Shown piece after piece: positions 1-46,974 of a DNA stretch of 46,974 bases. The stretch lies in IMG/VR virus record IMGVR_UViG_3300020595_000058, positions 1 through 46,974 of that record, one strand, 5' to 3'. Position numbers and translations under genes: made by a program. How positions within the stretch are numbered: position 1 is the first letter of the stretch; each line of letters starts with the position of its first letter. The notes under the pieces were generated by a model. The model ran no database searches. It saw only the letters and a program-made list of their open reading frames with translations, and had not been told where the DNA came from. This DNA comes from a virus.

Positions 1-639
1 ATTAGCAATCATGTAGGCATAGCCCTCATCGCCGTAGGTGTCATTATAGGCACGACATACTACGTCACGCATTTCTTTGTGAGTAACAGCATCAGCAAGA
101 AGCTTCTTAGCTTTCACTGGACCTACTTTCCACAAGCCGGGGATGTTATCAACACTATCTCCTGTTAGTACTTGTTGCCAGTAGAACCGACCTGCATATT
201 CTTCATCAATCTGGTAAATCTTCTTTGTTCGTGGGTTATAGTGAGTACCTACAATACAATGCAAGTCTTTGTCAACAGATACAACAGCACAATTAATGCC
301 AGCTGCATTACATTCCAAAGCCCATACACGTACTAGGTCATCAGCTTCACAGTTGTCAGACTCTACTGAGCCTTCTAGTTTACTAGCCCAAGACTTCAAG
401 TCATTAAACCACTCAGGTCTATTGTCTTTGGCTTTCTTCCGGTTCCCCTTATAGTCAGGGAACAGGTCCAATCGAAAGTTGTCAAGACCACCAATGGCCA
501 TGACGTAGTCTGTAGTAAACAAGCTGTTAAGAACATCATCTACGAGTTCTTGGAACTTCTTCTTTCCGTCTTCTAGTGTTTCACTTTTCCATATAGCCAT
601 GTATACTAATACATCACCATCAATGATAGCCATAGTCAT
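1..639 (-). CDS. 5'-3' exonuclease / flap endonuclease (3' end cut by window edge)
   Basis: The reading frame starts at ATG 639 behind an AAGGAG Shine-Dalgarno and stays open to base 1, so 213 residues are visible and the C-terminus is missing. It matches the FEN/T7 gp6-type 5'-nuclease family. Visible metal-binding acids are D7 (IIDGD), E98/D100/D101 (CEADD), D123/D125 (SVDKDL) and D161/D164 (GDSVDNIPG). A helix-hairpin-helix DNA-binding segment follows (GLWKVGPVKAKKLL, about 168-181), and a basic DYKGNR patch lies near 62-67. The expected role is degradation of host DNA and removal of RNA primers during phage replication. It is the last visible gene of the replication block and has its own phage-type promoter at 674-691. 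Confidence 0.9.
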   Translation of the reverse strand, partial: MTMAIIDGDVLVYMAIWKSETLEDGKKKFQELVDDVLNSLFTTDYVMAIGGLDNFRLDLFPDYKGNRKKAKDNRPEWFNDLKSWASKLEGSVESDNCEADDLVRVWALECNAAGINCAVVSVDKDLHCIVGTHYNPRTKKIYQIDEEYAGRFYWQQVLTGDSVDNIPGLWKVGPVKAKKLLADAVTHKEMRDVVCRAYNDTYGDEGYAYMIAN

Positions 640-673
640 AGTAATTCTCCTTTAATTAAGGGTAGACCTTGGT

Positions 674-691
674 CATTATTCCGCCCCATTT
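674..691 (-). promoter_or_regulatory. Phage-type promoter copy 1, before exonuclease
   Basis: Minus strand AAATGGGGCGGAATAATG, one of four near-identical copies in the window (others at 8624, 32062, 32173). It lies in the gap between the MazG-like gene and the exonuclease. If the final G is +1, the transcript begins GACC-AA-GGUC, a hairpin at its very 5' end. The alignment with T7-superfamily promoters (K11, SP6) is described at 8624. Function is inferred from repetition and position. Confidence 0.7.
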
Positions 692-703
692 TTATCCTTA
701 TTT

Positions 704-988
704 TTATCGCTTACCATTTAATTTTCTGTCCTTCAATTTGTTAAACCCGTGTTTCATAACCTCCTCCAGAGTGTAGCCCCTAGAGCGAGCAATCATCGTT
801 AGATACCACAGGACATCGGACAACTCGTCTACTATCTCTACGGTCTTCTTTTCGCCGTTACGCACCTCCTTAGTGCGCTCAGACATCACCTCACCAACCT
901 CTGAAGCGAAGCCTGTGAACAAGGTTTCTTGCGTAGTTCCTCGTTCATAGAATTGAGAGACGAGGTGTGTGTATACTTTAGTTTGCAT
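704..988 (-). CDS. MazG-like nucleotide pyrophosphohydrolase
   Basis: 94 aa, about the size of a single all-alpha NTP pyrophosphatase domain. The family metal-binding pattern is visible as E30xxE33 (ASEVGE) and E51xxD54 (EIVDELSD), followed by the usual helix VLWYLTMIARSRG. Such enzymes hydrolyse (d)NTPs or alarmones to monophosphates. In phages they adjust nucleotide pools or lower ppGpp-type starvation signals. It overlaps the upstream small gene by 11 nt, so the two are probably translated together, and it sits among other nucleotide-metabolism genes. The exact substrate cannot be read from sequence. Confidence 0.85.
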   Translation of the reverse strand: MQTKVYTHLVSQFYERGTTQETLFTGFASEVGEVMSERTKEVRNGEKKTVEIVDELSDVLWYLTMIARSRGYTLEEVMKHGFNKLKDRKLNGKR

Positions 989-1199
989 AGTATGCTCCTT
1001 CAGGTGAGTTCATCGCAGCAACGATATCTTTAAGTTGTTGATTAGACATTTCAATTAAGTCGTAGACTTCCATGTCCTCGCTCCATTGGCGAAAGAACAC
1101 AGACTCAGCATCAATAATAACCTCTACATCGTTACATTTACCCTCTTGGTCAAGGGTGGTGATAATAGTATCTTCTGGCATGTGTTCTACAGTAAACAT
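978..1199 (-). CDS. Hypothetical acidic protein, 73 aa
   Basis: No family recognised. It is a small acidic soluble protein without TM segments or a Cys motif. The start ATG shares one base with the stop of the 47-codon gene upstream (TAATG), which indicates translational coupling. Its 3' end overlaps the MazG-like gene by 11 nt. It is probably a genuine member of the early operon on the basis of this packing. Confidence 0.7.
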   Translation of the reverse strand: MFTVEHMPEDTIITTLDQEGKCNDVEVIIDAESVFFRQWSEDMEVYDLIEMSNQQLKDIVAAMNSPEGAYYAN

Positions 1200-1342
1200 T
1201 AAAAGGGTACCTCTCCGTTTTCATCTCTTGGGTCATTAAAATAACCCTTTTCCATAGTAGGGTCTTTTGGTTTAGGTTCTTCTTTTTCGACCTTTTCCAC
1301 TATACCCATCTCTCTTAAGAATAGTTCTAGCTCACTTACCAT
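1199..1342 (-). CDS. Small hypothetical protein, 47 aa
   Basis: The frame begins MVSELELFLREMG and ends ENGEVPF. It starts at ATG 1342 behind a GGAAGG site and overlaps the end of the upstream gene. Its stop overlaps the next start as TAATG. The N-terminal half looks helical and the middle is Lys/Glu/Pro-rich. It fills a gap of 136 nt that would otherwise be unusually large for this region. No function can be assigned. Confidence 0.6.
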   Translation of the reverse strand: MVSELELFLREMGIVEKVEKEEPKPKDPTMEKGYFNDPRDENGEVPF

Positions 1343-1542
1343 TTACGAACCTTCCAGTAAGCCCAGCAGCGCATACAATGACCTTCACCACAGAAAGCAT
1401 CCACAAATAGGCTTAGATTACGTTTGCCATTACGCTTGGCCTCGTGTTGACGGGCCGAGAAAGTCTGGCCGATTGCGCCACCTAACAGAACGTTAAGCAG
1501 CATTGATAGTGCGATTCCAACTCTGTATAGATAACTAGTCAT
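1336..1542 (-). CDS. Small membrane protein, 68 aa
   Basis: I place the start at ATG 1542 (MTSYLYRVGIALS), which has an AAGGAAG site seven bases upstream. The frame is open for 26 further codons upstream, but those lie inside the preceding gene. Residues about 7-27 form one hydrophobic segment ending GGAIGQTFSAR, followed by a basic stretch and a Cys-containing tail (CGEGHCMRCW). The arrangement resembles small conserved phage inner-membrane proteins of unknown role. A redox or metal role for the Cys cluster is possible but not shown. Confidence 0.7.
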   Translation of the reverse strand: MTSYLYRVGIALSMLLNVLLGGAIGQTFSARQHEAKRNGKRNLSLFVDAFCGEGHCMRCWAYWKVRKW

Positions 1543-1544
1543 AA

Positions 1545-1916
1545 TTAATCTTCCTTTTGCATGTCTGTTAAAGCTTGGTCGTAACCAGCTATGAAACCTT
1601 CTTCGTACTTGTCTTGGCACTTCTCAGAGTAGCCTATGTCATAACCTTCTTCTTCACCGAAGATTTGGCCTTCACAATAGGATTCTTCCCGCCCATCAAA
1701 GTCGCCATCTACGTAACCAGCCTCAAAGCCGTTTTGGTATTGCAGCTCAGCCTCTGTAGTGTAATCAGAAGTCGCTTCAGTGATACAATTAACCTCTAAG
1801 TCTTCAAGAAGTAAGCGTAGTGTACGTGTTACTTGAATGTTTTCAAACGTAAGCTCTGTGTAAAGCTTGTCGAATTGAAGTTCGATTGCGGTGCTAATTG
1901 AAATAGTTGCGCTCAT
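1545..1916 (-). CDS. Hypothetical acidic repeat protein, 123 aa
   Basis: Very acidic. The C-terminal half contains irregular Gly/Asp/Tyr repeats (GFEAGYVDGDFDG, GEEEGYDIGY, GFIAGYDQA), while residues 1-50 look alpha-helical. Such a charge pattern is seen in phage proteins that mimic DNA or bind basic partners, but there is no specific match here. The start overlaps the previous stop as ATGA (1913-1916). Confidence 0.65.
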   Translation of the reverse strand: MSATISISTAIELQFDKLYTELTFENIQVTRTLRLLLEDLEVNCITEATSDYTTEAELQYQNGFEAGYVDGDFDGREESYCEGQIFGEEEGYDIGYSEKCQDKYEEGFIAGYDQALTDMQKED

Positions 1917-2149
1917 AGTGTATCTCCAATGATGTCTAGGTAGTGGATAAGGTCTAAGTCTTCTACTTGTTTACCGTCTGAGTATTCACCTTCGAACTCC
2001 ATGTCAACACCGAGGATATCCCCTCCAGTCATGTCATAGAGAACCATAGCAAGTTCTTCAGCGTCTTTTACAGGGACGTCTACTTCGATGAAGGCAACAC
2101 CCTCATCACTTTCGAACCAGCCTGATACTGTGATATCTTGATAAGACAT
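1913..2149 (-). CDS. Hypothetical acidic protein, 78 aa
   Basis: A small acidic soluble protein (GWFESDEGVAFIEVDVPV near the start) with predicted alternating strands and one helix. It has a good GGAG site and an ATGA overlap with the next gene, so the two are coupled. No family recognised. Confidence 0.7.
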   Translation of the reverse strand: MSYQDITVSGWFESDEGVAFIEVDVPVKDAEELAMVLYDMTGGDILGVDMEFEGEYSDGKQVEDLDLIHYLDIIGDTL

Positions 2150-2159
2150 TATAGTTCTC

Positions 2160-2285
2160 CTATTTATTTTTATTCTTTGCTTTTAAGTACATTACTAAGA
2201 AAAACCACCATACTGGGAATGTCATAGCAGCAATAACAATCCCCTGTGCGATTAGATATGGTATCCACCAGTTAAGGTCTGGCAT
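2160..2285 (-). CDS. Single-TM small membrane protein, 41 aa
   Basis: The frame begins MPDLNWWIPYLIAQG at ATG 2285, directly after the stop of the upstream gene, and ends with a Lys/Asn-rich cytoplasmic tail (KAKNKNK). Residues 8-34 form one TM helix; the positive-inside rule puts the C-terminus in the cytoplasm. The ribosome site is weak (GAAG), so translation probably depends on coupling. Short phage membrane proteins like this may modify the host envelope or assist lysis; none is recognised here. Confidence 0.55.
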   Translation of the reverse strand: MPDLNWWIPYLIAQGIVIAAMTFPVWWFFLVMYLKAKNKNK

Positions 2286-2286
2286 C

Positions 2287-2790
2287 CTATAGCTCGCTTC
2301 GTGTTGTGAAGTATTGCTGAGTCGCTTGAACGTAAGTCCAGCTGTTTAGGTGGGGTACTTCGTCCTTGTGGACACGTACCATAGCCCCAACAATATACAC
2401 GCCCCCATCATAGTACTTGAGTGTACAAGGTTGGCGAGTATCGCCCGGTATTGACAAAACGCTGTCTTGGGCATTAACATAACCAGAAGGCTCTACGATG
2501 TCATAGAAGTCCTTTTCGTTAACGATATAGGATGGCTCCATTAAACCTTCATAAGAACCGATGCACAGAACTATAGTGCCTTGCATCTTACCTAGGGCAC
2601 GTTGAGTGTCCATCAAGCGGAGGAACTTAGCGGTCTCGTGTACATTTGTGTTGTTGTCGATTGAGAAGCAGATTTTATTGAGTTGCATATCTTTATTTCC
2701 TTTTTCGATTTCTTTACTAAGTTTGTTTGCCATCATCGCTGAGTACGATGGCATTGGGCTTGCTGGACCTCTAGTGGGTCTAGTTCCCAT
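2287..2790 (-). CDS. Hypothetical protein, 167 aa
   Basis: No family recognised. The first 35 residues (MGTRPTRGPASPMPS...) are unlike the rest, and a second possible start, M35 (MQLNKICFSIDN), has an AAGGAA site of its own. The 5' end overlaps the HNH gene by 11 nt, so the present N-terminus may have been altered by insertion of that gene. The body looks like a mixed alpha/beta fold. Confidence 0.65.
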   Translation of the reverse strand: MGTRPTRGPASPMPSYSAMMANKLSKEIEKGNKDMQLNKICFSIDNNTNVHETAKFLRLMDTQRALGKMQGTIVLCIGSYEGLMEPSYIVNEKDFYDIVEPSGYVNAQDSVLSIPGDTRQPCTLKYYDGGVYIVGAMVRVHKDEVPHLNSWTYVQATQQYFTTRSEL

Positions 2791-3169
2791 AGCGGGTTTC
2801 CTTCACACGGTGGCAATTAGCGCACATGACTTGGCACTTAGCAATCTCTAGTTTTATTTTGTCAATATGCCATGAAGAACTCACTGCTCTTCTACCATAT
2901 CCTCCTTTAAAACATACGTCCTTTGACCACTTGCTACTAGGGTCTACGTGGTCGAAGTCTAACGCAGCGGGGTGTTCATTATACCCACATACGACACAAC
3001 CAACTTCCAACTTTTTCAAGTTTATGAAATCTTGGTTAGACTTTGATTGGGAGCGTCTTCTCTGGTTGTCACAGTCCTTACAGTAGGGTGTGTGTCCAGT
3101 TTTGTAGTTTTTATGAGAGTGGTACGCACTCAAAGGTTTCGTAAGTTTACATCTAATGCACTCCCACAT
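2780..3169 (-). CDS. HNH homing endonuclease with zinc-finger Cys pairs
   Basis: 129 aa from ATG 3169 (MWECIRCK), which has a GGGGA site five bases upstream; an earlier in-frame ATG lacks one. The protein has CxxC pairs at the N-terminus (CIRC, CKDC), then CVVC, then the HNH core LDFDHVD...CANCHR. HNH enzymes of this form nick or cut DNA and spread as free-standing mobile genes in phages. It overlaps both neighbours and is similar in layout to the HNH gene at 5510-5881, so the two probably share an origin. Confidence 0.85.
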   Translation of the reverse strand: MWECIRCKLTKPLSAYHSHKNYKTGHTPYCKDCDNQRRRSQSKSNQDFINLKKLEVGCVVCGYNEHPAALDFDHVDPSSKWSKDVCFKGGYGRRAVSSSWHIDKIKLEIAKCQVMCANCHRVKETRYGN

Positions 3170-3467
3170 AGTATTCCCCTTCTTTCTTATAATAGCGCTC
3201 ATAGATATTCACCAACCCTTGTTTCTCTGGATGGCGGCGAATCCATAAACCAGTGTCTGGCATGAACTCTTTTCTAAAGTAGCCATCTAACTTGCGATAA
3301 CCAGTTCCTTGCTCTAAGTTGACCTGCTTACACAAGTCATCGAACTCATCATCTGACATAATGCTGTCGTTCTCATACTCATAAGCGTAGGCGGCAACGG
3401 ACAATCGTATCCGTAACCTCCGTTCTTTTGTTTCTGCTGGTCTATACTTAACAAGGGTACTGGCCAT
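3153..3467 (-). CDS. Conserved phage hypothetical protein, 104 aa
   Basis: An alpha-helical protein with the distinctive pattern DDEFDDLCKQVNL...KLDGYFRKEF...IRRHPE...RYY. Proteins with a similar MSDxEFD...HPE layout occur next to DNA polymerase genes in podovirus-like phages as I recall, but their role is unknown. The last 17 nt are overlapped by the HNH gene, and the start abuts the next upstream gene. Confidence 0.7.
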   Translation of the reverse strand: MASTLVKYRPAETKERRLRIRLSVAAYAYEYENDSIMSDDEFDDLCKQVNLEQGTGYRKLDGYFRKEFMPDTGLWIRRHPEKQGLVNIYERYYKKEGEYYVGVH

Positions 3468-3652
3468 TAGTCTACGATTAACTCAACGTAGGCGTCTTGG
3501 TGGTAGTCACCGTCTTCAGACCAATCCCATTCAGAAAGACCTTCTTCGTGAAGCTTTAGAGCCTCCTCTTCAGAAGCAGCCTTAACCATGTAGCACGACT
3601 GAATGTTCATTGTTTCGTATACAGCGTATAGTTTTTGATTAGTGGACGTCAT
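3467..3652 (-). CDS. Hypothetical protein, 61 aa
   Basis: I choose ATG 3652 (MTSTNQKLYAVYE) because GGAGAAG lies six bases upstream. A longer frame would start at TTG within the ribosome site. The product looks like a small alpha/beta domain (YAVYETM...MVKAASEEEALKLHEEG...AYVELIVD), similar in pattern to short proteins that sense or bind small ligands. That is only a pattern impression. It overlaps the DNA polymerase stop by 14 nt. Confidence 0.7.
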   Translation of the reverse strand: MTSTNQKLYAVYETMNIQSCYMVKAASEEEALKLHEEGLSEWDWSEDGDYHQDAYVELIVD

Positions 3653-5513
3653 AGTAATCTTCTCCAATGTTACAATCTCCGCATGTCATAATGTCTACAC
3701 CCAAAGCTTTAGGTGCTTCTTCAAAACAGCGCATGATGATTTCTCTAGCTTGTTCTGCTTGGTCCTCACGAACTTCGTAAGTAACCTCGTCATGGTAGAA
3801 TAGTAGTATGCTTTGGTCAAGACCAGCCTTGGCTAGTTCTTCCTCAACCATGATGATAGTATACTTCATGACAACAGCTTCAGCACCTTGAATAAGGTAG
3901 TTAAGTGCTTTGTGTTGTGACTCAGTATAAATAGGTCTGTCATCTAGGCCAGGAATGAATCCTTGTTGGTCTACGATGTTCTTAACCTTATCAATCAACG
4001 AACCCAGAGCAGGGAACGCAGCAGTGAACTTCTTCTTTAGTTTGTTACCCTCTCTGTCACTGACACCAAGGATAGAACCAAGCTTCTTACCACCTGCACC
4101 ATAGAGATAGGCAAAGATAAAGGGCTTAGCATCGTTACGGGAACAACCGAGAATGTCTGCGTTCTTCTGGTGAATATCACCTTCAAGAACTTCTCGTGTA
4201 TAGTTGTCGTCTCCCATGAAGTGAGCTAGTAGTCTAAGCTGACAACCAGCAGAGTCTGCACTAACAAGTTTATATCCTGGACGAGCTATGAATAGCTTTC
4301 TAATTTCAGGGCCGAGTACCGCTTTACCAGAAGGCAAGTTAGCGATAATCTTGTGTGTCTGACGGAACGTAGGGGTTCCAACATTAAACACATCACCGTG
4401 TAGTCTTGAGTCTTCATCGATATGCGGGAACCAGCCCTTCATAACAGAATAACGACTACGTAGAGTATAGTACTCAGACAGAACTTCGCCTACCCTTCCG
4501 AGTGGTGCCAAGGAACTGTCGGACAACTTTGCTGAGACTTTGACAAACTGTCCATCGATTTTCTTCCAGTTCCATTCGTCTGGTTTCCATCCAATAGTGT
4601 AAAGATACTCTTTGACAGTATTTGTGTTACCGACATCACCACCCACAAACTCAATGCGGCAATAAGGGCCATCGACTGGGAGTTCTCTTGGAGTATCGAT
4701 GCCAATGTTACTGTCAGCAGGGATGCCAAACCAACGCTTAGTGTGACTATCGAGTTTGCCTGCCTTTGTAAACTTCGGCGACTTTGGTGGTATTTCCGTT
4801 GGTATTCCATCAGCTATTTCCTTTCTAGCCTTTACTACAGAACCATCAGGAGAAGACACCATCTGACCCAGTAGGCCATTAATGTAAATCTCGTGAGAGT
4901 TCATTCTTTGTTCAAGAGTGTTCATCAAAGCTTCAGCTTCTTCTTTGTCGAAGAGCCAGCCGTTCTGACACTGCTTAACCATGATACGGTCCATTTCCAT
5001 CTCAGAGCGCAAGGCCCGTAGAATAGACTTAGAACCGAAGTGGTCAATAGCTACTTTGGTTTCCCGCATTAGCTCTTTGTATACTCGTGTACCAAGACGA
5101 ACATCTTGTTGCATGTACACAAACATATCTTCATTGTACTCCTCAAAGCCACCTGAGTAGTCTCCCTTCTGGTCTCCGAAGAAGTTACCCCACTGTTTAA
5201 GCGAGTGTCCGAAGCCAAAGCGAGTGTAGCACAGAACCTGAGACATAACCTTAGTACACTGTACTGAGGCTTTAGGTTCCCAAGGTTTATTGAAGTACTT
5301 CTTAGATAGGATGTTAAGAGCAGGGATGTCGTAGCCAAAGGCGTTATGGGCTACAATAACTTTTGCTTTATCTAACAGGTCGAGGAACTCTTGTAGTTCA
5401 TTTTCTCTGAACCAGTACTCCTTTCCCGTGTCTACGTCTTTAGCGCCACTACAGTGGAACTTCGTTAGGCCGGGTAACAGGTTGTTACCTTCAATGTCAA
5501 AAACTAATTTCAC
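3639..5513 (-). CDS. DNA polymerase family A with 3'-5' exonuclease (T7-like)
   Basis: 624 aa, starting at GTG 5511-5513, which overlaps the HNH stop as GTGA and has GGAG seven bases upstream. The proofreading domain shows Exo I D6/E8 (FDIEGNN), Exo II (VAHNAFGYD) and Exo III (YMQQDVRLG). The polymerase domain shows motif A with D420 (SADSAGCQLR), motif B R459-K463-F467-Y471 (RNDAKPFIFAYLYGAG) and motif C HDE at 574-576. Position 467 is Phe where T7 has Tyr526. Position 425 is Gln where T7 has the sugar-selecting Glu480. It is slightly shorter than T7 gp5 (704 aa). It replicates the phage genome together with the SSB and exonuclease encoded nearby. Confidence 0.95.
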   Translation of the reverse strand: MKLVFDIEGNNLLPGLTKFHCSGAKDVDTGKEYWFRENELQEFLDLLDKAKVIVAHNAFGYDIPALNILSKKYFNKPWEPKASVQCTKVMSQVLCYTRFGFGHSLKQWGNFFGDQKGDYSGGFEEYNEDMFVYMQQDVRLGTRVYKELMRETKVAIDHFGSKSILRALRSEMEMDRIMVKQCQNGWLFDKEEAEALMNTLEQRMNSHEIYINGLLGQMVSSPDGSVVKARKEIADGIPTEIPPKSPKFTKAGKLDSHTKRWFGIPADSNIGIDTPRELPVDGPYCRIEFVGGDVGNTNTVKEYLYTIGWKPDEWNWKKIDGQFVKVSAKLSDSSLAPLGRVGEVLSEYYTLRSRYSVMKGWFPHIDEDSRLHGDVFNVGTPTFRQTHKIIANLPSGKAVLGPEIRKLFIARPGYKLVSADSAGCQLRLLAHFMGDDNYTREVLEGDIHQKNADILGCSRNDAKPFIFAYLYGAGGKKLGSILGVSDREGNKLKKKFTAAFPALGSLIDKVKNIVDQQGFIPGLDDRPIYTESQHKALNYLIQGAEAVVMKYTIIMVEEELAKAGLDQSILLFYHDEVTYEVREDQAEQAREIIMRCFEEAPKALGVDIMTCGDCNIGEDYYDVH

Positions 5514-5881
5514 AAGTGGTCTCCTTTTCTTATTGTATCAACAGTGTGACAGTTCATACACAGAACCTCACATTTTCTAACTTCTTTTCTTATTCTGTCC
5601 AAGGACCAGCAATACAGTATTGCACTTCTGGATTTTCCTTGGTACTCCTTCTGGTTGGACCACTTGGTGGAACGGTCTTTATGGGAAAGACACAAGGCTT
5701 CCGGGTGTTCTTTATACCCACAATGCGCACAACCACAACTAACCTTATACCTTTGGACTATGGCTTTGTGTTTACCAGTCCTTATAGCTTTGAGTCTTTT
5801 TGCACAAGGTTTGCAGTAAGTTGTACGATTACTAAAGTTCACCAAGGGTTGTTCAACCCCACAAGAACTACAAGTCTTCAT
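5510..5881 (-). CDS. HNH homing endonuclease next to DNA polymerase
   Basis: 123 aa, with CSSC and CKPC zinc pairs, then CAHC and an HNH-like core (LCLSHKD ... CMNCHTVD). The layout matches the HNH protein at 2780-3169, although the first HNH position reads LSHKD instead of FDHVD, so the active site may be altered. It sits immediately upstream of the DNA polymerase and its stop overlaps the polymerase GTG start. Free-standing HNH genes often invade polymerase loci. Insertion here would explain the unusual GTG start of the polymerase. Confidence 0.85.
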   Translation of the reverse strand: MKTCSSCGVEQPLVNFSNRTTYCKPCAKRLKAIRTGKHKAIVQRYKVSCGCAHCGYKEHPEALCLSHKDRSTKWSNQKEYQGKSRSAILYCWSLDRIRKEVRKCEVLCMNCHTVDTIRKGDHL

Positions 5882-5916
5882 TTTAGTTTCCTAGCTTATT
5901 AGTTATGGGTTTCTAG

Positions 5917-6081
5917 TTATTCTTCGTAAGTCTTAAATACCATCTCAGCTTCTGCGTCTCGAAAGACCTCATAGGCTTCAGAGGCTTTAAGTACAGCAGT
6001 GCCGATAGAATACAAAGGGTGTATCTTACGGTACGACATAGCCATTTCACGGATTTGTTTAGCTTCAAGTGAGTTAATCAA
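5917..6081 (-). CDS. Small helical protein, 54 aa, TTG start
   Basis: A short frame beginning with TTG at 6081 (MINSLEAKQIREMAMSYRK) and ending AEMVFKTYEE. AAGGA lies seven bases upstream of the TTG, inside the end of the preceding gene. A later start at M13 is possible but lacks a site. The protein is charged and predicted alpha-helical throughout. It accounts for most of the gap before the HNH gene. No family recognised. Confidence 0.55.
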   Translation of the reverse strand: MINSLEAKQIREMAMSYRKIHPLYSIGTAVLKASEAYEVFRDAEAEMVFKTYEE

Positions 6082-6304
6082 AGTAGTTTCCTTCTACAAA
6101 ATCAGGATATTCATCAGGGTTCTTGTAGCATAAAGCCCATAGTGCTTCAAACTTATCGTCACAGTTAAACGCTTCGTGGTTGCCCCAGAGACGCTTAGTG
6201 TAAGATTCATACATCTTGTCGATGTCATACTGAGAGTATTCATCAGGTATTAAGCTGCCTTTAACGGCGTAGAACACTCTATTAGCTTCCTTGAAGTCAA
6301 CCAT
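6074..6304 (-). CDS. Hypothetical protein, 76 aa
   Basis: An acidic, aromatic-rich small protein (WGNHEAFNCDDKFEALWALCYKNPDEYPDF). It starts at ATG 6304 directly after the DUF3310 gene with an AAGGAG site. No family recognised. Its 3' end carries the ribosome site of the next small gene. Confidence 0.7.
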   Translation of the reverse strand: MVDFKEANRVFYAVKGSLIPDEYSQYDIDKMYESYTKRLWGNHEAFNCDDKFEALWALCYKNPDEYPDFVEGNYFD

Positions 6305-6305
6305 G

Positions 6306-6998
6306 TTATGCTCCTTTGACAGTGTTAACTAACCTCGTTGCGTACCATTCAATTTTCTTAGCGTCTTGTTCCATCGCATCTTTCTTACCAACACGAAGGG
6401 TGTACTTGAGGATTTGACCTACAAGGTGTGCCTCTACGCCACTTAGGTGAGCAAGAGCCTTGTCGCATAGGTCCATATACTCGATACCGTTAGGGTATGC
6501 AGAGTAGTCTTCTTTGGAGAAGAGTTTGTAGTGTTTAGGGTTGATAATAGCTTCCTGTAGTGCTGCCTCCATATCAGAGAAGTCACCGTGGAAGTCTGGT
6601 GCAGTTATTTGGTCTTCCTCAGATAGTTGGTATTGTTCACGCATAAAGTCTCCGTATCCTTGTTGTGCCTCAACATCGTCAAGGTCAATTACATCCATGC
6701 CATCTGCTTCTTGAGCGATACGGCCCAGTACTCTATTTTTAAAGAACGCTTCTTCGTCTGCTTCAGACTCTTCGTTATAGCGCAAGTTGATAAGATGCTC
6801 TGACCACCACTGAATACCTTGCATGTTGATGAGGTAATTAAGCGCATTAGTAGACTCATCTTTTACTACGATTTCGCAGTTACCCATTGTCTTGCCATCG
6901 TGGAACAGGTCAATGGCCTCTTGCCAGTTGGTTGTTTCTGAGTTACAGACATAGCCGAAGTTGCCTTGAACATTGATTGTGTAAGTGTAATTTGTCAT
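6306..6998 (-). CDS. DUF3310 protein, T7 gp1.7-like (possible nucleotide kinase)
   Basis: The start at ATG 6998 (MTNYTYTINVQG) has GGAG upstream; a longer frame would run into the neighbouring gene. The C-terminal part, about residues 150-230, carries the DUF3310 pattern NPKHYK...VGQILKYTLRVGKKD...KIEWYATRLV. T7 gp1.7, a member of this family, acts as a dGMP/dTMP kinase. The N-terminal 150 residues are acidic and not recognised. The placement beside a deoxyribosyltransferase-like gene and a MazG-like gene fits nucleotide metabolism. Confidence 0.75.
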   Translation of the reverse strand: MTNYTYTINVQGNFGYVCNSETTNWQEAIDLFHDGKTMGNCEIVVKDESTNALNYLINMQGIQWWSEHLINLRYNEESEADEEAFFKNRVLGRIAQEADGMDVIDLDDVEAQQGYGDFMREQYQLSEEDQITAPDFHGDFSDMEAALQEAIINPKHYKLFSKEDYSAYPNGIEYMDLCDKALAHLSGVEAHLVGQILKYTLRVGKKDAMEQDAKKIEWYATRLVNTVKGA

Positions 6999-6999
6999 A

Positions 7000-7362
7000 T
7001 TAGTAAGCTCCGATGATTGGGGTTTTATTAAGGCCAAGACGCAACACAGCGTACTCAGCAGTATCTATAGGTTCTTCAGTATCCTTTACAACGAAGGAAG
7101 AATACTTATAAGGGTTGTAGGTTATTACCCGTGGTACTGTAGTGGTGTCTACTGCTTCTACAACATAACCAACTACAAAGGCATGGACATTCTTAGTCTT
7201 GTCATTAAGCACCTTCTCACGCCCTGCCTGTCTTACAACAAACTTTGGTGACTTTAGCACTACTGATTCGACATGACCTATAACTTTTCCATAGGTGTCT
7301 TTTTCACGGGATTGTAGTGAGAAGATGTTCTTGTGTAGGTTGAAGTAAGCTGCTACTCTCAT
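7000..7362 (-). CDS. Conserved phage hypothetical protein, 120 aa
   Basis: A basic, beta-rich protein with the pattern AYFNLHKNIFSLQSRE...GKVIGH...VVRQAGREKVL...NVHAFVVGYV. I recall phage proteins of this pattern in replication regions, without a known role. It overlaps the upstream gene by one base. Confidence 0.65.
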   Translation of the reverse strand: MRVAAYFNLHKNIFSLQSREKDTYGKVIGHVESVVLKSPKFVVRQAGREKVLNDKTKNVHAFVVGYVVEAVDTTTVPRVITYNPYKYSSFVVKDTEEPIDTAEYAVLRLGLNKTPIIGAY

Positions 7363-7799
7363 TAGTAGTACTCCCGTACTGCATCTAGTGCATCATAGAG
7401 AGCATAATGCTTCTCTGTAGCCATTGCTTCGTAGAATGGGTGGATAAAGTCACCTTCGTTAGCCCACAAGATAATAATCTTATTCTTCATGTGAGCAAAC
7501 ATTAGTTCCATAGATGTACCAGTACCGCGGCCAGAGTCACGGCGAACATCAGCTAACACAACACGGCTATCAGCGATGTCATGTAGGTCTTGCTTAAAGA
7601 TACGTTTACAGACGTTCATAGTCTTGGTTACATCCTGCAGGTTGTCTCCAAGTTGGTCGTGAAAGCTAACACGACGGGTTGGGTCTAAACAAGTTATGTC
7701 AGACATGTTGAGGAAATCGATAGAGCGTAAGCGCCAGCTTGTCATTGCTTCAGTTGAACAATCTTCCATTGGTCCTGCTAAATATACTTGATTTTTCAT
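7362..7799 (-). CDS. Nucleoside 2-deoxyribosyltransferase-like protein
   Basis: 145 aa. The N-terminus VYLAGPM, the segment DLHDIADSRVVLADVRRDSGRGTGTSMELMFAH and the following IIILWA strand match the deoxyribosyltransferase-like Rossmann fold (DUF4406 and relatives). Enzymes of this group cleave or exchange the base on deoxynucleosides or nucleotides. The Glu in the GTSMELMFA stretch sits where the catalytic nucleophile is normally found. A role in recycling host nucleotides fits the neighbouring DUF3310 and MazG genes. Confidence 0.8.
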   Translation of the reverse strand: MKNQVYLAGPMEDCSTEAMTSWRLRSIDFLNMSDITCLDPTRRVSFHDQLGDNLQDVTKTMNVCKRIFKQDLHDIADSRVVLADVRRDSGRGTGTSMELMFAHMKNKIIILWANEGDFIHPFYEAMATEKHYALYDALDAVREYY

Positions 7800-7954
7800 A
7801 TTGCTACTTTCTCTTCTGTTACAGTCACTTTATAAACTTCAGCACAGTCATCATCATAGGCATGAAGGGCTAGGTTTCTACACTCATCGCAAGTACCCTC
7901 GTGTTGAAGGTCACCATCAAAGTATAGCTCGTAGTAAGTTTCACGTACTTCCAT
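7796..7954 (-). CDS. Small CxxC protein, 52 aa
   Basis: The start is ATG 7954 (MEVRETYYELYFDG) with GGAG seven bases upstream; upstream in-frame codons overlap the SSB terminator. Contains a single CDEC pair followed by a Cys at the CAEVYKV segment, so a metal site is possible. Overlaps the next gene as ATGA. No family recognised. Confidence 0.6.
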   Translation of the reverse strand: MEVRETYYELYFDGDLQHEGTCDECRNLALHAYDDDCAEVYKVTVTEEKVAI

Positions 7955-7972
7955 AATAGTCTCCAATTTGAT

Positions 7973-8000
7973 AAAAAAGGCCACCCCCGAAGGGATGACC
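7973..8000 (-). terminator. Rho-independent terminator after SSB
   Basis: The minus-strand RNA forms GGUCAUCCC-UUCG-GGGGUGGCC followed by six U. The loop is a stable cUUCGg tetraloop with nine stem pairs including two G-U wobbles. It ends the SSB transcript that starts at the promoter 8624-8641. Confidence 0.85.
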
Positions 8001-8020
8001 GATTGATTCGATTCTTGTTT

Positions 8021-8560
8021 TTAGAAGTCAAGGTCATCCTCGATGTCGCCACCGAGCATGTCAGCATCAACGTCTTGGTTGTCTGCTACTTTGTTTACTT
8101 TGAATTCTACAGGAGCGAAGCCACCTTGTTTTGGTGCTGGCTTGTACTCGTTAAGTGTTGTAATCTGTACACCCATCAGCATAGAAGCAATGCCTTCTTT
8201 GCCTGATACATTGTACTCGTACTGGAATACAGAGAGGTTAGCGATAGAGCCGTTGCCGATGCTGGAAGGGTCAACAGGTGACAAGTCACCAGCAACAACG
8301 TTTACAGGTGCCATGTCGGAACCATCACGTTTTTTAGACTTCTTCTTAAGGTTAGAACGATAGAATACACCATCGTCGTTCTCATCTGGAGTAACACGAA
8401 GGTTTTGGTCTTTCCAAGACTTAGCCACAGCCTTGTCTTTAGTACGAATCTGAACTTCCCATGTTGGGTTCTCTTTGTCGAAGCGAGAGTTAGGGTTTGC
8501 TGGGTCGAGCTTAGCAAAGAAAAGTTCAACGTTAGACAGAATGATTGTGTTGTTAGCCAT
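8021..8560 (-). CDS. Single-stranded DNA-binding protein (T7 gp2.5-like)
   Basis: 179 aa from ATG 8560 (MANNTIILSNVELFFAKLD), which has an AAGGAAG site; the longer frame upstream falls in the untranslated leader. The N-terminal part looks like an OB-fold (WEVQIRTKD...VFYRSNLKKKSKK). The C-terminus is an acidic tail ending DDLDF, the hallmark used by T7 gp2.5 to contact polymerase and helicase. It is the only gene between its own phage-type promoter (8624-8641) and a strong terminator (7973-8000), so it is probably made in large amounts. Confidence 0.85.
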   Translation of the reverse strand: MANNTIILSNVELFFAKLDPANPNSRFDKENPTWEVQIRTKDKAVAKSWKDQNLRVTPDENDDGVFYRSNLKKKSKKRDGSDMAPVNVVAGDLSPVDPSSIGNGSIANLSVFQYEYNVSGKEGIASMLMGVQITTLNEYKPAPKQGGFAPVEFKVNKVADNQDVDADMLGGDIEDDLDF

Positions 8561-8623
8561 GATATTTCTTCCTTTTGGGATATATTTGAGATTTGTTTTG
8601 TGTGTGTTTGGACTATTATTAGT

Positions 8624-8641
8624 CATTATTCCGCCCTATTT
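8624..8641 (-). promoter_or_regulatory. Phage-type promoter copy 2, before SSB
   Basis: Minus strand AAATAGGGCGGAATAATG. Compared with the K11 promoter AATTAGGGCACACTATAG, 12 of 18 positions agree, including eight of the first nine; the SP6 promoter also agrees at about 12. The last G aligns with +1 of those promoters. From there the RNA would begin GACUA-AUAA-UAGUC, a 5' hairpin, followed by a 65-nt leader to the SSB start. The probable user is one of the two phage RNA polymerases. Confidence 0.75.
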
Positions 8642-8652
8642 TGGGCCTTGTT

Positions 8653-8871
8653 TTAATCGACGAAATTCCACTCGCCGAGGTCTACCATGTAGAGTTCTGC
8701 ATAGAACTCGTCGTCAGTCATAGGGTGAACCATAACCTTAATTACTTCTACCATGCCGTCTGCATCGTAGTCGAGACCGATAATCTTTACGGTATCAATG
8801 GTGTCGCCGAACTTTACTTTACGGTATGCTTTAGGCAAAGGCGAAGTCGGATTGGATGATTTCTGAGACAT
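8653..8871 (-). CDS. Hypothetical protein, 72 aa
   Basis: The start is ATG 8871 (MSQKSSNPTSPLPKAYRKVKFGD) with AAAGGAA upstream. The first 41 nt overlap the end of the RNA polymerase gene. Beta-rich and acidic toward the C-terminus (DDEFYAELYMVDLGEWNFVD). No family recognised. It is the last gene of the RNA polymerase unit before the SSB promoter. Confidence 0.65.
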   Translation of the reverse strand: MSQKSSNPTSPLPKAYRKVKFGDTIDTVKIIGLDYDADGMVEVIKVMVHPMTDDEFYAELYMVDLGEWNFVD

Positions 8872-11074
8872 CAAGATTTCCTTTAGTTGGAATTAAGTGT
8901 GTGGATTGCATCTGTTCAAAGATGTGTTCCAAGGGGTTCTTGTCGTATAGCTCTACAAAGTGCCTACGCACATCATAGAAAGCCTGTTCCATGTTACCCG
9001 CGTGACAACCGAAGGAGTCATGCACAACAGTAACAGGGTAGTCTGTATCGTGGATAAACATAGACAAGTGTACTGCATCTAAGCTATGAACGATATTAGG
9101 CGGTGCTGACTGTGTTTGTTTGTCTTTATTAAGTGTAGCGTTTTCCCACAGAGTAAACTCTAGTTCCATACGTACACCGTTGTGCTTTAGCTTAACAGTC
9201 TTATTAACACCCTTACGATAGGCATGAACAAAAGGTAGACCCGTAGTTATCTGGCGGAATGCGATAGGCTTGCCTGTAAAGACTTCACCATCTTCGTCGT
9301 GCCATTCACGGTTATTCTCATGTTCACCTAGAGACTCAAACATGCGCAGCATCTTAGCTGGTCCTTCGAGTTCCCTATAGCAAGTCTCGTAAATCATGTC
9401 GCCAAGGTAGGCAGACCACGACTTGTGCTTATCTCGTAAGTAGGTTGAGATGTCGCGTGTATCATCGTGTACTTGTTCTACCATGCCGTACTTAACAGCA
9501 CCGTAGCCAAGAGTCATAACAGGGCGCTTAACAGTCTTGCGCCATATCTTAGGTTTTTTAATGTTGTACCAGTAGAGCGGTGCAAACTTCTTTAGAGCGT
9601 CTCGTTTAGCATTACCGAAAGCACTGCGCCTTTGGATAGCCTGAGAGAACAACTCTGAACGAGCGTTAACAGAGTGCTTATTCACTGATTGTTCTAGCAC
9701 TACGAAGTCATCATATAGCTCTTTAAAGGCTTCAGCATTGCCTTCTTCTTCTAAAAGCTTCTCTGCATCCTCTTTAACTTGTTCAATTACTTTGTCTGCA
9801 ATAAACATGTATACATCACCTGGAAGGTCTTGTGGGACTAAGTTAACCAGCGGTGCTACAAGTTCATCTTTAGACATAGCTACTAGGTGTTGAACACCGT
9901 TGTTAGAGCCATCGATGTACACAGGTAGGCAGGATGGAAAGTCTTCTGTGTCGTTACCTTCACCAACCCAGTCCTGTAGTAGTTTTAGTTCGTTACAACA
10001 TGCAAGGAAACAGAAAGGTTTGTCTGCATCCATCCAGTCGTCATTAGCAATAGGGTCATTAACATAACTTATAATCTTATCAAAGTTGTCTTGAACCCAA
10101 GTAGCACGGTCATCAAGGGAGACTTTATCGTTGCCCCACATGTTAGCCGTATGCACGGATAGCCAGTAGTAACCGTTAGCCCCTAGAGGTACGGGCGCGT
10201 CGAGCAGTAGAAGCCCTTTGGCGTTGTCTGAGGATTGTTCATGTAGAAACGCAGTATTAGGGTAAATGCGACCACGAAAGTCAACATTATACAGATGATA
10301 GAAAGCATTATTTAAGTTCCTTTCAGCTAACTTTTCGATAGCTCTTGCTTCGATTTCTAGTGATGCGCGTTTAGTAGGGTCTACTTCTTTCTTAAACTTA
10401 AAAGGTGTCTTATTAGAAGTTAAGAAAGTGCATTGTTTAAAGACATCAAACACAAAAGGATTGATACTCCAACCTGTCTTGTTTAGCTTGTTTAAAGTTT
10501 CAATTAAGTACTCAGTGCCACCTTGTTTACAAGCTGCTATAGCATCTTCATGAGGTGCTTTCTTAATGAGAGCATAGCCGCTCTCGTGGTAGAACTTACC
10601 TACAACCCAGTCAGCTGGAGCTACAGGTGCAGGGAACATTTCAGTGCTGTCATCTTCAATAGATTCCATAACACTGTTTAAGGCTTCAGCATCTTCAACC
10701 CGAACATGGTAAGAGGAATGTTTACTTAGTTTTCCGTTCTTCTTCTTTTTACGCTTCTTAACGATTGATACGATACCGGTGTCGATGTAGGCTAAGAAGA
10801 TGAACCAACCAAGGTGGATTGAGTCTAACTCGTTAAACCGTAGTTTATATTTTCTATTTATACTATTGCCAACAGACACTAGAATGTTTGTTAATTCAGA
10901 CATAACCTCGATTTTAGTAAGGATATGTCCGTAAGTAAAGCTTATCATTTCTTGTGGGTCTTTGTCAAACAAAGGCCAAGGGGTGTTACGCTTGTCAGGT
11001 TTTTCACCCTTTAAGTCTAATAGATAACCTTGTCGTTCTTTAATGTTATCACAGAGAGTTTCCATTGCATTCAT
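8831..11074 (-). CDS. T7-like single-subunit RNA polymerase
   Basis: 747 aa, shorter than T7 gp1 (883 aa), mainly in the N-terminal part. All core motifs are present: DFRGRIYPN at 265, motif A with catalytic D388 (IDGSNNGVQH), motif B K516...Y524 (KRPVMTLGYGAVKYG) and motif C with D686 (VVHDSFG). These align with T7 D537, K631, Y639 and D812. It transcribes phage genes from its own promoters, probably the 18-bp elements at 674, 8624, 32062 and 32173. The gene lies behind a sigma70-type promoter at 11130-11157 and an upstream terminator, so host RNAP can make it early. The start at 11074 has AAGGA upstream. Confidence 0.95.
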   Translation of the reverse strand: MNAMETLCDNIKERQGYLLDLKGEKPDKRNTPWPLFDKDPQEMISFTYGHILTKIEVMSELTNILVSVGNSINRKYKLRFNELDSIHLGWFIFLAYIDTGIVSIVKKRKKKKNGKLSKHSSYHVRVEDAEALNSVMESIEDDSTEMFPAPVAPADWVVGKFYHESGYALIKKAPHEDAIAACKQGGTEYLIETLNKLNKTGWSINPFVFDVFKQCTFLTSNKTPFKFKKEVDPTKRASLEIEARAIEKLAERNLNNAFYHLYNVDFRGRIYPNTAFLHEQSSDNAKGLLLLDAPVPLGANGYYWLSVHTANMWGNDKVSLDDRATWVQDNFDKIISYVNDPIANDDWMDADKPFCFLACCNELKLLQDWVGEGNDTEDFPSCLPVYIDGSNNGVQHLVAMSKDELVAPLVNLVPQDLPGDVYMFIADKVIEQVKEDAEKLLEEEGNAEAFKELYDDFVVLEQSVNKHSVNARSELFSQAIQRRSAFGNAKRDALKKFAPLYWYNIKKPKIWRKTVKRPVMTLGYGAVKYGMVEQVHDDTRDISTYLRDKHKSWSAYLGDMIYETCYRELEGPAKMLRMFESLGEHENNREWHDEDGEVFTGKPIAFRQITTGLPFVHAYRKGVNKTVKLKHNGVRMELEFTLWENATLNKDKQTQSAPPNIVHSLDAVHLSMFIHDTDYPVTVVHDSFGCHAGNMEQAFYDVRRHFVELYDKNPLEHIFEQMQSTHLIPTKGNLDVSEIIQSDFAFA

Positions 11075-11129
11075 AAATCATTCCTTGTAGTTGTGGACAA
11101 GGTGCCTTAGCACTCCACGGGGATTAAGG

Positions 11130-11157
11130 ATTGTATAACTATTTATTTCTCTGTCAA
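11130..11157 (-). promoter_or_regulatory. Sigma70-type promoter of T7-like RNAP gene
   Basis: Minus strand TTGACA (11157-11152), a 16-bp spacer and TACAAT (11135-11130). The predicted start near 11123 leaves a leader of about 50 nt with a GUGC-UAAG-GCAC hairpin before the polymerase ATG. It lies between the terminator at 11242-11274 and the gene, which makes the RNAP a separate host-transcribed unit. Confidence 0.7.
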
Positions 11158-11208
11158 GTACCCTGTGAAATAGAGTACAACAACAGTAGTTATAAATAGC
11201 GTAATCAT
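11143..11208 (-). CDS. Possible 21-aa membrane peptide upstream of RNAP
   Basis: A frame MITLFITTVVVLYFTGYLTEK from ATG 11208 with AAAGGA upstream. Its whole length is one hydrophobic segment with a charged tail. The -35 box of the RNAP promoter lies inside its 3' end, so it can only be made from read-through of the upstream terminator. Tentative. Confidence 0.35.
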   Translation of the reverse strand: MITLFITTVVVLYFTGYLTEK

Positions 11209-11241
11209 ATTAGTTCCTTTAAAAAAAAAAATAGGTTAAAT

Positions 11242-11274
11242 AAAAAGCCCCACCACCCCGAAGGGCAGCAGGGC
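11242..11274 (-). terminator. Rho-independent terminator ending accessory cassette
   Basis: The minus-strand RNA forms a 12-bp stem, GCCCUGCUGCCC against GGGUGGUGGGGC, with a UUCG loop and a run of five U. It lies just after the gene at 11283-11465 and insulates the RNAP unit from upstream transcription. Confidence 0.85.
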
Positions 11275-11282
11275 GATTGAGG

Positions 11283-11465
11283 TTACTTAGTCTTTGAGAA
11301 GCCCTTACGCGCAACCAAAGAAACAAGATAGCGTCCACGAGGGGTCTTTGTTGAGTAGTTAGTTACACGACCAGAGCCATCCAACCAAGTCTGTTGTACA
11401 GAGTTAGAACCTTGTACGTATGTGAAAGCTGCGGAAGTTGTTGCGTGTGTGATTGTAGTTTTCAT
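11283..11465 (-). CDS. Hypothetical basic protein, 60 aa
   Basis: Starts MKTTITHATTSAAFTYV with GGAG upstream and ends in a basic segment (RGRYLVSLVARKGFSKTK). Ser/Thr-rich, probably beta. No signal peptide is convincing. It is the last gene before the terminator at 11242-11274. No family recognised. Confidence 0.65.
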   Translation of the reverse strand: MKTTITHATTSAAFTYVQGSNSVQQTWLDGSGRVTNYSTKTPRGRYLVSLVARKGFSKTK

Positions 11466-11490
11466 TTGATAGTCTCCATATGGGGATTCA

Positions 11491-11527
11491 GAGCAGTATT
11501 GCTCTATGATGCAGCCCCCGAAGGGCT
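11491..11527 (-). other. Tandem hairpins between two small genes
   Basis: Two adjacent inverted repeats: GAGCA-AUAC-UGCUC (11491-11504) and AGCCC-UUCGG-GGGCU (11513-11527). Neither has a U tract on the minus strand, so they are more likely mRNA-stabilising or attenuating structures than terminators. Confidence 0.5.
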
Positions 11528-11540
11528 ACACTTTAGAGCA

Positions 11541-11669
11541 TTAATCGTTAGTTACGTCTTGGTAAGTATGACCCCATTTGGCGTCAATTGCTTTAACAAG
11601 TTCAGCGAAGCTAATCTCTTTGCGGAATGCTTCTGTTTTGCGGTATGCTTTGATTTCTGTTTTAGTCAT
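11541..11669 (-). CDS. Small helical protein, 42 aa
   Basis: The start is ATG 11669 (MTKTEIKAYRKTEAFRKE) with AAGGAAG upstream; further upstream codons overlap the preceding gene. Highly charged, predicted two helices, ending in VTND, the same four residues that end the next upstream gene. No family recognised. Confidence 0.6.
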   Translation of the reverse strand: MTKTEIKAYRKTEAFRKEISFAELVKAIDAKWGHTYQDVTND

Positions 11670-11847
11670 TTGTAACTTCCTTTGCTTTTGGTGTACCGAG
11701 TAGAAGTAGCAATACAATGCCACCGATAGGAAAGATGATAATGCTTAGAATAGCCCAAGCCATACCGTTACGGTTACGCTTTTCAGCCATAGTATAAATC
11801 AACCAGCCTAGTAGACCCCAGACGATTAGTACAATAAGAATTTCCAT
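11662..11847 (-). CDS. Two-TM membrane protein, 61 aa
   Basis: Two hydrophobic helices (about 2-20 and 29-51) separated by a basic loop (AEKRNRNG), with a short tail. The layout resembles phospholipase-D-nuclease-N-terminal or superinfection-immunity type small two-TM proteins (WAILSIIIFPIGGIVLLLLLG). Proteins of that kind can block DNA entry of competing phages, but this is an inference from topology. Good GGAG site at the start. Confidence 0.65.
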   Translation of the reverse strand: MEILIVLIVWGLLGWLIYTMAEKRNRNGMAWAILSIIIFPIGGIVLLLLLGTPKAKEVTND

Positions 11848-11879
11848 GATAGTTCTCCGATATGTTTTGAAAAATAGGT

Positions 11880-12191
11880 TTAGACGTTAGAGCCGCCAAA
11901 GACTTTTAAACAGTTATTTAGCATAACCATGCCAAAGACTGTTGGTTTAATTTTTGGGTTATCGTAGGCAAGATGGACAGTCTTAATAGCAAAGTCCATA
12001 ATAGTGGGTTGGTCAGCTGCAGTTTCAACAACAACAATTACTGCATTATGACGAGACAATCCTTTGTCACGAGCTTCTGCGATATTGTGAGCCATTGAAG
12101 ATAGTAAAGTACAGAGCGGGACTGGTTGAGCAGCCTGTGCTGTTGTTACGGTCATGGCGATTGCTGCTGCTGCGATGATTGATTTAAACAT
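11880..12191 (-). CDS. Secreted helical protein with Sec signal, 103 aa
   Basis: The start is ATG 12191 (MFKSIIAAAAIAMTVTTAQA) behind GAAAGGA. An upstream in-frame ATG lies in the repeated leader and lacks a ribosome site. The first 20 residues are a typical Sec signal with an AQA cleavage motif. The mature part is helical with two Cys (C27 and one near 93) that could form a periplasmic disulfide. Its leader is nearly identical to that of the collagen-like gene at 12251-13159. Function unknown; probably acts in the periplasm or outside the cell. Confidence 0.7.
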   Translation of the reverse strand: MFKSIIAAAAIAMTVTTAQAAQPVPLCTLLSSMAHNIAEARDKGLSRHNAVIVVVETAADQPTIMDFAIKTVHLAYDNPKIKPTVFGMVMLNNCLKVFGGSNV

Positions 12192-12221
12192 GATATGTCC
12201 TTTCAGAGACTTTGATTTCTT

Positions 12222-12250
12222 CGTCATAGAGGGGGAGTTCTTCTCAGTTA
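12222..12250 (-). promoter_or_regulatory. Hairpin-type promoter-like element, copy 4
   Basis: Minus strand: GAG-AAGAA-CUC hairpin, then CCCCTCTATGACGAAG. It is the most divergent of four elements (12222, 13191, 16316, 16731). The hairpin sequence differs from the others but pairing is kept. The 25 bases after it repeat those before the gene at 12251-13159. Confidence 0.45.
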
Positions 12251-13159
12251 TTAGAAGCTAAAGCCAATAGCGGCAGTGCCTACTGTACGTCCGTGTGAGT
12301 CGTGTGTTACACCTAGGTTGATGTTAGTGTTACGACCAGTTTCAACAGCGACAACAAAGCTGATTTCTTTGACGCTACCTACTGCAATACCAAAGCCAAT
12401 GCCGTTTCCGCCAGTTGCATACAATGCGCTAAGCATAGAGATACCTGACACACCGTCAAGACCTGTATCACCCTTTGCGCCTGTATCACCTTTAGCACCG
12501 TTAGTACCGTTAGTACCAGCAACACCTTTAGCGCCTACAATAGACTTACCTTCGGCACCTGTGTCGCCTTTGTCACCCTTAGCACCGTTAGTACCGTCTT
12601 TACCGTCAAGACCATTGACACCAGCAGCACCAGCAGCACCGTCATTACCATTAACACCATCAATGCCATCCGTACCATCTAAACCGTCCTTACCGTTAGT
12701 GCCATTAGTACCGTTAGTACCAGCAGCGATGTTTACTCCAGTGACCTTATCACGTTTGGTGCCGCCATCCATGTCTTCTGAATGTAGAACCAAGTAGCCG
12801 TCTGAGTTTACTGTAGCATCAACCACACGGTGGTCTTCTTGGTCTACACGCTCGATTTCTGCAGCGTTGGTTTGAATCATAGCGCCTTGGCCTTTATGTA
12901 TTAGTCCGTTTGCTTTATGGTTATGGTTAATCTTGTCGTTAAGGGTGGTAGACGCATCGTCAAGTTCAGCTTGTGTAGCCATGTCAAGTGAATCGTTAAT
13001 GTCATTTGCGAAGATGATGCCGTTGTCTTTATTGATTACAGTGTGTTTACCGTTGTTTCCTGCAGGTTTTGCAAGTAGCATAGTATCCATAGAAACGCTG
13101 TTTGCGAATGCTGTTGTTGAAGTCAGAGCGATTACTGTTGCTGCGATAAGAGTTTTCAT
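12251..13159 (-). CDS. Secreted collagen-like protein with YadA-like C-terminal anchor
   Basis: 302 aa. Residues 1-19 are a Sec signal (MKTLIAATVIALTSTTAFA). Residues about 20-150 form a helical/beta passenger. About 100 residues of Gly-X-Y collagen-like repeats follow (GTNGTNGTNGKDG, GDKGDTGAEG). The last 55 residues (YATGGNGIGFGIAVGS ... AAIGFSF) look like four amphipathic beta strands ending in Phe, the form of a YadA-type trimeric outer-membrane anchor. The predicted product is a small trimeric surface protein on the infected host. It could alter adsorption or aggregation; that role is inference. It belongs to the accessory cassette, not the tail genes. Confidence 0.7.
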   Translation of the reverse strand: MKTLIAATVIALTSTTAFANSVSMDTMLLAKPAGNNGKHTVINKDNGIIFANDINDSLDMATQAELDDASTTLNDKINHNHKANGLIHKGQGAMIQTNAAEIERVDQEDHRVVDATVNSDGYLVLHSEDMDGGTKRDKVTGVNIAAGTNGTNGTNGKDGLDGTDGIDGVNGNDGAAGAAGVNGLDGKDGTNGAKGDKGDTGAEGKSIVGAKGVAGTNGTNGAKGDTGAKGDTGLDGVSGISMLSALYATGGNGIGFGIAVGSVKEISFVVAVETGRNTNINLGVTHDSHGRTVGTAAIGFSF

Positions 13160-13190
13160 AGAATGTCCTTTCAGAGACTTTTGTTTTCTT

Positions 13191-13220
13191 CGTTATAGAG
13201 GGTGGGATTACCCCAGTTTA
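13191..13220 (-). promoter_or_regulatory. Hairpin-type promoter-like element, copy 3
   Basis: Minus strand: TGGG-GTAAT-CCCA hairpin, then CCCTCTATAACGAAG. The stop codon of the upstream gene lies inside the hairpin loop. A leader with AAAGGACAT follows, leading to the collagen-like gene. See the copies at 16316 and 16731 for the best match. Confidence 0.5.
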
Positions 13221-13546
13221 ATGCATGATTTTACGGCATTCACAGTAACGAATTTTCCGTATTTATTAGTGTAGACTATTGCCATGTGGTGTTCCATTTT
13301 CTCTTCTTGGAAAGAGTTGAAGACACTGAACCCGTCTTCCGAGAAGGACCATGTGTTGTCTACAGCACTCTCCGGTATTTCGAGTACCTTCGGGCGAGTA
13401 CTCAAGTAGTATTCTTTTGCATCTCCGTGAACGCTTTGGCCACCAATCGCAACTCTAAAGTCTTCAAGAGAGCATACGATTGTTTCTGAAGCCATAGCTG
13501 CTGTTGATGTAAGCGCGATGATTGCTGCTGTGATGATAGTTTTCAT
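13208..13546 (-). CDS. Secreted protein with Sec signal, 112 aa
   Basis: The start is ATG 13546 (MKTIITAAIIALTSTAAMA) behind GGAGAACACA; an apparent TTG start four codons earlier is part of the ribosome site. A signal peptide of about 19 residues is followed by a beta-rich mature domain with Cys at C25 and near 108, a likely disulfide. The signal peptide is similar to that of the collagen-like protein downstream. Not recognised. It follows the SleB-like hydrolase. Confidence 0.7.
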   Translation of the reverse strand: MKTIITAAIIALTSTAAMASETIVCSLEDFRVAIGGQSVHGDAKEYYLSTRPKVLEIPESAVDNTWSFSEDGFSVFNSFQEEKMEHHMAIVYTNKYGKFVTVNAVKSCIKLG

Positions 13547-13559
13547 TGTGTTCTCCAAT

Positions 13560-13964
13560 TTATTTATAAGGTGTTTCGTTAGTATAAAACAGGTGATTAC
13601 CTATCTTACCGTCGTAGTCGTAGTGTTTAGTCCAGAAAGGTGAGACCTCCACAGAGTGGTAGTGTGTGGCTGTTAGGCCCAGTTGGTTAGTACTACCATC
13701 CAATACGTCGGAGGCTAGCTCTTTGATGCCCTTCCATGCCTGTCTGTCTAAGTATGACATGCGGGTTGGGTCATCGTGGATACCGTCGTGAGTCCAAGAG
13801 AATTGGTTCTTCTCCCAGACTACTTCACAAACAGTGTCAGGATAGCGGTTGTCTGCTACCCTGTTAAGTGTTACTTCAGCCACAGCGAGTTGGCCATCAG
13901 TAGTCTCATGACGTGCTTCAAAGAACACGTTCAGTGCCAAGCACATTGTTGCTGTCATAACCAT
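13560..13964 (-). CDS. SleB/CwlJ-type cell-wall hydrolase
   Basis: 134 aa with the hydrolase-2 pattern: LNVFFEARHE near the start (E16 is the expected catalytic Glu), then GQLAVAEVTLNRV, YPDTVCEVVW and QFSWTHDG. This family comprises muramidases and lytic transglycosylases that cut peptidoglycan. There is no signal peptide. It lies far from the holin-M15 endolysin pair at 32192-33131, so it may act at a different stage, such as local wall opening or cooperating with the secreted proteins beside it. The GGAGG site six bases upstream fixes the start. Confidence 0.85.
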   Translation of the reverse strand: MVMTATMCLALNVFFEARHETTDGQLAVAEVTLNRVADNRYPDTVCEVVWEKNQFSWTHDGIHDDPTRMSYLDRQAWKGIKELASDVLDGSTNQLGLTATHYHSVEVSPFWTKHYDYDGKIGNHLFYTNETPYK

Positions 13965-14131
13965 TGGTATCCTCCATTCAAGGTTTGTTTAAGTTCTTCT
14001 AGATAAGTTTCGACTGTTTCAGAGTACCGGACTTCAATACCCTCTTCACCTTCATCGTTTAGTTCAGCTTCTTCTCTAGCCCAACCTAGTATGGTTGAGA
14101 AGGTCAGTTGTAGTAGTTCTTGTTCGCTCAT
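13955..14131 (-). CDS. Hypothetical acidic protein, 58 aa
   Basis: Starts MSEQELLQLTFSTILGWAREE at ATG 14131 with GGAG upstream, sharing a base with the preceding stop (TAATG). Acidic and predicted helical. Overlaps the SleB-like gene by 10 nt. No family recognised. Confidence 0.65.
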   Translation of the reverse strand: MSEQELLQLTFSTILGWAREEAELNDEGEEGIEVRYSETVETYLEELKQTLNGGYQWL

Positions 14132-14397
14132 TAGTATTCTCCGATGATATCGTTTATATAAGCGACATCTTGCCAGAACGCAGAACAGAGGTTTTCTGTT
14201 GCTTGAGCGATTAGAGTAGGGCAAGGTATCTTTTTGTTACTATCTTCGTCATAGTAGTGGAACCCCCGGTACTCAGGGTCTTGATATTGTTCCATGTCTT
14301 TATAGCCTTCTTCATCTGTAAACAAATGGAAAGAGCCGTTTTCATAAAGCCTAGCATAAATGTCTAGGCCAGCTACTTCAGTCATTACCTCAGTCAT
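14131..14397 (-). CDS. Hypothetical acidic protein, 88 aa
   Basis: MTEVMTEVAGLDIYARLYENG at the start; aromatic- and Asp/Glu-rich. The start overlaps the stop of the nuclease-like gene as ATGA, so the two are probably coupled. No family recognised. Confidence 0.65.
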   Translation of the reverse strand: MTEVMTEVAGLDIYARLYENGSFHLFTDEEGYKDMEQYQDPEYRGFHYYDEDSNKKIPCPTLIAQATENLCSAFWQDVAYINDIIGEY

Positions 14398-14807
14398 TTT
14401 GATACTCCGTGTTTCTTTTCGATGTAAGCAACAACTTGCTTCACTGTGATTTCGCTTTTAAGTGGTTTGACGACAGCTTTACCTTCTGGACCTTTAATAC
14501 GAACTTCTTTAACGATACAGTTCTTTAGGTCAATATCGCCATCATCATCTTCCCACGCTGTAATAGCGTAGACAGGTTTCTGGCACCACATTACAAGACG
14601 GTCAAACAAGATAGACTGTCCTTTTGTGATAGGTGTTCCTTTACGCTTAACTTCGATAAGGACTAACGCACGGCCTTTAACGTCGTAAGCAGCATCAATG
14701 TCAGTGAAGCCACCAACACTTGAACAGCCTTGAAAGATAATAGCGCGGTTAAAGTGAGCACGATTGCGGATTACTTGAGTGTCGGTTGATTTTGTTACGT
14801 GTGTCAT
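14394..14807 (-). CDS. PD-(D/E)XK-type nuclease candidate
   Basis: 137 aa from ATG 14807 (MTHVTKSTDTQVIRNRA), behind GGAGAACACT. The pattern TDIDAAYDV...VLIEVKRKG gives D38 or D42, then E52-x-K54, the core of the PD-(D/E)XK nuclease fold, followed by a basic helix (TPITKGQSILFDRLV). This fold covers Holliday-junction resolvases, VRR-NUC proteins and host-DNA-degrading nucleases. The true role cannot be set from sequence. It is in the accessory cassette rather than the replication block, so an anti-host or anti-competitor function is possible. Confidence 0.6.
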   Translation of the reverse strand: MTHVTKSTDTQVIRNRAHFNRAIIFQGCSSVGGFTDIDAAYDVKGRALVLIEVKRKGTPITKGQSILFDRLVMWCQKPVYAITAWEDDDGDIDLKNCIVKEVRIKGPEGKAVVKPLKSEITVKQVVAYIEKKHGVSK

Positions 14808-14826
14808 AGTGTTCTCCATTTAAGGT

Positions 14827-14922
14827 TTATTTGGTTTTTAGTGGGTTTAAGTACCATACAGCTTTCATGCCATAGATTACGATAGTAAAAGTCATTAGAC
14901 CAGGGTAAATAAAGTCAATCAT
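14827..14922 (-). CDS. Small single-TM protein, 31 aa
   Basis: The frame MIDFIYPGLMTFTIVIYG... from ATG 14922, behind the cassette-wide ribosome site GGAGAACACT, ends in a short basic tail (NPLKTK). One TM helix covers most of the protein. The shared ribosome site argues that it is translated. Function unknown. Confidence 0.6.
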   Translation of the reverse strand: MIDFIYPGLMTFTIVIYGMKAVWYLNPLKTK

Positions 14923-14934
14923 AGTGTTCTCCAT

Positions 14935-15207
14935 TTAAGGTTGTGGTTTAGTTGTTTCGTCTTTAGTGTTTTTTGTTTTATTGATAAACATAACAATAAC
15001 TATGATTAGGTCTGAAGCAAAGAAGCCAAACTGTACAGCTGTAGCACTGCCGTATAGTACTGCGAATGTTATAGTAGCAGCACCTAAGTGGTTAACAGGT
15101 TTACAGAAAAGCATTATGTCTGAGCCAACTTTTTGGTTGATAAGTGTACCAATCATGCCCCTCCCTAAGAAGCCCATGAATAAGTAAATAAAGATAGAGG
15201 TTTCCAT
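14935..15207 (-). CDS. Multi-TM membrane protein, 90 aa
   Basis: The start is ATG 15207 (METSIFIYLFMGFLGRGM). About two or three hydrophobic segments (3-20, 42-58, 62-78) and a charged C-terminus (NKTKNTKDETTKPQP). Similar in topology to the 83-aa protein at 15614-15865. No family recognised. Uses the common GGAGAACACA site. Confidence 0.65.
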   Translation of the reverse strand: METSIFIYLFMGFLGRGMIGTLINQKVGSDIMLFCKPVNHLGAATITFAVLYGSATAVQFGFFASDLIIVIVMFINKTKNTKDETTKPQP

Positions 15208-15231
15208 TGTGTTCTCCAATTCAGGTTTTAA

Positions 15232-15525
15232 TTATACTAGGTGAACAGTAGCTACCTCAACGAAGCAGCTAGCGCGGTTTTCAAAGTAGTCACGGGGAAG
15301 CACCCACTCAGCAAACGTGCCGTGGATAGCGTCTCCCTCACATACACCACGGTATGCGTTGAAGTGAGCTGGAAGTTCATCCATCTCGATTTCTACTACA
15401 GCACCTTTAGAGTACTTAGCAGCGTTGTCGAAAGAGTCAGTCCAGTGAGTTAAGTCACGAGTCTGTGTGTCAAGAGCTAATTCGTTTGCTTCACGAATTG
15501 TAGTGCCTCTGTAGAATTTAAACAT
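15232..15525 (-). CDS. Possible mini ADP-ribosyltransferase-like protein, 97 aa
   Basis: The start is ATG 15525 (MFKFYRGTTIREANEL). The sequence shows YRG at R6, then THWTDSFDNAAKYS with T29/S31, a GAVVEIEM strand, and AEWVLP with E73. This order (Arg; Ser/Thr-x-Ser before an A-Y helix; late Glu before an LP) resembles the R-S-E signature of ADP-ribosyltransferases. Those usually exceed 150 aa, so a reduced or merely ART-shaped fold is possible. Phages use such enzymes to modify host RNAP or translation. No experimental or database support is available here. Confidence 0.4.
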   Translation of the reverse strand: MFKFYRGTTIREANELALDTQTRDLTHWTDSFDNAAKYSKGAVVEIEMDELPAHFNAYRGVCEGDAIHGTFAEWVLPRDYFENRASCFVEVATVHLV

Positions 15526-15542
15526 TGTGTTCTCCATTTGGT

Positions 15543-15611
15543 TTATTTGTGTGTGTCGTAAGTAGCGATTAGTAGTAGGGCGATAAAGCCAAGTCCAACA
15601 AGTAATAACAT
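15543..15611 (-). CDS. Possible 22-aa single-TM peptide
   Basis: MLLLVGLGFIALLLIATYDTHK from ATG 15611, three bases after the stop of the upstream membrane gene. No strong ribosome site, so it would rely on coupling. The whole sequence is one TM helix. Tentative. Confidence 0.4.
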   Translation of the reverse strand: MLLLVGLGFIALLLIATYDTHK

Positions 15612-15613
15612 AA

Positions 15614-15865
15614 TTATGCTTTCTTAACTGTAGGGATTAGTTTGCCGAGTAGAGTAATCCACTCGATTAGGAATATTCCGATGATAGTTGCAACACCTAG
15701 TTTTGTGTCAGTGAGCATCATCATTATGCAACAGGGTATACCGATGATGATGTGTGGTCGGTGTAGTATGTCTGAGTTGATTACCCACTGTAACATGAAT
15801 GCAATGACTGTTCGTATGATAGCACCTGCGAATAGGGCAGTTAAAGCTGCTGTAAAGATTTCCAT
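15614..15865 (-). CDS. Multi-TM membrane protein, 83 aa
   Basis: The start is ATG 15865 (MEIFTAALTALFAGAIIR) behind GGAGAACACA. Three hydrophobic segments (about 3-27, 38-52, 57-76) and a basic C-terminus (VKKA). Two adjacent Cys lie in the middle helix. Probably an inner-membrane protein; no family recognised. Confidence 0.65.
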   Translation of the reverse strand: MEIFTAALTALFAGAIIRTVIAFMLQWVINSDILHRPHIIIGIPCCIMMMLTDTKLGVATIIGIFLIEWITLLGKLIPTVKKA

Positions 15866-15913
15866 TGTGTTCTCCATTTAGGTTGTGGGACAAAGCCCGT
15901 ACAATTGATATGG

Positions 15914-15938
15914 GAGTGCCATTACAGCACCCCCTGTT
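15914..15938 (-). other. Stem-loop after glycine-zipper gene
   Basis: The minus-strand RNA pairs GGGGGUGC with GCACUCCC around a seven-base loop, shortly after the stop at 15942. There is no U tract, so it may be a mRNA 3' stabiliser or weak attenuator. Confidence 0.45.
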
Positions 15939-15941
15939 GAT

Positions 15942-16292
15942 TTAGTCTCCCATTACTGCGCTAGTGACACAGGATGCGTAGTAGCCAGCAGTGCCGATGA
16001 CTGGTGCTACCAATACACTTGATGCGGCGATTGCGGGGAGGGTAGAGCCAGTGAGTATTGCGCCGGAAGTAGCGCCTGAGAGTCCCACTACACCAGCTGC
16101 ACCGACTAGCGGGGCTGCGGCAACTGTAGTGATTCCGATGACTACTGCTGAGACTGCGCCCACCCCGAAGCCAACGAATAAATCCGTAGTTGTACAGGTA
16201 GACTCGACAGGTGTGAGAGTGTATTGTACTTCGTCAGCTTGTGCGGTAGAGGCGAATAGTACTAGTGCGATTGTTGCGATGATATTTTTCAT
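15942..16292 (-). CDS. Secreted glycine-zipper protein, 116 aa
   Basis: The start is ATG 16292 (MKNIIATIALVLFASTAQA), giving a 19-residue Sec signal with an AQA cleavage site. The mature region contains Cys near 33 and 109 and a long Gly/Ala/Val stretch with GxxxG spacing (VGFGVGAVSAVVIG, VGAAGVVGLSGATSG), typical of glycine-zipper segments that pack in membranes or form oligomers. It may insert into the envelope from the periplasmic side. It heads a transcription unit with its own promoter-like element at 16316-16345. Confidence 0.65.
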   Translation of the reverse strand: MKNIIATIALVLFASTAQADEVQYTLTPVESTCTTTDLFVGFGVGAVSAVVIGITTVAAAPLVGAAGVVGLSGATSGAILTGSTLPAIAASSVLVAPVIGTAGYYASCVTSAVMGD

Positions 16293-16315
16293 TGTGTTCT
16301 CCATTTAGGTTTCTT

Positions 16316-16345
16316 CATTATAGAGGGGCAGTTTTCCCCACTTTT
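16316..16345 (-). promoter_or_regulatory. Hairpin-type promoter-like element, copy 2
   Basis: Minus strand AAAGTGGGGAAAACTGCCCC (a GGGG-7 nt-CCCC hairpin), then CTCTATAATGAAGAAAC. It is identical over 30 bp to the copy at 16731. It lies directly after the terminator at 16372-16397 and before the glycine-zipper gene. TATAAT fits a -10 box, but no -35 box is present. The ATAATGA end is shared with the 18-bp promoter family. Confidence 0.6.
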
Positions 16346-16371
16346 TTAAGCAAAATAGGCGCAGATTTGGT

Positions 16372-16397
16372 AAAAAAGGCCACCCCGAAGGATGACC
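16372..16397 (-). terminator. Rho-independent terminator after HNH gene
   Basis: The minus-strand RNA forms GGUCAUCC-UUCG-GGGUGGCC followed by six U. It is closely similar to the terminator at 7973-8000, suggesting copying of the same module. Confidence 0.85.
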
Positions 16398-16403
16398 ATT
16401 TTG

Positions 16404-16709
16404 TTACTTTTTCTTCCACGATTTTCGATTTTTATTATTCTCAGACCGTGTAGCTGGTTTTAAATTAGACGGTCGATTGTCTGACCGTTTTCTGTTTTTG
16501 TGGTCCAGCTCTTTTTTACCCACAGATTTTCCTGTAGACATTTCTTTCACAATGCGATGTACATACACTGCCTTGCCATCGATGCGGACTGTCTTGTATC
16601 CGTCACCGTGATTAGTACCTGCTTCAGACCCCGCAGATTTTCGGCCACGAGATTCTTTCCAGTATAGTTTTCCACCCTTGCGAGTAAATAATTTATTCCA
16701 CTTCTGCAT
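16404..16709 (-). CDS. HNH endonuclease (HNH_3 type), single-gene unit
   Basis: 101 aa from ATG 16709 (MQKWNKLFTRKGGKLYWKE), behind AAGGAG. The core is VYVHRIV...KKELDHKNRKRSDNRPSNLKPATRSENNKN, the HNH_3 pattern with L-D-H, N and a final N-rich helix. It is very basic, as expected for a DNA nickase. It is of a different HNH type from the two genes near the DNA polymerase. It forms its own unit between a promoter-like element (16731) and a terminator (16372), which looks like a self-contained mobile cassette. Confidence 0.85.
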   Translation of the reverse strand: MQKWNKLFTRKGGKLYWKESRGRKSAGSEAGTNHGDGYKTVRIDGKAVYVHRIVKEMSTGKSVGKKELDHKNRKRSDNRPSNLKPATRSENNKNRKSWKKK

Positions 16710-16730
16710 AGTAGCTCCTTGATGTTTCTT

Positions 16731-16760
16731 CATTATAGAGGGGCAGTTTTCCCCACTTTT
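16731..16760 (-). promoter_or_regulatory. Hairpin-type promoter-like element, copy 1
   Basis: Minus strand GGGG-AAAACTG-CCCC hairpin, then CTCTATAATGAAGAAAC. It follows the hairpin after the tape-measure gene (16783-16804) and precedes the HNH_3 gene, a terminator-promoter junction. It is identical to copy 2 over 30 bp although the downstream sequences diverge, which argues for selection on this element. Confidence 0.6.
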
Positions 16761-16782
16761 TGTACGGGCTTTGTGCAGGACA

Positions 16783-16804
16783 GGCCACCCCCGAAGGGAT
16801 GACC
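16783..16804 (-). other. UUCG hairpin after tape-measure gene
   Basis: The minus-strand RNA forms GGUCAUCCC-UUCG-GGGGUGGCC, the same stem as the terminator at 7973-8000, but is followed by UGUCCUG rather than a U run. It is probably an attenuator or 3'-end protector at the end of the late transcript. Confidence 0.65.
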
Positions 16805-16814
16805 ATAGTTTGTT

Positions 16815-19800
16815 TTAGCGTTTGTAGTTGTTTTCTTTGTTCTGCATGTTAACACCACCAGCAATTTGAGGCATCATCTTGACAATCTCTTGACGAGTTT
16901 GACGTGATACATCACCTTGTACATTGATGTTGAATGACTGAGTTGAACGGCCAGAACCGTTGTTGTTCATACGAGACACATCGTTCTTAGACAGAACAAC
17001 TTCACCTGGCATCAACATAGCAGGAACAGAGTCCTTGCCAGCCTGTGAACCAGGAATGTTAGGCACAATACCGCCTTGAGAGAACCCAAGGAAAGAACCA
17101 ATGCCTGAAAGGAAGCCACCCCCGCCGCCGCCTCCGAAAAGACCACCGATGCCACCCATTATACCGGATAGAGAACTACCTAGACTACCAAAGATACTGC
17201 TTAGACCGCCACTGAAACCAGAGAAGATACCAGAAATGCTGCCACCTTCACCGAAGAGACCACCCATCCACTCTTTAGCGCCATCAAAGACACCGCTCAT
17301 GGCTTTTGTTGATTTATCTTCACCAGCAGCTTCACCTTCTTTACCGCCTCCGAAGAGACCTTGTAAGAAGCCACCGGATTTTTCACCAGCTTCGTTAGTA
17401 CCTTGGTTGAAGTCAAAGAGCTTACCGAAGTCAAGGTTTTGTGTAAGACCTTCAGCTAAACCATCACTAAAGTTATTAATGATAGAAGAAGTAACTGTAT
17501 CAAGCAAGCTTCCTAGAACGTCTTTCCAGTCACCGCCGTGTAGTACGGCAGAGATAGCACCTGAAAGTGTAGCGTTAAAGTTAGCTTCTAAGTCGTCGAT
17601 TCCTTCGAGACGAAGCTTCTTAGCCTTATTGCTTTTGTCTTCTTCAACTAAAGCTTTAACATTCTCCTGTTGAGCCTCTGTTAGACCTGACATAGTTTCG
17701 TCTAGCTTACCAAGTCGCTCTTGTACAGAAATAATTTCTAAAGCTAGCTTAGTATCGCCACGAGAAAAAGAGTCACGGATTTCCTGTTGTGCAGTACCAA
17801 CCAGACCCCCTTTGGCAAACTTAGGAAGTACACCCTGGTTGAGTAGGTCCAGTTTGTTCTTACCCAGTTTACTAACAGCAGAAGCCTTGATTACGTACTC
17901 GCCGTTAGACAACATCGCAGGGATGTCATCAGAGGTACCAGTACCCGCACCAGAGACATAGCCGCCTGTGGCGAAGTTCTTCGCACGTTCGAGGTATTCT
18001 ACATCTGTCTCACCAGTTTGTTGTGCGTATTGGTTGTAGCCAATGCCACTAAGTGCACCCGTGTCCTCGCCTGAGCTAAAGAAGCTACTTATAGATTTTA
18101 GCTTACCTGCTAAAAAGTCCCAAGCCATGCTGAAACCATCTTTCATAGCGTTGCCAATAGTGGAAGGCAAAGTAAGCACGAATGTCTTAAAGGTATCGAT
18201 AGCCCCGAAGAACATGTCTTTAATCTTCTGCATAAGCTCTGGGTTGTTTAGAACATCCAAAAGGCCACCAAGAAGGAAGCCACCTGCAGTACCTATAGCG
18301 GCACCTAAGGGTCCACCTACAGCTAGTCCTAGTTGAGCACCAAGAGCAGCGCCCCCGATAGCCCCGTCAAGAGCTTCACCTATGCCATTTAGAGATTCAT
18401 CAGGAATAAGCGCATCGCTAAGTTGTTGAGCTACTAGCCCAGACATAGCTGCGCCAGCGGTTTTACCCAATGCTTTACCTAGTTTAGAAGCAGCGTTAGC
18501 TGTCTTAGGGTTAGTTCTTAGTTCCAGAATACCTGTAGACATAGACGTAGCTGCTGCAGCACCAAACCCAGTAATAAGGGCTTTGCCCCCTAATAGTTTA
18601 CCAAGCGCCAGTGCAAATTTAAAAGCACCTTTAGTTAGTTTAGGTGCAAGAATTAAGGCGACTAAACCCGCAGCGATAGCGCTAGCAGCATTATTAGCAA
18701 ACTTACTTTCGAAGTCTTCTCCGAAAATACCATCAATAAAACTTGTACCTACTTCTTTAAATACATTTCCCAGACCTTCAAGAATGTTAGCAACAACATC
18801 ACCGTCACCTGTCATAAGGTTTCTGAAAGTTGTACCAAAGTCTTTAGCAGTTTTACCTACAGCAGCAAGGAAGTCTTGGTTGTTGCCTAGACCACCAACA
18901 GCAGCTAGTATACCAGCAGGTATTGCAACGCGCATAGCAGCGCCACGTAGTCCTTTGTTAAAGGCAGCAGCCATACCGAAAGCGATAACTGAAGAGAGTT
19001 CAGCCTCATTGTCCTTAAAGAAACTCTTTACATCGTTAATAATCTCTTTAAAGTTTTCTGCAGTAGCTTGGAAAGCCACCTTGGCAGCAACTACGAGAGG
19101 TAGACCGGAGATTATTGTTGTTAATTTGTCGTAGCTAGCTTTCATAGTATCTAGAGAAGTATTCCAAGTCTGTTCCATATCAGCTGTTGTAGAAAGGTTG
19201 AGCTTAGAACCAATAGTGCTTGTTGTGAAATTATCCCAAGAGGTTGACAAGGTAGCTATTACGTTATCAAATCCGGTTTTAAGCGGTTGGAATATTCTCT
19301 CAGAAGCAACAACCGAGAAACCATCTTGGGTCAGGTCTGTCTGTAGCTGTGTCCAGTACGACAGAGCATCTGTTTGAAGAGTCTTGAACAGAGCTACAAG
19401 GTTGTCTTTCCAACGTAGCAACTTTCTCTTAGCAGCTTCTAGATGAACGCCCATAGCACCGACGTTGCCGATAGCAGCAGCGCCGCCTTCTTCGTGAGAA
19501 GGGTCAAAGATACCAGTCCACCAAGAGTTACCAACAACAGCCTTCCAGAGTCCTTTGAAGATATTTACTATGTTAGTTGCGAAAGTTTGTAGTGTACCAT
19601 AGATACCTTCAACCCCTGAAGGAAACATCTTACTTAGTAAGTCGTATTTCTCAACAGCGAAGTTTAAAGCTATAGTTACCTTCTGAGCACCAAAATCTTT
19701 AACGGTTTTTAGCGCAGTAGAAATGCTTTTGCCTAGGCGTTCACCCAGCCCAGAGGCATCAAAATCAAGACTGAACAAGTCTAGTAGTCCGTGGAAGAAA

Positions 19801-20684
19801 TCTTTTGCGTTTGATTCTACAATCAAGAAAGCCAACTGAGTGTTAAGAACAAATCTTTCTAGATTGTTTGATACAAAGTCGAATGCCTTGGTTATGCCAG
19901 AGATAGCACTACGAACAACACGAGACACACCGATAACTTTGTCAAACTCACTGACAGCGAGAGACATAGAGTCGCGCATAACCGTCATTAGCTGGTCTGT
20001 GGTAGCGTCCATCTTAGAGAAAGCTGCATCAACCCCTTCGGCACCTTTTGCAAAGGCATCAAAGATTCTTTGTGATGTAAGCTCGCCTTCAGCAGCCATA
20101 CCTTTTAGCTCACCAACACCTACACCGAATTCTTCAGCGATTAGTCGAGCAGCTACAACGTTGTTCTCTAGAACAGAGTTAAGTTCTTCACCACGTAGAG
20201 CGCCAGCAGCAAGACCCTGACCCAACTGGATAGCTGAGTTAGAAATCTCTTCAGCTGTAGCACCACCAACAGCACCCGCTTTAGCGAATGTTTCAGTGAA
20301 CTTCAAAATCTGTGGAGTTGTCTTATTAAGGTTTTCTAAGCTTAGTGAGAACCGCTGGAACGCTGTTACGTTGCCGCTCATAGAGGTTCTTGTACGCTTG
20401 GATATTTCTACAAGTTCTTTAAATGCCGCAGTCTGTTGTGTTGTGTTCTTAGTGACTGTAGCCAGTTTGTTGTTGAAGCTAGTAATAGCATCAGTAGCGC
20501 CAGTAATACCTTTGACAATTATCGCTGACCCGAAGGCAGCAGTAAGCCCGATGGCCATTTTCTGGAATGTCTTGGTAATATTGGCTGCTTGTGTTTCTAG
20601 GCTTTTTAGAGACTTGCCTGTCTTGCGTATTTCATTCTGGGCTTGCTTCGCATTAGCACGTACCCGAATCTCTACACCGCTCAT
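16815..20684 (-). CDS. Tail tape-measure protein
   Basis: 1289 aa. The N-terminus (VEIRVRANAKQAQNEIRKTGKSLKSLE) and the helical region to about residue 280 match the tape-measure N-terminal domain (GLAAGALRGEELNSVLENN). Long helices and hydrophobic Gly/Ala stretches follow (about 690-860). Two copies of the usual GG-x-DSVPAMLxxGEYV motif lie near residues 915-950 and 1230-1255, and a very Gly-rich segment lies near 1190-1220. The protein sets tail length and is ejected at infection. At about 1.5 angstrom per residue it implies a tail near 190 nm, an estimate only. It starts at ATG 20684 with GGAG six bases upstream. Confidence 0.92.
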   Translation of the reverse strand: MSGVEIRVRANAKQAQNEIRKTGKSLKSLETQAANITKTFQKMAIGLTAAFGSAIIVKGITGATDAITSFNNKLATVTKNTTQQTAAFKELVEISKRTRTSMSGNVTAFQRFSLSLENLNKTTPQILKFTETFAKAGAVGGATAEEISNSAIQLGQGLAAGALRGEELNSVLENNVVAARLIAEEFGVGVGELKGMAAEGELTSQRIFDAFAKGAEGVDAAFSKMDATTDQLMTVMRDSMSLAVSEFDKVIGVSRVVRSAISGITKAFDFVSNNLERFVLNTQLAFLIVESNAKDFFHGLLDLFSLDFDASGLGERLGKSISTALKTVKDFGAQKVTIALNFAVEKYDLLSKMFPSGVEGIYGTLQTFATNIVNIFKGLWKAVVGNSWWTGIFDPSHEEGGAAAIGNVGAMGVHLEAAKRKLLRWKDNLVALFKTLQTDALSYWTQLQTDLTQDGFSVVASERIFQPLKTGFDNVIATLSTSWDNFTTSTIGSKLNLSTTADMEQTWNTSLDTMKASYDKLTTIISGLPLVVAAKVAFQATAENFKEIINDVKSFFKDNEAELSSVIAFGMAAAFNKGLRGAAMRVAIPAGILAAVGGLGNNQDFLAAVGKTAKDFGTTFRNLMTGDGDVVANILEGLGNVFKEVGTSFIDGIFGEDFESKFANNAASAIAAGLVALILAPKLTKGAFKFALALGKLLGGKALITGFGAAAATSMSTGILELRTNPKTANAASKLGKALGKTAGAAMSGLVAQQLSDALIPDESLNGIGEALDGAIGGAALGAQLGLAVGGPLGAAIGTAGGFLLGGLLDVLNNPELMQKIKDMFFGAIDTFKTFVLTLPSTIGNAMKDGFSMAWDFLAGKLKSISSFFSSGEDTGALSGIGYNQYAQQTGETDVEYLERAKNFATGGYVSGAGTGTSDDIPAMLSNGEYVIKASAVSKLGKNKLDLLNQGVLPKFAKGGLVGTAQQEIRDSFSRGDTKLALEIISVQERLGKLDETMSGLTEAQQENVKALVEEDKSNKAKKLRLEGIDDLEANFNATLSGAISAVLHGGDWKDVLGSLLDTVTSSIINNFSDGLAEGLTQNLDFGKLFDFNQGTNEAGEKSGGFLQGLFGGGKEGEAAGEDKSTKAMSGVFDGAKEWMGGLFGEGGSISGIFSGFSGGLSSIFGSLGSSLSGIMGGIGGLFGGGGGGGFLSGIGSFLGFSQGGIVPNIPGSQAGKDSVPAMLMPGEVVLSKNDVSRMNNNGSGRSTQSFNINVQGDVSRQTRQEIVKMMPQIAGGVNMQNKENNYKR

Positions 20685-20704
20685 ATGATTCTCCTTATTT
20701 AAAT

Positions 20705-20753
20705 AAAAAAGCCCCCAACAGTTAATCCCGCATATTGGGATACCATCAGGGGC
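20705..20753 (-). terminator. Bipartite terminator or attenuator upstream of tape measure
   Basis: The minus-strand RNA pairs GCCCC with GGGGGC around an inner AUCCC/GGGAU stem, then has six U. It lies between the HK97-gp10-like gene and the tape-measure start, so it probably lowers transcription of tape measure relative to the head and tube genes. Confidence 0.75.
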
Positions 20754-20759
20754 AATTTA

Positions 20760-21089
20760 TTAGTTAGGCGTAATTAGTCCGATTCGTGAAAGCGTCTGTT
20801 CAATGAAGTACGATGGCGCTTGTTGTGAGTGTCCTTTATTGAGCCTGTCAATATATTCCACTTCGTTATAGATAGTAGCACCTATAAAAGAATTACGAAA
20901 GTTTGTGTGAATGGTTCTTCTCCATCCATCACGAGCATTACCTTCATCTACAGGTGTTACTACTCTTAGTTGTTGTGTACCGTACTCTACTAGTGCGGAT
21001 ATCTCTAAGTTAGCTATGTCAGAGATTTCATCTTCAATCCTCTGCATCTCACGCTCAAAGTTTACTATCTCCAAAGATATCTTTGTCAT
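20760..21089 (-). CDS. HK97 gp10-like tail completion protein
   Basis: 109 aa from ATG 21089 (MTKISLEIVNFEREMQ), which overlaps the stop of the chaperone frame as ATGA; a TTG five codons earlier is possible. The pattern VVTPVDEGNARDGW...IYNEVEYIDRLNKGHSQQAP..FIEQ fits the HK97 gp10 / neck family of head-tail or tail-completion proteins. In most siphoviruses this gene sits before the tube gene, so its location after the chaperone is slightly unusual. Confidence 0.7.
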   Translation of the reverse strand: MTKISLEIVNFEREMQRIEDEISDIANLEISALVEYGTQQLRVVTPVDEGNARDGWRRTIHTNFRNSFIGATIYNEVEYIDRLNKGHSQQAPSYFIEQTLSRIGLITPN

Positions 21090-21723
21090 TGCTTTTTCAT
21101 CCAAGGTGGGGTCCAGTCCTCACCATCGCCGCCCTTAGCCTTGAGCATCATGTCAAGGAATTTACCTTTGGGCAGTGATATGGTAGCAGCTGGAATGTTA
21201 TCCTTAATCTGCTTAAGGGTGTGGAAGACATCCTCCGGTTTACCTTTATACCCCTGTGCTTGTAACAAGACAGACGCACGTTGGTCATCACGCCAACCAT
21301 AAGGTCTGCGCTGGAAGTATTGTCCCCACTTAGTGAGTTCTATTTGCGGCATCTCAGCTAATAGCTGGTATACAGGCATCCCTAACAAGAAAGCAATTTC
21401 ATACAAATTCTCTTCGGAATGAGTTAGTTTCCCTCAGAGCCACCAAGGCCGGATAGGCGCATAATGTGCTCAGAAAGCCCCGTCAATTCTTCGACTGGGA
21501 ATGTTTCAAAATCTGCATCGGTAAGTTCATCTGCCCCGATAACGGCAATTTTAATGATGTCACAAAGGAGTTTAAGTTGAGCGCCGTCTTTCTTAGACTT
21601 GGTCGCTGCTTCGATAGTCTTCTGTAGGCCCATGACCTCACCAACTGTCAACTTCTTTACTTCTACTTTGTCACCCATAAAGTCTACTTTTTCTGTGACT
21701 GCTTTTCCAACGAGATGTTTCAT
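21086..21723 (-). CDS. Tail assembly chaperone G-T fusion (by -1 frameshift)
   Basis: A programmed -1 shift at the GGGAAAC heptamer (21427-21433) would join the 99-codon first frame to the 106-codon second frame, giving about 212 aa. The junction reads ...GSEGKLTHSEENLYEIAF. The second frame is open upstream through the slippery site, has no ATG and no ribosome site, and carries the T-domain pattern LYEIAFLLGMPVYQLLAEMPQIELTKWGQYF. In lambda-like phages the G-T fusion recruits the tail tube protein to the tape measure. The order chaperone, completion protein, tape measure fits this. Confidence 0.8.
21424..21723 (-). CDS. Tail assembly chaperone G-like protein
   Basis: 99 aa (MKHLVGKAVTEKVDFMGDKVEVKKL...), the unshifted product. 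The family pattern is VEVKKLTVGEVMGLQ and the C-terminal VEELTGLSEHIMRLSGLGG. It ends just after the slippery site, so most ribosomes stop here and only a fraction make the G-T fusion. The product coats the tape measure during tail assembly and is not expected in the virion. Confidence 0.78.
   Translation of the reverse strand: MKHLVGKAVTEKVDFMGDKVEVKKLTVGEVMGLQKTIEAATKSKKDGAQLKLLCDIIKIAVIGADELTDADFETFPVEELTGLSEHIMRLSGLGGSEGN
21427..21433 (-). promoter_or_regulatory. Slippery heptamer GGGAAAC for -1 frameshift
   Basis: In the zero frame it reads G-GGA-AAC-TAA, the canonical X-XXY-YYZ register, placed one codon before the stop of the first chaperone frame. Slippage yields GGG-AAA and enters the downstream frame, which stays open to 21086. 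Confidence 0.8.
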
Positions 21724-21734
21724 TGTTTTAATCC

Positions 21735-21971
21735 TTAATCTAATTTATCTTTTTCTGAGAATAGGTCAGAGTTGTTTGCTTGAAAGTCATCCAATAACTT
21801 GCGGACAGTGTGCAGTACAGAAAGGGTTTCCATAATCTCACGGCCAACAGCTGACTCATTATCAAAGTCTTGGAATCGTTCAAATGATTTTCGAATACTA
21901 ATATCTACGCTTCTACGCATATGACGGAAGGTCGTACGCATAACAAACGCTTTACTAAATGGTTTGTCCAT
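21735..21971 (-). CDS. Hypothetical tail-region protein, 78 aa
   Basis: The start is ATG 21971 (MDKPFSKAFVMRTTFRHMRR) with AAGGAAG upstream. Basic N-terminal half and helical C-terminal half ending EKDKLD. It lies between the tail tube gene and the chaperone. No family recognised; possibly a tail assembly helper. Confidence 0.65.
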   Translation of the reverse strand: MDKPFSKAFVMRTTFRHMRRSVDISIRKSFERFQDFDNESAVGREIMETLSVLHTVRKLLDDFQANNSDLFSEKDKLD

Positions 21972-21994
21972 GTATAATACTTCCTTGTGCCGGA

Positions 21995-22012
21995 GACCAC
22001 CCGAAGGTGGCC
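21995..22012 (-). other. UUCG hairpin after tail tube gene
   Basis: The minus-strand RNA forms GGCCACC-UUCG-GGUGGUC, starting 12 nt after the tail tube stop, without a U tract. Likely protects or attenuates the message downstream of a gene that must be abundant. Confidence 0.6.
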
Positions 22013-22023
22013 CCCTAAATAGC

Positions 22024-22554
22024 TTAGATTGTTGCTGGACCGAAGAAATCGGACTGAGCAGACAAAGTAACAGTTGCAGTAGTTGCATCTGTCAAAGCTG
22101 GGTTTACAAGGATAGCTTCAATCTTACCCAAGAAATAGAACTCTGTGTTCTCTGGAGTAAGTGTTGCAGCTGCAGCTTCGTCTTCAGTAACTGCAGAAGC
22201 AGCCATCATGAAGCGGAATACACAGTTAGTACCAATAAGGTCGTGAATAGCTGTCATGTCGCCAGCAACGTAGTTCACTGTTACTTCCAAAGATGGAGCG
22301 TCAGCTTGACCCTGAACCTGTGAAGAAGTCTTTTGACCGTAAACAGGAACGTTAACGATGTTTGCAGGTGTACCCACTGAAGGGAATTCACGTACAGAAG
22401 GCATACGAACGTGGTCTGCATCTGCAGTACCCGGTGTTGTACCTACGAACAGTGCAGCAGCTTCAGCAGCTGTGTCTGTGCTGGCAGGAATCGTGCCTGT
22501 GAAAATGTCTAGGTAGGTAAAGATACCTGCGCCTAGTGATGAGATGTGTGCCAT
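22024..22554 (-). CDS. Major tail tube protein
   Basis: 176 aa, beta-rich and Ala/Thr-rich (MAHISSLGAGIFTYLDIFTG ... VTLSAQSDFFGPATI). Its place directly after the connector genes and before the chaperone is that of the tail tube subunit. The segment PSLEVTVNYVAGD..AIHDLIG resembles tube proteins of siphoviruses. It has a clear GGAGAA site and a hairpin after its stop. Confidence 0.75.
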   Translation of the reverse strand: MAHISSLGAGIFTYLDIFTGTIPASTDTAAEAAALFVGTTPGTADADHVRMPSVREFPSVGTPANIVNVPVYGQKTSSQVQGQADAPSLEVTVNYVAGDMTAIHDLIGTNCVFRFMMAASAVTEDEAAAATLTPENTEFYFLGKIEAILVNPALTDATTATVTLSAQSDFFGPATI

Positions 22555-22557
22555 TTG

Positions 22558-22962
22558 TTATTCTCCGTATTTGGTAAATGGAATTATATAGGATGCACTC
22601 GAAAGTGCTTTGTTCATGGGGTCTAAACCCTCTACAGTTAAGTAAGAAGTTCCAAGCTTTGTACCGTTTGGTAGTGTTTTGTTGTCCAGAACGATGTCAA
22701 GTAAGTCGGCCATAGCCATAAGTCTTCCTTGACCTTCACCACTCTTGGCAAACAATTTTACTGCTATTAGTCCTGTGGACTCTTTCTTTACTCCATACGC
22801 ATAATTCCTGCTACCGGAAGGTAACAAAGAAACCATTGCATATTCACCAGAGTCACCCCCCTTACAACCTGCATAATCTACAGGGTAAGTCGGGATGTCA
22901 TTGGCGGTCCAAGTGGCTGAAGCGAAAACACCTTCTATATCTCTAAGTACTAAGGCATACAT
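22558..22962 (-). CDS. Tail terminator-like protein
   Basis: 134 aa. The position between head-closure and tube genes, and the pattern LVLRDIEGVF...VDYAGC...GLIAVKLFAKSGEGQGRLMAMADLLD, fit the gpU / minor tail terminator family that caps the tube and joins it to the head. An AAAGGAGG site precedes ATG 22962, which overlaps the previous stop. Confidence 0.65.
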   Translation of the reverse strand: MYALVLRDIEGVFASATWTANDIPTYPVDYAGCKGGDSGEYAMVSLLPSGSRNYAYGVKKESTGLIAVKLFAKSGEGQGRLMAMADLLDIVLDNKTLPNGTKLGTSYLTVEGLDPMNKALSSASYIIPFTKYGE

Positions 22963-23300
22963 TAACAGCCTCCTTTCGCTAAGTCTAGGGTTATTACAAA
23001 CCCGTCATCAGTAAAGGAAGAGATGTTGTATACATCAGTACCTATGGTTAAAGTATCGTAACCACCTATTGCCGTACCAGACTTCATCATTGCTTTCGCA
23101 GAGGATGATTCTCCTGTTGGCTTAGTTGTAGATTCGAGTACTACTTTAACTTTTATAGAAGAAGTTGTTGTTGTGAGACTGCCAGAGGCAAAATCAAAAC
23201 CGCTTGAGGTATTCTTAGATAGAGTTGCAGAGACTACAAGGTCTCCGATAGCATTAAAAGCTTTGTCTACTGCAGCTTTAACTTTAGCTCGCATTGACAT
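22962..23300 (-). CDS. Head-closure or connector protein
   Basis: 112 aa, starting MSMRAKVKAAVDKAFNAIGDLV, then a Ser/Thr-rich beta domain. Its position and size fit a head-tail stopper; the sequence match is weak. Overlaps both neighbours by one base. Confidence 0.55.
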   Translation of the reverse strand: MSMRAKVKAAVDKAFNAIGDLVVSATLSKNTSSGFDFASGSLTTTTSSIKVKVVLESTTKPTGESSSAKAMMKSGTAIGGYDTLTIGTDVYNISSFTDDGFVITLDLAKGGC

Positions 23301-23806
23301 TAGTTAGACCTCCACCAGTTAGCACCTATACCTTGACCACCGTTTCTCAACAGAGGACGTATAGACTTAGATGCCTGTACTGATTTCATTGGAGTTCTTT
23401 GAACGTCATTGTTGCTATCTGATATACTGATAGAGCCTACGCTGATACTCTCAAAGGTTTGAGTAGCACCAGTTAGTAGGTCTTCGTTGTTTACCAGATG
23501 TAAAGCTTGCTCATAGACAGCAACTTTAACACGACTTGGAACCTCCGTAATAGCGAATGTAATTACCATACCTAAACGGTTATCAGTATACATTGCGTTA
23601 TTACGGGGCCAAGCCAAAGCTTGAGAGGAACTAACAGCAGAACCAATCCAAGAATTGTCATCAATCATAGCAGTGGCTGTGACAAGTGCTTGTTCTTTGA
23701 TTTCGTCTTCAGCGTCAACCCAGTTGGCACTATCAATACGAGTCTCAAAGTATGTATCAGCGTCTGCTATCAAAACGTAGCTGTTTGTATTGAGTACAAG
23801 TGCCAT
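23300..23806 (-). CDS. Head-tail adaptor (DnaT-like ssDNA-bp family)
   Basis: 168 aa. The pattern SYVLIADADTYFETRIDSANWVDAEDEIKEQALVTAT...ALAWPRNN fits the phage family labelled DnaT-like single-stranded-DNA-binding protein, whose members are in practice head-tail adaptors next to the capsid gene. The C-terminus is basic (GIGANWWRSN). It follows the major capsid gene with a 21-nt gap. Confidence 0.7.
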   Translation of the reverse strand: MALVLNTNSYVLIADADTYFETRIDSANWVDAEDEIKEQALVTATAMIDDNSWIGSAVSSSQALAWPRNNAMYTDNRLGMVITFAITEVPSRVKVAVYEQALHLVNNEDLLTGATQTFESISVGSISISDSNNDVQRTPMKSVQASKSIRPLLRNGGQGIGANWWRSN

Positions 23807-23827
23807 TAGTTCACTCTCCTATCTAAT

Positions 23828-24946
23828 TTAAGCGTGGAAGATAGGCAAGATGCCCAAGTTCAATGCGTCCATTTTACGGTCATAAGAAGCAGCTGCACCC
23901 ATAGTCGCGTTAGTAGCGAATGTGTTTGTAGCGCCTGCCCAGTCGTAACCCATTGGGTGGTTGATGAAGCCCCAACGGTACCATACGTTTGTTGAACCAC
24001 CACCGAGGTAGGACGCAGCAGCGCGGTCTACTTCAACTGGAGTTGGCATGTTGATTGCAGTTGCAGCAACAGAACCCGGCTTAACAATGAAAGTACACTT
24101 AGAAGAAGCACCGTTCAAATCGCCAGCTGTGAAGCCAGAAATCATTTGGTTTGCACGAGTCATAACCAAGCGGAATTTGCCACCGAAGATTGTTGAGAAC
24201 TCAAGGTTGCCATCAGTAACCATAGTTTCGTCAACTAGGTTAGCAGCACGCATTTCAGCCATCACTTCAGGAGAAGTAACCATGTACATGAAATCAGGCT
24301 CGTGGTCTTTGAATGTAGCGCCGATAGATTTGAACAAACGCTCACCACGGGCTGCGCCCATAGCAGAAGAGTCGAACAATTTACGAGCGTCAGAAGCACC
24401 AGTTGCAGCAGCGCCGTGAAGGCCAGCAGCGTTGATGTCACAGAAGAAGCCAGTTGCAGCTACGTCACAGTCAGTATCATAATCGATAACACCACCGTTA
24501 CCAGCACCAGCTAGGTCGCCAAGAGCAACTTCGCTCAATGCTACACCTTTAAGAACTGACAATAGAGCGTCATGCTCGTCTTGTGCACGTACTTCAGCGA
24601 AGTCACGAGCGATTTTAGCTAGACCGTCTTGCTTAGAGACAACTTCTTGCATGTTAACTTGCTCTGCACCGAAAGTGCGAACAGTCTTAACGAAGTTAGC
24701 AACGTCTGTTGCGATGTCAGTGTAAGTACCGTCAGTTGATGAAGACAAAGAAGCAACGTTTACGTTTGCTGACAAAGGCTTGTACCAGCGGAATTGACCT
24801 ACGAAAGATTCGCCTGAAGCGTCGATGCGCTGGTCAGCAGCTACGATGCCTGTGCCGTTTAGTTTCTTAGCAGTTGAATAAGCTTCATCTGAGTAAGCAG
24901 AGATTGCAAGAGCAATGTTCTGGAAGTCTGTGTTTGTAATAGCCAT
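23828..24946 (-). CDS. Major capsid protein
   Basis: 372 aa, placed between scaffold and adaptor genes. The sequence (AITNTDFQNIALAISAYSDEAYSTAKKLNG ... MGAARGERLFKSIGATFKD) and size fit a capsid shell subunit, probably HK97 fold. There is no separate protease motif. The ATG has an AAAGGAA site. The calm codon use and preference for GCA/GCT alanine suggest high expression. No direct family name is certain; the assignment rests on context and composition. Confidence 0.82.
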   Translation of the reverse strand: MAITNTDFQNIALAISAYSDEAYSTAKKLNGTGIVAADQRIDASGESFVGQFRWYKPLSANVNVASLSSSTDGTYTDIATDVANFVKTVRTFGAEQVNMQEVVSKQDGLAKIARDFAEVRAQDEHDALLSVLKGVALSEVALGDLAGAGNGGVIDYDTDCDVAATGFFCDINAAGLHGAAATGASDARKLFDSSAMGAARGERLFKSIGATFKDHEPDFMYMVTSPEVMAEMRAANLVDETMVTDGNLEFSTIFGGKFRLVMTRANQMISGFTAGDLNGASSKCTFIVKPGSVAATAINMPTPVEVDRAAASYLGGGSTNVWYRWGFINHPMGYDWAGATNTFATNATMGAAASYDRKMDALNLGILPIFHA

Positions 24947-24982
24947 TGTGTAATTCCTTTATAGCTTTATAGTAGTAATAGA

Positions 24983-25651
24983 TTATAGGTTGAAGTTACC
25001 TAGTTTACCTTTGGCGGCAAGAGCTAGAATTTCTTGAGTTGACATTTCGCCGATAGACTTTGAAACATCGGTTGAAGGCGCTCCAGCTGGATTGCCTGTA
25101 CCTGCTCCTGTGTTAGACTTAACACGGAATAGGAATGAGTTATCTTCGGACTTAGCATAAGCTTCGACGTAGTCACGAATATTTGAACCTGTGGAGTGCA
25201 CCCACGCACCCTCTTCATTTTGAACCAATTGGTCAACGATTTCTCTGCGAGCCATGTCGCGAGACTTTTCGCTGCGGAATTCCATGCCAGCAAGTGCATC
25301 ATTCAATACACCATCACGCTTAAGCTTAGTTGTCTCAGTTGCGTAGACATCTAGTTTAGCACGAGCTTCGGCAAGTTCCATTTCAAGAGCTTCTTGGACT
25401 TTACCCTCTTCTTTCATGCGAGCAATAGTTGCTTCCTTTGCGGTAGCTTCCATCTCTGCTTTAAGTTTGAGAGCTTCGTCACGCTCACTGACCATACGGT
25501 CCATGTTAGCTTTCATCTTGGCTAAACGTTCTTCAACGATTGCTTCGACGTCATCAACAGGGGCTTCTGGAGCAGCTGGTGTTTCTAGTGTTTCTTCTTC
25601 AACAACAGGTTCTTCAGTTGTTTCTACTTCTTCGATAATGTTATCGCTCAT
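24983..25651 (-). CDS. Capsid scaffolding protein
   Basis: 222 aa from ATG 25651 (MSDNIIEEVETTEEPVVEE), behind GAAAGGAAAT. The N-terminal 40 residues are very acidic and Pro-rich, then a long coiled coil (about 45-125, ERLAKMKANMDRMVSERDEALKLKAE), and a flexible C-terminus with GAGTGNPAGAP ending in a hydrophobic helix. This is the form of phage scaffolds, which guide capsid assembly and leave before DNA packaging. It lies directly before the capsid gene. Confidence 0.85.
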   Translation of the reverse strand: MSDNIIEEVETTEEPVVEEETLETPAAPEAPVDDVEAIVEERLAKMKANMDRMVSERDEALKLKAEMEATAKEATIARMKEEGKVQEALEMELAEARAKLDVYATETTKLKRDGVLNDALAGMEFRSEKSRDMARREIVDQLVQNEEGAWVHSTGSNIRDYVEAYAKSEDNSFLFRVKSNTGAGTGNPAGAPSTDVSKSIGEMSTQEILALAAKGKLGNFNL

Positions 25652-25696
25652 GTTATTTCCTTTCAAGCACAGCTTGGGTTGATTTATGTTTATAAT

Positions 25697-25709
25697 GAGT
25701 CACAGACTC
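25697..25709 (-). other. Perfect 5-bp, 3-nt-loop hairpin before scaffold gene
   Basis: GAGTC-TGT-GACTC on the minus strand, in the 96-nt gap between the MuF-RNAP stop and the scaffold start, followed by AT-rich ATTATAAAC. The geometry (5-bp stem, 3-nt loop with central G) is like the DNA hairpins bound by N4 virion RNAP. A plain mRNA hairpin is equally possible. Confidence 0.4.
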
Positions 25710-25747
25710 GTTTTGTTAGTTAGTAAGGGCCATAGCTATTACAAATA

Positions 25748-28700
25748 TTATGGGCCAATTCCATACCAGTCATTGCCTGGACGGATTTTCTCTAGCACTT
25801 CAGAAGGAGTAATCTTATCCTTTGGATTGATTAAGCCATCGTCTTTTGCTCGTTGTAAGTACTTATTGTATGTCGCTCTTGACATACCTGACTTTCGCAT
25901 TTCTTTGAGAGTCTTATGAATGGTTCCTTCTTTTAGCGCATCTGAGTAGATTTGCCGAAGTGCCCATTTAGCGGGGACCGCCTTTCCTAGGTTAGTGAAG
26001 AAAGCATCGTGGATAGTTCCAGTGGCTACTTTATTCTTCTTTCCCCATAGGTGGAATTTTCTGACCAACACAGCGTCATTACTGTGGTTGCCATTAACAC
26101 CGAGGCCAATAGACGCATCTTGTATAGATGCCTGTGACATTAACTTGCCATCTTTAGCTTGACCTTCATAAATATTGAAGACTTTTTCGCCCGTTACAGG
26201 GTCGGTGAAGTCTACTCTTACTTGTTCTTTAACACGGTAACGTTGCATCATAACTTTGGAATCGAAAGTCACCCAAGGGATGTCTACAGAACCAGACTCT
26301 TTTACATAGTCTTTAGCAATGTCTTTCCAGAACCTAATGAACTTACCTGTTACAGGAACTTCTTTTTCGAGTTGACGCGACATAATACCAGAAATCTTAT
26401 CGAACAAACGAGTACCTACAAGGTTCCCCGTCTCATCAGTAAGCTTCATTAAAAATGTATGCATCTCTTCGGAATTCTTTACACCGTCTCTAAACTCTGA
26501 CCTTGCAGTCTGATATAGTGAGTCAGTGATGGATGAACCTTCTTTAGAAGATAACACCACTTTTCTTTTAAGGTCACGTAATTCATCAATACGCGCCCAA
26601 TTCTTTCTGTCCATTTCGAAGCTAATCTTAGCATCAATAGCGGTTTTAAACTTGTCAACCTCTTTAGTAGAGATGGCAATCTTACCCTTCTTAGCTAGAA
26701 CCTTGGCGAATTGGTTAGCTACGTTAGCAGCTTTAGTCGCATCACCCGCACCATAGAAAGCAACCATGTTTTGATTCTTAGCAGCTTTCATAAGGTCAGT
26801 CCAGTCTAAGTCTAACTCTGCCAATTCAGGTATAGCTAAAAACTCAGGGTCGTCAACAGTACGTTTAGCAATCTCATCGTAGAGTCTTTGCTTCTTAGAT
26901 GTCTGAAGAACATTAGAAAGTTCAGCAGCAGCACGGTCTCCCGTTGATAGTGAAATGATTTGTGCTCCAGAGGAACTAGCATCATTCTCAATCATCATCT
27001 TAGTTTTGTATTGTCCTATAAGTTTAATATCTGCACTTGTCCACTTAGTTTTATCGGTTAACATCCTGCCGCCCATGTGCCTGTGTATACGAGTATACTC
27101 CAAAGCTAGACGAGCTAGTTTACCAATCTCTTTGTCTTCTGTAGCAGCAACAAGAGGGTTGGATAAGAACTCTTTAATACGTCTGTCAGGCTGTGTAGGG
27201 TTCAACATAGCTCCACCAATCTCAAGAAGATTCTTTTCTTGGTCTTTGAAAGCTTGTAGACGGCCTTTGAGAGTTAGTGTATCAAGAGGACTGCCAACTA
27301 AGGCACCGATTTGTACTTGTAGTTCTTCTAGTGCATCGATATTGATTGCTTCTGCCTTGGCTGTGTTTAAGAACGGACGAACTGCTTCACCCTTAGTTGG
27401 TGTCAGTAGGCCACGGTGATAAACACGTCCACGGAAGTCGATTGAAGCGTCAACAGAGAAGGCTTGATTACGTTGTCTGTAAAACTTGGCTGTAGCTAAA
27501 ACACCACGACCATCGTTCCCACGACCCATAAACAGTTTCTTCCACTCATTAGCATCATCCCATTTCTTAGCTTCACCACGTTTGTCATTAAAGTAAATAA
27601 CACGTTCAGCAAAGTCAAAGAACTCATTGTCTACCTCATACTTAGCAGAGGTAGCATGGTTGAGCATTGAAGTTATATCGTTATCAATTTGATTAGCATC
27701 GTAGTCAGCATAAACCTTTTCAGAAACTACAGGCATCCCAGTCTTACGACCACGAGCATCATAGTATTCTTTAGAACCTGCACGAGCATAGACCTTATCA
27801 CGGTTATTGTAAACACCAAAACGACGGCTTGTACGGGCTTTCTCAGCAGAAATTTGTAATTGACGCATAGGTCCGTTTACTATCTGGATTTGACGTGTAA
27901 CATTCACACCACGAAGCCCAGCATCACTCACAGGTCTACCTGTAGCAAGGTCTTTAGGTGAAGATGTACCAATGTCTCTGATAACTGTAGTACGAATCAT
28001 ACCCTGTTTTTCTATAGAAGCAATAATACGACTACCATCCTTGTGGAAGTCTTTTAGAGTCTTAGAACGTAGTGGGTTGAGTGAACCAAGTTCATCATCA
28101 AACATCTGACCAATCTTAATAGCCAACATATCGTAGTCAGCGCCATCAGCTGTAGCAATAGCCTTCATAGCTTTAGAAGTTGCTTTGATAGTTTTGTTTC
28201 TTAGGTTAGCTGTAGCTTTGTCACGTTGACGTAAGAACAAAAACTCACGGTCCAAGAACTCACGCTGTGTACCACGTAGTTTATCAATCTGCATCTTTAA
28301 CCAAGAGTCTTTCGGAGGCTTCTTCTTAAACAAGGCTCTGAACTTCTTCTGAAGTTTGTAGCCTGGAATGTTATTTAGAACCTTCTCAGTCATCTCTTTA
28401 CGGCTAGGATAACGTCGGATAATACTTTGTGTATAAGCTGAAATTGGGCTTTTACCGCTGTAGTAAGCTTTCTTAGCTAGCTTAGAGCCGTATAGACCTT
28501 CCCAAGTATCAATGTAGCGGTTATCAGCAATCTGACCATCAATCAACTCAGAGATAGTATACTTCTTATTGAAGATATAAACCGCTGGGTCATCATCTAG
28601 TTTAGCTGTAAGAGAACCAAAGAGTTTACCTCTGTCAGCACTACGGTTAAAAGAGAGTGTACCTAAGTCTTGTACAGCATTAATTGTGAACTTACGCATA

Positions 28701-30187
28701 ACAGAAGTAGGTTTAGCCCACGCTTCACCTGTAGCATTAGCACGGGTAAAGGTTTGACGCATAACATCTGTTACAACAACACGTTGGTTAATAGAAACAT
28801 CACGACTAAGGTCTTTTACGAACTTATTAATGTAAGTCTTTTGCTTGCTAGTTAGGTCAGGGCTATCCATGACTTTAGCAATACGTTCCTGTAGAATCTC
28901 AGCTTCCTGAACTTGTAGGTGACGACCAGCGCCACTTGTATAGTCAGCGCCTTCAGCATTCATAACAGCACCTTCACGGTTGTTCTTGAATGCCCTACGG
29001 CTAGCTTGCTTCTGTGATAGGGAGTTACCTTTGAAATCAGCTAGAGCTAACGCCTGGGCGTTCTCTGCAGCATCATTCTTAAAGTGTGCCCTAAGAGCAG
29101 CAGTGTGTGCCTTTGAAGCCATTAGCTCAGTAGGTGTACCAAACTCTAAATCAATGTTACTGTCGTTCTTAGCTGTAGGACGTTTAACAGTCTTGTTAGC
29201 TCTGCGCATTAAACCAGTAAGAGATAGAGCTTTACCTACAGGAGAAACAAACTCAGAGGCAGTAAGTCTACCTTGTTGGAACAGGCTTGCTTGACGTTCG
29301 CCACCCAGCATCTTGACTTGAACAGCAGTACCTTGCTTACGTAACCAATCAGAATAGCTTTTAACTTTTGAAGGTTCACCAGTAAGCTGTGCAGCACTTG
29401 TGTTCTGAAGATTTCTAGGCTTAATGTTCTTAGACTTTAGCTTTAGAAGTTCTTCTTTGTCCTTAACAACTGGCACCATAGTAGAGCGACATTGCCAGTG
29501 TAACGGGGGCTGATAACGCTTGTCATCAACACTATAAACTTGACCATTGTGGAAAGAACAAATAGGACTAGTACGACCATCTAGGATAGCTGTAAACATG
29601 TAGCCCTTGAGGACTTCCTTGTTAGCTTCCATGACTTGATTCATAGCATCTGTTTGTGTTCGAGTAATAGAAGTACGAGCTAGAGACTTAGCTTGATGCT
29701 CTGTTATCTTCGTAGTCTTCATTACGTCTTTTATAATTTCGTCATTGGTTAGACCTTTAGCAAGGCCACCTTTAACTTTAGTTTGAATACGTACCAGCTC
29801 ACCAGAAGCAATGTTAGACAAGTTACCATTGATTGTACGGGTGCCTTTAATGTTAGGACCAGTAATCTCAGAGAGAACCGACTTAGTTGATGGTTTTTGG
29901 GTACGATAGAATTTCTTAATTTCAGCATCAAGGTTATTCTTGTGGAATACCTTCTGTGCTGTGGAGAAGCCCGTTAGACTCTTCGTCAACGAGTTTTTCA
30001 TTTCTTTACCGAAACGAGTAACCTCTGGCTTGACGTTGGCTCGGATGTTCTCCTTCAGGATACCTTTAAGGTTGGTCCTGTGTTTCTTAATAATAGCTCT
30101 TTGGGCTTTTTGTTGCCCGTTTTCATATAACCTAACATCGCCAGAATGGTCAATGATGCGGTCAAAAATCTTTTCGTTAATAGACAT
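25748..30187 (-). CDS. MuF head-morphogenesis / single-subunit RNA polymerase fusion (candidate virion RNAP)
   Basis: 1479 aa from ATG 30187 (MSINEKIFDR), behind GGAGA; an ATG four codons earlier is inside the ribosome site. Residues about 95-245 are a MuF domain: KSLARTSITRTQTDAMN, then ILDGRTSPICSFHNGQVY with C210, and PPLHWQCRS with C233. The C-terminal half carries all RNAP core motifs: IDFRGRVYHRG (D917), motif A D1069 (NDASSSGAQ), motif B K1137...Y1145-G1146 (KNQNMVAFYGAG) and motif C H1393-D1394 (GTIHDAFF). No stop or frameshift separates the parts. MuF proteins enter the capsid beside the portal, so the polymerase is probably packaged and ejected with DNA. Residues 250-800 are not recognised and may bind promoters. 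Confidence 0.9.
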   Translation of the reverse strand: MSINEKIFDRIIDHSGDVRLYENGQQKAQRAIIKKHRTNLKGILKENIRANVKPEVTRFGKEMKNSLTKSLTGFSTAQKVFHKNNLDAEIKKFYRTQKPSTKSVLSEITGPNIKGTRTINGNLSNIASGELVRIQTKVKGGLAKGLTNDEIIKDVMKTTKITEHQAKSLARTSITRTQTDAMNQVMEANKEVLKGYMFTAILDGRTSPICSFHNGQVYSVDDKRYQPPLHWQCRSTMVPVVKDKEELLKLKSKNIKPRNLQNTSAAQLTGEPSKVKSYSDWLRKQGTAVQVKMLGGERQASLFQQGRLTASEFVSPVGKALSLTGLMRRANKTVKRPTAKNDSNIDLEFGTPTELMASKAHTAALRAHFKNDAAENAQALALADFKGNSLSQKQASRRAFKNNREGAVMNAEGADYTSGAGRHLQVQEAEILQERIAKVMDSPDLTSKQKTYINKFVKDLSRDVSINQRVVVTDVMRQTFTRANATGEAWAKPTSVMRKFTINAVQDLGTLSFNRSADRGKLFGSLTAKLDDDPAVYIFNKKYTISELIDGQIADNRYIDTWEGLYGSKLAKKAYYSGKSPISAYTQSIIRRYPSRKEMTEKVLNNIPGYKLQKKFRALFKKKPPKDSWLKMQIDKLRGTQREFLDREFLFLRQRDKATANLRNKTIKATSKAMKAIATADGADYDMLAIKIGQMFDDELGSLNPLRSKTLKDFHKDGSRIIASIEKQGMIRTTVIRDIGTSSPKDLATGRPVSDAGLRGVNVTRQIQIVNGPMRQLQISAEKARTSRRFGVYNNRDKVYARAGSKEYYDARGRKTGMPVVSEKVYADYDANQIDNDITSMLNHATSAKYEVDNEFFDFAERVIYFNDKRGEAKKWDDANEWKKLFMGRGNDGRGVLATAKFYRQRNQAFSVDASIDFRGRVYHRGLLTPTKGEAVRPFLNTAKAEAINIDALEELQVQIGALVGSPLDTLTLKGRLQAFKDQEKNLLEIGGAMLNPTQPDRRIKEFLSNPLVAATEDKEIGKLARLALEYTRIHRHMGGRMLTDKTKWTSADIKLIGQYKTKMMIENDASSSGAQIISLSTGDRAAAELSNVLQTSKKQRLYDEIAKRTVDDPEFLAIPELAELDLDWTDLMKAAKNQNMVAFYGAGDATKAANVANQFAKVLAKKGKIAISTKEVDKFKTAIDAKISFEMDRKNWARIDELRDLKRKVVLSSKEGSSITDSLYQTARSEFRDGVKNSEEMHTFLMKLTDETGNLVGTRLFDKISGIMSRQLEKEVPVTGKFIRFWKDIAKDYVKESGSVDIPWVTFDSKVMMQRYRVKEQVRVDFTDPVTGEKVFNIYEGQAKDGKLMSQASIQDASIGLGVNGNHSNDAVLVRKFHLWGKKNKVATGTIHDAFFTNLGKAVPAKWALRQIYSDALKEGTIHKTLKEMRKSGMSRATYNKYLQRAKDDGLINPKDKITPSEVLEKIRPGNDWYGIGP

Positions 30188-30225
30188 CAGTCTCTCCATT
30201 ACTATACTTCGTGGATATGTGGGAA

Positions 30226-30250
30226 GGCACCCCCGCCGAAGCGGGAGTCC
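30226..30250 (-). other. UUCG hairpin between tRNA-like element and MuF-RNAP gene
   Basis: The minus-strand RNA pairs GGACUCCCGC with GCGGGGGUGCC around UUCG, ten pairs with a bulged G. The T run lies on the other side, so it would work as a terminator only for plus-strand RNA. On the mRNA it may limit read-through or protect the MuF-RNAP message. Confidence 0.6.
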
Positions 30251-30258
30251 TTTTTATT

Positions 30259-30344
30259 TGGTAGCCAATCGGAGACTTGAACTCCTTCTACTCGTGCCAT
30301 GACGCCTGAGATGGCGGTGAGTAGCTACGAACCTGCTTTGGCTA
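30259..30344 (-). ncRNA. tRNA-like element ending in CCA, overlapping portal stop
   Basis: The minus strand begins UAGCCAA and ends UUGGCUA-CCA, a 7-bp acceptor-like helix with an encoded CCA. A T-arm GGAG-UUCAAGU-CUCC is present. In place of normal D and anticodon arms there is a long two-part helix, CUACUC...GAGUAG enclosing GCCAU...AUGGC with a ten-base loop. A standard seven-base anticodon loop cannot be drawn. It is therefore either a decayed tRNA or a deliberate tRNA mimic, in outline like the tRNA part of tmRNA. The portal UAG stop is the first three bases of the acceptor strand. Confidence 0.55.
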
Positions 30345-31916
30345 TTCTTCCTCTAAGTTGACTTGGTCATCTGAGAGTTCAGGGTTAGCCACTAACGGGT
30401 CAGTCTGAATCGCTTGAATAGCTTCTTCATCGTTATAGTCAGCAGGTAAGAAGTCGTTGAACTTAGCAATAGTGACAAAGGTCTCACGGGAAATAATACC
30501 GCTCTGATACCATTCAGCGACAAGACGCATAGAGCCTTCTCCGCCAACTGTAGCAGCAAAGTCTGAAGACAGGGTAAACTCAATGTCGTTACCTGTAAAC
30601 TCTGCGTCATACTTCCAGTTCAACATGAAAGCGATTACCTCTTGCATAGTGCCGGAAATCTTAGCGTTCAATGTACCCAGTTGAGCTGTCTGAGAAGCGT
30701 TACGAATCTCTAGAGCAACACCTGAAGCGGCTTGTTCTGGAGACAACATACGGATACCCATCTTAGCCATTTCTGCGACTGTAGCTTCAATAGCACGGTC
30801 CATGTCTGCCAAAGCACCAGTAGGTGTTTCTAGAACAGTAATAGACTCATCTTTGCGAACACGAAGCCAAGTACCGAGACCAGCGTTAACTAGCTCTTCA
30901 AACTCTTCATCTGTCATGTCAGACTGAACAACAGGTGTATAAGTAGCAGCACCCATTAGCAGGTGGTTACGACGAGATACTTTGTTGTATAGTGCTACTT
31001 CACGGTCAATGAGTGGCATAAGTACAGGCTCAATAGGGTCGAGCTGACCATTCAAAGGCCAGGCTGGAATACGAGTCAACCGCTCACCAAACTTCATTGG
31101 GTAAACAGTGTCATAGAGCTTGAAACCACCATCAGCAGAATCTTCATACTCTTGTGAGATAGTACCGTTAAGAGCTTCTACTTCGTGTGAACCGTGGGCC
31201 TTGCGGTAGTAGTCAAGAACCAACAAACCTTGTTCATCAAGGTAGTGGTCACAAACAGTATCTACGTAGCTAGGGTGCCAAGGGTTGTCTTGAGTGTATT
31301 CTTCAGTTATAAAACGAGTAACCCAACGACTCAGTGACTTAACACGAGTTACAGGGTGAGTCTTCACTTGTACGTTAATAACATTCTCAGCCTTCATCAA
31401 AACAGGATAAGGAGAGATAGTGTCACGTTCTTCTGGTGCCATCATCTCTAATTCATCATCTGAGACTGTTGGACGGTCAATGTAGACCCAAGCACGAGAA
31501 GTTTGTAGTTCTTCCCAGATAGCAGCATCCAAGAAGTTGAACATAGATGAACCATCTAGTGTCATATCTTTCGTCAACCAATCATAAGCATCTTGACCTA
31601 ACATATCAGGTAGTTCAAGTTGTGATGGTTTGCGTAGTAAAGCACTAATCAACACACGAGCATACTGGGTTGTTAGACCTGGTAGTTCTGCTTCTGACTT
31701 GTAGAAGTCATACTGTTGTTGTGACATACTAGGGGAGAAAGGCAATAGCAAGTTAGAGTAATCAGTCTCTATAAACTCATCATGTGCCTTGGCATGGGCT
31801 TCGCCTTGTAGAACAGAACGAGCCTTCTTCCATAGTGGTTTTAGTGACATGTAGGAAGCACTAGGTGTTTCGACACCACGCTTCTGGGTATTAGCAGCTG
31901 TTTTAACTAGCGACAT
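30342..31916 (-). CDS. Portal protein (DUF4055-type)
   Basis: 524 aa from ATG 31916 (MSLVKTAANTQKRG), six bases after GAGGTG; an in-frame GTG three codons earlier overlaps that site. Features typical of DUF4055 portals are seen: YARVLISALLRKPSQLELPD, IDREVALYNKVSRRNHLLMGAATYTPV and a C-terminal acidic tail. The portal forms the ring at one capsid vertex, the docking point for packaging and for the MuF protein encoded next. The head module is driven by the promoter at 32062-32079. Confidence 0.85.
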   Translation of the reverse strand: MSLVKTAANTQKRGVETPSASYMSLKPLWKKARSVLQGEAHAKAHDEFIETDYSNLLLPFSPSMSQQQYDFYKSEAELPGLTTQYARVLISALLRKPSQLELPDMLGQDAYDWLTKDMTLDGSSMFNFLDAAIWEELQTSRAWVYIDRPTVSDDELEMMAPEERDTISPYPVLMKAENVINVQVKTHPVTRVKSLSRWVTRFITEEYTQDNPWHPSYVDTVCDHYLDEQGLLVLDYYRKAHGSHEVEALNGTISQEYEDSADGGFKLYDTVYPMKFGERLTRIPAWPLNGQLDPIEPVLMPLIDREVALYNKVSRRNHLLMGAATYTPVVQSDMTDEEFEELVNAGLGTWLRVRKDESITVLETPTGALADMDRAIEATVAEMAKMGIRMLSPEQAASGVALEIRNASQTAQLGTLNAKISGTMQEVIAFMLNWKYDAEFTGNDIEFTLSSDFAATVGGEGSMRLVAEWYQSGIISRETFVTIAKFNDFLPADYNDEEAIQAIQTDPLVANPELSDDQVNLEEE

Positions 31917-32061
31917 ATGTTTCACCTCATTAAGTAGTTAATCAGGCATTATGCCTTTATGTTGTTGTTGTATAGTTATTATATTAAAACATACCCAATA
32001 ACAAAGGTGTCTTAAGATATACTTAAATATAATTATAGTTATATTATAGGGAGACTGGGGT
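31917..32061 (-). promoter_or_regulatory. AT-rich leader of portal transcript
   Basis: A leader of about 145 nt after promoter 32062-32079. The RNA would start with a GAC-CCCA-GUC hairpin, then an AT-rich inverted repeat AATATAA-CTATAA-TTATATT, and a GGCAT-A-ATGCC palindrome just before the portal start. The AT-rich stretch could also serve in replication; nothing else is seen in it. Confidence 0.4.
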
Positions 32062-32079
32062 CATTATTCCGCCCTATTA
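32062..32079 (-). promoter_or_regulatory. Phage-type promoter copy 3, before portal
   Basis: Minus strand TAATAGGGCGGAATAATG, in the only long untranslated gap of the virion genes, 146 nt before the portal start. It is one of two copies in this gap. It probably drives portal, MuF-RNAP, scaffold and capsid genes. Confidence 0.75.
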
Positions 32080-32100
32080 TTTTTGATAAAAGGAAGGTAA

Positions 32101-32124
32101 GCCTGCCAGGTAATCCTAGCAGAC
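32101..32124 (-). terminator. 10-bp hairpin, possible terminator before head promoter
   Basis: The minus-strand RNA pairs GUCUGCUAGG with CCUGGCAGGC around AUUA, followed by a weak pyrimidine run (CUUCCUUUU). It lies between two phage-type promoters, so it may end the upstream lysis transcript or the short RNA from promoter 32173. Confidence 0.6.
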
Positions 32125-32135
32125 TTTCTTGATTC

Positions 32136-32165
32136 GAGGACTGTCAGACTTGAGAGCCTGTCCTC
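32136..32165 (-). other. Hairpin in possible short RNA from promoter 32173
   Basis: GAGGAC pairs with GUCCUC around an 18-nt loop. Together with the hairpin at 32101-32124 it makes the region 32101-32173 a candidate structured RNA of about 75 nt lying between two promoter copies. It has no open frame. A tRNA fold was tested by eye and does not fit. Confidence 0.4.
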
Positions 32166-32172
32166 TTATTAT

Positions 32173-32190
32173 CATTATTCCGCCCTATTT
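32173..32190 (-). promoter_or_regulatory. Phage-type promoter copy 4, after endolysin
   Basis: Minus strand AAATAGGGCGGAATAATG, identical to copy 2, two bases after the endolysin stop codon. The presumed RNA starts GAUAAUAAGAGGAC and runs into the hairpins at 32136 and 32101, 111 bp upstream of the next copy. Tandem copies may strengthen head-gene expression. Confidence 0.75.
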
Positions 32191-32191
32191 A

Positions 32192-32737
32192 TTATTTCTT
32201 TGGAATCTCAAAGTGAGGGCCATCAATAAATGGAGTTCTTCCTTGTTTTCTTCGAGTTGCTACATAATCATGGTTAGCTTCTTTAGCGTCCATGTCATTG
32301 AGCAAATGAGTCCAAGCTGCACCCCAGCGGATAGGTACATCTAGCTCACGAGCGGCTTCTGCAAAGGCTTGAGCGATTACAACATAGTGTTTAATCTCCC
32401 AGCTTACTTTACCGTCTACATAAGCAATAACGTCTACAGCCATGCCGTCTTGATGACGAGAGTGACGTGCCTGTGTCTTACCTGTAGCTAGAAGCTGATT
32501 CTGCTCATGCTGAGTACGAAGACCACAAGTAATGCCGAAGTCAATCGGGCTGTACTTTAGAGCCAAGCGAGCTACTGCTACAAGGTTCTCGTCTACATCG
32601 ACAAGTTTAACCTCAGAGCGATTCCCAAACTTCCAGTCATAGGTTTTGACCGGGGTAATACCTTTAAGGTAGCTTGGGGCTGTATCGTTTTTACTGAACA
32701 TAGAAGTCAGTTTATCCTGTAACTTTGTAAACTTCAT
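32192..32737 (-). CDS. Endolysin, peptidase M15 (L-Ala-D-Glu / D-Ala-D-Ala type)
   Basis: 181 aa from ATG 32737 (MKFTKLQDKLTSMFSK), behind GGAAAC. The M15 metallopeptidase zinc site is visible: H95 and D102 in SRHQDGMAVD and H175 in DGPHFE. The central fold pattern FGITCGLRTQHEQNQLLATGKTQ also fits the family of T5 endolysin. It cuts peptide cross-links of peptidoglycan at the end of infection. The gene directly follows the holin with only one base between them, forming the lysis pair. No signal peptide, so it relies on the holin. Confidence 0.88.
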   Translation of the reverse strand: MKFTKLQDKLTSMFSKNDTAPSYLKGITPVKTYDWKFGNRSEVKLVDVDENLVAVARLALKYSPIDFGITCGLRTQHEQNQLLATGKTQARHSRHQDGMAVDVIAYVDGKVSWEIKHYVVIAQAFAEAARELDVPIRWGAAWTHLLNDMDAKEANHDYVATRRKQGRTPFIDGPHFEIPKK

Positions 32738-32738
32738 T

Positions 32739-33131
32739 TTATTGTTTCCACTTATCCACCATCTTCTCACCAGAGCGACCTACGATATAACCACCAACAC
32801 CAATCTGTAGAAGGTTCCACAGTTCAGAAGGGAGGTCGATAGAGAAAGTCTCTGCCATAAATAAACCCATTACAGGGAAGATAAGGTAGTTCATTGCAAC
32901 GATGGCAATAATAACCATCATCAGTAAAGGACGCCAAGTAGCAGTCAACCAGTGACCAGACTTAGCTTCTTCTAGTACAATCTTACCACGTAGTGATTCA
33001 AGACTGTCTGTGTGTTCTAGTAGAGCTAGTTTAATTTCTTTCTCTACATCCATGCTCTTGTCACCGTCAGGGATAAGGCGTTTAACCAAATCTCCAACAA
33101 TGGGAGCAAGCACTGTTATTAGTGCGCCCAT
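32739..33131 (-). CDS. Holin, GTA three-TM type
   Basis: 130 aa. The C-terminal half shows the GTA_holin_3TM pattern: HWLTATWRPLLMMVIIAIVAMNYLIFP, then LPSELWNLLQIGVGGYIVGRSGEKMVDKW. TM helices lie at about 66-90 and 105-121, with an N-terminal helix and a charged linker. It permeabilises the inner membrane to release the endolysin encoded immediately downstream. This holin type is common in phages and gene-transfer agents of alphaproteobacteria, a weak hint about the host. Confidence 0.85.
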   Translation of the reverse strand: MGALITVLAPIVGDLVKRLIPDGDKSMDVEKEIKLALLEHTDSLESLRGKIVLEEAKSGHWLTATWRPLLMMVIIAIVAMNYLIFPVMGLFMAETFSIDLPSELWNLLQIGVGGYIVGRSGEKMVDKWKQ

Positions 33132-33154
33132 GTTGTTTCTCCTATGTTTATTAC

Positions 33155-33370
33155 TTATGATAATGCTTCTAACTTATTCCGAATAGCAAGCAAGAGTTCA
33201 CCGTCTTCTGGCCCAGAGTAAGCGCCGTTGAGCACCAAAGAGTAGTCTCCTACATTCTGGAAAAGGTCTTCTGCGAGTTCTTCAAACACTTTAAATGAAA
33301 CGTTGGTAATATTTGTCTCATGGTTAGAACTCATATTTTTTACACGAATAATCTTGTTGGTTAAATCCAT
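33155..33370 (-). CDS. Hypothetical protein, 71 aa
   Basis: MDLTNKIIRVKNMSSNHETNI, then a helical acidic region. No TM helix. Sits between tail genes and the holin; could be a lysis regulator, but nothing in it shows this. Confidence 0.6.
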   Translation of the reverse strand: MDLTNKIIRVKNMSSNHETNITNVSFKVFEELAEDLFQNVGDYSLVLNGAYSGPEDGELLLAIRNKLEALS

Positions 33371-33385
33371 TAATTTTTCCTTTAG

Positions 33386-33946
33386 TTAGGCGTAACGCCA
33401 TACGTTCAACTGCCAGTCCACGTCTACAATTGGAGTGAATTTAATGCCCTCTCTCAGGTTTCCTGCTAAAGTACCTCGCTCATTTCTAGTAGCGGTGCTC
33501 TGGCTAGTCGAGACAAATTGCCACAGGTTAGCACTTAGCTTTAGCACAATGTGGTTTCGAGCAACCCCTGCAGTTAAAAAAGTCGAATAGACGTATGGGT
33601 AATTATAAAAATCACTATTGACGTCTATCTGGAGGGGTGTGGAGAGTGGCATTGCGGCTCCGTTGTAGGAAGCCACAAAGTTAGCCTGCTGTACTTCTGT
33701 TAGAGAAGCTCTTAGCTGGACTACGTCTTTATCAGGGTCGAGGGTTGTACTTAAAGCAATTCTAACTTCTGGGTCGCAGTAGCTTGTCCAAACTTTCTGA
33801 GTTTGCCCAGTAGGTTGGTTTGGAACCCTAACGTTTGTACCACTTTGAGTGTAGCGTAGATACATTAACCTGTCGTCACCGTTAAATTTAGTAGTACCAA
33901 CAGCGTTTGTTATTTCAACTTGGTTTGCGGTTACTTTAAGGGTCAT
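33386..33946 (-). CDS. Tail-region protein, 186 aa (paralogue of next gene)
   Basis: The start VTANQVEITNAVGTTKFNGDDRLMYLRYTQSG resembles the start of the 296-aa upstream protein (IQIESNRIRTRNSNGDVTFDSNDKYLKTTTSG), so both carry a related N-terminal beta domain. The rest is beta-rich and Ser/Thr/Asn-rich. Probably a virion or tail-tip decoration protein. Overlaps its neighbour as ATGA. Confidence 0.6.
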   Translation of the reverse strand: MTLKVTANQVEITNAVGTTKFNGDDRLMYLRYTQSGTNVRVPNQPTGQTQKVWTSYCDPEVRIALSTTLDPDKDVVQLRASLTEVQQANFVASYNGAAMPLSTPLQIDVNSDFYNYPYVYSTFLTAGVARNHIVLKLSANLWQFVSTSQSTATRNERGTLAGNLREGIKFTPIVDVDWQLNVWRYA

Positions 33947-34833
33947 GGCGTTACCGCCAAATCAACAGCTACGGGGTTGCCGTATAGTGTTATCCGAGGG
34001 GTACTACTCGACCAAGGGACAACCTCAGTGCCTATTTTTGACAGTATTTTACTACGTCGGTCAACCCCGTAATTTATTGAACCACCATCAACTTGGTCGT
34101 GCCAACTGTAGCTTGAGCTTCGTATGTCGGGAAAGTTTACTCGAAAAGTTTGACCTGAACCAACTACCTGTGCTAAATCAGAAGAGTCTATGGTATACCC
34201 CGCTAGACAACCCATAGTATAGTTACTGCCTGTAACCATGTAAGTGAATGCTTCAAGACCAAAGTACACACCAATAGTATCACTAGTCTCATCTGACTGC
34301 GCTGTGAAACTATGTCTACTTGAGCCATTAGTAGAGGCCCACATAACTGTGTAGCTAGCTTCACTATTCACATTCATATCTTGTATAGTATATTGATTCA
34401 TTCCAATAGGGAAGGAGAGTACTAACTCTCGTCCCGCAGAAGGAACACGGTAAGGGCCATTTACAACCGCTTCTGGGGGTACGTAATCGAAGAAGTTAGT
34501 CCGTGTCAAAGTCCCATTGGGAATCCCTAAAGTCGAATTATAAAAATGACGATAAAAGACAGTAGAAATACCTCGAAAGGTAGGTTGCTGACAAAACTTC
34601 ATGCACCCCGAAGGGTCAAACCCCAATGCGTTAGGGACAGTGTGAGTTCCTGTGTAAGTGGCACTGTTCAGATTTATTAAAGGTGTGCTACGGTTTTGTC
34701 TTCGATAGCCAGCAAATTTGAAATTCCCTGACGTCGTTGTTTTTAAGTATTTGTCGTTGGAGTCAAAGGTGACATCCCCGTTACTATTTCTTGTTCTAAT
34801 TCTGTTAGACTCAATTTGAATTCTATTAACCAA
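33943..34833 (-). CDS. Tail-region protein, 296 aa
   Basis: TTG start at 34833 (VNRIQIESNRIRTRN) with AAAGG nine bases upstream. The N-terminal motif VTFDSNDKYLKTTTSG is shared with the downstream protein. The rest is a beta-rich, aromatic-rich sequence without a recognised domain. It follows the tail-tip genes, so a tip or side-fibre role is likely. Confidence 0.6.
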   Translation of the reverse strand: MVNRIQIESNRIRTRNSNGDVTFDSNDKYLKTTTSGNFKFAGYRRQNRSTPLINLNSATYTGTHTVPNALGFDPSGCMKFCQQPTFRGISTVFYRHFYNSTLGIPNGTLTRTNFFDYVPPEAVVNGPYRVPSAGRELVLSFPIGMNQYTIQDMNVNSEASYTVMWASTNGSSRHSFTAQSDETSDTIGVYFGLEAFTYMVTGSNYTMGCLAGYTIDSSDLAQVVGSGQTFRVNFPDIRSSSYSWHDQVDGGSINYGVDRRSKILSKIGTEVVPWSSSTPRITLYGNPVAVDLAVTP

Positions 34834-35323
34834 GGATATACACCTTTACTGTAACTGTTGTTGCGGGCATGTCTGTAGTGGAGGCCATCCCAATAGATGT
34901 CAGCTGTATTAAACTGCCGCTGTTGCTTGCATAAATTTGTCTATTCCAATCAGTTCCACTCGCCACAACCACTGAGTCAGGGGAGACTTCAGAGTTATAC
35001 TCCAACAGAAGGGCCACAGGGTTAATGACCGATGAGGTTCCAAGGGTTGCTGATTGAACTTTGGGAGTAGCAATAGCAATGTTGTAGGTGTTGCAGGTGC
35101 CACCATCAATGGTGTTTACATTCCTGACATAACTGGGGAAAGTTACACTGCCCGATATTTCATCTTGAATATCCAAATAGTTTAACGCTGAGTGGAATCG
35201 AATCTTATCTAAATTTGAGTTCGGGTTGGCACAGAGGGTTTCTAACGCAGCACCTGAAACGGAACTGTCAACAATCATCAGATTTCCAGAGGAGCCGCTT
35301 GTGTATAGTGTTCTAGTTACCAT
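34826..35323 (-). CDS. Tail-region beta-rich protein, 165 aa
   Basis: MVTRTLYTSGSSGNLMIVDSS at the start and TTVTVKVYILG at the end; Ser/Thr-rich and probably all-beta. No family recognised. Overlaps both neighbours by about 10 nt, so it belongs to the tail operon. Confidence 0.6.
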   Translation of the reverse strand: MVTRTLYTSGSSGNLMIVDSSVSGAALETLCANPNSNLDKIRFHSALNYLDIQDEISGSVTFPSYVRNVNTIDGGTCNTYNIAIATPKVQSATLGTSSVINPVALLLEYNSEVSPDSVVVASGTDWNRQIYASNSGSLIQLTSIGMASTTDMPATTVTVKVYILG

Positions 35324-35855
35324 AGCTATAGTACCTCACATTGTTGTAATTGTTTAGGTAGGTGGCGCTACGACGAGTGGACAACTCACCTCTGTGATGA
35401 CAAAGAATGAAATCCAAACTCTCAAAGACGCATATGTGGGTTGCCCCGTTGTTGTCTTCGTAAGTAGCGATTGAGTGTTGTTGAGGGTTATCAATAGAGA
35501 CAAACCCCCAGTCCACTAGCTTAGAAACTTGGTAGCCATAGGTGTACCCATCTAAGTATTCTCTGAAGGTAAGAGCGAGCAAGGTTTGCTCAAGAGTAGA
35601 GTTGTAGACCCCATCTAGATAGCGAGAGCAAAGCAAGACGCAATCATTGCGCCTCACCTTGTAAACCTTTCCGAGAAGGTTGTTCGGAGAGGGTATGATT
35701 TGAACTTTACGCTCAAACTTATTTAAGTAAATAACACCCTCCCCTAATACGTTTGAGAGCGTGTATTCACCATCATCTTGTAGCAACAATTCCCCGTCAA
35801 ACACTGTAAACTTTGTGTTCAATGGGAGTGCGCTTAATTCTTGGTAGTTATGCAC
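35313..35855 (-). CDS. Possible NlpC/P60-like tail protein, GTG start
   Basis: 180 aa. The GTG at 35855 (VHNYQELSALPLNTKF) has AAGGAG six bases upstream, overlapping the J-like stop; a longer frame upstream lies inside the J-like gene. The segment RRNDCVLLCSRYLDGVYN and the later GATHICVFESLDFILCHHRGEL give a Cys and His order that could be an NlpC/P60-type cysteine peptidase. The match is weaker than for the gene at 39556. It might cut peptidoglycan during DNA entry. Confidence 0.45.
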   Translation of the reverse strand: MHNYQELSALPLNTKFTVFDGELLLQDDGEYTLSNVLGEGVIYLNKFERKVQIIPSPNNLLGKVYKVRRNDCVLLCSRYLDGVYNSTLEQTLLALTFREYLDGYTYGYQVSKLVDWGFVSIDNPQQHSIATYEDNNGATHICVFESLDFILCHHRGELSTRRSATYLNNYNNVRYYSYGN

Positions 35856-35865
35856 TGTGTACTCC

Positions 35866-38391
35866 TTACGTACTGATTGTGATGGTTTTGTTGTTGAGGT
35901 TGATAACAAAGTTACCATCTGCGCTAGACAGAGTCCCTGCAGTCATCGCTCCAATGTTACTTGATATAGCAGACACCGTGGTCACATCTATCTTGTTAGC
36001 GGTCACAGTTCCGTTTACCAACAAGTCACCGTCTAAGAAGTCTGCCTGTTGTATCCAACCACTGTTGGCCGCATTTCTCAGGTAAGCGACAGCTTCATCG
36101 TTAGTATTAACCACGATGAACCTATCCGCAGCTGTGGTAGAAAGACCAGTTGCTGTAGCAAAGAATGCGTTCAATGTGCTTGTAGGCAAGCCAGATACAG
36201 AAGTACTCGTGCCTGTCTCATAACGCCACCAACCAGGCCCCCGAACACCCGCTACACCGTCAGCGCCATCAGCACCCGTAGAGCCATCTGCACCTGGGGG
36301 TCCAATAAACTCTGAAAATGTTAAATTAGAGCGAATAGGCAGGACAGGCCTGTCGCCATCATACTCGTAGTAACCAACAAAAGTATTTGAGTTTAAGTTA
36401 TAGCTTTGGTTATTGGTTGCTGTATCCCCAGTATCTGCATAGATAACTGCTACTTTACCAACTGTCTTGAGTTGAATAGAGTGGTCTTCAACCAACAAAC
36501 GATTAGAGAGAGTTCCAACGGGCGACCTTGAACGTATAGAAAAATCATAAGTGCCTGTTTGGAGGCCCACGATATCAAAGGTAGTTGCACGGGTAACTCC
36601 AAGAGTTTGCCATGTAGCTTTGTTATCGTTTGAAATCTCAACGAGGTACTCTGTAGCAGAGATATCATCAGCAGCGGTCCAAGCAAGTCGACCCGCGCCT
36701 GTACCAAAGTTATCTACTGTGTTTGGATTAAAAGTACCCGAGGTAGGGGCAGCTAAACCAAAATCAAAGACAGGAGGAACTGCATAAGCAATATCGTCTG
36801 AAACATTCCACGCTAAACTATTGTGGTCAAATCGATATACCGTCAGGTCTACTGTAAAATCACTTTTAACAGCGATAGTCTCTACTCGATAGACATCCGA
36901 TTCGATATTACCAACATCGGACTGCAAGTTAATAAAGTCACCCGGCTCAAGATTCAAACCTTTCTTAGATACTGTTAGGTTTACAGTAAAGATTGAACGA
37001 GCCTTACGGACTCTTTGTTCAGCCATCGCCAAAGCGTGATAAGGGTCAGTAACACCATCCGAGTTAAAGTCCGCTTGGAAAGGTTGGTGATTGTCTTCTG
37101 CTAGGTATATGTTATGCACTGAACCATGAGACGGTGGCCAAGTCATCGTGTCTTCTTTAAAATCTTCGTGTTCATTCATAAAGCTGACAGTAGCTTGGTT
37201 TAAACGGCTTGAAGCATCAGGCCAAGAAATTTCGATATTGTCTCTTATGATATCGTCATCAGTGAAATAATGAGAAGGACTAACTAAAGCATTCAGCTCA
37301 GAATCATTAGAAGGATACTCTACGAGAAGCTTATACTTACCTTCCGAAGACCAAGTAAGCTCTGCCAACCCCATTGTACCCATAATACGCTCAATGTTAT
37401 CACGAACAGTATCACTAGTGTCTAGCGCGATGTTACATTCATATAAAGGTAACGGACGAGTAGCTGTTAGGTTGGTCGCGACCCACTTAGTTTTATCCCA
37501 ATACCAGTACTGGTCTGATGAAGTAGTGTACCAAAGCTCATTCTCATAAGTGTGCTCTTCCAAGTTAGTTGGACGAGAACCTAAGTCGGCAACAGTATGT
37601 ACTGTCTTTTGTCCGTTAACTTTTCCGCTTACTGAAAGGTTTGTTGCGACAATCGTATCACAAACGTTAGCTGCGTTATAGAAAGACTCAAGGTCAATAC
37701 CATCTGCCGCAAGCCCACGGCCAAAGTCAGCATTTGTAAGATAGTCAAGTAAGCAAAGAGCAGGGTTGTTGGAGTAGATATAGTCGTTTCTTAAAGTATA
37801 AACACCTGTAGTCTTTTTAATCCAACGGACCTTGCGACCTTTTACAAGAAACTCCATTGAAGGGACACCGTTGTAGTTATAATCGTCACGGTCTAGTTGG
37901 AAGGTTGCAGCCGCGTGAGCAGTACCAGTAAAGGTGTTAGTAGTAGGGAAGGCGTTAGAACTAGAGATGGCATCTGCAGAACCACCAGAACTGTGCGTAC
38001 GGATAAGGTGCTTAAACTTTTCAACATTAGAGTTGTAATTGGTTCCGTTTACCTTTACCCACTGGACCCCTTCAATACCTCCAGCGCACAAGGCATATTC
38101 AACGTTTAGAAATTCGTTCTTAGAGCCGCTCTTAGAGGTGTTAGTGAACCCTTCAGAAAAGGTCTTGTCAGAGTTGTCAGACGCAGTAACAAAGCTATCT
38201 TGCACTTGGTGACCTGTTGCGACACCCCCTAGCGCTGTTTTGCCGTAAACAACAGGGAGGCTAGTAGCAGTTCCCGCAACAGTAATACTGAAGCCCTTAC
38301 GCTTGTCCGCTTCCTTTTTCATCTTGTTTTGTTGTGAAATTTGATATGCCGTAGAGGCAATAAACATAAATACTTGAAATACGACACCCAT
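35866..38391 (-). CDS. Tail-tip attachment protein, J-like, with Fn3 and collagen-like segments
   Basis: 841 aa. The N-terminal 30 residues are hydrophobic (VFQVFMFIASTAYQIS). The central part (GFSITVAGTATSLPVVYGKTALGG ... CDTIVATNLSVSGKVNGQ) fits the lambda J / tip-attachment family. Around 560-640 there is a fibronectin-III-like domain (GRLAWTAADDISATEYLVEIS). A short collagen-like run GPPGADGSTGADGADG follows near 705. The end is beta-structured and varied, likely the receptor end. It forms the tail tip and links to fibres encoded further upstream. Confidence 0.82.
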   Translation of the reverse strand: MGVVFQVFMFIASTAYQISQQNKMKKEADKRKGFSITVAGTATSLPVVYGKTALGGVATGHQVQDSFVTASDNSDKTFSEGFTNTSKSGSKNEFLNVEYALCAGGIEGVQWVKVNGTNYNSNVEKFKHLIRTHSSGGSADAISSSNAFPTTNTFTGTAHAAATFQLDRDDYNYNGVPSMEFLVKGRKVRWIKKTTGVYTLRNDYIYSNNPALCLLDYLTNADFGRGLAADGIDLESFYNAANVCDTIVATNLSVSGKVNGQKTVHTVADLGSRPTNLEEHTYENELWYTTSSDQYWYWDKTKWVATNLTATRPLPLYECNIALDTSDTVRDNIERIMGTMGLAELTWSSEGKYKLLVEYPSNDSELNALVSPSHYFTDDDIIRDNIEISWPDASSRLNQATVSFMNEHEDFKEDTMTWPPSHGSVHNIYLAEDNHQPFQADFNSDGVTDPYHALAMAEQRVRKARSIFTVNLTVSKKGLNLEPGDFINLQSDVGNIESDVYRVETIAVKSDFTVDLTVYRFDHNSLAWNVSDDIAYAVPPVFDFGLAAPTSGTFNPNTVDNFGTGAGRLAWTAADDISATEYLVEISNDNKATWQTLGVTRATTFDIVGLQTGTYDFSIRSRSPVGTLSNRLLVEDHSIQLKTVGKVAVIYADTGDTATNNQSYNLNSNTFVGYYEYDGDRPVLPIRSNLTFSEFIGPPGADGSTGADGADGVAGVRGPGWWRYETGTSTSVSGLPTSTLNAFFATATGLSTTAADRFIVVNTNDEAVAYLRNAANSGWIQQADFLDGDLLVNGTVTANKIDVTTVSAISSNIGAMTAGTLSSADGNFVINLNNKTITIST

Positions 38392-38951
38392 TATACTTTA
38401 CCCCACTTCACTGAAACTGATTTGTCTTGGAATATTTCATCAAAAGAAGTATCTGACGGGTTCTTTTGTTTCATACTATCCCTAGAAGTAATAGAGGAGC
38501 GTACCATGTCAAGGTCAGACATAGGAGAAGTTCCTTCTATAACAGCCAGTTTCTGTTCGAAGTCATTCGTCAGGGCTGGCCTGTCTACAAACCCTTTATA
38601 AACAGATAGTACATCATCTGTGCCAAGTAAAGGGTCTCCATTGACATCTAGGAGAGAAACAAACACACTAATAGGTTTACCAATAACATTTGCCCTAAAT
38701 TCGTCACCCATTGTATTCAGAACCTCAGAGATAACCACTCTGTAGGACTCTCTGTCTACAACAGAAGAAAGCTTTGGGGGGTCAAACTCATAAAGACCAC
38801 CGTCGGCAAGATAAGTATCCCCATCAAAAAATAGGTCCCTATGGTAGGATGTAAAGTAATAGTTATTAACAAACTCCAATTTGATTAGAAAAGCAAACCT
38901 AATAAGGTCGCTGTCTATAACTTGTTGAGCCGCAGCTGAAAATTGTCTCAT
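38391..38951 (-). CDS. Distal tail / tip assembly protein, 186 aa
   Basis: The pattern LIRFAFLIKLEFVNNYYFTSYHRDLFFDGDTYL resembles DUF2163-like tail-hub proteins (lambda gpL-type position). The end is basic. Order in the operon is the usual one: 200-aa protein, this protein, NlpC/P60 nearby, J-like. The stop and the J-like start share bases. Confidence 0.6.
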   Translation of the reverse strand: MRQFSAAAQQVIDSDLIRFAFLIKLEFVNNYYFTSYHRDLFFDGDTYLADGGLYEFDPPKLSSVVDRESYRVVISEVLNTMGDEFRANVIGKPISVFVSLLDVNGDPLLGTDDVLSVYKGFVDRPALTNDFEQKLAVIEGTSPMSDLDMVRSSITSRDSMKQKNPSDTSFDEIFQDKSVSVKWGKV

Positions 38952-39553
38952 TATAATGCCTCTATAACTGAGATGGTCCCTGCATTTGAGAGAACGCCAT
39001 CTGTAAAAGTGATACCTGTGTGGTTGTTAATATCTCTGTAAAACGAAAATGTAGCAAGTTCTCTACACCGAATAGTGTGAGAGTTAGTTACATCCTTACG
39101 AAGTTTAGGGTAGAAACTTAACATAGATGTGCCAGATAGGGTTACATCACTAGTTGTGATATAAATCTTATCGTGGTTAGAGAACTTAAAGAAGGAACCC
39201 TTTGGAAGTAACCCAACGTTATTACCTGCGGCAATAGGCATTGTGGTAGCCCCAGCAGAAACGGGAGCTACTAAAGAAAAGCTCGAACTACTAATCGTTT
39301 TCTTAGCGGCTACTTCAGGAAGCTGTGGCATAATCATTGTCTGTACAGTGTGATTATCAGCTACGGAGCCTAGAAAGATATCCACTTGGGTTTCTGGAGT
39401 TCCTATTGTGTTGAAACTCAACTCCCAACGCTGAACATTCTGGGTTGCACGTTGTTTCTTTAGAGACACTGTATCTACTTCAAACATAGGCTCGTTTGAG
39501 GTAATAGTGAAAGGCGCTAAAATTTGTGCACCGTTAAAATAATATACTGACAT
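38951..39553 (-). CDS. Distal tail protein candidate, 200 aa
   Basis: MSVYYFNGAQILAPFTITSNEP at the start and FTDGVLSNAGTISVIEAL at the end; beta-rich. Order and size fit a distal-tail or minor-tail protein (lambda gpM-type position). The family match is not firm. The AGGAG site six bases upstream fixes the start. Confidence 0.58.
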   Translation of the reverse strand: MSVYYFNGAQILAPFTITSNEPMFEVDTVSLKKQRATQNVQRWELSFNTIGTPETQVDIFLGSVADNHTVQTMIMPQLPEVAAKKTISSSSFSLVAPVSAGATTMPIAAGNNVGLLPKGSFFKFSNHDKIYITTSDVTLSGTSMLSFYPKLRKDVTNSHTIRCRELATFSFYRDINNHTGITFTDGVLSNAGTISVIEAL

Positions 39554-39555
39554 AG

Positions 39556-39996
39556 TTAGCTCCTAATAGGTCTGGCAAGCACTAACAAGTGCCGCTCTAA
39601 AAATCTGGTTTGACGTGTTCTCTCAATACCAGAGTTGTTTTCATTTGTTGAGACCCAAAAATCTCCATCACTTATCATAGCACCATCCTCGAAGGCTATA
39701 TCGCCTAACAGGGGTTGCTTGCTTTTAATTACTTGGTACCCACAGTATTCCATATACGTAGGTAGTGTATAGCCTTTTTTCCACAAAGCCCGTACAAATT
39801 CTTCAGTAGTGTTCCAGTTAAACTTAACGAAGTCTCTAGCTTTTGACTCGCCTCTGAGTTCTAAGTCATACTCAGCAAGCAAAGCGAAACAGTCATTAAT
39901 GTTTCTGGTGTAATTCTCACAACGTTCAGTTATAGAGTCTATTGTCCAAGAAGCTCGTTGTAGTGCTTCTGACATCTCTTTCTCAGTATAATACAT
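39556..39996 (-). CDS. NlpC/P60-type tail peptidase (DUF6950-like)
   Basis: 146 aa. The pattern NINDCFALLAEYDLELRG near residue 35 gives the expected catalytic Cys, and LLGDIAFEDGAMI fits the family G-D-I strand. Proteins of this type (lambda gpK-like) sit just before or beside J-like genes and act as peptidoglycan hydrolases during tail assembly or DNA entry. Order and size agree. AGGAGAG directly precedes the ATG. Confidence 0.65.
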   Translation of the reverse strand: MYYTEKEMSEALQRASWTIDSITERCENYTRNINDCFALLAEYDLELRGESKARDFVKFNWNTTEEFVRALWKKGYTLPTYMEYCGYQVIKSKQPLLGDIAFEDGAMISDGDFWVSTNENNSGIERTRQTRFLERHLLVLARPIRS

Positions 39997-40042
39997 TCTC
40001 TCTCCTACAGAGTGCCACAGAGAGAGCAGGTACGACCCCCCC

Positions 40043-40058
40043 GATGGTGGGAACCATC
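40043..40058 (-). other. Small hairpin between PhoH and NlpC/P60 genes
   Basis: GATGG-TTCCCA-CCATC on the minus strand followed by a G-run, no U tract. It lies in the 90-nt gap between the two genes and may be an mRNA processing or stabilising structure. Confidence 0.4.
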
Positions 40059-40086
40059 AAGAGAGCCTACTTGTCTTCTAAGTGTC

Positions 40087-40827
40087 TTACATTTGTTCTT
40101 CGATGAACAACCGTACTAGGTCAGCAACAATGTCACTGCGTACGATGTCTTCTACACCGAATTGGATAACTGGTAACTCAATACCAGCATTATTTACTTT
40201 CCTAGCAAACTTAACAAGGTCATCCCCATTACGCACATCAGATTGTGCCGGGTCTCCCATTAGTACTAGTTTAGTATTCTCACCAATACGGGTTGTAATG
40301 GCTTTAATTTCGTCCATGTTAAGGTTCTGAGCTTCATCTACTAGAACAAGAGCATCCTCGTAAGAACGTCCTCGAATAGTTTCGATAGGTTGAATCTCAA
40401 TCTCACCTTTACTTAGCATGTACTCATATTTACCCTTACCGAAAGCCTTTGATAAGACTTCTAGCATAGGCATTAACCAAGGTGTCATCTTCTCTTCAAC
40501 AGTTCCTGGGAAGTGTCCTAAGGACTTTCCGGTAGGAACGTTTGCACGAGTTAACACAATTTTCTTATACTTACCCTTCATAAATAGTTGGGCTACAGTT
40601 CCTGCACTACAATAAGTCTTTCCTGTCCCTGCACACCCCATAGTTACCGTGATAGCACACTCTTTGATTGCGTTAATCAAATCATCTTGCTTTTCATTCT
40701 TTGGTAAGATATGGAAGTTACGTGTAGGGAAGCGATGAACGTTGTTCTTACGCCCATGTTCGTCACGCATATACTTAGGCATACGTGCGTTTTTCTTTGC
40801 GGAATAGCTTGATTGTTTCTTGGACAT
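40087..40827 (-). CDS. PhoH-like ATPase
   Basis: 246 aa. Walker A GCAGTGKT spans residues 64-71, Walker B LVLVDEAQN lies near 165, and LVLMGDPAQ (sensor I) near 190, as in the PhoH family of P-loop ATPases. Phage PhoH proteins are very common in marine phages; their function is unsettled and proposed to concern RNA or phosphate metabolism. The gene is the first after the strong promoter at 41047-41075 and lies upstream of the tail genes rather than in the replication block. An AAGGAA site precedes ATG 40827. Confidence 0.9.
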   Translation of the reverse strand: MSKKQSSYSAKKNARMPKYMRDEHGRKNNVHRFPTRNFHILPKNEKQDDLINAIKECAITVTMGCAGTGKTYCSAGTVAQLFMKGKYKKIVLTRANVPTGKSLGHFPGTVEEKMTPWLMPMLEVLSKAFGKGKYEYMLSKGEIEIQPIETIRGRSYEDALVLVDEAQNLNMDEIKAITTRIGENTKLVLMGDPAQSDVRNGDDLVKFARKVNNAGIELPVIQFGVEDIVRSDIVADLVRLFIEEQM

Positions 40828-40840
40828 AAATAAGATTTCC

Positions 40841-40900
40841 TTATAAGGTTGTGTAGGGGTTATTCTTAAGAAACTTGAGGGTGTACCATAAGGTATCCAT
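40841..40900 (-). CDS. Possible 19-aa leader peptide before PhoH gene
   Basis: MDTLWYTLKFLKNNPYTTL from ATG 40900 behind AAGGA. Its stop codon TAA overlaps the ribosome site of the PhoH gene, so its translation could affect PhoH initiation. Not a known leader peptide; it has no run of one amino acid apart from Leu/Thr/Asn. Confidence 0.4.
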   Translation of the reverse strand: MDTLWYTLKFLKNNPYTTL

Positions 40901-41011
40901 ATGGGAAGTTCCTTGTGTTGTTATGCTCACACAGGGGTTAGGGTTATACTCAGTAGTTAATTGCGTCTAGAGATTGTGAAGAAGAGGATAGGCAGGACAC
41001 GAGCAAACGCA

Positions 41012-41030
41012 CCCCACTTACCCACCCCCC
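41012..41030 (-). other. G-rich stretch in 5' leader
   Basis: The minus strand reads GGGGGGTGGGTAAGTGGGG, about 10 nt into the predicted transcript of the promoter at 41047-41075. Four G-tracts with short loops could form a G-quadruplex in the RNA. The rest of the leader (40901-41011) shows no convincing feature. Confidence 0.35.
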
Positions 41031-41046
41031 GAATACCTATAGCCTT

Positions 41047-41075
41047 ATTATACAGGTTCCGGAGGGGTTTGTCAA
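41047..41075 (-). promoter_or_regulatory. Perfect-consensus sigma70 promoter
   Basis: The minus strand has TTGACA (41075-41070), exactly 17 bp, and TATAAT (41052-41047). The predicted start near 41040 gives a leader of about 213 nt before PhoH. It is the strongest host-type promoter in the window, just downstream of the fibre genes, and probably the early or constitutive entry point for leftward transcription. Confidence 0.85.
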
Positions 41076-41084
41076 GAGGTTTCT

Positions 41085-41267
41085 TTATACTGCATCAAGT
41101 ATTGTCAGTGTGCCAGCATCAACCTGCCGCAATATCTCTGCGTAGTGGCGGTTGGCTGGGTCTAGGGGGACAGACAACTCTTGGCCGTCGATGGTGGCTT
41201 TGATGGAAGAGTTGTTACCATACATATCGACCGTATACGTTGCTGCTGTGATGTTCATATCATTCAT
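41085..41267 (-). CDS. Small tail-fibre-associated protein, 60 aa
   Basis: MNDMNITAATYTVDMYGNNSSIKATIDGQ..., with GGAG eight bases upstream of the ATG. A small beta-rich protein following the fibre genes; such proteins (SVPLDPANRHYAEILRQV) occur beside fibre genes in several phages. It may be a fibre assembly factor. Its stop is just before the -35 box of the sigma70 promoter. Confidence 0.65.
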   Translation of the reverse strand: MNDMNITAATYTVDMYGNNSSIKATIDGQELSVPLDPANRHYAEILRQVDAGTLTILDAV

Positions 41268-41269
41268 AA

Positions 41270-42352
41270 TTATAACTCCGCATCGAAATCAAGGTAAGCA
41301 GACGCATCATTATTTGCTATCAAAGCGGTAGGCTTACCTACTGTTTGCCCTGTTGCTGTTGCGCAATTCACAAAAGCTGCCCTGAAAGTGCTGGCATTAG
41401 TATCATAAATAAAAGATGAAACAGTTCCTGCAAAGCTATTAAACCCCCAAGTACCGCCAGACGATAATGAAGCCCTTGCTCTCATGTCTACAGGGTGAAA
41501 GATGTAAGCAGTTATTTGGTTGGCGGTGGTGACATAGCCCATACCTGCCAGCGAGTAAGGGCCAATCTTGCCGTAACGCACAAAGTACCTCTGACACCTC
41601 GCCAACTCATCCCCATAGCTGCGATGCTCGAATGGGGTGGCGGTGTCGCCTACTTCGAGTTGGACGCCTGTGATTTGCCATGTATTACCTGTTGTGCCGA
41701 CCCATGTATTTTCTTGTTGTCCAAAAATAGCGCCATTACCCCAGGCAGTACTATCTAATCCCGTATAATTTGCACCTGCACACATGCTCCAACGTAATCT
41801 AAATCCTCTACCATTATCCTTGGCAAAGTTTGTAGCGGTGTTGCCAGGAAAAGTAAGAGTTTTGTACTCCCATGTGTTTGCAGCATTTACAGTATAGCTT
41901 TTTGTATAAGAGCCACCCGCATCTTCGTGTTGAAGTCTAAAGCCGAAAGTTTGCGCTACGCTGCACTTTACCCAAAAAGATAAAGTAATATCTTTAGCAC
42001 TAGATGACCCATAGCCTAGGTGTTGTAAATCTTGAGCTTCAATGAAATAATCTACGTTTTGTAGCTCATCTGCATCAACCGCGGCATCTGCCGTCGTAAC
42101 TTCGTACTTTAAGGAGCTAGCAAAACCACTGGGCGCATCTGAAGACTGGGTGGCAGTGTATCTAGCTGGTGGGTTCGCACTGTCGGAAAAACGCCATCTA
42201 TCCAAGGTATAAGTTGGGGCTGTGCCTAGGTCCGTAAAACTCGTCCCACGCTGTGCCACCTGCATAGCGCCATTGATAATCAGGTTGCGGTTCGACAAGG
42301 CCCCGTCGTTGTAGACGTTACCTAAGTCTGCTAATCCTCTTGCCTTACTCAT
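41270..42352 (-). CDS. Tail fibre protein with carbohydrate-binding-like fold
   Basis: 360 aa. The start SNRNLIINGAMQVAQRGTSF is typical of phage fibre tips that share the NRNLIINGxxxxxQRG motif. Next comes a jelly-roll-like region (LDRWRFSDS...ITLSFWVKCSVAQTFGFRLQHED...WQITGVQLEVGDTATPFEHRSYGDELARCQRYF) like those in carbohydrate-binding fibres. The C-terminus is Gly/Ser-rich. It probably contacts host surface sugars. GGAGG precedes the ATG. Confidence 0.75.
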   Translation of the reverse strand: MSKARGLADLGNVYNDGALSNRNLIINGAMQVAQRGTSFTDLGTAPTYTLDRWRFSDSANPPARYTATQSSDAPSGFASSLKYEVTTADAAVDADELQNVDYFIEAQDLQHLGYGSSSAKDITLSFWVKCSVAQTFGFRLQHEDAGGSYTKSYTVNAANTWEYKTLTFPGNTATNFAKDNGRGFRLRWSMCAGANYTGLDSTAWGNGAIFGQQENTWVGTTGNTWQITGVQLEVGDTATPFEHRSYGDELARCQRYFVRYGKIGPYSLAGMGYVTTANQITAYIFHPVDMRARASLSSGGTWGFNSFAGTVSSFIYDTNASTFRAAFVNCATATGQTVGKPTALIANNDASAYLDFDAEL

Positions 42353-42355
42353 AGC

Positions 42356-42607
42356 TTATACCTCCTGAGAAGCTAGGTGAGCCGCGTAAGCAGCCTTAAC
42401 CTCTGTTGTGTGTACTGCATTACAGATAGCTTGTAGTTCAGTGCTTTCGCCTGTGATGTCTGCATCTGGTGCAATGACACGACGTGAAAAGCTACGGCTA
42501 ATCTCTGTGCCGTTGTCGTAGATAACTCGTGCAGTGCGAACTTGTACGTGCTTGTACTCGCCTACTACTTCGATTTTATCGTCTAGTGTTGATTCTGTTA
42601 GTGCCAT
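42356..42607 (-). CDS. Small fibre-region protein, 83 aa
   Basis: The start is ATG 42607 (MALTESTLDDKIEVVGEYKHVQV), behind AAGGAG; upstream codons are untranslated. Beta N-terminus and helical C-terminus (VKAAYAAHLASQEV). Occurs between two fibre genes; probably a fibre-associated or assembly protein. No family recognised. Confidence 0.62.
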   Translation of the reverse strand: MALTESTLDDKIEVVGEYKHVQVRTARVIYDNGTEISRSFSRRVIAPDADITGESTELQAICNAVHTTEVKAAYAAHLASQEV

Positions 42608-42664
42608 CGGTTTATCTCCTTTGATGGTGTGTGGACTGACTACCCTGTAATCCAACAGGGGTGG

Positions 42665-43594
42665 TTATGAAGTTCTGTAAGTTGCACTCAGAATAATGCG
42701 ACTAGCAGATACCTGTGCGTAAGATAGGTTCCCACCAGAAGCAGAAGCCCTAACACTCAAACCAGTAGTTCCTAAATATACTTTTGCATCAGTAAAAGCA
42801 GTGGTCTGATAGTTAAAACTTCCTGTACCGTAGGCATCGGCAGTTCCAAAAGGCAAAGACACTGCAAGTTCTGCCGTACTGGATGTAGTCGCAACGCTAA
42901 AGTCCACGTTTATAAAGACAAGCCTTCCAACCTTAGTGTAGTTTGCATAGTTGATGGTTAGACCCACGGCAGAAGTAGGCGTCCAAGTCCCCTCCTCATA
43001 ATCTTCCAGCTTATTAGCCGAACCAGTGCCGCCGAGGTAGACACCGCCTGAGAGGTAGAGGTCTTTGAAGCGTCCGCCTGCACTTCCTAGACCTATATTC
43101 CCGTTACTAATTGCATTTGTAGAAGTATTCCAAGGTCTGATTTGATTGTTAGACGCATCAAATCTTACACCTGTGTCACCTGTTCCAACAAAAACCGCGG
43201 ATGCCTTACTCCCAATACTCCCCACAGCTACGCCGTCTTTGTGGAGGTCAAGGATGTTACCATCACTCGTAGTGCGGTTAGCAACTAGAGGTGCAGCACC
43301 GCTGTCGGTAACTGTAGTAGTCCCTGTAAACGTCTGGTCTAGTACTGCAAAGGTCTCATAAGAGATGACCTCAACAACATCAGATACAGCTGCACCTACT
43401 GTAAGAACTACATCAGAACCGTTAGTTGCCGTGTAGTCAGTACCATCTAGGAGGTGAACACCGTTGAGGTATACGTCCAAGAAGTTAGGTGTGTAGCCGA
43501 TAGTAGCAAAGGTAGTCTGAGATGCAGTAGCTGTGAAGCTCTGACGAGACTGGGTAGCCTGTGGTGTTGGTATATTACCGATATATCCTGCCAT
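42665..43594 (-). CDS. Tail fibre protein, 309 aa
   Basis: Begins MAGYIGNIPTPQATQSRQSF, the same six residues as the next upstream fibre. Region 20-90 (FTATASQTTFATIGYTPNFLDVYLNGVHL) is a known fibre-type repeat, and 120-200 has GSIGS and GNIGLGSAGGRFKDLYLSGG strands typical of trimeric fibre shafts. The C-terminal third is a beta domain. GGAGG lies before the ATG. Confidence 0.75.
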   Translation of the reverse strand: MAGYIGNIPTPQATQSRQSFTATASQTTFATIGYTPNFLDVYLNGVHLLDGTDYTATNGSDVVLTVGAAVSDVVEVISYETFAVLDQTFTGTTTVTDSGAAPLVANRTTSDGNILDLHKDGVAVGSIGSKASAVFVGTGDTGVRFDASNNQIRPWNTSTNAISNGNIGLGSAGGRFKDLYLSGGVYLGGTGSANKLEDYEEGTWTPTSAVGLTINYANYTKVGRLVFINVDFSVATTSSTAELAVSLPFGTADAYGTGSFNYQTTAFTDAKVYLGTTGLSVRASASGGNLSYAQVSASRIILSATYRTS

Positions 43595-43595
43595 G

Positions 43596-45413
43596 TTACA
43601 CAGCCTCCAATGCTGTTAGCCTTGCCTCAATAGATGCAAACCGTTGTTCGTTGTAAGCAGCTACGAAAGACAGTAGCTCCGGGTAACGTACACCCAAGCG
43701 TGTCTTAGAGACTGCACCCACTGGGGCCTCAGCTTCTGTATCGTAGGTGTCTGTGCGAGTGTAGGCTGCAACAGCTTCTACTGCCTCAGTTACTACAACA
43801 CCGTCTTCGTCTACTACTTCAGCTACAGCTTCTACAGCAGGTACATCAACGTCCTGTTCCCACCAAGTACCTGAGATGAACATGGCGTAGTCACCAGCGT
43901 CTAAGCCTTCTGCTGTGAAAGCATCTTGCACATCTTGGGCAATGATACCTGAGTGCATACGTGCTGCTGCACCCTTCTCAGCTACTGAGTCCTTCCAACG
44001 GAAGTTCTTAAAGCCTGTAGAGAGTCTAGCAGCAACTAACATCTCAGTAGGGGTTAGGGATGCTATGTCTTGCTTCTCGTTACGGTCAGATGTTTGGATA
44101 GTGCCGTTGGTGGCGTAAATGTCATCAAAGCGGACAGAAGAAACACCCAAATCAACTATGTTGTCAGCGCTGCTGCCGTTTTCACAAGGAATGATTGCAT
44201 GAGCGGAAGTTGTTGTTCCAGTAAGCCCTACGTCGCTTGAGGAGCCGCTAAACCCAATATACAAAACGGTACTACTGCCAGCGGAGCGAGACCCAATACT
44301 CCCCACCGTGGTGCCGTCTTTGCGGAACACTGCCATATCGCCATCGCTAGACAGTCTATTCAGGATAAGCTGTGATGCCCCAGACCTAGCAATAGACATG
44401 CTTGCACTAGGGCCGTATATGGTTACGCCTTGCGTAGTGTTGTCAGCAACCGTCTTACCCACAAGCAGGTTGCCGCTGTCGTCGATGCGCATGGCTTCTG
44501 AGTTGTTGGTAGCAAACGCCATGTAAGGCACACTACCGCCACTGTTCACAATGCGATTGTACCCAAACCCGCTGCGAGGCTGGAACACAATTTGCGAAAG
44601 GGCAGAGTTGCTACCGCCAGTTTGTTGCACAAACGCAGTTGCACCAGCGGAAAGCTGGCCATCTGTTGCAGAACCGTTATATGCAGTGACATCGCTTTTC
44701 TCAATGTGAAGCTGACTGTCTACGTCACTGGCACCAATGCCTACGTTTCCTAATTGGTCAATCCGCATGGATTCAGCGGCATCAGCACCCTCCACATGTG
44801 ATTTTTTAGTGCGAAACAATAAGTTAGCGTCTGCACCTGTGCCTGAGCTTGCGACAGCTTCAATAATTGCGGCGTTGTTTGCACCATCACCACTTGGGTC
44901 GCTGTTATAGAAATTTAACCGCCCTAGAGTATCTCCTGCACTGTTTGTGGCATCTGAGCGAGTTAAAGTTATTTGCGGGCCAGTGGAAGAAGATAAATCA
45001 AGATTTGTTTTTGGCGAACTCGTCCCAATGCCCAAGCTCTCAGCACTCGCATCCCAGAAGAACTTTGCAGTGGTGCCTGTGTCCTCGTAGAAGCTGACGT
45101 CGCCTGTAGCACCGTCAAATGCTGCAAACTTTACGTTGTCTCTTCTGAGTAGTATGTCATTAGAGTTGCCACTTGTTGACCCGTACAGGCCAATATTTGC
45201 ACCAGTAGCAGCGGCATTACCACCAGAAATAAACATGCTGTTATTGTCTACATCCCGTAGAATATTACCGCCCACAGTCAGCCCATCAGCCGTCACTGTG
45301 CCGTCTACGTTTAGAGAAGTGTCGAACTGACCTGCATCAGCTGTTAATGTTCCTGCCACATCCGCTGCAGTTGTGCTAAGAAGTACGGCCTTAGTACCGA
45401 TGTAACCCGCCAT
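43596..45413 (-). CDS. Tail fibre/spike with S74 intramolecular chaperone
   Basis: 605 aa. Begins MAGYIGTKAVLLSTTAADVAG, then repeats of fibre-shaft type (GNILRDVDNNSMFISGG, GIGTSSPKTNLDL, GNVGIGASDVDSQLHI). At S442 the sequence SDRNEKQDIASL marks the start of a peptidase S74 domain, which helps the trimer fold and then cuts itself off. A coiled coil ends the protein (YNEQRFASIEARLTALEAV). The predicted mature fibre is the first 441 residues. It is probably a main receptor-binding fibre. Confidence 0.85.
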   Translation of the reverse strand: MAGYIGTKAVLLSTTAADVAGTLTADAGQFDTSLNVDGTVTADGLTVGGNILRDVDNNSMFISGGNAAATGANIGLYGSTSGNSNDILLRRDNVKFAAFDGATGDVSFYEDTGTTAKFFWDASAESLGIGTSSPKTNLDLSSSTGPQITLTRSDATNSAGDTLGRLNFYNSDPSGDGANNAAIIEAVASSGTGADANLLFRTKKSHVEGADAAESMRIDQLGNVGIGASDVDSQLHIEKSDVTAYNGSATDGQLSAGATAFVQQTGGSNSALSQIVFQPRSGFGYNRIVNSGGSVPYMAFATNNSEAMRIDDSGNLLVGKTVADNTTQGVTIYGPSASMSIARSGASQLILNRLSSDGDMAVFRKDGTTVGSIGSRSAGSSTVLYIGFSGSSSDVGLTGTTTSAHAIIPCENGSSADNIVDLGVSSVRFDDIYATNGTIQTSDRNEKQDIASLTPTEMLVAARLSTGFKNFRWKDSVAEKGAAARMHSGIIAQDVQDAFTAEGLDAGDYAMFISGTWWEQDVDVPAVEAVAEVVDEDGVVVTEAVEAVAAYTRTDTYDTEAEAPVGAVSKTRLGVRYPELLSFVAAYNEQRFASIEARLTALEAV

Positions 45414-45721
45414 TAGGTTTGCTCCAGAACACTTAGTATCACATCAGCAGAACTCGCTGTGTTTGATGTAATAACGACAGTGTCTGTCGCTTCAAGGATT
45501 ATTTTCCCATCTAGAACACTCAAGCTTGACCCTGCAGGGATAAAAGCACCTTTGATTAAGTAAGCCCCCGCTAGTTGTACATCAACTACAATCTGGGATG
45601 TAGAAACGTTAGCGATGTTACAACCAATAATAACAGAGGTAGTGCCAGCACTTACGGTATAGGTAGTTACTGGAGAAGTTCCGACAGAAGCCGAAGTGTA
45701 GTTTTTAAATGTGTTAGCCAT
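45413..45721 (-). CDS. Small fibre-region beta protein, 102 aa
   Basis: MANTFKNYTSASVGTSPVTTYTV..., all-beta and Ser/Thr/Val-rich. Similar small proteins occur between collar or fibre genes in phages and may link fibres to the tail. The last base overlaps the start of the S74 fibre gene. Its own start has an AGGA site. Confidence 0.65.
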   Translation of the reverse strand: MANTFKNYTSASVGTSPVTTYTVSAGTTSVIIGCNIANVSTSQIVVDVQLAGAYLIKGAFIPAGSSLSVLDGKIILEATDTVVITSNTASSADVILSVLEQT

Positions 45722-45725
45722 TGTT

Positions 45726-46974
45726 TTATCCTAATGCTATTGAGAGGGCGAGAGCAGATGCTTCCGCTGTTTCTAAGACAGTTTCTTTACTATCTCCATC
45801 TAAGGTAGCAGCGTCTACGTTGAGAGCATCTACAAAGGCTGTATCTACTCTTGCGTCAATATCTGTATTAGCCCTGGTTGTTGTGTAGTAAAGGTTAGTT
45901 ACACCTTCACCGAGGGCGTCTGTGTTATGATTAGCTATTGAAGAGACAGTACCAGTTAGTGTAGCAGTGATTCCAACAAAGACAGGACTGTCCGTAGTAG
46001 CAACACCCTGATTCAAAGCTTTGATAGCTGTAATGTTTGTAAGCTCAGAGTCCATCAAGGCCCCTGCAGCGGTTACATTAACTGTATCTGTTACATCAGC
46101 TAAGGTTTCAATACCATCTAGCTTAGTACCGTCTGTAGCTACGTCACGCCCATCTACAGTACCATTAACAGTAATGTTCCCTGTAGCACCTAGTGAAGTG
46201 AAGTTACCAGCTGCTGGGTGTGTACCACCAATGATTAAGTTATCAACTATACCTCCAGCAATCCCTACATAACGTGTGTCACCAATAGCCTGTACTTCTG
46301 TTTCAAGAGAAGCAGTAGTAGCTTGGTTAGAGGCATTACCAATAAAGATATCACCGTCATCAAGGTTAGGTGTATCGTTGGCGCGACCAGCTCCAGTAAC
46401 CATGATAGAGCCGTTGGAAGCGTGTACTTTGATTACTTTACCGATGTTCTGAATAAGGTTCCCCGAACCAGAAGGGGCAACATTTGTTAGACCACCTGTA
46501 GCACCAATGTAAAGTGTGTCACCCTCAGAGAAAGCTGAGGTATCAAAACCTTTAACAAAACCAGTAAGAACAAGGGTGCCCTCTGCTTCATATGCAAGTG
46601 TGCTTGTTAGAACCCCCACTGCTGGCATACTAGCTGCAGTATCTGCACGGGCCGCTTGGACTCTCATAGATTGTCCCGCTGTACCGCTTTGGTATACAGG
46701 GGTGCCAATAGTCAAGGTGCCTCCAGAAACATTCTTACAGGTTTCTGAGATAGAGGTTGCGCTTACAGTACCAATAGACCCTGCGTTTATAGTTTGGACT
46801 ACACCCCCTGCTGCGTTAGAAACTTCAATAATTAAGTTATCATTAGCATCTAAGTAAGCATCGGAGAGTGAGTTACCAACAGGGCCTTGGGCACCTTGTC
46901 CACCTGTACGTGACAAAGACAGGTTAAGGTCTTGTACGACTGTGTTTATTAGAAATTCATTATTATTAACTGAT
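45726..46974 (-). CDS. Tail fibre/structural protein (5' end outside window)
   Basis: The frame is open from the right edge (NEFLINTVVQDLNLSLSRTGG), and the TTG at 46916 has no ribosome site, so the true start is beyond the window; 415 residues are visible. A short collagen-like run (GGQGAQGPVG) is followed by fibre-type repeats (SGGTLTIGTPVYQSGTAG, DGDIFIGNASNQATTASL, GNFTSLGATGNITVNG). The end is Asp/Ala-rich. A fibre or tail-attached structural protein is likely. Confidence 0.7.
   Translation of the reverse strand, partial: SVNNNEFLINTVVQDLNLSLSRTGGQGAQGPVGNSLSDAYLDANDNLIIEVSNAAGGVVQTINAGSIGTVSATSISETCKNVSGGTLTIGTPVYQSGTAGQSMRVQAARADTAASMPAVGVLTSTLAYEAEGTLVLTGFVKGFDTSAFSEGDTLYIGATGGLTNVAPSGSGNLIQNIGKVIKVHASNGSIMVTGAGRANDTPNLDDGDIFIGNASNQATTASLETEVQAIGDTRYVGIAGGIVDNLIIGGTHPAAGNFTSLGATGNITVNGTVDGRDVATDGTKLDGIETLADVTDTVNVTAAGALMDSELTNITAIKALNQGVATTDSPVFVGITATLTGTVSSIANHNTDALGEGVTNLYYTTTRANTDIDARVDTAFVDALNVDAATLDGDSKETVLETAEASALALSIALG

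Follow-up and report, generated by a model that had tools for sequence, protein, structure and literature searches.

The 46,974-nucleotide viral sequence analysed here (the window; IMG/VR record IMGVR_UViG_3300020595_000058) encodes, in one continuous frame on the minus strand, a protein that fuses a MuF head domain to a T7-class single-subunit RNA polymerase (RNAP). Sequence profiles and structure prediction establish the fusion, as does its conservation in 85 distinct sequences. A polymerase on a portal-sitting head protein most likely lets the particle deliver its own enzyme to the next cell, where it would activate the earliest viral genes. We put at roughly three in four the probability that a portal-docked head protein delivers a virion-packaged RNAP that transcribes early genes, where packaging, ejection, catalytic activity and the pairing of promoter-like motif with polymerase are what we infer. 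Feature coordinates are reported in Table 1.

The initial annotation had proposed both the single frame and its location between portal and scaffold genes, and both were borne out, the latter by phrog_145 and phrog_206 matches on either side. A plus-strand reading of 25748–30187 is ruled out by stop codons throughout. M5 (30187) is the better-supported start because homologues agree from that point on (MSINEKIF or MDINQKIF). Residues are numbered here from the start of the open reading frame, which adds four to the earlier numbering from M5; the motif positions first given (DFRGR 917, D1069, K1137, Y1145 and H1393-D1394) were all correct and become DFRGR 921, D1073, K1141, Y1149 and H1397-D1398. 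A degenerate tRNA suspected before the fusion gene in the window was not confirmed by Rfam.

Table 1. Features of the window, with strand and supporting evidence (ORF numbering).
Feature	Coordinates	Strand	Evidence or remark
MuF-RNAP fusion gene	25748..30199	-	1483 aa ORF; likely start M5 at 30187 (1479 aa)
MuF (Phage_Mu_F) domain, residues 138-241	29477..29788	-	PF04233 E=7.3e-16; 5.0e-19 in genome search
MuF extension and flexible linker, residues ~242-430	28911..29476	-	phrog_241 match to residue 407
T7-type single-subunit RNAP, residues ~547-1483	25751..28561	-	AlphaFold, Foldseek, VIA
DxRGR motif (DFRGR, residues 921-925)	27425..27439	-	D, R, R invariant 85/85; aligned to T7 D421
Motif A (ENDASSSG; D1073 = T7 D537)	26966..26989	-	sequence, alignment to T7, conservation
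Motif B helix (K1141, Y1149, G1150; R627 position = M1137)	26750..26791	-	
Specificity-loop region, residues 1307-1346	26162..26281	-	profile alignment to T7 specificity loop region
HSND 1372-1375 and motif C H1397-D1398	25997..26086	-	aligned to T7 HSQD...HD
Portal protein gene, upstream of fusion	30342..31925	-	phrog_145 E=1.3e-46, DUF4055
Scaffolding protein gene, downstream of fusion	24983..25666	-	phrog_206 E=2.4e-10
Major capsid protein gene	23828..24946	-	phrog_247 E=7.3e-26
Stand-alone T7-like RNAP (RNAP2), 747 aa	8831..11074	-	PF00940 E=1.2e-81, phrog_414 E=7e-126
Motif E (early promoter-like) copy 1, just after tape measure gene	16724..16741	-	0 mismatches to CMTCTATAAYGAAGAAAC
Motif E copy 2	16309..16326	-	0 mismatches to CMTCTATAAYGAAGAAAC
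Motif E copy 3	13184..13201	-	1 mismatch to CMTCTATAAYGAAGAAAC
Motif E copy 4	12215..12232	-	2 mismatches to CMTCTATAAYGAAGAAAC
Motif L (RNAP2-type promoter-like) copy 1, upstream of portal	32172..32189	-	0 mismatches to AATAGGGCGGAATAATGA
Motif L copy 2, upstream of portal	32061..32078	-	0 mismatches to AATAGGGCGGAATAATGA
Motif L copy 3	8623..8640	-	0 mismatches to AATAGGGCGGAATAATGA
Motif L copy 4	673..690	-	1 mismatch to AATAGGGCGGAATAATGA

The N-terminal domain scores 59.3 bits against PF04233 (curated cut-off 29.6), placing it in the MuF family, and its C214, PPxH and CR are invariant in all 85 distinct full-length fusions. A PDB fold search with residues 1–700 gave no match, the C-terminal part of that model being poor, and the MuF assignment therefore rests on sequence profiles. 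AlphaFold confidence falls below pLDDT 50 at residues 338–347 and 408–425, which are treated as low-confidence linkers.

The polymerase half matches PF00940 above the curated cut-off (E=5.8e-6, residues 1062–1439) and the PHROG RNA polymerase family phrog_414 (E=3e-22), while profile-profile comparison with T7-type RNAPs gave a collinear alignment at 98.5% probability (E=3.9e-15). The AlphaFold model of this part has a pLDDT of 83.7 and was searched for a palm-type fold, which was found: T7 RNAP tops the PDB matches from Foldseek (E=5.8e-20), and VIA aligns 630 residues with it over model residues 119–1052 (Z 26.3). D1073 and D1398 pair with T7 D537 and D812 in one collinear alignment. The polymerase is longer than the C-terminal 570 residues originally assigned to it: T7 RNAP can be aligned to the predicted fold over residues ~547–1481, and therefore most of the roughly 550 middle residues described as unmatched form the polymerase N-terminal domain.

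The claim that every core motif is present holds for DFRGR, motif A, the Lys/Tyr pair and HD, but not for the motif-B arginine (T7 R627), which is Met in the window protein. Motif B was identified by its K-x3-M-x3-YG spacing, its place in a predicted helix and its invariance; MAFFT misaligned it against T7 in the tree alignment, and hhalign left it unaligned. The tree was read for the unity of the fusion clade only; in it the fusions form a clade of their own, with good support and a long branch. Across the 85 distinct fusions the R627 position is Arg in 48, Met in 21 and Ala in 13, with Met or Ala in the nearer relatives. The Met lowers our confidence in normal catalysis. We still treat the enzyme as a diverged member of the T7-type family, since the arginine persists in most of its own clade and no other feature of sequence or fold is lacking (palm, fingers and thumb; the two Asp, Lys, Tyr, DxRGR and HSxD).

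Fusion-bearing long-tailed phages are a widespread group, with relatives of the fusion encoded by at least 543 IMG/VR contigs and by the isolates DSS3_VP1 and DSS3_PM1. Both halves are kept in 85 distinct full-length fusions from many samples, at identities from 91% down to 28%, and PF04233 and PF00940 both exceed their cut-offs in each full-length member scanned, the window protein and five others. Ten polymerase residues (D921, R923, R925, D1073, K1141, Y1149, H1372, D1375, H1397 and D1398) are invariant in 85/85; the DxRGR glycine is replaced by Ala or Val in 49. The portal gene lies upstream in 57/57 testable loci and a capsid protein gene at most 2.5 kb downstream in 60/60. No split MuF/RNAP version was found among the relatives, barring introns and one contig, L130, whose shorter frame resembles a frameshift. 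Group I introns typically occupy highly conserved functional motifs, and here such introns with HNH genes sit at one motif-B place (codon 1146) in three lineages. An intein suspected in one relative (G020) from its continuous frame was rejected, as the insertion contains stops and an HNH-like open frame and is a group I intron.

Most fusion-bearing phages also encode RNAP2; in EBPR siphovirus 1, which has the fusion, it was not detected. Motif E, a conserved promoter-like motif before the early genes and RNAP2, occurs in two to four copies per genome against 0.05–0.1 expected, nearly all 1–7 kb upstream of RNAP2. A scan of 2.9 million viral contigs found its long form in 26 stretches, each next to a relative of the window's tape measure gene, and every such contig of at least 30 kb carries the fusion. 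Motif L is distinct from motif E and directly precedes the portal-fusion operon in the window, G001 and DSS3_VP1. When the window, DSS3_VP1 and G007 are compared, the specificity-loop region of the fusion shows higher conservation than the core; conservation of motif E goes with conservation of this loop, and motif L varies where the RNAP2 loop varies. A hairpin at motif E is clear in the window copy only and not in the DSS3_VP1, G001 and G002 copies, and an N4-type hairpin promoter was rejected for this motif, whose pairing with the fusion is itself presumed. In two genomes of a distant fusion-bearing clade (G013 and G014) motif E was not found, and de novo motif search there returned an RNAP2-like motif, ACCCCGTTAAATTAACCC, and no clear early motif class.

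We propose that RNAP2-type promoters (motif L) would drive late synthesis of the fusion together with the portal and capsid genes, and that the N-terminal MuF domain would bind the portal and put a few copies inside the head. At infection the protein would exit with the DNA, its C-terminal polymerase would transcribe the early operon from motif E, RNAP2 gene included, and RNAP2 would transcribe the middle and late genes, the fusion among them. Packaging in the virion is suggested by two independent supports, the constant placement in the head module and the RNAP2-type (late) promoter-like motifs before the operon. If motif L at this place means late expression, a function in early infection would need carriage in the virion. 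A broader reading, to which we give even odds, is that a large, unrecognised siphophage group self-transcribes from the first minute: a T7-type RNAP, captured by the portal-binding MuF protein independently of the virion RNAPs of N4, crAss-like phages and P23-45, would be ejected, read motif E and make RNAP2, which would make the fusion. Against a virion polymerase count the Met at the motif-B arginine in the window (Met or Ala in the nearer relatives), the TATAAT within motif E, through which host RNAP could read it, the failure to find motif E in the two distant genomes, and the undetected RNAP2 of EBPR siphovirus 1. A folded polymerase would also have to cross the long siphophage tail unfolded.

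It is unlikely that the main task of the injected polymerase is transcription-coupled DNA internalisation, in which it draws the genome in, while host RNAP reads the early promoters. RNAPs do pull the T7 and N4 genomes into the cell, and besides the TATAAT of motif E the window holds two near-perfect sigma-70 promoters, a perfect TTGACA-N17-TATAAT at 41047–41075 and, some 80 nt ahead of RNAP2, a site matching at 11/12 positions (11130–11157). However, motif E is long and specific, lacks a TTGACA-type -35, and is conserved well beyond the -10 and along with the fusion specificity loop; strong sigma-70 sites, the 11/12 site included, were not seen in G001, G007 or DSS3_VP1. That the polymerase half is not delivered and works in the cell that made it, either as a late polymerase or after cleavage from MuF, we consider improbable: although the gene sits in the presumed late operon and the low-confidence linkers could allow cleavage, RNAP2 can already serve late promoters, and the frame stays fused in the 85 distinct sequences.

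A catalytically dead polymerase fold, kept as a structural or DNA-binding head module, would agree with the absence of the motif-B arginine from the nearer clade and with the naming of SPP1 gp7, a MuF protein, as a DNA-binding protein in the title of a work cited in PMC6316719. Both catalytic Asp, K1141, Y1149, HSxD and DxRxR nevertheless stay invariant while identity drops to 28%, which makes this very improbable. Nothing was found in favour of an assembly artefact or chance fusion, and full-length fusions of 91–28% identity from many samples and two isolates refute it, leaving it a negligible chance.

The N4 virion RNAP (gp50, Schitoviridae) is likewise a single-subunit RNAP within a large protein encoded in the virion gene module, accompanied by a second phage RNAP for later genes; it has 3500 amino acids, occurs in podoviruses and reads hairpin promoters (PMC4496689). 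It differs in carrying TxxGR where the fusion has DxRGR, and motif E has no conserved hairpin. VIA matches the fusion model to T7 and mitochondrial RNAPs at Z 20–26 and to the N4 mini-vRNAP at Z 14, and in the tree the N4 enzyme lies on a very long branch, apart from the fusion clade. An N4 lineage is thus ruled out by structure (Z 26 against 14), and we infer a virion polymerase that is N4-like in role and T7-like in lineage. A precedent for the proposed delivery is P23-45, whose virion RNAP is joined to the tape measure protein and reads a second RNAP gene (PMC10770324). This protein, gp96, also combines a virion RNAP with a structural siphophage protein, with a second, non-virion RNAP expressed from an early promoter class (PMC10770324), but it is a two-barrel RNAP of unrelated fold, and its carrier is the tail tape measure rather than a portal-bound head protein.

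As a further precedent, the portal of SPP1 targets few copies of its MuF protein gp7 to the procapsid interior (PMC6316719). As described in passages on MuF proteins and polymorphic toxins (SPP1 gp7 and Mu gpF; PMC5576092, PMC5512222), an N-terminal MuF domain beside the portal is likewise joined to a C-terminal passenger with enzymatic activity that is presumed to be injected, but the passengers are toxins, ARTs, nucleases, (p)ppGpp synthetases and others, mostly in temperate phages; those passages mention no RNAP passenger. No published description of a MuF-RNAP fusion, and no paper first reporting the DSS3_VP1 genome, was found in the literature searched, most subscription papers lying outside its reach. 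The T7-like RNAP of Autographiviridae and the RNAP2 of the fusion phages share the fold, motif order, HSxD...HD and specificity loop region, but are free enzymes outside the fusion clade. A direct homologue, 44% identical over the full length and in the same synteny, is encoded by the roseophages DSS3_VP1 (Naomviridae) and DSS3_PM1. Its annotations read 'minor head protein-like protein', minor head or head morphogenesis, with the RNAP half left unnamed, and the top BFVD entry, A0A7S5FRK7 (1463 aa, the length of the DSS3_VP1 homologue), carries no name.

If correct, the model describes one more independent means by which a phage particle can transport a polymerase, here with a T7-class enzyme attached to a head-portal protein, and MuF passengers, so far toxins and modifiers, would come to include a transcription engine. 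How so large a folded enzyme could leave through a siphophage tail would then need explaining. The fusion phages would supply testable early promoters and a diverged RNAP family as a source of new promoter specificities, and the two isolates make laboratory tests feasible. One of these, DSS3_VP1, is a dU phage. As a general reason for the fusion, dU-DNA was rejected, a dCMP-deaminase family gene being present in only 2 of 12 relatives.

The continuous MuF–RNA polymerase (RNAP) frame described in the initial annotation is on the minus strand of the window, where it covers 25748..30199 (1483 aa, the numbering used here); the plus strand of the same region has many stops. Agreement among homologues begins at M5, so the start proposed in that annotation, at 30187 (1479 aa), is probably correct; its motif positions were all found where given. 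The fusion exceeds the curated Pfam cut-offs for Phage_Mu_F (residues 138–241, E = 7.3e-16) and RNA_pol (residues 1062–1439, E = 5.8e-6), and matches phrog_241 (head morphogenesis, E = 4e-53) and phrog_414 (RNA polymerase, E = 3e-22) in PHROGs. As had been proposed, it lies among head genes, adjoined by portal, scaffold and major capsid genes (PHROGs). IMG/VR classes the window as a virus record (46,974 bp), probably a fragment.

Structure prediction, suggested earlier as a check on the polymerase part, returned the T7 RNAP fold (Foldseek, VIA). The AlphaFold2 model of residues 430–1483, built with 57 homologues, had a pLDDT of 83.7 and a pTM of 0.79, and its top PDB matches were T7 RNAP (E = 5.8e-20) and mitochondrial RNAPs (Foldseek). 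VIA aligned model residues 119–1052 with T7 residues 38–882 (Z 26.3, r.m.s.d. 9.7 over 630 residues), and gave Z scores of 20.0 for the N4 RNAPII subunit and 14.1 for N4 mini-vRNAP. As modelled, the polymerase is a T7-sized enzyme of about residues 547–1481. Because the T7 match spans this range, the middle region previously left unmatched is predicted to be mostly the polymerase N-terminal domain, which is modelled with lower confidence. T7 RNAP was also the best match in profile searches, and a profile–profile comparison was collinear from DxRGR to HD, including the T7 specificity loop region (98.5%, E = 3.9e-15). Residues 1–330 form a mostly confident fold, followed by low-confidence segments at 338–347 and 408–425. 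In the tree, the fusion polymerases group as a single clade (100/99) whose branch is long and whose deeper placement is unsure.

A search for other MuF–RNAP fusions, also proposed in the initial annotation, recovered many full-length examples. Roseophages DSS3_VP1 and DSS3_PM1 encode homologues along the entire fusion at 44% identity, which carry the annotation ‘minor head protein-like protein’; EBPR siphovirus 1 covers the fusion in three pieces. Successive IMG/VR scans found 34, 362 and at least 543 stretches from relatives, in overlapping sets. Fetched loci yielded 102 complete frames of about 1440–1600 aa and, after duplicate removal, an alignment of 85 distinct full-length fusions including the window, to which the lowest identity was 28%. 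In the MuF part, C214, PPxH and CR are invariant in 85/85, as are D921, R923, R925, Y927, D1073, K1141, Y1149, G1150, H1372, D1375, H1397 and D1398 in the polymerase part; at the position of T7 R627, 48 sequences have R, 21 (including the window) have M and 13 have A. Another five full-length members were scanned, and every one exceeds both Pfam cut-offs. Pelagibacter phage Kolga is by sequence the unfused state: its RNAP is separate, and its MuF protein (about 633 aa) matches over residues 5–330 only. A search of 84,980 bacterial and archaeal species genomes gave matches in a single Gammaproteobacteria MAG; one of them is on a contig of 74 kb that equals IMG/VR viral contig L099 in length and is 100% identical to it in the match. 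This near-absence from cellular genomes, together with the viral contig match, argues against common prophages.

Three relatives carry a group I intron in the fusion gene, at or next to residue 1146 within motif B (NMV|xFYG). The EBPR siphovirus 1 intron is under the Rfam gathering score (E = 1e-8 in a search restricted to its stretch), and the deposit annotates the two exons of the fusion gene (gp47 and gp49) and the endonuclease as three genes. A shared insertion place within a catalytic motif in three lineages independently supports a functional polymerase motif. In two distant relatives (G011:C1:40438-42273 and G015:C1:18123-20177), the stand-alone T7-like polymerase (RNAP2) appears to be interrupted around the midpoint of the RNA_pol profile by about 600–1000 nt, possibly another intron or intein.

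Group I introns in fusion genes, and the stand-alone polymerase of the window
Feature	Record	Position	Gene in intron, or evidence
Intron	EBPR siphovirus 1, L038 (JF412302.1)	20055-25428	HNH gene by Pfam
Intron	IMGVR_UViG_3300037344_000012 (L020/L073)	L020 11438-12302	HNH gene by Pfam
Intron	IMGVR_UViG_3300025671_000082 (L228)	1806-2160 (-)	HNH-like frame
RNAP2, stand-alone T7-like polymerase	Window	8831-11074	Pfam + PHROGs

Gene order around the fusion is conserved: a same-strand portal gene precedes it in 57/57 loci with enough upstream DNA (within 400 nt in 42), and a capsid gene is found within 2.5 kb downstream in 60/60 with enough downstream DNA. A second RNAP is encoded in 16 of 18 larger records, and was not found in a 34.7-kb fragment or EBPR siphovirus 1. 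DSS3_VP1 has a tRNA gene between portal and fusion (L037 21063-21138) and another relative has one near the fusion start (L228 5717-5788 (-)); none was detected at the corresponding place in the window.

Two promoter-like motifs recur in these genomes. Motif L, which resembles T7-type promoters and varies between lineages, is ATAGGNTRCGTTAAAGAG in DSS3_VP1 (about 15 copies, three directly before the portal gene) and AATAGGGCGGAATAATGA in the window (four copies, two directly before the portal gene), with five copies in relative G001. An intergenic repeat common to the distant fusion-bearing phages G013 and G014, ACCCCGTTAAATTAACCC, is probably the promoter for RNAP2 in those phages. Motif E, CMTCTATAAYGAAGAAAC, which often follows AAAAAGTGRGR, has 4 copies in the window, 3 each in G001, G002 and G007, and 2–3 in DSS3_VP1 (expected 0.05–0.1), nearly all 1–7 kb upstream of RNAP2. 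Its long form occurred in 26 stretches among 2.9 million viral contigs, all adjoining a relative of the window tape measure gene, and every such contig of at least 30 kb carries the fusion.

Host RNAP may read motif E, and stays a candidate because the motif includes TATAAT. In the fusion, specificity-loop identity exceeds core identity (67.5% vs 49% for window/DSS3_VP1; 70% vs 47% for window/G007), and motif E is kept in DSS3_VP1 and, with 3 mismatches, in G007. In RNAP2, loop identity falls below core identity (loop/core 42.5/51 for DSS3_VP1, 37.5/56 for G007 and 27.5/58 for G002), and motif L changes. Across only five genomes, which are related to one another, this pairing of loop conservation with motif retention or change favours motif E as the promoter of the fusion and motif L as that of RNAP2.

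From the observed architecture, conservation, context and motif placement, we infer packaging, ejection, activity and promoter assignment of the fusion polymerase as follows. Late in infection, RNAP2 would transcribe the portal, fusion, scaffold and capsid genes, and MuF would dock on the portal in the manner of SPP1 gp7 (PMC6316719), placing a few polymerases inside the head. On infection, the fusion protein would exit with the DNA and transcribe the early operon from motif E, leading to RNAP2 synthesis.

Virion RNAPs joined to other proteins are already known in N4 (gp50), in the giant proteins of crAss-like phages and in the tape measure of P23-45 (PMC10770324); the present fusion would be an independent case, of T7 class and with a carrier that binds the portal. 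PMC5512222 and PMC5576092 describe MuF joined to injected effectors, and PMC5512222 gives N4-like virion RNAPs as restricted to N4-like phages or prophages. Our literature search, which covered few subscription papers and no first DSS3_VP1 genome paper, found no description of a MuF–RNAP fusion, which is apparently common among siphophages in metagenomes.

Elsewhere in the window, a near-identical ribosome-binding leader, AAATGGAGAACACnATG, is repeated before the start codons of several small early genes (14820-16310 (-)), and a collagen-repeat protein (PF01391, E = 3e-14; 12251-13159 (-)) is encoded directly downstream of a motif E copy. A perfect sigma-70 consensus (TTGACA-N17-TATAAT; 41047-41075 (-)) lies upstream of a PhoH-like gene (40087-40827). 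The product of 2287-2790 (-), with a weak S-adenosylmethionine lyase family match under the cut-off (E = 2.5e-5), is a possible anti-restriction protein.
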